Positions 1 to 46,113 of a stretch of DNA of 46,113 nt are shown piece after piece. The position numbers and the translations under genes were made by a program. Positions within the stretch are counted from its first letter, which is position 1; every line of letters starts with the position of its first letter. The stretch is from Chrysochromulina tobinii (lineage: Eukaryota > Haptophyta > Prymnesiales > Chrysochromulinaceae). The notes below the pieces were generated by a model, which saw only the letters and a list, made by a program, of their open reading frames with translations, was not told the origin of the DNA and made no database searches. The stretch spans positions 1 to 46,113 of the forward strand of contig JWZX01003247.1 in the NCBI GenBank assembly GCA_001275005.1. Reading direction: 5' to 3'.

Positions 1-1
1 C

Positions 2-1906
2 GGCGGCCGCCTCGCGCGCCGGCAGGACCTTCCGCCCGAGGCCTTTTGGTCGGCAGGCGAGCTGCGGAGGGTCGTGCTGGCGCTGGGCAACGACTTTGGC
101 GTGCTCTTCGTCGCGCTGTCCTACCGGTGGCTCGCAAAGGAGCACCCCGACCCCGACGGCTTCCACCTCGGCATCGTGGCGGCGGTCGCCGAGCTCTACC
201 TCAACCTGAGGGGGGGGATAAAAGGACGGATTAACCTTGGCCCAGATGCATTTCCGTCGCAGCTCACCGCGGCGTTCCGGAGGCACGGGCTCGGCCTCCC
301 CGAGTTCGCGCTGTTCTGGGACTTTGCGAGCCTGCACCAGCCGCCGCGCACCAGAGCCGAGGCGAAGCTCTTCCCCAAGGGCCTGCAGAACTCCAATGTG
401 TGGTATGGCCACGCGCGCACCGTCGTATGGATGCAGAGTGAGCTGCCGAAGGGGTTTGCGGCGCGTATGCGAGCGAGCAAGCCGCCCCTCGCGGAGACGT
501 ACGAGGACTCGGGCTGGTGCTACGTCGAGGCCGCCATCAGCGCCGCCATCAAGCCCGGCTTCCTGCGCCTCGACCTCGCCAAGCGTACCGAGCAGGCGAT
601 GGCGTGCGCCTACGGGCCCGAAGAGCCGGGCGTCCCCGACGACAGGCTCGCGTGCGTGTGCGCGCGGCGTCGGCCGCCGCCGCCGTCGCCGGAAACGGTC
701 CGGCGCCTGCTGCAGACGGAGAAGCGCTTCACCAACTCGTCCGACGTGAGCAAGGTTGCGGACCTGTATGCGACCTTCTTCGGCAAGGTCACCAACGTCG
801 ACGCGCTCGTGTTCCAAGGGCTCGAGTGGGGCGACGCCGACGTCGTCGAGCTGTGCGAGGTGCTGCCCCGCTTTGCGGCCGTGAGAACGCTCGACCTCTC
901 CAGGAACAAGATCGGTCCGGAGGGCGCATCGGCACTCGGCGAGGCGCTCAAGGTCAACGCGGTGGTGACCGAGCTCGAGCTCAGCGGCAACGAGATCGGC
1001 GAAGAGGGTGCCAAGGCGATAGCTGAGGCGCTGAAGGTCAACGCGGTGTTGACCTCGGTGGACCTCCAGTCCAACTCCATCCGCGACGATGGTGCCAAGG
1101 CGATCGCGGAGGCGATGAAGGTCAACGCGGTCTTGACCACTCTGCGCCTGGACGGGAACGAGATCGGTTCGGAGGGAGCCATCGCGATCGCGGAGGCGCT
1201 GAAGGTCAACGCGGTCGTGACCACCTTGGACCTCAGGTGGAGCAAGATCGGCGTTGATGGTGCCAAGGCGATCGCGGAGGCGCTGAAGGTCAATGCGGTG
1301 GTGAACACCCTCTACCTCGGAGGCAACAGCATCGGGGACGAGGGTGCCAAGGCGATCGCGGAGGTGCTGAAGGTCAACGCGGTGTTGACCTCGGTGGACC
1401 TCCAGCTCAACTCCATCGGCAACGATGGTGCCAAGGCGATCGCGGAGGCGATGAAGGTCAACGCGGTGTTGACCTCGGTGGACCTCCAGCTCAACTCCAT
1501 CGGCAACGATGGCGCCAAGGCGATCGCAGAGGCCCTGAAGGTCAATGCGGTGGTGACCACCCTCTTCCTCTCGAGAAACAGCATCGGGGATGAGGGTGCC
1601 AAGGCAATCGCGGAGGCGCTGAAGGTCAACGCGGTGTTGACCTCGGTTGACCTCCAGGTCAACTGGATCGGCGACGATGGTGCCAAGGCGATCGTGGAGG
1701 CACTGAAGGTCAACGCGGTGGTGACCACCCTCAACTTCGGGTTCAACTCCATCGGGGTTGAGGGTGCCAAGGCGATCGCAAAGGCGCTGGAGGTCAACGC
1801 GGTCCTGACCAAGCTCGACCTCGAGTACAACAGCATGGGAGATGCAGGGAAAAAAGCGGTGCGAGATGCGGTGAAGGGCCGGAGTGGATTTGAGTTGGAG
1901 CTGTAG
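2..1906 (+). CDS. HET-like domain / leucine-rich repeat protein (5' end outside window)
   Basis: The frame is open from base 2 with no start, so the N-terminus lies upstream; 634 codons plus a stop remain. The N-terminal ~240 residues carry LSYRWLAKEHPD, an FWDFASLHQ motif and SGWCYVEAAIS, which resemble the spacing of aromatic/acidic motifs of heterokaryon-incompatibility (HET)-like domains (resemblance by eye, not a search). The rest is 12 repeats of 28 residues with the core LxLxxNxIGxEGAKAIAEALKVNAV, the ribonuclease-inhibitor type LRR found in NLRC3-like proteins. Repeats seven and eight (about 1381-1520) are almost identical in DNA, so the array expanded recently. No nucleotide-binding domain lies between the two parts. 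A sensor or scaffold role is inference. No intron is needed. It is convergent with the FKBP gene. Confidence 0.85.
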   Translation, partial: GGRLARRQDLPPEAFWSAGELRRVVLALGNDFGVLFVALSYRWLAKEHPDPDGFHLGIVAAVAELYLNLRGGIKGRINLGPDAFPSQLTAAFRRHGLGLPEFALFWDFASLHQPPRTRAEAKLFPKGLQNSNVWYGHARTVVWMQSELPKGFAARMRASKPPLAETYEDSGWCYVEAAISAAIKPGFLRLDLAKRTEQAMACAYGPEEPGVPDDRLACVCARRRPPPPSPETVRRLLQTEKRFTNSSDVSKVADLYATFFGKVTNVDALVFQGLEWGDADVVELCEVLPRFAAVRTLDLSRNKIGPEGASALGEALKVNAVVTELELSGNEIGEEGAKAIAEALKVNAVLTSVDLQSNSIRDDGAKAIAEAMKVNAVLTTLRLDGNEIGSEGAIAIAEALKVNAVVTTLDLRWSKIGVDGAKAIAEALKVNAVVNTLYLGGNSIGDEGAKAIAEVLKVNAVLTSVDLQLNSIGNDGAKAIAEAMKVNAVLTSVDLQLNSIGNDGAKAIAEALKVNAVVTTLFLSRNSIGDEGAKAIAEALKVNAVLTSVDLQVNWIGDDGAKAIVEALKVNAVVTTLNFGFNSIGVEGAKAIAKALEVNAVLTKLDLEYNSMGDAGKKAVRDAVKGRSGFELEL

Positions 1907-3531
1907 AAAATGTTTGTGCAAGCAATGTGAACATGTGTGTATCGCTGTTTCGTGATCTGTGAAGTTATTTCCTAATATGGAAGCTGCCGGATTAGGCGTT
2001 TTCAATAGGGTGCTGGAAAAATTTACGCAAAGCGAGCGCGCGCTTCCACACAGGAGAAGGTCTCACGATGCCTTGTGTGGGGTCTGCTCGAGAAAAATGC
2101 TCGCCCATGAGGAAGCCTCCAGACATCCGCGGTCTCTCATGCTCGTACTCATGTCAAAAAACAAGGACGACGCCAATGGCGCCCTCAGAGTAGCCCTCCG
2201 AGCCGTTGCCAAGCCCGGACTCGCGATCGAGCTGTGACGGCTGGCGCCCAAAGCCACGGCACGACGGCCGCCTGCGGGTGCCGGCGCACCGCCTGCGCGC
2301 CTACCAGCACGCCCACCCGGTCAAACTGGCCAAGATGGCGCGCAAGCGCGCACAGCAGCGCTGGAGGCGGGCTGCTCACGCGATTTTGCAAGCAGGTGCG
2401 CGCACCTTTACGCTCGGGTGACGCACCTGAGGGCTGGCATTGTCGCGCACACCAACGCGTGCAACAAGGACGCCTTCCGCAAGCCGGTTCTCCGCTGCGT
2501 GGCCCGAAGACATTCGCTGATCGGACACCTTGAACACAATTCGTGGCGGCGGCCTTTGCGTCAAGGGTCATTGGGCCAGCCAACAGCTGCACCGCGGGCG
2601 CTGCGTGCTTGTATCCTGTGCTTCGCGGCGCGAGGCTCTTTCAAGACGAGCGCCCTGACCTCGCGTCTTGCCAAGGTGGTAGGAGCTCCTTGTGTGGCAA
2701 GAGCGACCGGCGCGTGTGCATCCTTTCAGGTGATGTCGGCGCAACGGTGGCAATCGCAATGCACGCCTCACCATAGGCAAGGCCCAAACTCGAGACGGTG
2801 AGCGACAGAGCGAGCAGTGCCCGTGTGGAGTATGTGCGCGCTGGCCTAGGGCGGTCGCAAGCTCGCTCTCGCGGGAGAATTAATACAGCTTCTCGGGCGA
2901 GGGAACGTCCCTGCCGCTGCACCTCGACGGGCATCATCCTGCGACGCTGCACCTCGACGGGCATCATCCTGCGACGCTGCACCTCGACGGGCATCATCCT
3001 GCGACCAAGCCGCACGCCATTGCGCTACGGGCTCGACGGCGGGGTCGCGCTCGGCTTAGCCGGCTTTAAGCGCTTTACGTTAAGGCTTAAGCGAAACGGG
3101 CTTGCAGCTAAGCGCGCGCATGATTAAACAAAACTTCAGCAGCGGGTCGAGGGTAAAGAAGCGTAAAGAAGCACAAGTTTGTCACAAAGGAATAGTTGAG
3201 CGGGGTCCGTGCCACCCCTCGCCGATATAGCCTGATAATGCCTGATTCTCCCCACGCGGGGAACGATCTGCACGATCTCCCGTCGATTTCATGTGCCAGT
3301 ACACTAGCCGAACACCGCCCCCGGGGGAGCGGTTGGGGAGCGGCTTCGCTTTGGGACGTCTGCGTTTCCATGTGTACTACTATGATTCTCTGGCTGCCGA
3401 TTGCTACGCGTCCTCGACGATTGCTCCACCTCGACCTGAACCGAACAAGACCCCTGGTGGTCCCTGTCTCCAACACATCTGTGGGTCGACTGCAAGGTCT
3501 GCTGCCGGTGCGGCGGACACTCACTCGGCTC
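1907..3531. other. Intergenic region between convergent genes
   Basis: About 1.6 kb between the stop codons of the LRR and FKBP genes. Several ORFs of 60-135 codons occur on both strands, but none shows a family motif, a consistent frame or a partner exon. The only clear structure is a 30-bp triplicate at 2915-3004. I see no tRNA or transposase. Confidence 0.6.
2915..3004. repeat. Three perfect 30-bp tandem copies
   Basis: The unit begins CGCTGCACCTCGACGGGCAT and is repeated three times with no mismatch and no spacer (2915-2944, 2945-2974, 2975-3004). In the plus frame it would encode a 10-residue repeat inside a 109-codon ORF that has no other sign of being a gene. Three unspaced units rule out a CRISPR. 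Identity implies recent slippage or unequal exchange. Confidence 0.95.
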
Positions 3532-6075
3532 TCACGGCGCGGCAAACATCTTGCCAAACATGGCCTTGTCCCTCCGCGATTGCTCCTTCATCGCCTCCTT
3601 GAGCTCCTCGAGCTCCTTGCGCACCTCGCGGTTCTGTGGGTCCGCCTTGGCGGCAGTGAGCAGATCCGCCTTCGCGCCTTCGAAGTCCAGATTCAAGCGC
3701 TTCGCCTGCGCGCGCCGGTACAGCGCCTTGACGTTCGCCATGTCGAGCTTGAGCGCGTCGTTGCTCGCCTTCTCCGCCATAGCTCCGTCCCCAAGCTTCA
3801 GATGGCACGCGGCGATGTTGAGGAAGCACGAGAGCGTGATGGCTTTCGACTCACTGAGTTTCGTCTCGATTTCTGCGTCCGACAGCACCGCTGCCGACCT
3901 CACCGAACTCGCCTCTGAAGCCTCCGAAGCCGCCGAAGCCGACGAAGTCGCCGCCGCCGCGCCATCCGAAATGTCGACCCCGGCCTTCTCCTGCTCCCCG
4001 GCCTTCTCCTCTCTCTCCTGTTTGAAATCGGAGAATCGGGGCGCCTTGGAGTTGGAATCCGTGTACCTGCGGAGCCATCTCATGCAATCGTGAATACTCA
4101 GAGGCACCCAACGGCACTCGGCGGCACTCAGGGGCACTCAGCGACGGGTGGACGAACTTGTGCAATGCGAATCGATACTCTCCACGCGCGAAGAGCTTGT
4201 TGCCGCGGCTCTTGAAGCGCATCTGCGCAGCGAGACGCTCCTCGCCGTCCATCGACCACGTCTCCTTGGCTCTGACGAAGCTGAGCAGCTCGAGCTCGAT
4301 CACGACGGCGCTCTCCCTTGCCAAAAAAGGACCAGTCGAATCGAAGCTGGGGCTGCCATACGCCCAAGCCGCCGCCGCCGTGAGCTGCACGAGCTCGCCC
4401 GATTTCATATGGCGGACGGCGGCGTCGATGCACGGCAGGACGCCGGCGGCACCGCCCTCGCTCTGCATAAAAGTACGCGGGCGCTCGATGGGCACCTCTT
4501 CGAGGACCTCGCCGTCCGTGCGCCACGACGGCGAGCCGCCGCCCTCGCCTTGGGCGGTCGAGGCAAGGCGGCGCACCGTGTAACGCACGACGCAGATGGA
4601 CTCTTCATTCGGGGTGAGGTGATCGCCCTTCTCCGACTCCCGCAGTATCTTTTTGATCACCAGCCCATCTGTGAACGGCACCTCCTCCACCTTCGTCCAA
4701 CTTTCGAGGCGCACCTTGAGGCACATGAGAGCACCGTCGGCGCCCGCGTCGGTGCCCGCGACGGCGCCCGCACCCGCCGTCTTGGGCAAGGAGACGCGCA
4801 GCTCCGCCGTCTCATACAGCTGCATCAGCGGCAGTAACGTCTCGAGCCGTGCCGCCAGATCCGCGGGAGATGCGCCCGTCACGGCGCCCTCCTTCTCGAC
4901 CAATCTCGTGCCGATCTCGGCCACTTCCACGTTCGACGCGATCGCACCGAGCGTCACCACCAGACCCTCGGCGCTCGATGCGACCGGCGCGCTGGGCGAT
5001 CTGCGCACCTCGAGATCGAGCTTGACCTCGTACCGCGCCCTCGCCCTCTCCCACCCCTGGCCGCGCCTGAGGACCCGCTTGAGCATCGAGCCGTCCTTGG
5101 TGGCTGAGATGTCTTCGACCCCCACCCAATGCAGCAGCTCGACGGTGATGAAGAGCTCCGCGTTCGGAGGTACGCCGAGATCGGGAGCTCCCGCAGCGCC
5201 GTACCCGAGGGCGGGCGCCACCTTGAGCTCGCACACCTGATGAGGGAGGCACTCAGAGGTCATCGGTCATCAGCGTGTAGGAATGGTGCGACCGCGAGAC
5301 ACTCAGTCGCAATCAGTCGCAATCAAGAGGAGCGCGAGACCCTCAGTCGCAATCAGTCGCAATCAGCGGCAATCAAGAGGAGCGCGAGACCACACACCTC
5401 GCCAGTCGTCATGCCGTTGGCGCCCACGACGGCGCTCTGAAAGAAGGTGGGAACGGACGCGTCGCCTGCTGTGAACGTCTGCTCGAAGTCCTTGAGAAAG
5501 GGTTCACCGTCGCGGCTCAGCCGGCCGGTCCACCTGAGCGTGATCTCGGCGCGCGAGCTCGGCCGCTCCCAGCTCGTGCCCTTGACGAGCCTCCACTTGA
5601 CGAGCTGGCCGTTGTGCGACTGGGTGCGCTCGAAGAGGCGGTGCAGCGTCATCTCGTACTCGAGCACGCTCGCCGCCGGCACGCCGCGCGCCGCGTCGCC
5701 CTCGTCGCCGTAGCCCTGTGAAGGCTGCACTGTGAAGTGCGACATCTCGCCCACTTGCATCGTCTTGAGCCCGGCCTCGACACCCGCGGGCAAGCCGGTG
5801 GATCCGACCGTCAGGCGCCTCCTCGTCGCCTCTTCGAAGGGAGTCTCGCTGCCGGCCACGCGCGCCTTGTAATCGACCTCGACGTCCCACTCTTGCTGCG
5901 GATTGTCGTAGTCGGCGCCCGCGGTGAGGAGCGTCTTGGTCACCGAGTGGTCCTTGAGCACGTCAAAGGTCTTGCCGACGTCCGAACTTTCGAGATGGTG
6001 AGCCGCAAAGTTGCTGCCATCGTCGGGGTCCTCCGGGATAAATCCTCCACCGCCCATTCCATCCGCGTCGTCCAG

Positions 6076-6113
<38 letters not shown>

Positions 6114-6213
6114 TGGGCGACTGATCCGCGGCGCCCTTGCGCTCGTCCTCGTCTACCTGGGCCAGGATCGCGCCCGTGTCCACCTTGGAAAATGTGGTAA
6201 GGTTCTTGGTGCT
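3532..6213 (-). CDS. Multi-FKBP peptidyl-prolyl isomerase with TPR domain (PASTICCINO1/FKBP62-like)
   Basis: Three exons: 5398-6213, 4158-5236, 3532-4096 (819 aa). Introns are 5237-5397 (phase 0) and 4097-4157 (phase 2). The start is the first ATG, in a GCCATGA context; the frame upstream lacks ATG. Residues ~25-60 hold an MGG repeat. Several FKBP-fold units follow, with typical strings TGEVCELKVAPALGYGAAG, spanning intron 1, and LFITVELLHW. The C-terminus carries TPR units (GNKLFARGEYRFAL, then CMRWLRRYTDSN after intron 2, and NIAACHLKLGDG...KALYRRAQAKRL). Placing the second acceptor at 4096 restores the usual spacing to the WL of TPR1. Large plant and animal FKBPs of this plan are Hsp90 co-chaperones that bind through the TPR; that role is inferred. 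The more degenerate middle units may not be catalytic. Confidence 0.88.
4097..4157 (-). other. Spliceosomal intron 2 of FKBP gene
   Basis: 61 bp, phase 2, starting GTTCGTCC and ending GCCTCTGAG. It is mostly CTGAGTGCC-type repeats on the sense strand. The acceptor was chosen to keep TPR spacing; the alternative AG 20 bases further into the exon would remove seven residues. Confidence 0.7.
5237..5397 (-). other. Spliceosomal intron 1 of FKBP gene (introner-like)
   Basis: 161 bp, phase 0. The sense strand is an array of CTGATTGC-like units and ends GCCTCCCTCATCAG. The intron begins GTGTGTGGTCTC and the next exon begins GTGTGCGAGCTC, 9 of 12 identical. Confidence 0.85.
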
Positions 6214-6577
6214 CATGGCGATTGAGTCGGCCGATGTCGGGCCGAGAGCACCTGCGAGTTCCTTCCAGACGAGCCCCAAACTCGTGACGTGGCACCGAGA
6301 CGTTTCAGGACGATTCGCTCAATCCGTTCAAAACACAGGGTGGAGCCGGGACACACGCGGGTATTCAAGTTGTAGTGTGTGGGGTGCTTTTGGTATCCGG
6401 CGGCTCGGATACATGATCTGAAAAAATGGCGCATCGTGGCGGGTCGGAGCCGGGAGCGTCCCGCCGTCCCGTCCCAGCATATGCGCGTGCGTCTCAACAT
6501 CAATCTGAATGTCCAGTTCTCCGCTGATAGAATCGTAAATCAGAATTCTCTATTCTGTGCTGTTGAGACCGGAAATC
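6214..6577. other. Intergenic: FKBP 5' flank and channel 3' flank
   Basis: About 360 bp between two minus-strand genes. It must hold the FKBP promoter and the end of the channel transcript. An AT-richer stretch at 6500-6575 lies just before the channel stop. No motif I can name. Confidence 0.5.
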
Positions 6578-8911
6578 TCACGCCGACGTGTCCTCGAGCT
6601 GCTTCTGCCGGTACTCGGACGGCGCGCGAGCCGAGCCGACGCTCGATCGGCGGCCCATGATGAGGTCACGCCTCGCTGTGCTCGCGTCGACACCCGAACT
6701 CATCGAGTCAGCCATCCACCCTAAGATGGATGAGTCACTCACGCCGGGGCTCGGCGCTGGTAGCCGCGAGGGCGTAGGCATCGAGTTAGAGCTCCTCTCA
6801 TTGAGCCGCGTGTTCCTCGACGAGCGCACGAGGGACTCCAACATTGTCAGCATGGTGCTCATCTGCACCCGCATCGCCTTAATCTCGGCCGCGTCGCCGC
6901 CAGCCGGGCCTCCGAAGCCACCGGCAGTGCCCGCGGCTCGAATGACGGCTTTAGGGAATAAGTGCCGTCTGGAGCGAAAGGAGCTATCATCCGCCGCCGG
7001 CGGCGCGCCGGCGCGCCGGGCTTGAGCCGGAACTTGTTCGGCATCGGCCGCTAAGAGCATCAGGTAGAGCGGGTCCTGCTTCGCGAGCAGGTTGCAGTAC
7101 TGGCGCCAGTGGTGCTGGATGCGCAGGACACGGCACAAGATTGGGTCAGAAGGGCCATTCACGCGCAGCAACGAGGCGTAGTAGTCGAGCTGATCCATGA
7201 CGTAGATGTCTCGCATCAACGCACGGCTAATGGTGCGCGCCGACTGCGGGTCGTGTTCCAGCAGGTGGGTCAGATCCTCCTTCGTTATGAGGAAGACTTC
7301 GCAATCCGAAATGGCCATGTGCGTCTTCGCGCGCCGCCGTCCCAGCAGCGTGTCGGTGCCAAGCACCCCCTCGCTCCTCATCTCGATAGTCACGGATCCA
7401 TCCACGATGTCGAGCTTGTACTGAGACGTGGGCGTGATGCGCATCTCGGTGATCGTCTCATCCGCGCGCAGCAGCACACCCGCCTCGCCTTTGGTGAGGA
7501 AGAGCAGGTCGCGCGAGGCATCGCCTTTGTGGAAGATGACTTCGTTGGCCTTAAAGAAACCCGGGCGCAACTTTGAGAAGGCCCGCTGCTGGAAGTCCAA
7601 GCTCATCTTTTTGAACAGCACGAGCTTGCCGACGTTATCCTGCAACACGTGCTTGACCACCTCGGCGTTCAGCGTCGGATTGAGGCCTGACAAAATGTCG
7701 TCCTCGTCCAAGACAGGCTTCTGCTTGTGGTAGTGCTCGTAGTAGCGGCGTACGCGTATCGCGAGGTTCTTTGGAATCGAACGCCACTCGATGTACTCCT
7801 TGAGCGCGTACATCTTCTCCTCCACATGCTTGGTTTGGCTGTCGAGCGACGCGACGGAGGCGCCGATCTGTCCGATGATGTACGAGAAGATGAGCGATGA
7901 AATGATGAGGCTACCCGTCGCGTATGCAATCTCGGTGTTCGAGACGGCGATGATGTCGCCATAACCCACCGTCGTAAGAGTTGTGAGCGCCCAGTAAACG
8001 GAGAGCATGTACTTGTAGCTCACCTCGCGGTCCGCGGCCTCCTCGTCGTAGCGGAGGAGCCACGTCCTGCCGTCCTCGGTTGGGAACCACGTCGTGTAAA
8101 ACCAGCCGCAGCCAAGCAGGTGCGCGCAGTAAAGCAGCTGACAGATCAGCGTCACCAGACGCATGAGGTGCACGTTGATGTGGATTTCACTATCCTCGAG
8201 GCGCGTCCGAATCTCGCTCATCTTGAAGAGCTTTAGGAGCCGGATCAGGCGGAAGAGGCGAAGCATGCGCATTGCCGCCACGTCGGCCGAGGCCTCACCC
8301 ACAACGAGCTCGAGGAGCTCGATGGGGATCGACGATGGCGCGTCAATCCAGAACCAGCCGCTCATGTACTTTTGGGCGATCGGCAGACCACGCGTCTCCC
8401 AGACGGAGTAGTCGATGATGTACGCAGTTCGAAAGGTGAAGATCACGTCGACGATGAAGACAAGGGAGCTGAGCATCTCGAACGTCCACACCCAGCCCTC
8501 CGCATCGACTTGGAAGCCGATGCGCACGGGAACCATGATAGCCGCATACAGGATGAGCATTGCGATCATCATATCCCAACTTTGCTTCCACGGCTCGTAT
8601 GGATAGATGACGCCTATGGAATTCAGGCAGTCGCAGCGGCGGAATTCGGAAGCGCCAACCTCGTCCTCTCCGACGTGTGGCCTCGAACGAGTGCCCGTTG
8701 GCATCATGCGCATGAAAGTCTTCGCGTGCGCGGCTGCCGCGCGCACTGGTGAGCCCGGTTCCCAGCAGCCGGAGCTCACGACTGCAGCCTCCCACAAGTG
8801 ATGCGCCGCCTCTCCCAGATGGTTCCGAAAGAGCTGCAGGTGCTCGCGGGCGCCCCTCGTGGGTATACCATCGAGGTCAGGGTCGTCACTTGTGGTCGGG
8901 TCACTCGGCAT
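6578..8911 (-). CDS. Voltage-gated K+ channel with cyclic-nucleotide-binding-like domain (EAG/CNBD superfamily)
   Basis: Single exon, 777 aa from the first ATG. Six transmembrane segments fit residues ~110-350: S1 near MMIAMLILYAAI, S4 the Arg/Lys ladder MRMLRLFRLIRLLKLFK (~214-230), a pore helix and the K+ filter TTVGYGD (313-319). A C-linker follows with EEKMYALKEYIEWRSIP, then a CNBD-like fold (~440-580: FKANEVIFHKGDASRDLLFL and the cassette GVLGTDTLLGRRRAKTHMAIS). The phosphate-binding cassette has LGTD where ligand-binding CNBDs usually have FGE, so cyclic nucleotide may not bind; EAG/hERG channels are similar in this respect. The C-terminal ~150 residues are Ser/Pro-rich and probably disordered. 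Function: voltage-gated K+ flux at a membrane, possibly flagellar (inference). Confidence 0.93.
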   Translation of the reverse strand: MPSDPTTSDDPDLDGIPTRGAREHLQLFRNHLGEAAHHLWEAAVVSSGCWEPGSPVRAAAAHAKTFMRMMPTGTRSRPHVGEDEVGASEFRRCDCLNSIGVIYPYEPWKQSWDMMIAMLILYAAIMVPVRIGFQVDAEGWVWTFEMLSSLVFIVDVIFTFRTAYIIDYSVWETRGLPIAQKYMSGWFWIDAPSSIPIELLELVVGEASADVAAMRMLRLFRLIRLLKLFKMSEIRTRLEDSEIHINVHLMRLVTLICQLLYCAHLLGCGWFYTTWFPTEDGRTWLLRYDEEAADREVSYKYMLSVYWALTTLTTVGYGDIIAVSNTEIAYATGSLIISSLIFSYIIGQIGASVASLDSQTKHVEEKMYALKEYIEWRSIPKNLAIRVRRYYEHYHKQKPVLDEDDILSGLNPTLNAEVVKHVLQDNVGKLVLFKKMSLDFQQRAFSKLRPGFFKANEVIFHKGDASRDLLFLTKGEAGVLLRADETITEMRITPTSQYKLDIVDGSVTIEMRSEGVLGTDTLLGRRRAKTHMAISDCEVFLITKEDLTHLLEHDPQSARTISRALMRDIYVMDQLDYYASLLRVNGPSDPILCRVLRIQHHWRQYCNLLAKQDPLYLMLLAADAEQVPAQARRAGAPPAADDSSFRSRRHLFPKAVIRAAGTAGGFGGPAGGDAAEIKAMRVQMSTMLTMLESLVRSSRNTRLNERSSNSMPTPSRLPAPSPGVSDSSILGWMADSMSSGVDASTARRDLIMGRRSSVGSARAPSEYRQKQLEDTSA

Positions 8912-9198
8912 GGTGAATGTTTCCAGAGCCTCCAAATCCTCCTTGGACGGGACCGGCCATCATTCTAGTTCGCGACGCCCCGCGCCGGCGCGTCTTACTG
9001 CGTATTGCGGGCTTACCCGTGACGATGCACGATCGAAAAACAGGGATCTATGTAGCTCTTCTAAGCTAGGGAAATTACGATCTAATTTGGGATTACATCA
9101 AGTACGAAATGAAAGTGGAAACTCTCGACCGGTCTCGTTTGACTATGGTCTATGCACTATTGTTCTGTGCTTCTCGTCCTCAGGCGTCAACACCTCCG
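8912..9198. other. Intergenic: channel 5' flank
   Basis: 287 bp upstream of the channel start and downstream of the fusion gene's stop. The middle (9040-9170) is AT-richer than the surrounding coding sequence. No specific promoter motif recognised. Confidence 0.4.
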
Positions 9199-12100
9199 TC
9201 AGGACGCCGGCAGCGCAGCGGGCACGCGCACGAGCTCCCGCACGAGCTCGACGAGCTCGCGCTTGAGAAGCGGCACGAGTAGGCCCTCTCGCTCGAGGTG
9301 CATGGGCACGTTGTGATGGAACGTGTCATGCTCAACGACGACGACGGCGCGCCGCCCGCGCACACGCGCCGCCTGGGTCATGTCCTCGAGGTTGCCGCTC
9401 CCAACGTGCACTGCGACGCGGCCGACGCCGGTGCCGTCATTGCCGCTTGTGCCGGTACCGCCATTAGCGGTGCCGCCGCCGCTGGCGTGCTCTCTCGCGT
9501 GCTGCTCGAGCGCGCGGTCGATCGCCTGCGCACACGCATTCTTGGCCGCGTCCGGTACGAAAGAGCCATGCGAACGGCGGAGGTCGACGCGTGGGCCAAA
9601 AGCGAGCACACGCGCCGCCCGGTGCGCGTGCTGCAGCGCAGCGGTGGCGCCCATGGAGGAGCCGAGCATGAGCACACTCTCATACGGCGCTGCGTGCGCG
9701 TCGATGAGGGCGCCGTAGTGGGCGAGGCCCTCCCAGCCGCCGCGCGGGTCCTGCAGGTAGTACGAGTTGGACGGATCCGCCAGATAGAGCACATCGAGCG
9801 GCCCGCCCGCGGCGCGTGCAGCTGCGCACGGAACCTGCCACTGTTGCATGCCCGGCCCCTGCGCCGCGAAGGCGACGAGCAGCACGGGGGCACGATGGCC
9901 GACACACGCGGGCTCAAAGTGGTGGTCGACGAGGGCGAGGCGATCGTTCAACGTGCCTGCAAGCTGTGAAGGGGGCGTGCCGCGATTCCAGCCGAGCCCC
10001 ACGCGCGTGCCAGGCCATTCGAACGCCTCCTTCAAATCGAATTGGTTCGCACCGAGACCGAGGTTGAGAAGGGGCAGGTGGCGCAGCACACGCTCGCGGA
10101 GCTCGGCGAGGTTCGTCAACTCGTTCGCCTGCACGTAGAGGCTCTTGAGCTTCGTCAATTTGCGCAGCGACGTCGGCAGGTCGAGGAGCCGATTGTGGTG
10201 CGCCTCGAGCTTCGTCAATTGCGCGCACTCGCCCAACTCCTCCGGCAATTGACGAAGCTGGTTGCCAAACAGCCAGAGCTCGCGCAATTGACGAAGCTGG
10301 CCGATGGAGCGCGGCAGCTCCGTCAATCGATTGGCCTCAAGGCAGAGCGTCGAGACGTTGGGTAGCGCGGGCAGCAGCTCGGCGACCGACACGATACCGT
10401 TCGAGCCGAGCTGCAGCCGCTTGAGATGGCGCCCCAGGTGCGTCGTCGTGAGCTGCTCGAGCAGTTGCGTCGGCGGCCGCGTCAAAGGCGGCGTCGGCGT
10501 CAGTGTCGGCGCCTGTGGCGGCGTCTGCGTGAGCGGCGATGGCGGATCGTGCAGACGATTGAAGGAGGCCAGCAGGGCGGTCAGCGCACTAGCATGCATC
10601 GGGAGCAGCGGTAGGGAGGTTTGGTCGTTGCCTTCGAGCTCGAGCACAGCGAGATGCGGGGAGGCGAACGCGCCCGTCGTGTCGAGCTCGACACGGCGCG
10701 TTGAGCTCGACACGGCGCCATCGGATGGGAGCTCTCCTTCGTCGCCTCCCTCAGCCGCCCTCGTTCGGCGCTGCTCGTCAGTCTCGTCAGTCTCGTCAAT
10801 CTCGTCAGTCTCGTCAGTCTCGTCAGCCGCCCTCGTTCGGCGCTGTAGGCCCCAGCGCAGGTGCTTGAGCTTCGCGCAGCGCAGGACCACAGGAGGTAGG
10901 GAGGCGAAGGCGTTGTCCTGCAGGCTGAGCACGTGGAGCTGCGGAAGGTCGGCGAGCCAGCACGGGAGCTGTGAAAAGTCATTCGAGCTGAGTAGAAGCT
11001 CGCCCAGCTCGATCAAGTGGCTCAGGTCGTCGGGGAGGGCGCGTAATTGATTCTCGGACGCGTCGAGGACTCGCAGCGCACGCAATCCGCCCAGCGCCTC
11101 GGGGAGCTCGACGAGTGCACGCCGACGCACGGAGAGCGTCGTGAGGGTCGCACTATGCATGCTCCACCAGCCGCGCTCTGTGGGGAGAGGCGAGGGGAGC
11201 GCCGTAGTGGGCAGCTGGGCGCGCGCGAGGGGCTCAACGCCGGTGTGAGGCGTCCCCGCCGTCGTGGGCGCCTCGGGCACATGCCCATCCGCATCTTCGA
11301 ATGCAGTCTCGTCAATCTCGTCAGTCTCGGCCGCCCGCTGCGTCGCGCTCGACACGGCGCTCTCGGTCAGCCCATGAGGCGACCTGAGCGCCGTACCGAG
11401 CGCCGCCTGGTAGCCCGTCAGCGCCGCATCGGCACACGCGAGCGCCGTGGTGGCAGCAGACGCGTCCCCAGCCGCGGCGGCAAAGCGCGCCATCTGCATC
11501 GTCACCAGCGCCGTGTCGAGCAGCTCGCGTGTGGACATCGTACTGAGCGCCGCTTCGCGCAGTGCGTGTCTGTTTGGAAGGCCTTGCGGCACCGCCCCAC
11601 TGCTCCTAATGAGGCAGTCGACCGCTCGGAGAGTGAGAAGCCAATCGCATGCCTCCGCAGCCTCGGCCCACCGCTCCTGCAGACTCCAGACGCCGATCAA
11701 GAGCACGAGCACAGGCGCCGTGGCGGCAGCGGTGGGCAGCTGGGTAAAGGACGCGCCCGGCACAGCGCCCAAGGACGCGCCCGGTACAGCGCCCATGGCA
11801 GAGGAGGCGGGCGGCGGCGGCGCGCCTGGGGTCATGGCGAAGCATGCCGACTGCCTAATTAGGAGTGGCGTGATGCCCAAACGTGCCGCCGCCCGAAGGC
11901 ACAACGCCTCCGCTCGGGACAGCGCGCCCTGACGAAACGCTTCGGTCGCTCTGGGTAGAAGCAACGAAGGCTCCTCCTCTTCCACAGCGCCGTCGCAAGC
12001 GCCCGCATTCACAGCGCCAGCGCCGCCGCTCGTGACGTGGCCCGCATCGTCGTCGGTCCTCGGTGGTTCGTCATCTGCTCGGGACGGCGCGCGTGCCTCG

Positions 12101-15100
12101 GCTCCCGCGCCCGCGGCAGCTCCCGCGCCCGAAGCGGCGCGCTTGAGCAGCAGCAAGAGCGCCGCCGCGAGCGCCGGGACGGTCGTGTGTTCATAGATCA
12201 GGTTGAGAGGGAGTGTGAGGGATGTGCATGCATCGAGCGCCTCGCGCAATCTGGCGGCCGAGATCGACGAGAGGCCCGCGTCGAAGAGGTCGTCCTCCTC
12301 GCTCACCTGATGAGGGACGCAATCAGCATGCACTCAGAGATGCACTCAGAGATGCACTCAGAGGTCGTCCTCCTCGCTCACCTGATGGAGGACGCAATCG
12401 GCATGCACTCAGGAGTCCTCTCACCGCCTCGCCGCTCGCCTCGAGCATGGCGCCGATCACCAACTGTTGACATTCAGCGAAGCTCCAGCCCGGGGAGCGA
12501 GCGCCCACGACGGCGCCACGTCCAGATCTACCCGAGATCGGCGCGCCCGCAGAGGGGAAGGACGGCGTCGCCGCCGCCGCCGTCGACGCCGCCGTCGCCG
12601 CCGCTGCCGCCGCCGCCACTGCTGCCTTCCCCTCCGTCGCCTCCGCCTCCGCCTCCGCCTCCGCCTCCTCTCCCTCCTCTCCCACCTCCGCAGCTGCTGA
12701 GCGCTGTCGTGGGCGTCTCACAGCCGCCTTCCGAGCCTCCGCGCGCCTCGCCGCATCGAATGCATGCGCCTTCCGAGCCTCCGCGCGCCTCGCCGCCTCA
12801 TGCTCCAACGGCTGCTTCACACGCAAGTCCAGTGTGAGCATGGGCGTCCCAGTGCGCAGGCTTGGCAGTTGGAACGCTTCGGCCAGCCCGATCCGTAGCG
12901 GTTTACCGGTCGGTCCACGTGGCAGCGAGGGGAGCATCAGGAGCATCTCGGGCAGCCACCGACGCGAGAGCAGGCCGTTCGAGCCCGCGGCGCGCCGGAT
13001 CCGATGAGAGGGGTCATCAGAGCGGTCATCAGAGAGGTCATCAGAGGTATCATCAGACGTATCATCAGATCCGGGACCATTAGAGATGGAGCGTACCTGG
13101 GCGAGCGTCACCGTCCGCCCCGACTCGCATACGACCGCCACGCCCACCGCCTCGCCCAGCTCCTCGTGCGGCGCGGCGAAGGCGAGCACCTCGCGCACCC
13201 AACCGTACAGCTCGCCCGCGGGCCGTCGCGCCGTGCCGGGCGCCGTGCCGGGCGCCGTGCCGGGCGCCGTGTCGGGCGCCGTGGTGGGCGCCGTACCGAG
13301 CGGCGCGGTGGGCGGCTCGTCGGGCGCCTCGGGCCCGATGCATGCGGCGAGCAGCGCGTGCTCGACCGCGAGCGGCGAGATCTTCTCGCCCGCGCGGTTG
13401 ATGACCTGATGACGGGGGCAATCCGCAATCAGATGACCTGAGTACGTAATCAGCAATCCGCAATCATACGCAATCAGATGAGTGGGGGGGGGGGCACTCA
13501 GAGTGGCTCAGCGACCAGAGCAGCAGCAGCAGCGAGGCACTCAGAGGCAATCCGCTGATGACCTCCTTGAAGCGGCCGGTGAGATGCAGGTGGCCTTCCG
13601 AGTCGAGCCACCCCTTATCTCCTGTCCGGAGCCAGCCGCCCGGATAGAATGCTTCCAAATTTGGGTCGTATCCGAGATGAGCCCGAGGCTCGTAACCACC
13701 AAAGACGCACGCGCCGCGCACGAGGACCTCACCTTCCACTCCCGGAGCGCCTTCCAAATTAAGGAGGCCGGGGCTCCCATCGGAGCTGTACGAGCTCACG
13801 CCCACCTCGGGCCCGGCCGCGGGGCCGACGGAGGCGAGCTTGCGTCGGGTGCGCTCGCGCGGGTTGGCACAGATGGGCAGGGCTTCGGTCATCGCGTAGG
13901 TCGGGAGCACGAGCGCACCTGATGAGGCAGGCAATCAGAGGGACTCAGCGGCCATCCGACGCCATCCGACGCGAAATCCGACGCAATCAGGGGCGCACCG
14001 GGCAGCGCTTCCTCGAGCTGCTCCCCAATGGATGGAGCGAGAGCGGCGGAGCAATTGCGGATAAAGGCGAGTTGGTGAGAGGGAGGCATGCCGGTCGAGG
14101 CACGCACGCTCAGAGCGTAGCGGAGCACCTCCATGTGGATGGTCGGCACGGCGCTGTACCAGGTAGGCGCCGTCGTGGGCGCGCCCAGCAGCGCCTCCGC
14201 CGTGTCCGCTGCCGGCGCTCGGCTCGGCTGTGTCGGCCTTAGGCCAAGGCATGCAAAGAATTGGGCGGCCTCGAATCGGGGCAGGCAGAGCACCGGCGCC
14301 CCGGCCAGCGCCGTGACGAGCACATTGACCATGAGTCCGTGCAGGTGGAAGAGCGGCATCACATTGAGAGCGAGGGTGGTGCGGTCGAGTCGGAGGGTCG
14401 AGCGTACGCAGAGCGCGCCGACCCCCATGGAGGCATGGGTGAGAGGGACCACCTTGGACGGAGGGAGATCGGAGGGAGATCGGAGGACGATGAGGGAGAT
14501 CGGGCGGAGATGAGGGAGATCAGGCGGAGATCGGGCGAAGAGGGAGGTGATCAGAGGGAGATGATCAGAGGGAGGTCAGAGGGAGATTGATCAGATGAGG
14601 GGGGCACCTTTGGACGACGCGTCGTGCCACTCGTGTGCATCACGAGCGCGATCGCCTCACGCCCAGGACGACGCCCCGCAGCCGCAATCGATCCGGAGGC
14701 GGTGCTGGCAGAGGCGCGAACAGCACGCTCGACGGCCGCGGAGGTTGCACACGTCAAGGTGAAGGCTCCGCATAGTCGCAAGTCCGGATGAAGGACCAGT
14801 AACTGCAGCCCCAGCCGCGGCACTGCCACCCTGGCTGCCGCCGAGTGACGGCCCGCTGGCACGATCAGCGCAGCGGCTGGTAGATCCTGAGGGCATCGCG
14901 GAGCGATCAGAAGCGGTCGGAGAGGAGCATCATCAGACGCAATCAGACGCAATCAGAGGGCAGGTGCTGAGGGTGCCGACGTAATCTGAAGCCATCCGAC
15001 GCAATCTGAGTCAATCTCCCACCTCGAGCTCAAAGAGGGTTTCGGCGTCGGAGAGGTCGGGGTTGAGAGGCGCGAGGGGTAGCAGTGAGCTGAGCGCGAG

Positions 15101-16570
15101 AAAGCACGCGGCCAGCTCGGGGGAGGATGGCAATGAAGTCGCCACGCGCTCGTGCGGCAGGAGGTACGCGCTGTGTCTGGCACGCGACGATGCGATGTCG
15201 TCGTCGTCGTCGTCACCCTCCTCACCCGCCCGACACGGCGCCTCCCCATCCCCTCCCCTAAACCACTCGCCCCCTCCAAGCAATTGTTCACCGAGCCGAC
15301 GCGAGAGTTCACGCAGCGCACGGAAGCTCAAGGGCGCACGCGCATCTCCGCACGCCGAGGCGGGACAAAAGGCAGAGCCCTCATCCGACGGCATCAGATC
15401 GAGAAGACGACTAAAGGCGAACTTCTCGGCGGCGGCGGCGGCGCTCAGAGGCGCTGTAGTGGGCGCTGTGGTGGGCGCTGTGGTGGGCGCTGTGGTGGGC
15501 GCTGTGGCGGCGGCGGCGGCGGCGCTCAGAGGCGCTGGCGGCGGCGGCGGCGGCGGCGGCTGCGGCTGTGGCGGCGGCGGCGCTCCTGACTGCAGCGCCG
15601 CTGCCGTCGGCGGCGGCGTCACGACGTCGCTGCCCACCTTGACGCCGCCGCCCACCTCCCAATGGTCTCCCGGGCAGAGCACGCGTCGGATGGTCAATGA
15701 GACTCGTCGACCACGCACGAGACGGCGCCGCGCCGTCTCGGGCGCAACATGCTCGGGGAGCGCCGTCTCGGGCGCCATCTCGGCCACCGCCTCGGGCGCC
15801 ACCTCGTCCGTCGCCTCGGCCAACGCGCCGTCGGCACCCCGACCGCCGAGCCAGAGCGACGCGCTCATGTCATCCTCGGTGGCTCTCGAGACGCTATGGA
15901 GCGCGTGCGCGTACGCGTCGCCCTCGAAGACGAGCAGTCCACGCCGCGGGAGGAGCAGCGAAGCCAACGGCCGTCGGACGATCACGTCCGAGGACGTGTC
16001 CTCTTCGAGGAACTCAAAGGCCGTGTGGGATCCGAGGCTCAGGATGGCCACGCGTGCCGCGTACAGGGGACCGTCCTTGTGCGCGTCGATGCCCTGCCCC
16101 GGCTGGTACTCGTTGAGGAGCACGTGATTGGGCGGCGAGTCCTCGGGGAAGACGCCCGCGCGCACGAGCTGCTCGCACACGCTCTGCACCCACGCCGGCA
16201 GCGGCTCGTGCACCATCGGCATGGCTGGCTGGCCGCCAAACATTTGCAGCCGTCGGCCGCGAAGCGTCGTCCAGCCGTCAGGCGGCGCACTATCGGCACA
16301 GCGAAGCAACTCTGCTTCCTCCTCGCTGCTGACCCACTCGCGCACGTGCGCGACGCCACCGATGCCACAGCGCACCGTGTGCGCTCGAGGGTCAAAGAGC
16401 TGCCGGTCTGGCCGTGCTGGCAGCAGGTAGTGGTGGAGTGGTGCGGCAGCGCCGCTTTGGTGGACTGGCGGCGATACAGGTGCTTCTGCGGCGGCCGGTT
16501 TCGCGCCAGTTGGGGCGGCTGCGGCGCGCGCCTTGGCCTTCTCGGCCTTTAGGAGCGCCGCGAAGTCCAT
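9199..16570 (-). CDS. Fusion protein: ALKBH6-type dioxygenase - AAE3-like AMP-ligase - carrier domain - LRR - alpha/beta-hydrolase
   Basis: Exons 15023-16570, 14608-14886, 13999-14452, 13563-13918, 12425-13405, 9199-12306; every junction keeps frame, 2,241 aa. Residues ~60-300 match ALKBH6: NHVLLNEYQPGQG, Fe ligands HKD (~164-166) and distal His in HALH (~225), 2-oxoglutarate arginines in RVSLTIRR. A Pro/Ala/TAPT linker follows, then an adenylating ligase (~380-1200) with HTSGTTRRPKVVPLTH, PLFHLHGL, YAMTEA, LRTGDKGWLD, FKEVINRAGEKISP and the A10 lysine in GPTGKPLR; it most resembles oxalyl-CoA synthetase AAE3/Pcs60. A carrier domain has DLFDAGLSSI, with Ser ~1220 as the likely phosphopantetheine site. 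LRRs span ~1580-1965. The end is a hydrolase with nucleophile elbow GSSMG and a late His (HDTFHHN). Substrate unknown. The ALKBH6 part could be a separate gene, but no stop, splice site or convincing ATG separates it. Confidence 0.85.
10751..10845. repeat. In-frame minisatellite inside LRR region
   Basis: A perfect 23-bp direct repeat (10751-10773 and 10823-10845) flanks an array of CTCGTCAGT 9-mers. On the minus strand it codes QRRTRAADETDE...DEQRRTRAAEGG. A shorter related TDEIDET block lies near 11305-11335. It sits between LRRs and probably forms an acidic loop. Confidence 0.85.
12286..12415. repeat. 75-bp-period tandem duplication across an intron-exon junction
   Basis: The segment beginning at 12286 (plus strand GAGGTCGTCCTCCTCGCTCA) recurs at 12361 with few differences. 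Each copy holds the exon start, an acceptor (CTCATCAG or TCCATCAG on the minus strand) and adjacent intron repeats. Between them are short repeats with a 12-base period, AGAGATGCACTC. Confidence 0.93.
12307..12424 (-). other. Intron 5 of fusion gene with internal 75-bp duplication
   Basis: 118 bp, phase 0, ending GCGTCCCTCATCAG. It contains a second copy of its own 3' end plus the first 21 bases of the next exon, so a decoy acceptor sits at 12382. The intron starts GTGAGAGGA, the exon GTGAGCGAG. Confidence 0.85.
13222..13305. repeat. 12-bp repeat encoding TAPG in the ligase domain
   Basis: Five or six copies of a GGCGCCGTGNCG-like 12-mer. On the minus strand they encode a TAPGTAPGTAPG-type linker inside the C-terminal half of the adenylating domain. 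A related 12-mer array (TAPT) lies at about 15455-15515 before the domain. Confidence 0.8.
13406..13562 (-). other. Intron 4 of fusion gene (introner-like)
   Basis: 157 bp, phase 0, joining GRFKE to VINRAGEKISP. The intron begins GTCATCAGC and the next exon GTCATCAAC, 8 of 9 identical. It ends CCCCGTCATCAG and is rich in sense-strand TGATTGCG and TGAGTGCC, with a C9-10 tract. Confidence 0.87.
13919..13998 (-). other. Intron 3 of fusion gene (introner-like)
   Basis: 80 bp, phase 1, ending TGCCTGCCTCATCAG. It joins LEEALPG to ALVLPTYAMTEA. The first 17 intron bases match the first 17 of the next exon at 12 positions, starting with a shared GTGCGC. Confidence 0.87.
14453..14607 (-). other. Intron 2 of fusion gene (tandem-duplication-like)
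   Basis: 155 bp, phase 0, splitting the A3 P-loop motif after TTRRPK. It is a (T)CTGATC(T)CCCTC-type repeat array on the sense strand. The 5' site CCAAAG-GTGCCCCCC and 3' site TCCAAG-GTGGTCCCT resemble each other across the junction. Confidence 0.87.
14887..15022 (-). other. Intron 1 of fusion gene
   Basis: 136 bp, phase 0, from GTGGGAGATTG to GATGCCCTCAG. It joins LFELE to DLPAAALIVPAG, restoring the A-domain core. Sense-strand CTGATTGCGT repeats fill the middle. The start does not copy the next exon. Confidence 0.85.
15448..15520. repeat. 12-bp repeat encoding TAPT linker
   Basis: Four to five copies of GGGCGCTGTGGT, coding on the minus strand for the TAPT repeats that bridge the ALKBH6-like and ligase parts of the fusion protein. 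It is flanked by alanine and proline runs. Confidence 0.85.
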
Positions 16571-16746
16571 GAAAGCGCTCACCGCAGCGCTTTTCGATGC
16601 GCGAAAGCGCTCATTTCTCAAGCACATCCCTGACAGCCGGTACCGAACTCTCGGCCACTGAACACGGCATGCAACCGTTGCCCGTGCACGAGCATGCAAA
16701 CCGCGAAACATCAATCGAACAAAAGTTGACCGGACACGACCCTTAC

Positions 16747-17550
16747 ATGACAACCGCGCTAGCCGCGCCTTCAACGATTGGTGTGCCCTGCGTCTCGATG
16801 GTAGGCACAGACTCGCCGGAACCCTTGGGTCTGGCTGGGCCGTCTCCGGCGCTCGCAGAGGAGGGTCCGGCGCCAATAGACATGAGGTGCGATATTGCGC
16901 TACCCGCGAGTGTGGACGAGTCCGCGGGCGCGAGGCTGCTGTCAGCACAGTCTGCAAGCTCGGCTGAAGCTTCTGTCCCGGCCGCTGCTACCAAGGTGCA
17001 GCATTCTTCAAGTTTGTCAAGGAACATGCCCCGCGGACCGTGGCACGCAGGTCTTCTGAATCCGCACTCCTCCATGAAGTGGATTCCAGGCCGCTCGCAC
17101 TTGGTCGGCGTCTCGTGCTTCTTCTATCTGTTGCCCGCCCTGTGGGGACTCTGCCCACTGTTTCTTATCCAGGTGCTGTGTTCGCTCATGAGCGATTACA
17201 TCATGACCGGCAAGGACAGCAGGTGGCACCCGGCAGATCGCTGTGTGGCGTCGTTCAACGTGCTTTACGTCACGGCGATCGCGTTCGCGCACATTTCGTG
17301 GTGGGAAGTAGTCATTCTGGATGTGGTGTGCCTCAGTTTCTACTCCGCCTCGGTCGCATCCTTGCGCAACAAGGACTATCCGCGATACGTGATCATGCAC
17401 TCGCTATGGCATCTGACGGGAGGACTTGCTGGCGCGTATCTGACCGCGCACGCGTGCGATTTCTCGTTTGGCTCGCTGTGCCGGCCGCGAGCGACAACGG
17501 GGCTTTACTGCGGATGCGGGCCCGCACTGGTAGCATCTCATCCATGGTAG
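16747..17550 (+). CDS. Multi-pass membrane protein, possibly CREST/ceramidase-like
   Basis: 267 aa from the ATG at 16747. The frame is open to an earlier ATG at 16597, but that lies only 26 bp from the start codon of the divergent fusion gene, so the later start is preferred. The N-terminal half is Ser/Ala-rich. From about residue 115 there are four hydrophobic stretches (VSCFFYLLPALWGLCPLF, VLYVTAIAFAHISWW, VVILDVVCLSFYSASV and one after HSLWHLTGG). The pattern SDY...RWHPADR...IMHSLWHL recalls the Ser/Asp/His metal-site layout of CREST hydrolases such as alkaline ceramidase; this is a guess from pattern only. The stop falls in a short duplication at 17529-17567, so the end may have been altered recently. 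Confidence 0.6.
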   Translation: MTTALAAPSTIGVPCVSMVGTDSPEPLGLAGPSPALAEEGPAPIDMRCDIALPASVDESAGARLLSAQSASSAEASVPAAATKVQHSSSLSRNMPRGPWHAGLLNPHSSMKWIPGRSHLVGVSCFFYLLPALWGLCPLFLIQVLCSLMSDYIMTGKDSRWHPADRCVASFNVLYVTAIAFAHISWWEVVILDVVCLSFYSASVASLRNKDYPRYVIMHSLWHLTGGLAGAYLTAHACDFSFGSLCRPRATTGLYCGCGPALVASHPW

Positions 17551-17567
17551 CTTCTCATCCATGGTAG
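17529..17567. repeat. Short direct repeat at a stop codon
   Basis: GGTAGCATCTCATCCAT is followed directly by GGTAGCTTCTCATCCAT with one mismatch. The plus-strand gene ends in this repeat and the minus-strand ORF 17555-17884 ends in it too. Confidence 0.85.
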
Positions 17568-17884
17568 CAGCGGCTGGCATTCCGCCTCGTCGCGCTCCGC
17601 TGTGTGAGCCCGCGTGCGGCCGCACTTGAATTGTTGAATATGTATTCGAATTCAGACCACGCGGATGGGAAGTCGTCGCGCTGCTCGTTGAGTGCGGTGT
17701 ACTCTGTACAGCTGTAGAACGCGGCATCTACCTTGCTTCCTTGGAGCCATGCTTTGACCTCGAGGCTTCGCGGCTTGGTTGAGCTACCTTTGTATCCGAT
17801 CACGAGAGTATCGGCCTGGGAGCGGAGGCCCGCCGGTGCGTCGGGTTTGACCCATCCGCCACTGCGCGACATGTAGACTGACAT
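17555..17884 (-). CDS. Small hypothetical protein
   Basis: 109 codons with an ATG start. The composition is not low-complexity, and the stretch SRSGGWVKPDAPAGLRSQ followed by ADTLVIGYKGSS looks coding, but I cannot place it in a family. It could be the remnant of a longer protein, for example a methyltransferase-like tail. It is tail-to-tail with the membrane-protein gene, and its stop lies in the short duplication there. Confidence 0.35.
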   Translation of the reverse strand: MSVYMSRSGGWVKPDAPAGLRSQADTLVIGYKGSSTKPRSLEVKAWLQGSKVDAAFYSCTEYTALNEQRDDFPSAWSEFEYIFNNSSAAARGLTQRSATRRNASRCYHG

Positions 17885-17994
17885 GTAATGTCAGTCCGTG
17901 TAATGTTAGATGTTATAATCGTTTATCGTTACCAATTTGAATGGCTCTTTATAGCGAATCTCCCTGAGTGCACTACAGCTGTATCTTCGAGGTC

Positions 17995-20900
17995 TCAACC
18001 GACAATGAGCGGCGGCAGCGGCGCGATGGGCCGCGGCACCTGCGGCAAGCCGGCGATGAACGAGCAGGGATCGCTCACTTGCGTGGCCGCTGGATCATTC
18101 ATCGTGCAGAGAGGGGACGACGCGACGCTAGGTGCCGCGCCCTTGACCCCGCCGCCGCCACCGCCCTTAAAGCGTCCGGATCGGCGACCGACGGTAGCCG
18201 TTGCCGCCGTTGCCGCCGTTGCCGCCGTTGCCGCCGTTGCCGTTGCCGCCGTGTCCGCCGCCGTCTCCGTCGCCACCGGCGCCGTCCCGGGCGCAATCGC
18301 CACCACGAGCCGTTTCGCCGTCTGCGGGCTGAGGAAGCTCTCTCGCAGCCATCGCACGAGCAGCTGCTGTGACGTGGCGCGCATAGCCTCCGCCTCCTCC
18401 TCGGCGCGTCGAAAGGCGTAGCTCTGCCCGTCGATCTCGGACCAGTAGCGCATGGCCTCGTCCTCGATGCTCTTGTCATCGAGCAGCCGATTATCAATCG
18501 CCGCCTGCTGGTTGGACCGGTACTCCGCGGCGGGCATCTTGGCCAGCGTGGCCACGTACCTGATGAGGGAGCTCATCAGAGCTCATGAGTGGTCATCACA
18601 GGCAATCATCGAAGGCAATCAGTCGTACTCCGCATGGGGTAGGCTTACCCTTCAAGGAACCGATACACACGCGCCTCGATGTCGGCGGGTGCGTGCGTGG
18701 CCGACACGACGGAGATCAAAAAGCCGAGGCAACCGTTGGTATGGCGCACTTCGCCACTCACGCTGTAGCCGAGCTGCTGCTTCGTGCGCAGCGTATCGAA
18801 GAGGGGTGTCCACATGAGATGCTCGAGCAAAGAGAGCTTGGCAGCGAGCGCTCTCGAGTCGGGGCCCAGCTGCCAGTACAGATCGAGGGCGCAGTTCTGG
18901 TCCTCCGGGTTGCGGTTGGGTGCGCGTCGCACGAGCAGCCCGCCCGCAGGCAGCGCTGCACAGCCCTCCCATCTGGGGCTGGGCGTTGGGGGGGGCTCGC
19001 CGAGTGCGCGCCCGACGAGGTCGAACAGGGAGCGCACCTCAGAGCGAGCGAGGTTGCCGCCAGCGTACAGGGTGATGAAGGCGCCCCCGCCCTCGCCAAG
19101 CAAATCCCCGCCGCCCTCGCCCTTCGACGCGCCCTTCGCCCCGCCGAGCTGAGCGCCGACAAATGCGGCGAGCGATTCCGGCGTCACCTCGCCCGCACTG
19201 AGGACCGCAAGCCGGTCGGCCGCAGACACGTGCGTCGGGTCGAGGCAGCGCAGCCGCTCGTTGTACGCCAGCTCCGACGGAGCGAAGCCCGCGTTTCGCA
19301 GCGCGAGCTGATAGTCGTTGAGGACGCGTGCGAGTGTGGGCGCATCGCACGGGCGGCTCGCCACTGCATAGAGCTCGGTGCACACGCGCTCGAGCAGATG
19401 GCCAAGCTTGTGGGAGAAGCCGTCCACCTGCAGTTGCCATCCGAGCTCCGACGGAGAGAGATCGTAAGCGAGCCCCGCAACGGTCGCTGCATACGCGTCG
19501 GTGTTCATGCGCTCGAGGGTCACTTTGGCGGCGACCTCACGCATCACTCGCATGCGCGCCCGAGTCCTCGCCATCTCGGAGAGCTCGGAGGCGGAGAGAG
19601 TGCCCGTGCTGCCGGTGCTGCCGGTGCGGCTGACCGTAGAGGGGCGTGCGGTGTTGATGGAGACGCACACGATCGCCTTTGGCGTCGCAAAGGTCGTATC
19701 GGTCTTGTGGAACGCGAGGCCACGTGTCGACGAGTGCACTAGCTCTGGAGGTGTACGAGCCGGCCGAGCCGCCGCCGCCGCCACCGATGCGACAGCCAGG
19801 GCCGCACCCCGCGTCACCTCAGCGGCCGGCATTGGTCGTTGGGTCTCGCCACCATGGCGCAGTGTAAAGTCGGTCGCGATGTATTCGTTGCGCGGCGGCA
19901 GCTCAAAGGGTGTGGAGAGCGGCTCCGAGGGCCGTCCCTCATACGCTTCCCACCAGCGAGCCAGCTGTGCCGAGTTCACAGGCTTCACTGTGAACTCGGT
20001 CCCGAACCAAGGCTCAAGCTGCCACGTGTCACTCTCGCCCTCGGAGGGCGCACCGACCAGCGCCGATGCCTGCTCTTCGGCGACCCCGCCCTCGGCCTTG
20101 AGGCCCTCGCCTGAATCGCCCTCCGCCTTGTACGAGACGGTGACCACGAGCCTGTCGGGCGTGAGGCCACCGAGGAGCTCTCGCAGCCGCGTCGGCTCCC
20201 AATTGGGGCTGTACAGAGCCTCGGCGGAGAGGGTCTCATCGGGTGGCAGCCGCCGAAGCAGCGAGATTGCGAGCCGGCGCACCGCGTCGATCTCCCTCTC
20301 TTGCTCCGCGTACGCGAAGCGCATCTGCGCAATGTCGCGCAGCTCGTCATACACTCCTTGTAGCCGTTCGGTCGGCTCGCGTGACAGGTGGCCGACGGCG
20401 CCGAGGACGAGGTCGAGCACACGGTCGACGCGATCGAGCCCACGGGAAGTGAGCTCCACCTCGAGATCGAAGAGCGCGGCATTGCTCGTGTGCATCTCCT
20501 CATCGACCCCCGCCGCCAGCCCCGTCGCCAACCCTTCCAGCTTGAGCGCCTCCAGGGCCGAGCCTTTGCCCTCGTGCCCAAGCAGATGGCCGACCAGCAC
20601 CTCCGGCTTGGTGCCGTACGCGTTGAGCAAACTCGGAACGAACCAGTTGAGTTTGAGGGTACGCCCCTCGCGAAGTGGGACTGAGCGCACCCAGAGCGGT
20701 GGCTTCCAGCCGGCTACCGCCGCCGCCGCCGCCGCCGCACCCCCGCTCGCATCGCCTCCTCCGCGCTCGCCACCTTCGCGCTCGCCACCTTCGCGCTCGC
20801 GTGCACCGCGCTCGCCAGCTCCGTCGTCGCCCAATCCTCCCAATGGAAGCGGCGCGCGCGCAAACGACGGGCGGGCTACCGGCTGCGAGGGTAGCCGCGC

Positions 20901-21848
20901 ACCCATCTCCTCGACCCAGCCCTGGAGAGTGTCGAGGTCTTCCCCGCCCAGAGCCACCAAGCCCATCAGGCCCGCATGGTAGTAGCGGCTGTGGAACGCT
21001 CGGAGCGCCGACTGCATGTCGACGCCGCGCGCCGCCGGCCCGATCTCGAGCGATCGACGATCGCCCCACATGAACCGGCGGTACGGGTGGGCAGGCGCGC
21101 ATAGGTGCCCAAGCAGCTGCGCGTGCCGATTTCCCTCCTCCTGACGTGCCTGCTGGAACTCGCTCTCGATGGCCTTCACCTCACGCGCGGCAGAGCCTAC
21201 GTTGAACGAGGGCGTGGCCATAAAGTCGAGGAAGCGGTCGAGTGCCGGCTTGAGCTGCGAGGGGCTCACATCAAAGTACACCACCGTGTGCTCCGCCGAG
21301 GTCTCCCCATTGTCCTCGCCGCCGTGCGCCGAGAGGAAGCGGTTCCACTCGTCTTCGTCCGGATAGCGCTCGGAACCCATGAAAACCATGTGCTCGCAAA
21401 AGTGGGCGAGGCCGTCGAGGTCGGGCGGGTCGGACATGCCGCCCACGCCCACCGCGAGCGCGACCGCCGCCTTGCTGCCCGCACTTGCGCCGGCTTCGTC
21501 GTCCTCGTCCTCACCTTCCTCCTCGTCTTCCTCATCATCTTCGTCCTCATCATCCTCGTCCTCGTCCTCTCCATCACCCTCGTGATTCTTTTCATCCTCT
21601 CCATCGTCGTCCTTGTCGGTGGGCACGGCCACGGCGTCCGGATCGGAGATGAGCAGCGCGCGCAGCCCATTGGGCAGCTCAATGAGCCGATATAATCTTT
21701 TGTCGTTGACCGGCTTGGCGAGACGGTCGCTCAGCGTCATCGACGCCGTGCGCTGCCCGAGGCGTGCACGTTTAATTGGGGGCATGGAGAAAGTGTCCAC
21801 AGCGGTGAGGAGGGAGACGGCGTAGAAAGCGGCGAAGCCCAAGCGCAT
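17995..21848 (-). CDS. Nardilysin/insulysin-like M16A metalloprotease
   Basis: Two exons, 18649-21848 and 17995-18559 (1,254 aa), joined in phase 2 across an 89-bp intron. The inverted zinc motif HFCEH is at 149-153 and the third ligand is probably Glu 230 in KAIESEF. An acidic run of about 45 residues (~79-118) just before the active site is a nardilysin hallmark. A hydrophobic N-terminus (MRLGFAAFYAVSLLTAV) could be a signal peptide. The C-terminal half keeps RTKQQLGYSVSGEVR, and after the intron AMRYWSEIDGQSYAFRRAEEEAEA, typical of insulysin-fold subunits. The tail has a TAATAATAA-type repeat and a Gly run. The family cleaves short peptides within a closed chamber. Length is close to nardilysin. 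The preceding intergenic stretch holds G-runs at 21926-21940. Confidence 0.93.
18560..18648 (-). other. Intron of M16 protease gene (introner-like)
   Basis: 89 bp, phase 2, from GTAAGCCTAC to GAGCTCCCTCATCAG. It joins RFLEG to YVATLAKMP. Sense-strand TGATTGCC and TGATGA repeats fill the middle. The 3' end matches introns of the FKBP and fusion genes. Confidence 0.9.
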
Positions 21849-22040
21849 CCGTCGGCGACGTCGGCTTTAGGTCGCGCGCTGTCCCGGTGGTTGCACAAGC
21901 GCATGCATATATGGTGATGGGGGGAAGGGGGGGGGACGGGGGTGAGGTGCGGTAAGGATAATGACTGACCCGCCGTGAACAGATGCTGCGTGATTTTTCA
22001 TCTCTAGATGCGCCCCTTCCCGAGCGTACAGTCTACAGAA
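21849..22040. other. Intergenic: M16 5' flank
   Basis: 192 bp between the M16 start and the stop of the BRCT-like gene. It contains G-rich runs (21920-21940) on the plus strand that could form a G-quadruplex. No other signal seen. Confidence 0.5.
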
Positions 22041-22910
22041 CTACAAGCGATGGGGCGACCGCACACGCGGCAGCGCTCGCCTTGCGCTCGCCGCCGCAAG
22101 CCGCGGCGCGAACTCCGCGTCGAGCATCGTGAGGCGCTCGCCGCACAGCTCAAAGAGCGCCGCCACCGCGCCCGCTACGAGTGCGCCGCACGCGCGCACG
22201 GCCTTTTCGAGCGCCGACTGAGCCAGCTCCAGCTGCGACTGCTCCGGAGCGCCGCCTCGCTCACGGGCGCCGCGGCTCCGAGAACCCGAATTCGTCGCGA
22301 GTGCCACCCGGCAGGTGCCCATCTGGGAGTGGCAGCCCCAAGGCGGCGGCCATGACCGGGCCAAAGGACTCACGCCCAAAGATGCGCTCGCCACGATGTG
22401 GCCGTCGGGCTGCAGACCGTACACCGTGTACCCCCTCGCGCCCGCTGCAGCCCATGGCGTTGGGCCGGTGGAAGCAGGAAGGCCAGAGGCTCTTTGGCCG
22501 TGCGACCGGTGCTTTCGCGCTCCGTGATGAAGCGCCGGGTGAGCAAGCTGTCGCCCTGCTCCTTGACGTACACTCGGAGATGGGTCTTGTACTTGTTGCG
22601 GACGAGCCACAGTAGACGTTGTCCCTGCCGTCGCGGGCGCGCACGTGAGGGCGCAGAGCAGGACAGGGGCGCGGACGCAGGCAAGTGGAGGGAGAGTGTG
22701 GGACAGGCGCACATGTGGACGTGGTCCGTTGTGATCTTGCCACCTTGTGCGCGCTTGGTGCCGCGGGCACCGGGCTGCCCGCGTTCCGACTTTCTTCGAG
22801 ACCTCACCGACGCAACAGCCACCTCCTGCCAGGACGAGTGCCTCGGCGGTTTTTTTCACGAATCCATCAAACCGCCCGGTGAAGCAGATAATCATGCCCA
22901 AGAAGCTCAT
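22041..22910 (-). pseudogene. BRCT-like gene, apparently frame-broken
   Basis: A minus-strand ATG at 22910 opens MSFLGMIICFTGRFDGFVKK, then ALVLAGGGCCVGEVSKKV, a good start for a BRCT domain. Coding-like sequence continues but in different frames: KITTDHVHM and LVRNKYKTHLRVYVKEQGD in one, GYTVYGLQPDGHIVA in a second, RIFGRESFGPVMAAALGLP in a third, and back to the first for AALFELCGERLTMLDAEFAP up to the stop at 22041. A 55-bp GT-AG intron after VSKK could explain the first shift, but no plausible introns explain the later ones, which abut within a few bases. I therefore call it a decaying gene; indels in the assembly are the alternative. It is divergent from the kinesin gene, 221 bp apart. 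Family beyond BRCT not recognised. Confidence 0.45.
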
Positions 22911-23087
22911 GTCGCTGACGACTGGCTGCGACGAGGATCACCATTTTTGGAAAAGCTCACCGCACACGACGAAGAAAAAATGTGCCAAAAAAGGGGAACA
23001 TTGCTTGCATGCCACTGTCAAAAAAAACCAAGACGACGCCGTAAATCGATTCAACAAGCTTGCAGAGATGGCTCACCACCGCATCAT

Positions 23088-23101
23088 GTTAACGTTCACA
23101 C
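23088..23101 (+). promoter_or_regulatory. Candidate upstream element GTTAACGTTCACAC
   Basis: A 14-bp string ending 30 bp before the kinesin ATG. The identical 14 bases recur at 40248-40261, upstream of the minus-strand beta-lactamase-like gene but in opposite relative orientation. Related GTTAAC/AACGTTAAC strings occur at 29228-29240 and 45925-45940. Function is a guess. Confidence 0.35.
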
Positions 23102-23131
23102 CTCGGCGGCGCGCGTTTCTCAGACGCGAAA

Positions 23132-25444
23132 ATGTCGACGGAGGCGGCCGCGATCGAGAACATCGCCGTGTACGCTCGCATCCGCTCGAGCTCCCAGCCC
23201 GCGGAGGCGAGCAGCGACGTGAGCGTCGTCGACGGCCAGCCGGACAAGGTACGTGCGAAGGACTTGCAATTCAACCTCGATCACGCGTTCGGCAGTGACG
23301 CCAAGCAGGCGGAAGTGTTCAACGTGATTGGCGCGCCGCTCGTGCAGCGCATCACCGACGGATATAATGCGTGCATTATTGCCTATGGCCAGACTGGCAG
23401 CGGCAAGACGTACACGATGCTTGGTCCTGAGAACGCGAAGCTCGACGGCTCGGGTGGCGAGACGGCCGACCTGGGCATCGTCCCACGCGCATGCCTGCAG
23501 CTCTTCAAGATGCTGCCCGCGGGCTACACGGTGACGACAAGCTACATGGAGGTCTACAATGACAACGTCAACGACCTCCTCACGGCCGACTACACGAACA
23601 AGGAATACCTGCCGCTGCGCGAGACGGTGACGGGCCACGTCGAGCCTGACGGCATCACGCGGCGGCAGGTCAAGAGCGCCTCGGACGTGATGAAGGCGAT
23701 CGCGCTCGGCGATAGCCGGCGCGTCGTCGCCGCCATGGCCATGAATCCTCGCTCGTCGCGCGGCCATGGCCTGATCGCCATCGAGACGTACACCGACAAG
23801 GGCATGTCGCACGGCCGGCTCTGCCTCGTCGACCTCGCCGGTGAGATTTTGCCCTGTGATTGCCACATGATGGAGACATGATGGCCAAATGATTGCCATC
23901 TGATCGTCATATGATTTTCATCCGATTGCCAAATGATTGCCAAAATGATTGCGACGTGATTGCGACATGGTTGCCATAGGATTGCGCTATAGGATTGCCC
24001 TCCGATGGACCTCAGGTATGGAGAGCTCCAAAAAGTCCGGCGCGGTCGACGTCTCGGGCCCGTCCGCGGCCAAAGCTCGCCAAGAGGAGGCGAAGCGCAT
24101 CAACATGAGCCTTCTGGCCCTGTCGAATGTCGTCAATGCTCTCGCGTCCAAGGGCGCGATGAAGGTGCCCTTCCGAGACTCGAAGCTCACACGGCTGCTG
24201 CAGAGCTCGCTAGCGGGCAACTGTAAGGCGGCCTTCGTGGTCATGCTGCGCGGCGAGAAGCAGAATGTCGAGGAGGCGACCCTCACCCTCCGCTTTGCTC
24301 AGGCGAGAGTGCCACCCACACTGAGTGCCACACTGAGTGCCACACTGACTACCGCTGGTTGCCAGATTGATTGCCAGATTCGAGTGACATCGATTGCGGA
24401 CCCTCCGTTTGGCGATCTGATGGCGATCTCTCGACCTCCGTGATTGCGGACCCTCCGGATTTCGCAGCGTGCCAAAGCGGTGGCCGCGACCGTGATGAGG
24501 AATGAAGACTCCGTCAAGGCGAGGAGTACAGGGGCGGCCTTCCTCGCCGCCCAGAAGAAGCTCGAGGAAGAGCTGCAGGCGCAGCGCGCCGCGCTGAGCG
24601 CGTACCAGGAGAAGCTCGCCAGCGCTGAAGGCGTGAAGGAGGCTATGAAGGCGAAGGTCGACACGCTGCTCTCGGAGATGCAGTCTCTGCAGCGTGATGC
24701 GGACGACGCGAAGCGGCAGAGGCGTCAAGAGGCGCTACAGGACGAGACGGTGGCTATGTCGCAGGCGGCGCTTGAGAGGCGTGTGAAGGCGCTCGAGCAG
24801 CGCAACCGGTGCGTGGGGGGTGGTCCTTGATTGTGATCTGATCGCGATCTGATTGAGGTCTGATTGAGGCCTGATGGAGCTCTGAGTGCATATGATTATT
24901 GCCTTCATCGGCGCACAGAGAGCTCGAGGAGGAGAATCGTCTGCTTCGTCAACGCGACATCATGCACCGGCTCATCGAGCTTGATCAGCTGGAGGCCGCG
25001 AGCGGCGACGGTGTGAAAGGCGGGCTCGGTGTGAACAAGGAGCAGCTCGCCACCTTCAACACGCCGTCGATGTCCGTGACGGGTGCCTTTGCAGTGCAGC
25101 TTGACCGCCAGATAGAAGAGAGCGAGGTCCGTCGCGAGGTGCGCCGAAAAGCGAGCGCTCAGCGATTGAGCAGTGGGCAAGCAACCGTTCCACAGAGGAG
25201 ATGGTCTCTGCTGCGGATGACCTTTCTATCCAAAAGGGCCAAGGGAAGAAGCGTGGCCCGGGGGAGCGGATTCGCAGCTGCGCGTGGCTCGTTGCGGCGC
25301 GTGAACCCGGCGCCCAAGACGACAAAGAAGGTGCTCTCGCGTGAGGACCAGGCGACCATCAAGATCCAGGCTGTCTGGCGCGGCAAGATGGTGCGCGATG
25401 AGCTCGCGTTCGGGTATGGCGACGAGCACGCGTACGGGTACTGA
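23132..25444 (+). CDS. Kinesin with N-terminal motor, coiled coil and C-terminal IQ motif
   Basis: Four exons: 23132-23840, 24016-24302, 24468-24808, 24919-25444 (620 aa). The motor has P-loop GQTGSGKT (86-93), switch I NPRSSRGHG and switch II DLAGME, with FRDSKLTRLLQSSLAGN and LRFAQRAK closing the domain. Usual kinesins read SSRSH and DLAGSE, so both switches deviate by a residue. The first intron splits LAG in phase 1. The second uses a GC donor if the normal LRFAQRAK is kept. A coiled coil (EEELQAQRAAL onward, ~350-450) and a basic tail follow, then ATIKIQAVWRGKMVRDEL, an IQ-type calmodulin site. Family assignment not attempted. Role: microtubule transport, flagellar or mitotic, possibly Ca2+-regulated (inference). 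Confidence 0.93.
23841..24015 (+). other. Kinesin intron 1
   Basis: 175 bp, phase 1, GTGAGATTTT to GGACCTCAG. It is almost entirely an imperfect (A)TGATTGCCA/C array with more than ten GATTGC or GATGG units. Confidence 0.93.
24303..24467 (+). other. Kinesin intron 2, likely GC-AG
   Basis: 165 bp. CAG-GCGAGA as donor gives LRFAQRAK, the family consensus. A GT donor six bases further on (AGA-GTGCCA) keeps frame but inserts Ala-Arg. Internal units are CACACTGAGTGC and a GATTGCGGACCCTCC 15-mer seen twice, in a 50-bp spaced pair near 24395 and 24443. Confidence 0.75.
24809..24918 (+). other. Kinesin intron 3
   Basis: 110 bp, phase 2, GTGCGTGGGG to GCGCACAG. It is made of TCTGATTG/ATCTGATCG-type repeats and joins EQRNR to ELEEENRLL. 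Confidence 0.9.
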
Positions 25445-25596
25445 GAGGATGGGGGGCGATTTGGTGAGGACGGGGGGGATACGGTTACCGGTCTAAGAGT
25501 CTCGGGGAATTCGCTTTTTCGTCCAGTTTTTGGGGCCGGGGCCGCGGCGGGACGCGGCGCGTCGGCGTGCCGCGTCGTCCGCTCGGCCGCGCAGCC

Positions 25597-26427
25597 ATGG
25601 CAACGGGCGCTGGCTTACTTACGTTTGGCACGGACGAACGACAGCCCGCGAGTGGCACGCGCTGGGCCTTTGCAGATGCGCGCTCGGTCGGATGGACCCA
25701 GCGCGGCTTGCTAGGTTGGAAAGGTCACCTGCAGAGTGGGCACGTGTCCGAGGATCCTCACACGCGAAGAGGCGGCCCGTTCCGAGTTTTGCAGCTCGGG
25801 CGCACGCCACCCGATGAGGGAAATCGCCTTTTGGAGGACTCGGTGATGGTCATGGACAGTCTGCTAACGCTGCAAGAGTGTGCGACCATGATTGGTGCTG
25901 CGAATGCTTGGTGCGACCGTGAACCGTGGACCGGTGAGTCGCTGCGTCGCATGCAGTGCCACACGCGCGGCATCAACCTCGACGGCGAGGCCCATGCTCT
26001 GGCGCACATCATCCTGACGCGTGTGCTCTGGTTCGTCGAAAATCTCGAGCCAGAGCTCACGGCGGAGCTCTTTCCCAGGAAAGGTAAGCGCCATCTGGCT
26101 GACATGTCCTTCACGTTCAGCGGTCAGGAGCCCATGATCAATCGGTACACGACGGGCGGCATGTTCGACCCGCACCAGGACGGCCATGCGCTCACGGTGC
26201 TCGTGCCCCTATCGGCACCCGACATGGACTTTTCGGCAGGCGGCACCGCATTTTGGTCTGGCGAGGTCACATCTGACTCATCAGTTGCGAAGAGCTTTCC
26301 GCCCTCGCTGGTGATACGGCCACCCGCCGGGACCGGCATCTTCTGGCGCGGCCATATCACGCACGCCGGTCTGCCCATTAGGTCGGGCATGCGCCACGTG
26401 TTCGTGGCCAGCTTCGATCTAAGTTGA
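25597..26427 (+). CDS. 2-oxoglutarate/Fe(II)-dependent dioxygenase
   Basis: Single exon, 276 aa, ATG in a strong GCCATGG context; the frame upstream lacks ATG. The jelly-roll motif is clear: H193-x-D195 in MFDPHQDGHALTVLVPLS, distal His near 256 in RGHITHAG, and a following Arg (262 or 266) for 2-oxoglutarate. GGTAFW ahead of the distal His fits the prolyl-4-hydroxylase-like group. No signal peptide or TM segment is evident. Substrate not predictable. It is transcribed in the same direction as the two downstream genes, with 390 bp and 201 bp gaps. The G/C-run region at 25445-25596 is the flank. Confidence 0.88.
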   Translation: MATGAGLLTFGTDERQPASGTRWAFADARSVGWTQRGLLGWKGHLQSGHVSEDPHTRRGGPFRVLQLGRTPPDEGNRLLEDSVMVMDSLLTLQECATMIGAANAWCDREPWTGESLRRMQCHTRGINLDGEAHALAHIILTRVLWFVENLEPELTAELFPRKGKRHLADMSFTFSGQEPMINRYTTGGMFDPHQDGHALTVLVPLSAPDMDFSAGGTAFWSGEVTSDSSVAKSFPPSLVIRPPAGTGIFWRGHITHAGLPIRSGMRHVFVASFDLS

Positions 26428-26817
26428 GCGAATGGAGATCAAACGAGTGCGTTTGAGTGGATCATGTGTGAGTGGGTGAGAGCTTGGTGTGCGGAGTTAA
26501 CCGTGAGAGAGCTGTGGGAGTCGCTGCGGGGGCGACGGGAATCACCACTTTACACCGACGGGTACGAAACATGTGCCTTGTCGACGTATACCCGTCCGTG
26601 ATCAGGGCGCCACGCCGTAGCAGTCCTAAGGGAGGCCAGTAGGCCAAACCTACCCAACAATACTCTATTCACGCAGACTTTTTCGAGGCGCTGTGAATGC
26701 ATCGTGCCGAAGCACGTTTCGAGAAAAAGAATCAAGCCGAGGCATTTCACAACCCAGTCCGTGTGCTTTCACCTCTGCGTTCAACGCTGCGTAGATACAG
26801 GGTGAAAGGCCTGCTCG
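26428..26817. other. Intergenic: esterase 5' flank
   Basis: 390 bp between two plus-strand genes. No repeat, RNA gene or recognisable promoter motif seen. Confidence 0.5.
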
Positions 26818-27990
26818 ATGACCACGAGCGTGTTCGCCATGGCACTTGCCCAGCTCACGCCCATCCAATTCAACTTCACCGGAATTCTGGACGAGTTCGC
26901 ATATCTCGGCGTGCCACGGCAGTACAAGGTACTCTTCCCAACTGTCGAGATTGCTCCCAAAGCGGCTCGCGTGCCGGCAATCCTCATGCTGCACGGCAAC
27001 ACGGCCGACGCAGACACGCTCGCGCTACAGACAAATATGACTCAATTTGCTCCCGCCCGCGGCTTCTTCCTCGTCATGCCCGACGGGGTGCAGACACCCG
27101 GCTCAAAGCACCGCACCATGGACCGCAGCTGGAATTCGGGTGCGTGCTGCGACGAGGCCTACACGCACAACGTGGACGACGTCGCCTTCCTGTCCGCCGT
27201 GATCGACGATTTGCTTCATCGATTTCCTCATATCGATCCCGGTGCCGTCTACATGACGGGCACCTCACTTGGCGGCTCGATGGCTCTGCGCGCGGCTTGC
27301 AGCATCCCGGAGAAGCTCGCCGGCGTCGCATCCGATGTGGGGAGCTTTGAGGCCTACAATGGTATGTCCTGTGCCTCGGCATGCGAGGCCAACGAGGCCG
27401 ACGGGTACACCTACTGTGTCTGGAATCAGAGCGCTCACGCTGGCTGCACACGGGACGCTTACGCGCGTCGGCTACCCGAGCATCGACTGCCCCAGACTTA
27501 CAGCTGCGACGCGCAGAGGCATAAGCCGGTGCCGACGCTGTTGGCGAATGGTTGGCTGGATCCTGTGTCCAATGTGTCGGGTGGCATCACCTACCCCACG
27601 ATCGCGAACACGTCGGGCTCCTACAACACCTCCTTCCCGCCAACTGACTTTGTGACCAGTTTCCTGCTGGAGACTTGGGGTTGCGATCCCCATGCCGAGA
27701 GCGTCATCAGCTTCCACAACGGCACGCTTCGTAACTACACGAGCTGCCGCACGTGGCCGAGCTGCGCGACGAACGTGACGCTCTGCCTGAGCGACGCGGG
27801 CCACAAGTGGTTTGGTGACCATCCGGACATTTACGCCGTGTGCCGCTTCCAGGGGCGCTCAGATGACGAGTGCAACATCGACCAGATCCTGGCGGATTTT
27901 GGGCCCGACACGGACTCGATGCGGTTGACCAATGAGATGCTCGACTTCTTCGAGCGCCATCTGCCGTGGACCATGGGAAGATCGGGTTGA
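26818..27990 (+). CDS. Secreted CE1-type esterase / PHB depolymerase-like hydrolase
   Basis: Single exon, 390 aa. Alpha/beta-hydrolase with nucleophile elbow GTSLGGS (Ser 150), oxyanion-side ILMLHGNTADAD, the CE1/LpqC signature RSWNSGACCDE, then candidate acid in NGWLDPVSN and catalytic His in SDAGHKWFG. At least ten cysteines and several N-x-S/T sites (for example NVSGG, YNTSF, FHNGTLRNYTS, TNVTL) point to the secretory pathway. The short N-terminus has a weak hydrophobic stretch (FAMALAQLTPIQFNF), so the signal peptide or start is uncertain. Family members cut feruloyl-polysaccharide esters or short polyester chains; substrate here unknown. The pocket may serve wall, scale or prey polymer breakdown (inference). 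Confidence 0.87.
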   Translation: MTTSVFAMALAQLTPIQFNFTGILDEFAYLGVPRQYKVLFPTVEIAPKAARVPAILMLHGNTADADTLALQTNMTQFAPARGFFLVMPDGVQTPGSKHRTMDRSWNSGACCDEAYTHNVDDVAFLSAVIDDLLHRFPHIDPGAVYMTGTSLGGSMALRAACSIPEKLAGVASDVGSFEAYNGMSCASACEANEADGYTYCVWNQSAHAGCTRDAYARRLPEHRLPQTYSCDAQRHKPVPTLLANGWLDPVSNVSGGITYPTIANTSGSYNTSFPPTDFVTSFLLETWGCDPHAESVISFHNGTLRNYTSCRTWPSCATNVTLCLSDAGHKWFGDHPDIYAVCRFQGRSDDECNIDQILADFGPDTDSMRLTNEMLDFFERHLPWTMGRSG

Positions 27991-28191
27991 GAAATATGAA
28001 AATGGTGGGGGGGGTGTTTGTTGGCGAGCCGACGCACACGAAACACAGCACACGGAAAGTTTAATCTTGCAGGTTGCGTCAAGTTCGTCAACCCGCTTCA
28101 CTCGACGCGTTTTTTCACAAGGGAAAGTGATCGCCGACACACCCCACACGGCCAGCCCTCCGCGTCGAGCAAGTGTGAGAGCGCGCACTCC

Positions 28192-28974
28192 ATGGCAACC
28201 CTGCTCAACGTGACCTCGCAGCGCCTCACGCATCTCGATGGACCGCCAGCATACCCCGTCGACAACTTCGTCTCGCGTGCGTACAGCTGGGATAACGATG
28301 GTGTGGTGATGACTACCTTCACGGTCATCCTCACCATCCTCCTGGAGCTCTGCTCCTTGGATGCCGTGAGCCGCATCGTCAGCGCCAAGCAGGGCGCGCA
28401 GCTCTACGCAAAGGGTGTCGCCATGAATGTGGTCAACAACTGTCTTCTCGGCCCGCTGGCGTACGAGCTTGTGTCCACGTGCTTCATGGCTCCGCCCCTG
28501 AGCGGGTGGGGCCGAGTTGGGATGGTGACGGCTATCCTCGTGGGGCATGCGATCGGATACTACCTCGCACACCGCTGGATGCACACGAAGCAGATGTACT
28601 GGGCGCACCGCTTCCACCACCGCTTTAACATGCACGTGGCTCCTGTGACGGCAAACGCTGTGTCTCTGGCCGAGTACGTAGTGGCCTACATGGCGCCGTT
28701 CATCCTTGGTTCGGCGCTGCTGCAGCCCGACCGGCTGTCGCTGTTCGTGGCGGTGGGCATCATCTCGCTGAACAATCTGCTCATCCACACGCCGCGCCTC
28801 GCCGACCTCTCCGCGCGCCTCGTCCCTTGGCTGTTCGTGTCGACCGAGATGCACTTGGAGCATCACCGCAAGCTGACCACGCACTGGGCCGCGCCGACCA
28901 TCTCGATCGATCGTCTGATCGAGTACTTCATGGGCACGCCGGGAAGCTACGGCAAGGAGTTCAAGGACGACTGA
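28192..28974 (+). CDS. Fatty acid hydroxylase / sterol desaturase family membrane di-iron enzyme
   Basis: Single exon, 260 aa from ATG in CCATGGC; the frame continues upstream without ATG. Three histidine clusters bind the di-iron centre: HRWMH, HRFHHRFN and HLEHHRK, with spacing like the C-4 sterol methyl oxidase/ERG3/hydroxylase superfamily. Hydrophobic segments lie near 40-60, 80-105, 110-130 and 165-200, so an ER membrane protein. It oxidises a lipid C-H bond with O2 and reductant; sterol versus fatty acyl substrate cannot be told. It is 201 bp downstream of the esterase. Confidence 0.9.
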   Translation: MATLLNVTSQRLTHLDGPPAYPVDNFVSRAYSWDNDGVVMTTFTVILTILLELCSLDAVSRIVSAKQGAQLYAKGVAMNVVNNCLLGPLAYELVSTCFMAPPLSGWGRVGMVTAILVGHAIGYYLAHRWMHTKQMYWAHRFHHRFNMHVAPVTANAVSLAEYVVAYMAPFILGSALLQPDRLSLFVAVGIISLNNLLIHTPRLADLSARLVPWLFVSTEMHLEHHRKLTTHWAAPTISIDRLIEYFMGTPGSYGKEFKDD

Positions 28975-29627
28975 GCTTCTGGGAGCATGTGTAGCTGTGG
29001 GAGATATCCCATTTTAGCAGCAGCCTGTGCCGCGCTGCAAACGTACCTTATTACTGCAAACGCTGTGTTAACGCTGTGTGAGCCGGTGAGGCTGGAGACG
29101 TGAGAAGCTGAAAGCCGTTGCACATTGCTCATTGCTCCTTGTGGACATCGTTCGCATTCTCTTAGGAACGCAAGCGCATCCAAAATGCAAGACGATATCC
29201 GAAAACGCGACGCCATCGGGGTAAGGTAACGTTAACGTAACGATGCGACGCGCGACAGGGGCCCGCGCCGCCACGAGCACAGCGCGCCCCGCGATGGCAA
29301 GCGCACAGCCACACCGGAACGGGTAACGCGGGTAAGCGCACACATCGTCACACACGAGGCCGCGCGCGGAGGTCTGCGTCTGGCGGCGGGCGTCACCGTC
29401 TAGTCACCGTCACAGGCCGTCAGGCCCCGTCAGCCAGGAGCCAGCGCGGCAGCGCAGGACTGCGGGGAACGCGAGTCCGCGACCGGGGAGCGATTGGTAT
29501 CAGTGATTTTCAGTGATTGATCGTTCAGACCAGGCGGTGCAGCACCTCCGCAAGCTCAGCCCTCGAGAGATACTCGAGAGATCGGATTGAGCGTCCTCGA
29601 GTCGCTTGATGACGAGTCGCTCAGGGC
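28975..29627. other. Intergenic between convergent genes
   Basis: 653 bp between the 3' ends of the desaturase and SHIPPO genes. It includes GGTAACGTTAACGTAACG (29225-29242), a near-palindrome, and CCGTC-rich short repeats near 29390-29430. No gene seen. Confidence 0.5.
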
Positions 29628-30509
29628 TCACACGTTGTATGCGCCGGGCGCTGGCGTATTGCCAAAGCGTGCGGCCAGCTTTTGCGTGTACCAGCGGTCG
29701 CAGCTGCCGAAACCACGAGAAGGTGAACCGGCTTTTGTGCTCAGCCTCTGCGGGCCGATCGAGTCCTGCAGCGTGTAGATGGGCCCTGGCGAGATCTTGC
29801 CGAAACTCTTGGTCCGTTCTTGGGCTGCGGACGTGTACACTTTGTCCATGTTCTCGCGCGTGCTCGTGCCCATTCCGAAGAGGGGCGCGGAGGCGAAGCG
29901 GCCCACCGCCTGTGGGCCGACGCTTGAGGCGATCTCGTACGCTCCCGGCGCCGGCTGCTTCGCGGCGGCCTTGAGGGACGGGTCCTTGAAACGCTCATTC
30001 GTTCCGAAACCCCAGCAAGGCTCCGAGCCTTTGCAGGACGAGTACTGCTTGCCGACCCCGGCGACCCCGCTGTAAGTGGCGGGCCCCGGCGAGCCCACGC
30101 CTGAAAAGGTGGAGATCGAGTGCTCTTCAGACACGTAGACCTTCTCGACGCCCTGGCGTGTGGAGGTGCCCATCGAGAAGCCGCCCGGCCCGCCAATCGT
30201 GTCTTTCATGTCGTAAGCGTTTGGCCGCTGGCTAGCAGGAAGATGGTTGAACCGCTCGGAGGTGCCCATCCCGTACGACGGCTGGGACGTGAGAATGAGC
30301 TGCGGTCCGAGCACACTCTTACTGCCGTACTTGGCTGGGCCGGGCGACAACGGCATGGTCGAGAGCTCTGCGTGCTTCGGCGAGATGAAGACTTTGGCCG
30401 CATGCTCGCGAGTCGAGGTGCCGAAGCCATAAGAGGGCGCCGACTGGCGCGAGGAGACCCACTGGTTGCCAAGCGTACTGGACACAAATGTGGTCAACGC
30501 GTCAGCCAT
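29628..30509 (-). CDS. SHIPPO/ODF3-repeat flagellar protein
   Basis: Single exon, 293 aa from the first ATG. It is built of repeated SPGPxxY or APGAY units (LSPGPAKY, SPGPATYSG, APGAYEI, SPGPIYT, APGAYNV) alternating with SYGFGTSTRE, SYGMGTSERF, GFSMGTSTRQ and LFGMGTSTRE. Proteins of this type (ODF3/CIMAP, SHIPPO1) bind microtubules of the axoneme, often in the doublet lumen. No signal peptide or TM. Its presence with a kinesin suggests a flagellated cell. The C-terminus ends in a final APGAYNV unit, so it looks complete. Confidence 0.92.
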   Translation of the reverse strand: MADALTTFVSSTLGNQWVSSRQSAPSYGFGTSTREHAAKVFISPKHAELSTMPLSPGPAKYGSKSVLGPQLILTSQPSYGMGTSERFNHLPASQRPNAYDMKDTIGGPGGFSMGTSTRQGVEKVYVSEEHSISTFSGVGSPGPATYSGVAGVGKQYSSCKGSEPCWGFGTNERFKDPSLKAAAKQPAPGAYEIASSVGPQAVGRFASAPLFGMGTSTRENMDKVYTSAAQERTKSFGKISPGPIYTLQDSIGPQRLSTKAGSPSRGFGSCDRWYTQKLAARFGNTPAPGAYNV

Positions 30510-30743
30510 TGCGACCGGCACTCTTTCTGTCCTCAGAAACTCGACTCACGGCCAGTCGCGTGCTCGCGTCCAAGTAGAAGGTTCCCGGGCACCCGCGTTC
30601 TTCGTTCGGTCGGATGTACAACCAAGAACGACCTGGAACGCTCTGCGTGAGCACTAATTGAGGTCCGGGACAAGAGGGAAGACCTCTGATTGAAAGGATC
30701 ATTCGCTGGAGCGCTCTCAAATGCGCGCTCTCACTGTCCAAGG

Positions 30744-33227
30744 TCAGACCATAGCCTTCGCGTTGGCCTGAAGGTTGGCGCGTGCGCGGGGGCCAAACTG
30801 CTTGCCCGGCACGGGAGTAACGGCGGCGCCCACGGCGACGCCCCCGCGCCCGTTTGGTTTCGTGGGCGGCGCGCCGCTCGGCGCTGGGGCTGCGGCTGCT
30901 GACGTTCCAAGAAAGGGGATCCAGCTGAACCATCCGCGACTCGGGGGCGGCGGCTTGGCGGCGGCCGGCTTGGCGGCGGCCGGCTTCACGGCGGCGCCAC
31001 GTTGGCTGCGTCCCTTGTCGGCCGCCTTGTCCGCGGGCGCGAGGGCGGCGGCGGCCTTAGCAGCCGGTAGCTTGGGCGCGGGTAGCTTGATGACGTCCCC
31101 ACGACGTGCTGCGGCTACCTCCCTGTGCCACCACCAGATTTGGAAGGCGCGTCGGCCGGCGGCGAGGAGCAGCAAGGCGGCGGCGATGAGCGTCAGGCTA
31201 TGGGCGGCCGAGGGGCTGCCGAGCAGTCGAACCGCCCAGGAGTCTGTTGGCCAATTCTCGAGCATGCTTGTGGGCAGGCCCGTACCCTCAGACGTCCCAT
31301 GGACGGGCGGCGGCTCGGCAAACCAGCGTGCGCCGTAGCCGGCGATGAGGAGCTCTGCGGCGGCGAGGCTCGTCCAAGGCGCAAAAGCGGCGGCGGCGGC
31401 GGCGGCGACGGGGGGCGGCGCCTCGCCTGCTTCGAGGTCGGTCTCATGCAAGGGAGCGTACTCGATGCCACTGCCGCCTCCGCAGAGTCGCGTGCCCAGA
31501 TGGCACAGCAACGTCCACAGAGTGACGAGAGCGATGACGAGGGCGCCCAGGTGGAGCAGTGCCGTTCCGGGCTCCGCCGCAAACGGCGTCGCGCACGAGC
31601 TGCTCACCTCGAGCTCGACCTCCTTCTCGAAGCTCATGAAGGCCTGCTTCGCTGCAGCCCACCGCGCCTCGAAGCTGTCGTCCATACTGCTGCTGCTGCT
31701 GCTGCTGCTGATGTGCGCAATGGGTGCGCTGGGCGGTGGAAACTTGGCCCATGCAAGCTCCCGCCGCCCGTGCGCCGTCGCGAGCGCCTCGGCACTAGTG
31801 GTGCTAGGCGCGAGCGAGCCGCGGAGCGTCGTCATCGGCGGCGCACACGCCGCCGTCCAGCTCCCGAGCACGAGGAGGAGGAGCAGCAGCGCCACGAGCG
31901 TGAGCAGGTCGGCGCACGCGCTCCCCTCCGGCCGCGGCGGCTCCGGCAGCCTGCGTCGCACCGGCTTCTTGGGCGGCGACTTGGTGCCGAAATCGACCCT
32001 GGCCTTCGCGGTGAACTCGGCGCGCGGCTCCGACGGCGCACCGGGCGCCGCGTACTCGACCTCCACAAAGGGGTTCTTGGCGGCCCTCTCGCGCTCGAGC
32101 TCCGCGGCTTTGAGCTTCGCCGCCGCCGCCTTCTCATACCGAAGCCTCGAGCCGTTGGGCAGATTCTCCCAACCATCGACGAGCATCGCACGCGACGGTG
32201 GGCCGTCCGTACTGCGCATCGCGAGCCTCGTCTTCTCCTCGGCGTACTCCTCGAAGGCGGTCTTCTGCAGCTGCTCCTCAGCGCTCAGCTCCTCGAAGAC
32301 CCTCTCCTTCTTCGGTGCCGGCGCCCTCTTCTTCGGCGGCGGCGGCGGCGGCGGCGCAGCACCTCGGGAGGGCGGCACGGAGGGCGGCGGCGCGGCCGGA
32401 ACGGCGCTGTCCTCCGACCCCGCCGACGATGGACCGGCGGCGCTCGTGCCTGGGTACACGCTGCCGCGCGGAGAGCAATAGCCTTCCTCGATTGCCGGCG
32501 CAAACGTCGCACCGCCCTTGCCCTTCTTCGGCGGCGGGAGCGCCTGCGCGGTCGGGGGCGCGTACTCACGGCCATATGCGGTTTGCGGCGGTTCGTCGTC
32601 GTCTGCGTAGAGCAGGGCCGCGGCGCGCTCCTCTTTTTCGGGCGAGGGCGCACGCTTGTGCTCCCTCTTCTGCTGCTCACGCATCTCGCGCAGCTCCGAC
32701 AGCTCCTGCGCCATCGCAGCCTCGAGGTTCTCGCGGTCGACGGCGGCCGCCTCTTTCATGACCCGTAGCTCCTTGAGCTCCTCGGCGACGGCCTTGCCCG
32801 CGCGCTCGAGGTTGGCGCGATCGGCCGCGGCCGCCTTGCGCAGCTCCTGAAGCTCCTGCGCGAGCCGCTGCTCGCGCTGCTGCTCGCGCTGCTGCTCGAG
32901 CTCGCGCTGGCGCTGGTACTCCTCGTCTTCCTCCCGCTGCAGCTGGTTCCAGCGCGCGACGGCCGCGAGCTCGAGCTGCGCGAGCTCGGCGTCATTGAGT
33001 CGGTGACCCTTTGCCAGCCGGTCCTTGAGCACGTTCACCTCGTCCTCAGCCGAGCTCTTCTTCTTCTCCGGTGCAGCTGCCGGCCCCATCTTGGCGTCCA
33101 GCACAGCGCTCGACGCCTTGCTCGATTTCAGCGGCTTGCTCGTGCTCGCTTTGGCTGGAGTGGCGGCCTCCTTCTTCTTGCTCGTGGGCGATACGGCTTT
33201 GCTGAGGGATTTCAGCATGCTGCTCAT
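30744..33227 (-). CDS. Coiled-coil membrane protein with HMG-box-like segment
   Basis: Single exon, 827 aa. Order: Lys/Ser-rich N-terminus; charged coiled coil (~65-200, REEDEEYQRQRELEQQ and on); Pro/Ala-rich stretch with runs of Pro; an HMG-box-like block (AFEEYAEEKTRLAMRS, then DGWENLPNGSRLRYEKAAA); then four hydrophobic segments (LLTLVALLLLLLVLG, LHLGALVIALVTLWTLL, a weaker one at PWTSLAAAELLIAGYG, SLTLIAAALLLLAAG) and a Lys/Ala-rich tail. The aromatic, Arg/Glu and W-x-x-L...Y-E-K-A spacing is what suggests HMG; loop length is short. If real, this would be a membrane-anchored DNA-binding protein, which is inference. Start is the first of two close ATGs. No known full-length homologue comes to mind. 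Confidence 0.7.
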   Translation of the reverse strand: MSSMLKSLSKAVSPTSKKKEAATPAKASTSKPLKSSKASSAVLDAKMGPAAAPEKKKSSAEDEVNVLKDRLAKGHRLNDAELAQLELAAVARWNQLQREEDEEYQRQRELEQQREQQREQRLAQELQELRKAAAADRANLERAGKAVAEELKELRVMKEAAAVDRENLEAAMAQELSELREMREQQKREHKRAPSPEKEERAAALLYADDDEPPQTAYGREYAPPTAQALPPPKKGKGGATFAPAIEEGYCSPRGSVYPGTSAAGPSSAGSEDSAVPAAPPPSVPPSRGAAPPPPPPPKKRAPAPKKERVFEELSAEEQLQKTAFEEYAEEKTRLAMRSTDGPPSRAMLVDGWENLPNGSRLRYEKAAAAKLKAAELERERAAKNPFVEVEYAAPGAPSEPRAEFTAKARVDFGTKSPPKKPVRRRLPEPPRPEGSACADLLTLVALLLLLLVLGSWTAACAPPMTTLRGSLAPSTTSAEALATAHGRRELAWAKFPPPSAPIAHISSSSSSSSMDDSFEARWAAAKQAFMSFEKEVELEVSSSCATPFAAEPGTALLHLGALVIALVTLWTLLCHLGTRLCGGGSGIEYAPLHETDLEAGEAPPPVAAAAAAAFAPWTSLAAAELLIAGYGARWFAEPPPVHGTSEGTGLPTSMLENWPTDSWAVRLLGSPSAAHSLTLIAAALLLLAAGRRAFQIWWWHREVAAARRGDVIKLPAPKLPAAKAAAALAPADKAADKGRSQRGAAVKPAAAKPAAAKPPPPSRGWFSWIPFLGTSAAAAPAPSGAPPTKPNGRGGVAVGAAVTPVPGKQFGPRARANLQANAKAMV

Positions 33228-33465
33228 GAGTGCACCGGACGGACTGCGCCGAGGAGGTCAATCCGCGGCTCTGCGTGCTCAAACACTTCGCGAAGCGTTG
33301 ACCCTCTTTCACCCCAAATTTGGGTTCGCCCATTCTCGTGATTTCACAGTCGTACCGGGTAGGTCGCTTTCAAGGGACAGGACTGTCAGTTTCCCCGGTC
33401 CAGCAGTTGCAACACGAGCAAGCGTGCGTACATAGGCGTCAGAGACGCGGGCCTGCTACGGTTCG

Positions 33466-34497
33466 TCAAGTCCGGATCATTTCCGGCCATGATTCCGACG
33501 CGTTGCCTTCGGGTGCTGCTGCTGGCGAGGGCGGCTCGACGTGCAACGCAGCGATGCTCTCGGCGACTCGGCCAACTTCATTGCCAAAGTCGTCAGCCTC
33601 CCGCAGCAAGAACGCCTCCGTCTGCTCCCGGCTCATCTCGGGCTCATGCCACGCCCGCACCGCCGCCGTTGTCACGTGCGCCAGGTACTTGGGCAGGTCC
33701 TCCTCATTGAGGTTGATGCGCCGCTGCATCTTGGGCGCTGGCGAGCCGCTCGATCGCTCGAGCTGCCGAAAGTAGTGCTCGATCGTCTCCAGCAGGTAGT
33801 CGGGCAAAGGGGCGAATAGCATCTTGCGGCGCAGTAAACTCTTTGCGTCCAATGCTGCCGCCGTCATCAGGCGTGGCTCTTGGGCACCGTCCGGGATCCA
33901 GACCACCGGTCGTACCGACGCATCTCCGCTCATCTTGAGGAGTAGCAAGCACGGCGAGTCGGCCGAGAGCGCGCCCACCGCCTGCGCGAGCGTCACACGC
34001 CGAGGGAAGCGAACGCGCGGTCCGCACTTGGGAGCACAGCGCATGTCGAGCTCGCTCCCTTTCCACAGCGCGTCGGCCACTTGGCGCACCACCTCAGGCG
34101 GCAGCTTGCTCAGAAGAGAGTCCGATGAGCTGGGGCGTGCACCGAGCCAAAGCAGCCTCTCCGTCTGCCAGCGCGCAGCTGCGGCGTAGTCAGTCTCGCT
34201 CCCGAAACTCGAAGTGAAGAGACCCCAATCGGAGGCGGGATTGCGGAGTTCGGAAACGTTGATCTCCTCGTAGCCAGGAAACGCGCCGCCGACGCAGCAG
34301 ATCTGCACGTAGACGCTGGCCAGCGGGTCCAAAGTGGCGTTGCACAAGGCTTGCAATACGCCATCCCTATTTCGTACCATCCAGTGCCGAATGGCCTCCT
34401 GCGCCTCCTGCGCGGCCGTCATGCGGGACCGGGCTCTCCTCGTATTGAGGACCGGAGGCACCGTGCCACGCCGAGTGCGGAGTGCCGATGCGGCCAT
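33466..34497 (-). CDS. Hypothetical protein, possible F-box-like motif
   Basis: 343 aa from the ATG at 34497 (AAGGAATGGCC context). The frame extends to an ATG at 34611, but the added 38 residues read like pyrimidine-rich leader, so the inner start is preferred. SLLSKLPPEVVRQVADALW resembles the opening of an F-box. Elsewhere are PCLLLLKMSGDASVRPVVWIPDGAQEP and FAPLPDYLLETIEHYF. No membrane segment or enzyme motif. Single exon. Confidence 0.7.
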   Translation of the reverse strand: MAASALRTRRGTVPPVLNTRRARSRMTAAQEAQEAIRHWMVRNRDGVLQALCNATLDPLASVYVQICCVGGAFPGYEEINVSELRNPASDWGLFTSSFGSETDYAAAARWQTERLLWLGARPSSSDSLLSKLPPEVVRQVADALWKGSELDMRCAPKCGPRVRFPRRVTLAQAVGALSADSPCLLLLKMSGDASVRPVVWIPDGAQEPRLMTAAALDAKSLLRRKMLFAPLPDYLLETIEHYFRQLERSSGSPAPKMQRRINLNEEDLPKYLAHVTTAAVRAWHEPEMSREQTEAFLLREADDFGNEVGRVAESIAALHVEPPSPAAAPEGNASESWPEMIRT

Positions 34498-34611
34498 TCC
34501 TTGTCCTTTGAGTGATGATGAGGGCGGAGAGAAAGGAAGAAGCGAACGCGCAAGGGATCGGGATCGCGCGCGCGTGAACACACAGAAAACCTGTGTACAA
34601 GAGTCGGACAT

Positions 34612-35094
34612 GTCAAGTCAGTTCAAGCTCAAGTCAAGTTTTCCTTACTCACCTGGCTCAGAAAAAACAGAACGCCAAGGGTCGTCGTCTACACGTGTGG
34701 AGCGGCTCGCGGCAGCTGCCAGCTCAAAGACTTTCAAAGCAAGCAAGCACCAAGCAGCAATGAGCAAAGACTTTTAAAGACGACGTTGAGCTTGCTTGAC
34801 TTTCAAAGACGACGTTGAGTATCCCCGCAGGTTTGAAAAGTGCGCCCTGGGCGCGCGGATTGACTCTCTATACTAGTAAACTCGTGTCGTCGAGAAGGTT
34901 CTGGATCTCGCGGTGGGACTCGGACCCTCTCAGTTTGCTGTCTCTGTTTGGCCGCTGTTAAGAGCCCATAGATTGCCCATGCAGCAAATGAATCGGCGTC
35001 TCAGTTCGTTCGGTTCGTGTGTCGAGGACTTCGAGGGCGGCCCGATGCGCTGCGACGACGAGGAGATCTCGATCTGATATCTATGGGCATCAGC
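34612..35094. other. Intergenic with short direct repeat
   Basis: 483 bp. AAAGACGACGTTGAG occurs at 34776-34790 and 34805-34819 (29-bp period), and related CAAAGACTTT strings lie just before. It lies upstream of the unknown gene at 33466-34497. No gene recognised. Confidence 0.6.
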
Positions 35095-35544
35095 TCACCG
35101 CCGTCGAGACCAGCTTAGCAGTTGCTTGGTCAGATGCCATCCAAGGCCCAGCTCGCATTCATACACCGCCAGCTGCGCGCCCGTCTCGCTGCGCAAAATG
35201 TCTGCTGTCCGCTGTGCGTCTCTCCACGTCGTCCAGAGCGCTTTTGATCGGCCATGGCTGTCAGTGCGCGCGCACGGCATTGATGACGGCCGCCCATGGC
35301 GAGGCGCGAGATGCCAGCAACCGCAGGCGCTGCACAAGTACGGTGATAGCCACTCGCTACCCGAACGGGCGTTTGCATGCACGGCGCCTTCATGTGCATC
35401 AGCCTGAGAGGCATACTCGGTGAGCGGTAGGCCAGTGGCACGGCCGAAGCAAGTGGTGCTCTTAGTCGGGCGGTTGTGTATCGAGCGTTCGAACCACGAT
35501 CGTCGAGCAACGCCCCCTCGTAGCACCTTCGTCACGACCATCAT
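35095..35544 (-). CDS. Small protein with two Cys/WHL motifs, zinc-ribbon-like
   Basis: 149 aa from the first ATG pair. Two similar units: YLCSACGCWHLAPRH in the middle and YECELGLGWHLTKQ near the C-terminus. The Y-x-C-x(2-5)-C/G-x-WHL pattern, preceded by LTEYASQADAHEGAVH, resembles small zinc-ribbon proteins common in bacteria and phages, where one reads PY-x-C-x-x-C-x-x-WH. The first unit has two Cys plus His, the second one Cys plus His, so together they could bind one metal ion. Function unknown. Being short, intronless and phage-like it might be a transferred gene (inference). It overlaps no other gene and ends 5' to nothing recognisable. Confidence 0.55.
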   Translation of the reverse strand: MMVVTKVLRGGVARRSWFERSIHNRPTKSTTCFGRATGLPLTEYASQADAHEGAVHANARSGSEWLSPYLCSACGCWHLAPRHGRPSSMPCARTDSHGRSKALWTTWRDAQRTADILRSETGAQLAVYECELGLGWHLTKQLLSWSRRR

Positions 35545-35778
35545 CGGGAGCCACGACCGATGAACTTGCAAGTGGTCAGATGATGACAGGAGGTGCGCCG
35601 ATCGGCGGACGGGGCCGCGCGGGGGAACCTAGTGGGCGAAAAATTTCCAATCGCGGCCCGACAAGTCAAGTCAACGCGAGTCCAACGCGAGTCCGAAGAC
35701 CGTGACGGAACAATAGGATGCTTTTCGACGAGGGGCCTCGTACAAGAAAGTGTCCATTACGGCGCGTCAACCGTCGCA

Positions 35779-37851
35779 ATGCGCAGCACGGTGCAGCCTG
35801 CGGATCGCCAGTTCCTCAAGCGCCAGAAGGGCGTGAAGGCGAAAATCGCGGCGCTCGCCTTCACCCTCGACAAACCGCTTCTGTCGCTCTTGCAATGCCA
35901 CATCTCGGTCTTCCCACGCGCTTGCTGTCGGGTGGAGCTCTGGTTTTTCACGCTGCTGCACACGGGCCTGTTCGTGCTCAAGCTGTACGGCTACACACCT
36001 TTGTTGGCGTCGATTACCAACGAACGCGCGCCCGTCAACGAATGGGCAATCACGCTCGAGGTCTCGATCGTGTCCATCTCGTCGACCTTCATGGCGCTCC
36101 TCCTCGTCTTCTACAACAGCCAGTGCTACGGTCGTTTCACGTCGTTCTACCATGCGTCGTGCGGCATGGGTGGCGCGCTGCAGGAGATCGCCGAGATCAC
36201 ATCGGTCACGATGGCTGGATCCCCGGCGCAGCGCTGGGACGTGTGCCGCTACGCGCTCGCCTCGGCCACTACGATCTACGGGAAGGTACTCAACCTCTCT
36301 AGGAACAAGCTGGCCAAGCTGGACGATGAGGCGTGGGAGCGTCTGATGGTCTCGGAGGAGGCGTGGCTGGGCACGGCCAAGGAGGGCGTGGAGCCCGCGA
36401 TGCCCGCACTCCTCGACGACAAGGAGCGCTTCGTCCTCTGCTCCGCCGAATGCGCCGGCAAGGAGTTCCAGATCCTCCAGATGTGGTCTCTGGACGCGGC
36501 GTACCGCGTGTACGCGCCCAACGGCGGCGCGGATGGGCTCATGTGCCACTACGGCCGTCTCGAGGATGCCGTGCTCCGGCTGCGCTCGCACGGCGCGGCC
36601 ATCACCAATCTGCTCGAGATGCCCGTGCCGTTCCCGTACTATCACATCCTCGTCGTGATCATGTTCGTCAACTTCACGCTGTTCAGCGTCGCCTTTCTGG
36701 ACCTGAACTCGTACGCGACGCCAGTCGCGATGTTCCTGATCGTCTTCATCTTCAGCGCGATGCGCGAGCTCTCATCAGCCCTCGCCAATCCCTTTGGCAC
36801 CGACGAGGCAGCCTCCCTCGTGTCCGCGTACGTTCACAAGCAGCGCGAGCTCATCTCGTTCCTTGCATGCTCGGAGCGCTGGCAGATGCATGCGTATGTT
36901 TGGGAGCCGGATGCAGGCGATGATGGGCAGCAGCTGCAGCAGCTGCCGTTGCCTCACCTGCCGCCTCATCCCGCCGACCTTGAGGCCGCGTACGCCACCG
37001 CCTATGCGCATCAGGAGCATCTGCTACAGCAGCAGCAGCAGCTGCAACAGCTCGAGGAGCAGCTCGAGCAGCAGCAGTACGAGCCGCCATACGACGAGGA
37101 GCCCCAGTCGTTACGGATGGAGCCGTTACGGATGGAGCAGCGCCTCGCCCTCGAGCAGCTGCTCGCCGAGCAGGGCGCGCAGATCGCCGCCCTCCAGGCG
37201 AACCTGCAGCAAGCCGCCGCTGCCCGCTCGGCACCCAACGGAAGCGCCGTCTCGAGCGCACCCAGAGGAAGCGGCGCAGCCCCAGCCGCCGCCGCGCCGA
37301 CCGCCGCGGGCGCAGGCGCGGCGCCAGCACCGCAGCGCGGTACGTTGCGCCCGGCGGGTCATGCTTGCATGCTTCCACCCGTCGTCGGACCACGCCCGGC
37401 ACGGCGCGGTCCTCTCAAGCTCGACGAACCCGGAGGCGCGCCCGCGACGGCGCCGTGCGCGGCGGCTGCCGTCCCAACGGCTCCTCCCCAGCGCGCGCCG
37501 CCGCCGCTGCCGAGCTCAGACGAGATTGCGCGGGGCTCGGGTGCGCTCGAGACGGCGCCTCCTAACGTGCTCCACGGCAACACGACGCAGCAGCGTGCCT
37601 CGCATTCCACAGCTTGGGCACGGGAGTTGCCGCCGGATCCCGTGCCGCAGACCCTCTCGTCGATCAAAACGACTCAGCCCTCGGCTGTGCCCACAGTACG
37701 CGCGCTGCTCAGTCCTCCGCCCGCCGCTGCGGCCGTGCAGCTGCCCGGCTACGAGTGCGTCAACGTCAATGGCAAGGTGAGCTGGCAGCCTGTGCGAGCG
37801 GGCGCGCACGCGGAAGGGGAGAATCAGATCGTGTATGAGAAGGAGGATTGA
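35779..37851 (+). CDS. Bestrophin-like anion channel with long Gln/Pro-rich tail
   Basis: Single exon, 690 aa from the first ATG. Hydrophobic segments near 50-75, 95-115 and 290-345; the bestrophin/UPF0187 fold is suggested by FYNSQCYGRFTSFYHA after TM2, the PVPFPYYHILVVIMFVNFTL segment, and the acidic ANPFGTDEA following the last TM, in the place of the Ca-clasp acidic cluster of bestrophins. From residue ~390 the tail is rich in Gln (QQQQQLQQLEEQLEQQQ, likely coiled coil), Ala and Pro and is probably disordered. Bestrophins pass Cl- or HCO3-; algal relatives feed bicarbonate to the thylakoid, but no plastid-targeting leader is visible here. The exact start depends on a 186-bp open stretch upstream lacking ATG. 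Confidence 0.82.
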   Translation: MRSTVQPADRQFLKRQKGVKAKIAALAFTLDKPLLSLLQCHISVFPRACCRVELWFFTLLHTGLFVLKLYGYTPLLASITNERAPVNEWAITLEVSIVSISSTFMALLLVFYNSQCYGRFTSFYHASCGMGGALQEIAEITSVTMAGSPAQRWDVCRYALASATTIYGKVLNLSRNKLAKLDDEAWERLMVSEEAWLGTAKEGVEPAMPALLDDKERFVLCSAECAGKEFQILQMWSLDAAYRVYAPNGGADGLMCHYGRLEDAVLRLRSHGAAITNLLEMPVPFPYYHILVVIMFVNFTLFSVAFLDLNSYATPVAMFLIVFIFSAMRELSSALANPFGTDEAASLVSAYVHKQRELISFLACSERWQMHAYVWEPDAGDDGQQLQQLPLPHLPPHPADLEAAYATAYAHQEHLLQQQQQLQQLEEQLEQQQYEPPYDEEPQSLRMEPLRMEQRLALEQLLAEQGAQIAALQANLQQAAAARSAPNGSAVSSAPRGSGAAPAAAAPTAAGAGAAPAPQRGTLRPAGHACMLPPVVGPRPARRGPLKLDEPGGAPATAPCAAAAVPTAPPQRAPPPLPSSDEIARGSGALETAPPNVLHGNTTQQRASHSTAWARELPPDPVPQTLSSIKTTQPSAVPTVRALLSPPPAAAAVQLPGYECVNVNGKVSWQPVRAGAHAEGENQIVYEKED

Positions 37852-38346
37852 TAGGGCGATTGGAAAGGGGGAGCCACTTCGGCTCCGCGAACGTGGGTGG
37901 CGTCTCTCTAGCGTCGAGGCGCCGCGACGTGCGTGGTGCGATTCGAGAAGTAACCTGAAGCGTCGCTTTGACAATTGTATGTTTATAGATGTTAGATCCC
38001 CGCGCATGCCGCATCCAATCGGCCCGTACGCGTTCGGCTACGACAACGACGCCGGCTCGTCAGGAATGTGCCGTCTGTGCCCCGGGCGGAACGGACGACG
38101 GGAGGTCGGGACGTCGAGGCGCCAAGGTCGCTCGACCTTAACGCTCGACGCCTCCACCGGTCGAACCGACGACGACGCGGGCTGCGGTGATACGGCCGTC
38201 CGTTCCACCTCGCCTATGCGTAGCGGAGCGAACCCCCTAAGTATGTAAAGCCCACTGATCTGAGTTGCGTCCTGAGGCTCTTCGCGGCTCGCAGTTCGCG
38301 ACGGTCGCAGTCGGTCGCCGGCCCATCCAATCCGGCGAGCTACCGA
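37852..38346. other. Intergenic between convergent genes, with nested inverted repeat
   Basis: 495 bp. A nested inverted repeat lies at 38116-38154: outer arms GAGGCG/CGCCTC, inner arms AAGGTCG/CGACCTT with a 2-base loop. It may form a hairpin at the 3' end of one transcript. Nothing else recognised. Confidence 0.6.
38116..38154. repeat. Nested inverted repeat (hairpin)
   Basis: Inner stem of seven pairs around CT, outer stem of six pairs, separated by unpaired bases of 2 and 9. It stands 265-303 bp past the bestrophin-like stop. Confidence 0.6.
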
Positions 38347-40131
38347 CTAGCACCAAGGAGTGTCTATGGGTTGCCGCAGCCAGCACGGGCCCACGCCGAC
38401 GTCGCCGCACGAGCCTAGGCACATGGCGAGAGCCGTCGTCGTCGTCGGGTCGACGCCGGCGGGGGGCATGTAGCCCGGCAGCTCCTTTGCAAGCATCGCA
38501 AGGGTTCGGACGGACAGCCAATTATTGCAAGCCATGTTCGCGCTCAGAGGCGGGCTTAGGTGGGCCGTCATGTTCAAGAGGTCGGAGCAGTGAAAGTCGT
38601 GGCCGTTGAGCGTGCCCACTTTGGGCGCATCCGCACACTCGGACGCGGAAGGCACCGTCCAGTTTGTCGGTTTGCAGTAGGTGGTCAAGCCAGCCGCCTC
38701 CGCGAGCGCATGCATGATCGTGCTCCGCGCCCGCTGTCCCGCGGTCAACAGGTTTGCATACGGGCGCGAGCAGTTCATGCCGCCAATACCGGCGCCGAAG
38801 TTGAAGCCCGATGTGATCGCCATCGAGACGCCCATCCGAAACTGCGGCATGTAGCCTTGGATCAGCGAGCCCGAGCCATAGTCTTGGCCGCCGTGGCCGA
38901 TCACCAGGAAGCCGCAAACGTCGAGTGGGACGCCGATCCCGTCCCACCGCCCCTCGAGCCCAAGCCCATACGCAACGATGTACTGCCCAAACTCTTCTGT
39001 GAGCGGCGCGAAGTCTGCCATCTGCGCGAGGGAAGCTTCGCTAATCAAAGCCTTCGAGTCGTTACGGAAGGCGGCGAAGGTGAAGCGTGCCACGTCCAAC
39101 GGGCGCGGCGCGATGTTCCCCCCCATCCACGAGTTGAGGCACGAGTGGTTCGAGATGTCGACGAAGGTCTCGTTCTCGAACCTGGAAGTGTACTGGTGCG
39201 CGATGCTCCCATAACTGAGGCAAGTGCCACGTGTGGGGAACAGGGTCGCATCGTCCACAGGGAGAGCTTCGCCCCACGAAAGCAAGCGCTGATCGAGCTG
39301 CGCCCAGTCATCGAGATCGAAGAGGCCGGCGAGTGCTAGCCCTATGAGCGAGTACGCGTTCGTCGAGTAGGCTCCTCGTCGCACCGTCTGTCCCGCGCCC
39401 GGCTGGCCCGCGGGCACGATGGTCTCCTCGCCCGGAGAGAAGAGGAACGACTTGTCCTGCTCGACGAGATACTCCAGGGGCTCCACATCGCGCGTCGAGT
39501 TCAGCACGGCGTAGTAGAGCCACTCGTTGCCGCCGGGCGTGTCGTAGTAGTCCCTGAGCCCCGAGTTCATGCTGAGGATGTGACGAAACGTCACGTTCTC
39601 GATGCGCGTGTCGTTCTTCCACAGGTTGAGCACACTCACCGCAGTCGGCCGCCCCTCGCCAGGGAAGCAGTGCAAGAAGCGCAGGCAGTACGAGCACCTG
39701 AGGTTCGTCTCTTGAGTCACGGCGCTGCAGTCGGGCTTCGGCGCCACGAGGCAGTGGGAGATTGGCGCGCATTCGGCGGCGCAGTACAGCGGGGCCTGGT
39801 CGCACGTCATCGGCTTCGCGAGGTACCTGTCGACCAGCGGTGCGACCGGCTGGTCGAGCTGAATGATGCCGACCTCGGCGAGACGCATCACCGCCACGGC
39901 GGTGTACATTTTGGTGGTCGAGCCCACGGGAATCTGGTTGTCGGGCGTCAGCCTGCTCGTGGTAGGCGTGCCATAGTTGTTCGCGCCGGACGTCAATGCG
40001 AGTTCGGTCGTTTCATTGTGAACGGCAAAGGAGAAGCTGCAGTTGAAGAAGGCGCTGTGGTCGTCCAAAATGCCTTGCAATCTCTCCTGCAGGCCGCTAA
40101 AGGCTGCGAAAACAAACCAGGCGAGCATCAT
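38347..40131 (-). CDS. Secreted class C beta-lactamase / serine hydrolase-like protein
   Basis: Single exon, 594 aa. Signal-like N-terminus MMLAWFVFAAFSG. The catalytic S-x-x-K is VGSTTKM (Ser 71, Lys 74), the Y-x-N is YSTN in RRGAYSTNAYSLIG, and the third element is HGG in VIGHGGQDYGSG, so all three penicillin-binding elements are present. Family members include LACTB and secreted esterase/peptidase-like proteins; true beta-lactam breakdown is unlikely to be the role. Many Cys and N-x-S/T sites (for example NETT, NDTRIENVT, NHSC, NMTA) fit secretion. A Cys-rich insert at ~108-155 (CDQAPLYCAAECAPISHC and on) sits between the first two motifs and is not standard for the fold. A ~110-residue C-terminal extension is also Cys-containing. 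Confidence 0.9.
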   Translation of the reverse strand: MMLAWFVFAAFSGLQERLQGILDDHSAFFNCSFSFAVHNETTELALTSGANNYGTPTTSRLTPDNQIPVGSTTKMYTAVAVMRLAEVGIIQLDQPVAPLVDRYLAKPMTCDQAPLYCAAECAPISHCLVAPKPDCSAVTQETNLRCSYCLRFLHCFPGEGRPTAVSVLNLWKNDTRIENVTFRHILSMNSGLRDYYDTPGGNEWLYYAVLNSTRDVEPLEYLVEQDKSFLFSPGEETIVPAGQPGAGQTVRRGAYSTNAYSLIGLALAGLFDLDDWAQLDQRLLSWGEALPVDDATLFPTRGTCLSYGSIAHQYTSRFENETFVDISNHSCLNSWMGGNIAPRPLDVARFTFAAFRNDSKALISEASLAQMADFAPLTEEFGQYIVAYGLGLEGRWDGIGVPLDVCGFLVIGHGGQDYGSGSLIQGYMPQFRMGVSMAITSGFNFGAGIGGMNCSRPYANLLTAGQRARSTIMHALAEAAGLTTYCKPTNWTVPSASECADAPKVGTLNGHDFHCSDLLNMTAHLSPPLSANMACNNWLSVRTLAMLAKELPGYMPPAGVDPTTTTALAMCLGSCGDVGVGPCWLRQPIDTPWC

Positions 40132-40771
40132 AGCGACAAGTGCTCATCGTGATGCTCGCTTTCTCGCTGGTCATGGCGACCCATACACGCGGACGTTCAC
40201 ATTCACACACGTAACAGTGCCGTAGCACCGGTTGTCGCGTCTGTCGTGTTAACGTTCACACATTCACACACACACGCACTCGGGGCCGCGCAGGGGCGGC
40301 TTAGAAGAGCGACTTGTGTGCGCCCTCTCCACACTCTGTAATCAAAGTTCCTGTCAGGTTTTCATACTTCGATGGGCGAACAGGCGAGCGACCGAGTCAC
40401 CGAGAGGAAAAAACGCAAAATTGCGGGACGTGGTACCACTCCCAGTACTTTCTAAAGTATCACGACTTTGCAAAATGGGCGCACTTAGGATCTTAGACCC
40501 TTACCAGTCGTGGTGAGACGCCACGGGCGGGTCGCGGGAGGGCCGGGACCCGCGAGCAGAGTGTGTTTTATCAAAAGCGTCCGGTCCATGCCCCGCGAAA
40601 ACTAGCATGTAGCATCCGGCTAGCTCGTCACCTCGTCTAATCGTACGGTAGAAGTTGCGTGTGCGGTGTGGACGACCTTTTCGAGTGCCAGGCGGCTTGT
40701 GAAGTGACTTGGAGTTGCGAAGTGGAAATAATTGGTAAATTGGATGATTGTGCGCGCGGCGCGCGTCACGG
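40132..40771. other. Intergenic: beta-lactamase 5' flank and helicase 3' flank
   Basis: 640 bp. CA-rich CATTCACACACACACGC (about 40261-40278) and the 14-mer GTTAACGTTCACAC at 40248-40261 lie 117-130 bp before the start of the minus-strand gene. Two overlapping plus ORFs of 60-66 codons at 40314-40516 look random. Confidence 0.5.
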
Positions 40772-43700
40772 TCACGCATGGTGGACGGCGGCCCCGCCCT
40801 GCTGTATCAGCAGCATGCACCATTCAGTGTGGAATGTGGAGGGAAGGTGCGAGACGAGTTCGGCCGCCATCGGCACGAGCGCCGGCGGCTTGGTGCTCAT
40901 GAAGAGCGTGTGTAGCGCTCGCAAGCCGGACAGCGCCGCAGCGCGCTGCTCGGCCGTCGACGAGCTTCGATGGGCGCCTAGCCGGACGGCGTCGAGATGG
41001 GCGCGTGCCTCGCGCTTGAATTGGGCATACAGCACGTCATCGCCGAGCCGCGCCTTGATTTGCATCATTAAGTGCTTGCCTCGCTCATGCGCGCCGTCGT
41101 GGGCCACACGCTCCCGCGCACCGCTACCAGCACCGCCGCCGCCACCGCCCTCGGGTTTTGGTGCCCTCGCGTCGTCGTCGTCGCCGGCGTCGGCGGTGCC
41201 GCACCTCTCCGCCGTCGCCGTCCTTGGGCGCTTTGACTCCGGGGGATGGGCGGCCGCGGAGGCTGCTGCGGTTGCGGGCCGTTTGGGAGCAACGGCAGAG
41301 GCGGCGGCCGAGGCGGCGGCCGAGGCATGCTCGGCAGGAGCAGAGCGATCGACAGGGCCTGGCTGCTTCGGCGTCGGGTGTGACGAACCTCGGTCTGCTG
41401 TTGACGAACCTCGGTCTGCTGTTGACGAACCTCGGTCTGATGTTGACGAACCTCGGTCTGCTGTTGACGAACCTCGGACGCCGTTCGAAGTTGCCCCTAC
41501 TCGCGCCGCTGATGCCGCTTGCAGCTGCCGAGAGCCACCAGTGAAAGCGGGCGAGGCACCGCTTCCGCTGGTGAGAGCAGCGCCGGCGCCGGCGCCGCTC
41601 GCACCACCGGCGCTCGCCGCCCCACCTGCCGCGGCCCCACCTGCCGCCGCCCCACCTGCCGCCGCCCCACCTGCCGCCGCCCCCGCTCTTGCCGCGCCCG
41701 ATCCCGTCGATGGCAGGGCGCTCAGCGGGGCGCGCGGCACAAAGCGAGCGCCTGGCGTGGTCGTGACTGGCGGCGGCGGCGCCGACGTCGCAGGTCCACC
41801 GCCGGCATGGCCCATCGCGCCGCCGGTGTGCACTCGCGAGGCGGCGGCGGCGGCGACAATTGCGGGCATAGACGCGGCCGCGGGGCGAACTTGAGGCACC
41901 GTGGGGTGAGGCGCGGAGCCGTACTGAGCACTTGCATGCAGGGCCGCGGGGCGAACTTGAGGCACCGTGGGCGGAGGTGCGGGCGGATAGCCAGGGCCAG
42001 ACCCGGGCCGGACAGATCTGGCCGGACCTGCCGCTAGACCCGTCGGCAGTCCTTGGCTGTGCGCCGCCGCCGCCGACGACGACGACTGCGTAGGTGCACC
42101 GTTGACGAACCCCTTCGTGCCTCCCGGCGCCAGCGCTGGTGGACCGGTAGGCCCTAAGAGTGCAGATGAGCCCCCTCTCGCCGCCGCCGCCGCCACCGCC
42201 GCTGCTGCTGCGTGCGACCCGGGGGCGGCTCGCTTGGTGGGCAGCGGCGCCGTAGCGGAGGCTGCCACCTGCAGCGCCATTAGCACCTGGCGCACGTGCG
42301 GCAGGTGCTTTGGGACGAAGCGCACGAATCTCGCGCGGAGCTCCTCTCGCCCCGGCATGCCGAAGAGAGATCGCATCTGGTGCTGCATCTCGTGGGGCAC
42401 CACCTCCATCGGAAGGCTGGCGCTGCCGTGAGCACCATGGTTGGCGCTGCCGTGGGCGCCATCGGACGGTTTCGGGAGCGCGAGAAGGGCACGTACGAGA
42501 GCCATGAAGCGAGCATACTCCTCGGCCGTGAGCAGGGTGCGCGCGAGGTTGAGCAGGTCTACAGCCGTCACTGGCGCAGCCGAGGAGCCAGCCGAAGTGC
42601 TCGCAGCTGCCGCCGCCGCTGCCTCCGCCGGCCTCGCAAGAAGCTGATGGCCACCACCGCCCCCCCCCGCCCCGCCGCCCACACGAATGCCACCACGTAC
42701 CGAGGTTTCCCCGGGGTGTAGGCGCCAGTCCTCACGTGGCGGTGCCCACGCCGCCCTTCGCTGCGCTGTCGTGGAGGCGGCAGCGGCGGCACTGCCGGCA
42801 GCGCCGGCGGCGGCGGCGGCGGCGAAGGAAGGGTCGGGTTCTTTCGTGTCACCGCCAGCCACGTCATCGATCATCGCTTGAGCGCCGCTGGGCTCGTCGG
42901 TGTAACGACCCTCGCCGCCACTGCTGACCGCAGCTGCCCAGGCTGCCTCGACGACAGCACCGCTCCTGCCAAGGCCGCCTCCGCCGAGCCCGACACGACC
43001 GGCGCCGCCACCCTCCTCCGCGTCCGCAGCCGCAGCGGCAGCAGCGGCGGCGGCTGAGGTGTACCGAGCACCCTTGCTACTACTACTGGCGAGTGCAGCG
43101 TGCAGCGAGGGCGTCGGTGCGGGTGGCGGCAAAGCGGGCAACGGCCGAGGTCCGAGCGGAGCGCATGGGGTGGCCGCATGGACGCTCTCGCCTTCTTCGA
43201 GCTCCACCGTCCCAACGTCCCCAGACGCGGTGGAGGCGAGCTCCGAGCGTAACTTGAAGAAGCGCTGCAAGGCAGGGTAGCCCTGCCCGAACGAGCTGAA
43301 CTGCTTCACGTGCGGACGCAGCCACAACGAGAGGCCGTCGACCCATGCGCTCTTTGCAAAACGAGACTCGCAAAGCATCACCGCGCCAAAGTCGTTGCGG
43401 TGTCGAATGACACGGCCGACCGCCTGGTTGACCGCACGCATCGCCTGTTGATGATACCATGCTTCCCCGGACAGCATGCCAGAGGCGCCCGAGCCGCCCA
43501 GCCCCGAGCTGCGTGCCGCGCCCGCGCGCCGCTGGTCGAGATACTGCCGCTTGAGCTCGACCTTGGCATCGAACGCAGGCGGAAGCGGCAGACCAGTGAT
43601 CACGACGCCACGGCACGCGCTGTCGGCAAAGTCGACGCCTTCGGACAGCTTGCCGCGGCACACAGCGAGCAGCATCGCGCCGCCCGTGCCACGGAAGAGC

Positions 43701-45843
43701 GAGGATTGGACGGCATCCTGGAAGGTCTGAACGGCCGCCGCGCATTCGGACGCGTCTCGCGGCTCGACGACGAGCGTCTTGAGCTTACGCAATCGCTCGA
43801 GCACCGAAGGGCCGCCGTCGGGTGATGCCAACGCCCACGCGGCGTGCGCTGACTGCATGGCCGAGTAGGAGGGGAAGAAGACGAGGACGCCCTGCGGCAC
43901 GAGGCGCGCGAAGTTGATGATCGCATTGCCCAGGTCGCGCTTCGCATCCTCGCTCTCGCGCTGAGCGTACGACGAGGTGAGCTCATGCCCCGAGGGCCCC
44001 TTGGTGAAGGTGCCGATGAGCAACTGCGCCTGCGGATCGATGACGTGCGGGTTCTCGAGCTTGTACTCAAAGGGCAAGCCCAGCTCATCAGCGAATGAAC
44101 CCAGGGGAGAGAGCGTACCCGAGGTAAGCAGCACGGAGCGCACGCCCGCCGCCTTGAGCGCGCGCATCGCCGCACCCGAATGGAAGCACCAGTAGCCGAG
44201 CACACGTGGCTTGGCGTCGAGCGTGCCCGCGGCCCGTGCCTTGCCCCCGGCGCCGCCCCCCTTGCCGCCCTCGCGCTCTTTCAACTCGTGGATGCAAAGC
44301 CGGTACTCTGCGGGCGAGCGCTCGGGGTCGAACGCAATCTTGAATGCGTCCGCGAGCTTCTGCAGATTGAAGGAGCTCCCCGCGGTCACGCCGAAGCGTG
44401 CTGCCTCACCCAGTGTGGTGACGCACCTGCATCCAAGGCGCGATCCGCAGCGAATCAGTGGTCAGCAAAGCCCGTCAGACGCGCTGGGCGAGCAGAGTGT
44501 CTCCACAGCCATCCACGCACCTCTCACAAAGTTCGACCAGAGGCGTGACCGTGACACCGTCGATGCCTGCCGCGCCGAGCATTCGACCGAGCTCCTCACC
44601 GGCCGCCACGTACCGAGCCTCCGCGCGCGTCTGCTGCAGCGGCACCTTGGCGACGCTCTCGTCCACCGCCAGCAGCAGCTGACGCAGCCGGACGAGCTCA
44701 TCAGGGCTCACGCCGCGCACGCCGCCGTTGGCATTCTCGAGACCGTCCACCTCCGGGTCGACCGCCTCGGAGTCATCGGCGCCGCGGTTCCGTGCGCCCG
44801 CGAGGAGCCGGTCGACCTCGCGCACCGCTCCCGCGAGCTCAAGCGAGCTCAGGTCGAACGAGGCGGCGTCGGCGCACACGCGCTCGATGTTATGCGCTTC
44901 GTCAAAGATGAGCACGTCGCTCGCCAGGTTGATGTTGAGCGCGCGCCGCACCTTCGAATCCAGCAGCAGGAAGGTGGCAATCAAAGGGACTCAGTGGCAG
45001 TCCACCAGGGCACTCAACGGAATTCAACGGCACTCAGCTGGAGCGCGCTGCACCTTCGGATCCAGCAGGTAGTTGTATGGGAGGAAGAGCACGTCCGAGC
45101 ACACCTGTGGGGAGTGTGGGGCGTCGTGATGAGCACTTGCATGCAGGGAAGAGGATGAGGAAGAGCACTTCCGAGCACACCTGCAGCTCCCGCGCGAGGT
45201 AAAATGGGCAGAGCTCGTCGCGCTTGGAGGAGCTCACGAAGTCCTCGATGTCGGGCACGGCGCGCACGCTCTCGTCGGCCGCCGCCTGCGGGTGCGCCAG
45301 CGAGCCGTGCTTGCGCTTCGCCTCCTGCAGCTTGCGATAGTAGACGCAAGACTGGGCTGCTGTCAGTGCCTGGCACGCGGCAGACTGCGACGGGCCAGTG
45401 AGCTTTGATACGTCCTGGTGGCAGCAGAGCTGCTCGCGTGAGCCGAGCATGCAGACGAGCGGCCGGTGCACCGTGCGACGCAGCTCGCGCACCACCTGCT
45501 GCAGCTGCGAGTGTGTGCGCGAAGCGTAGATGATCCTCGGCACGCGCCCGTCGCCGCCGCCGCCACCGCCGCCCGTCCCGAGGGTGGCCGACAAACCCGC
45601 GGCCCACGCTGCGCCTGCCGCGACGTTCGCCGACGCCGCACGCTGCCGCTGGATCTGCGCGCGCCGCCACCCAAGGGCCGCGCACAGCAAGCAGAGCGTC
45701 TTGCCAGTGCCAGTTGGGCTCTCAAGCAGTGCGTTGGAGCCGTGCTCGAGCGCGAGCACGACCTTTTCCATGTACACGAGCTGGACCGGGTAGGCCTCGA
45801 AGGGGAAGTCGACCGCGCATCCCGCGATGTCATACAATGGCAT
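40772..45843 (-). CDS. RTEL1: RTEL1-like Fe-S superfamily 2 DNA helicase
   Basis: Exons 45181-45843, 45054-45104, 44521-44951, 40772-44426; 1,599 aa. The N-terminus VDFPFEAYPVQLVYMEKV and Walker A ESPTGTGKT (41-49) match RTEL1; DEAH is 255-258. Four Fe-S cysteines are in place (QLCCHQ, AACQAL, QSCVYY, ELCPFY). Exon 2 is only 51 nt and encodes VCSDVLFLPYNYLLDPK. Helicase domain 2 keeps LTSGTLSPLGSFADELGLPF, ENPHVIDPQ, FFPSYSAMQSAH, GKLSEGVDFAD and NQAVGRVIRHRNDFGAV. The long Ala/Pro-rich C-terminal half has at least three helical modules resembling RTEL1 harmonin-like domains (LLTAEEYARFMALVRALL; REELRARFVRFVPKHL; ARLGDDVLYAQFKREARAHL). Known role: unwinding D-loops, telomere loops and G4. A heptad repeat GSSTADR (5 copies) lies in the linker. 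No PIP box recognised. Confidence 0.95.
41382..41482. repeat. 21-bp repeat encoding GSSTADR heptads
   Basis: Five copies of GACGAACCTCGGTCTGCTGT plus one base, nearly perfect, in frame on the minus strand of the helicase C-terminal linker. A 15-bp array (CCACCTGCCGCCGCC, about 41625-41690) encoding GGAAA lies 150 bp away. Confidence 0.9.
41876..41971. repeat. 66-bp-period direct repeat in helicase linker
   Basis: A perfect 30-bp repeat (41876-41905 and 41942-41971) separated by 36 bp. The spacer contains the same 19-mer (41925-41943) as RTEL1 intron 1. It codes TVPQVRPAA twice on the minus strand. Confidence 0.9.
44427..44520 (-). other. RTEL1 intron 3
   Basis: 94 bp, phase 2, joining VELCER to CVTTLGEAARFGVT. 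The intron starts GTGCGTGGA and the exon GTGCGTCAC. Reading through instead would add LLAQRV and a stop. Confidence 0.85.
44952..45053 (-). other. RTEL1 intron 2, tandem-duplication intron
   Basis: 102 bp, phase 0. The duplicated block spans both splice sites: exon 2 ends CTGCTGGATCCGAAG and the intron ends CTGCTGGATTCGAAG; then GTGCAGCGCG against GTGCGGCGCG. The interior has TGAGTGCC/TGATTGCC repeats. Confidence 0.93.
45105..45180 (-). other. RTEL1 intron 1, apparent tandem-duplication intron
   Basis: 76 bp, phase 0. Its first 24 bases equal the first 24 of exon 2 with one change (both start GTGTGCTCGGA). It ends ACTCCCCACAG. It carries the 19-mer TGAGCACTTGCATGCAGGG (plus strand 45130-45148). 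Confidence 0.93.
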
Positions 45844-46113
45844 CGCAAGCGCGAGGCTCTCGCCACGATTTGTTTGTGCTCGACGCGCGAAAGTAGGTTC
45901 CTATGGGGTGCGGTGGGAATAAAGTTAACTGTTAACGTTAAAGTTACCTAACACACGACAAAGTTACCTAACATTAACAAAAGCTGATCTTGCTTCCCGC
46001 TGGATGGCGTGTTCATAGTTAATGTTAATGTTCATGGTTAATGTTCCATGTTAATGTACAATTGTTCATGGTTATTTGTTCGTGTTCACGTTCCACGTCC
46101 AGCTGTCCACGTC
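45844..46113. other. Helicase 5' flank, AT-rich repeats
   Basis: Unlike the GC-rich window, this end holds repeats of AAAGTTACCTAACA (about 45938 and 45960) and GTTAATGTTCATGGTTAATG-like units (46015-46080), plus AACTGTTAACGTTAAAG. It could include the helicase promoter and a satellite or neighbouring gene flank cut by the window edge. Confidence 0.6.

Follow-up and report, generated by a model that had tools for sequence, protein, structure and literature searches.

A haptophyte gene that joins an ALKBH6-type oxygenase to a ligase-carrier-LRR-hydrolase-like chain

Introduction

Enzymes of the ALKBH6 type are otherwise tied to DNA and RNA repair, and their family is known for nucleic-acid dealkylation. 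In the window, that is, the whole stretch of 46,113 nucleotides of Chrysochromulina tobinii DNA analyzed here, a minus-strand gene appears to place such a domain at the front of a chain that runs on through an acyl-adenylating ligase, a phosphopantetheine carrier, leucine-rich repeats (LRRs), and a hydrolase-like domain. Is this a single gene, does the arrangement recur elsewhere, and what might an AlkB-type oxygenase do on a synthetase?

One gene of six exons

When six exons are joined on the minus strand from 16570 to 9199, 2241 codons are read without an internal stop. The five GT-AG introns were positioned from frame and similarity, giving the following model.

9199..16570, minus strand: whole gene, ATG to TGA; six exons, 2241 aa; junctions agree with homologues
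15023..16570, minus strand: exon 1; 516 codons with the ALKBH6-like domain, linker, and ligase start; same joined chain in P0027-P0030 and P0037
14887..15022, minus strand: intron 1, 136 nt; gene model and alignment of relatives
14608..14886, minus strand: exon 2; gene model
14453..14607, minus strand: intron 2, 155 nt; gene model and alignment of relatives
13999..14452, minus strand: exon 3; gene model
13919..13998, minus strand: intron 3, 80 nt; gene model and alignment of relatives
13563..13918, minus strand: exon 4; gene model
13406..13562, minus strand: intron 4, 157 nt; gene model and relatives; P0037 stops here, and the P0003 frame starts just upstream of it
12425..13405, minus strand: exon 5; ligase end, linker, and carrier start
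12307..12424, minus strand: intron 5, 118 nt; gene model and alignment of relatives
9199..12306, minus strand: exon 6; most of the carrier, an Ala-rich region, the LRRs, and the hydrolase-like domain

The single frame of 516 codons that the original prediction had traced from the ALKBH6 part into the ligase is indeed open, from the ATG at 16570 to the donor at 15022. Splice junctions 1-3 are gapless at the joint when compared with all 10 aligned relatives, and junctions 4 and 5 are spanned by nine of the 10, the tenth (P0037) stopping at junction 4; all five junctions are thus crossed by nine homologues, which are gene calls, mostly metagenomic, treated here as continuous frames. By eye, P0003 and P0019 contain stretches resembling translated introns. 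Comparison by eye with P0003, P0009, and P0013 also drew attention to one further segment.

13001..13096, minus strand: in-frame stretch of 96 nt (32 codons) with a GT start and a GG end (GTACGC...CATCGG)

The segment, which has no counterpart in any of these three relatives, might be translated as an insert or spliced out as an additional intron ending in GG.

Domains of the predicted protein

The protein divides into the parts listed here.

15677..16357, minus strand: ALKBH6-type 2OG-Fe(II) oxygenase domain, about residues 72-298; HKD at 164-166, H225, RVSLTIR at 289-295
15416..15676, minus strand: Pro/Ala-rich linker of 87 aa (46-84 aa in five relatives)
12806..15415, minus strand: AAE3-like acyl-adenylating ligase, residues 386 to about 1079, spanning introns 1-4
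12157..12484, minus strand: phosphopantetheine carrier, residues 1187-1256, with AGLSSI and serine 1220; interrupted by intron 5
10015..11151, minus strand: leucine-rich repeats, about residues 1592-1970, limits approximate
9202..9951, minus strand: divergent alpha/beta-hydrolase-like domain, residues 1992-2241, with GSSMG at 2088-2092 and HDTFHHNVP

The predicted order of domains, with an A-T-(LRR)-hydrolase layout behind the oxygenase, is reproduced by Pfam on the whole protein model and by the homologues described below. A profile search of each segment, as had been proposed, places four parts above their Pfam cut-offs and leaves the C-terminal domain below: 2OG-FeII_Oxy_2 matches residues 115-295 of the whole model (41.3 bits, cut-off 31.2), AMP-binding residues 472-836 (111.1 bits, cut-off 29.9), PP-binding residues 1199-1256 (34.9 bits, cut-off 20.8), and LRR_8 reaches 57.7 bits (cut-off 27), the best stretches of the over-cut-off LRR models lying at 1824-1943. 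No condensation domain is found among the 10 Pfam families matched by the whole model.

By sequence, the nearest solved structure of the oxygenase part is ALKBH6 (7vjs, E = 4.6e-34), followed by ALKBH8 (1.5e-9). The domain keeps the GR.LQ..GG.P, H.DGPLY, and RVSLTIR stretches of ALKBH6 and, as had been claimed from the letters, its full set of Fe and 2OG residues; it differs from ALKBH6 in being joined to a synthetase, as it is in five relatives, rather than free-standing.

The ligase proved to be AAE3-like, as anticipated, its nearest solved relatives being the oxalyl-CoA synthetases 6qjz (the closest; 171 bits, E = 2.6e-49), 5ie0 (165 bits), and 8aff. From this AAE3/Pcs60 type it differs in being fused to a carrier, and where 6qjz has SHL after YAMTEA, the window ligase and 10 aligned relatives have LPI. 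The landmarks TSGTT, RTGDKG, and PTGK are intact, and the core reads MPLFHLHG. The best-scoring model is of FadD7 type (200.7 bits, as against 61.1 for the amino-acid adenylation model TIGR01733, cut-off 317.4), in a comparison in which each of the 25 listed models, also those for acyl-CoA ligases, stays under its own cut-off. The window ligase thus looks like a carboxylic-acid type, and activation of an amino acid is therefore unlikely; of the acyl or amino acid substrate originally proposed, the first half fits and the second is disfavored by the higher scores of the acyl-CoA-ligase models and by the PLFHLHG core. Two sister ligases of the same genome, L012 (G000:C2021) and L011 (G000:C1609), are 50-53% identical to the window ligase over the core, and the ligase frame of C2021 continues into an Acyl_transf_3-like part (23.5 bits, cut-off 31).

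The last 250 residues have no good Pfam or PDB sequence match: no Pfam family scores above its cut-off, and a profile search of the domain against the PDB returned nothing. Abhydrolase_6 appears as a weak, sub-threshold match in nine of 14 aligned members (best E = 0.0041), the window copy not being among them, and GSSMG or GDSMG is present in 20 of the 26 matches to the LRR-hydrolase end described below. We call the domain hydrolase-like from its GSSMG, its late His, and these weak Abhydrolase_6 matches in members. It does sit where a thioesterase would be expected, in keeping with the original prediction; its identity as a thioesterase is not borne out, there being no thioesterase Pfam match. 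A distant relative of this domain, L008 (G000:C2238), lies in a frame of 857 aa that also has, by eye, a HAD-phosphatase-looking stretch.

The join between oxygenase and ligase

A search with the ALKBH6 part gave 24 matches, five of which (P0027-P0030 and P0037) continue into the ligase, so that homologues are not consistently separate and the fusion first seen in the window holds. Because the search scored 8000 candidates among proteins of 362-1151 aa, a range outside which most free-standing ALKBH6 proteins fall, the five of 24 are not a frequency in nature. Identity to the window over the ALKBH6 part is 91-97% for P0027, P0028, and P0029, 69% for P0030, and 74% for P0037; in P0037 the ligase part is 54% identical, and P0030 stops early in the ligase, its AMP-binding match (19.1 bits) lying under the cut-off. 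Between these relatives the linkers vary in length and sequence, with conserved domains on both sides. That two genes were joined by chance or in assembly was rejected as the main reading, since five relatives retain the join. The same search also returned an ALKBH6 relative from Haptolina (P0038).

Only one genome shows all five parts in a single chain; the relatives supply overlapping halves. The frame of P0037 runs as far as the site of intron 4, P0003 starts just ahead of the residues that follow that intron, and the tree of C-terminal domains groups P0003 with the window (100/98); P0037 and P0003 may be halves of a single gene. Among 3994 candidates of 1232-3921 aa, no protein with an ALKBH6 domain was found, a result that speaks against further five-part frames without interruption and fits the presence of introns in these genes.

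In a tree of 25 AlkB-like sequences, the fused domains form one group (97/97) against 19 others, namely 16 of the 19 non-fused search matches (leaving aside P0045, P0047, and P0050) and L002-L004. The HxD, distal H, and RxxxxxR are intact in all six fused domains scanned. At twelve positions the fused domains share a residue that none of seven separate ones has, in a comparison of four fused domains in which P0037 covers three positions and nine positions are readable in three domains only; F111 and Q114 are among them, in the GGxP stretch that adjoins GRRLQ. These positions hint at an altered ALKBH6 pocket, without proving one. In the genome searched for paralogues (53.15 Mb, 2253 contigs), ALKBH6-like genes are few: the window gene, three others at 42-58% identity, and two remoter AlkB-like genes. 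The three others are L002, L003, and L004, and L003 reads HTDGVMY where the window reads HKDGPLY.

A family with a variable oxygenase slot

A search with the LRR-hydrolase end returned 26 proteins, the window's own among them. Eight (P0006, P0009, P0011, P0013, P0014, P0016, P0018, and P0019) have ligase, carrier, LRRs, and GSSMG in one chain, and in all eight the LRRs sit between carrier and hydrolase; P0010 includes a portion of the ligase, P0020 is without the GSSMG end, the matches of P0025 and P0026 are through the LRRs only, and that of P0024 is through the hydrolase part only. Distant members are about 39-65% identical to the window over the matched parts, and the carrier serine is present in all 18 carriers that a profile search finds among the 26 matches, the window copy counted. 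As judged from these predicted chains, ligase-carrier-LRR-hydrolase is a protein family, and the window gene is a real, conserved, and unusual multidomain enzyme, a variant of the single-module NRPS-like synthetases. In neither genome_contigs (one scan) nor viral_contigs was a prokaryotic or viral relative of the hydrolase-like domain or of the chassis found, in scans that need exact short words and that distant relatives would escape.

No oxygenase is visible in five of the eight complete chains (P0006, P0011, P0014, P0016, and P0018), so the chain can do without one, unless an exon encoding it has been missed. Four sisters carry, ahead of the ligase, the end of a PhyH-like 2OG oxygenase: P0009 (18.7 bits), P0013 (23.6), P0019 (21.5), and P0020 (15.7), one of the four exceeding the Pfam cut-off of 22. 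The N-terminus of P0013 alone gives 29.6 bits (E = 1e-6) against PhyH and matched no solved structure. All four matches span the end of the domain only, the HxD part not being in the chains, and PhyH is not named for these proteins in the database's own Pfam lists. Common to the four N-termini is HGAVPN.S...R, a motif derived from these same four sequences, which fits a distal His and a 2OG-binding Arg. In P0007 a PhyH domain with both HxD and H...R lies behind the hydrolase (28.2 bits), so that the chassis is seen with two kinds of 2OG oxygenase in front and, once, with one behind. Another pairing of a 2OG oxygenase with a hydrolase-like domain occurs in P0024 (1041 aa), which has PBDC1, PhyH, and a distant relative of the C-terminal domain, without a ligase.

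The ligase tree places the ALKBH6 forms (two rows; 98/99) and the PhyH forms (four rows together with P0018, one of the five chains without a visible oxygenase; 98/98) in separate groups, and four members without an oxygenase in a third (100/97). In the C-terminal tree, which has 17 rows picked for having GSSMG, the PhyH forms weakly make one group (75/86) and the group without an oxygenase is weak (60/71). The window's genome contains 54 PhyH matches, counted exon by exon; with PhyH so abundant, a PhyH fusion is less surprising and an argument from coincidence is weaker. The window gene is then, on its predicted domains, one branch of a family whose oxygenase slot is filled by ALKBH6, by a PhyH-like part, or by nothing visible.

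Known systems

The fungal non-reducing NRPS-like A-T-TE enzymes of the atromentin and polyporic acid type, as presented in PMC9047271, resemble the window protein in having adenylation, carrier, and a C-terminal domain in the hydrolase position, in lacking a condensation domain, and, probably, in using acids rather than amino acids as substrates; their last domain can condense. In the fungal example given there, the hydroxylating enzyme is a separate monooxygenase, whereas the oxygenase of the window protein is built in. The fungal class uses aromatic alpha-keto acids. Further differences are the window's N-terminal 2OG oxygenase, its AAE3-like ligase, its carrier-LRR-last-domain order, and a last domain that has no Pfam thioesterase match and does not directly follow T. 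The algal class "Other(A)" of PMC7073580, in which an A domain and a carrier are accompanied by a further domain, for instance a thioesterase, numbers eight, five, and six genes in three haptophyte genomes and shares with the window gene the presence of an A domain, a carrier, and a further domain; leucine-rich and LRR are mentioned 0 times in the main text of that paper. For C. tobin, the passages of PMC4580454 consulted report a hybrid of PKS and NRPS but no NRPS pathway that stands alone, and "leucine-rich" occurs in them 0 times.

One open-access library yielded no paper on a haptophyte NRPS with leucine-rich repeats, no description of an ALKBH6-adenylation-domain fusion among the matches listed, and no relevant description of the combined domain order. 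The original prediction that no described family has this order stands to the extent that no description was found; the gene is not the isolated oddity that this suggested, being a branch of a family.

Proposed chemistry and alternatives

We put at about one-half the probability that the protein is an acyl synthetase of the single-module, NRPS-like kind, with a 2OG oxygenase built in, and that it activates, tethers, hydroxylates, and releases or transfers its substrate. The AAE3-like ligase would adenylate a carboxylic acid, and the acyl group would pass to a phosphopantetheine arm on serine 1220. With its active-site residues in place, the N-terminal ALKBH6-related oxygenase could then hydroxylate the tethered acyl chain or the product, and the GSSMG domain, by its presumed fold, would hydrolyze, transfer, or condense the acyl group off the carrier. 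The LRRs would most likely dock an acceptor or partner protein. Since the HxD is kept, hydroxylation would be expected rather than halogenation, going by the familiar halogenase signature.

The target is suggested by the sisters. According to PMC2871039, PhyH and SyrB2 both act on thioester substrates tethered to phosphopantetheine, and because a PhyH-like end occupies the same slot in sister proteins, a tethered acyl group would be the probable target of the window oxygenase as well. Like the PhyH-family enzyme SyrB2 (PMC2871039), the window protein pairs a 2OG-Fe(II) enzyme with a carrier; it differs in that its oxygenase is of AlkB type, with the HxD kept. The fuller version of our proposal is more tentative, and we hold it at somewhat less than even odds: an AlkB oxygenase was recruited into a carrier synthetase in haptophyte-like algae, where it hydroxylates a phosphopantetheine-tethered acyl group, with a PhyH-type parallel in the sisters and docking by the LRRs. 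Counting against a changed target, the fused domain retains the general ALKBH6 core.

That retention, together with the intact HxD...H...RxxxxxR, is what speaks for the strongest alternative, which we regard as unlikely, namely that the domain keeps its ancestral nucleic-acid or other AlkB-type target and rides as a passenger on the synthetase or regulates it as a 2OG or oxygen sensor. Other fusions in the genome also lend it some weight (the ligase joined to an acyltransferase-like part, under the cut-off, and the hydrolase relative joined to a HAD-like part, by eye). Set against it are the three other ALKBH6-like genes, by which the ancestral role may be covered; the twelve positions constant in fused domains alone, nine of them readable in three fused domains only; and the second 2OG family in the same slot of a sister clade. 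We think it distinctly improbable that the enzyme modifies proteins, the LRRs binding a target protein onto which the C-terminal domain moves the acyl group, perhaps hydroxylated, from the carrier. LRRs usually bind proteins, and their place between carrier and hydrolase in the eight complete chains would suit such a role, but no target is known, no transferase family is found among the matches of the C-terminal domain, and GSSMG with a late His suits a serine hydrolase equally. Least probable is an accidental frame shared by two neighboring genes, whose real products would be a separate ALKBH6-like protein and a synthetase: the linker is of low complexity and no oxygenase shows in five of the eight complete chains, yet the join persists in five relatives, at identities as low as 74%/54%, and the window linker has no Met ahead of the ligase start.

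If the synthetase reading is right, a family of nucleic-acid dealkylation has moved into small-molecule assembly, a new use of the AlkB fold, and two branches of 2OG oxygenases have converged on one slot of one enzyme. The algal A-carrier-hydrolase genes would then gain a testable chemistry, in organisms that form large blooms and have many orphan products, and the occurrence of ALKBH6 or PhyH on one chassis would amount to a natural experiment on what the AlkB fold can oxidize.

Introns and genomic surroundings

Around the gene, among 10 neighbor frames scanned, three gave no match and no biosynthetic cluster is apparent. The regions at 3854-8959, 18648-21866, and 35587-44461 encode an FKBP (two frames), a cyclic-nucleotide-type ion channel, an M16 peptidase, a bestrophin, a beta-lactamase-like protein, and a helicase with an RTEL1-like part. 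G+C in the window is 57-73% per kb.

The introns of the gene (12307-15022) are short and rich in minisatellite-like repeats. The element CTGATTGCG occurs in nine copies in the window, as against 0.89 expected, and six of the nine lie inside the gene's introns. In introns 2-5 the donor sequence recurs directly after the acceptor (e.g., GGTCATC and GGTGCGC), as at 13400-13407/13557-13564 and 14445-14460/14601-14616. All five introns are absent from nine relatives and the first three from P0037, and because the relatives do not have them, the introns look gained, either introner-like or by tandem duplication.
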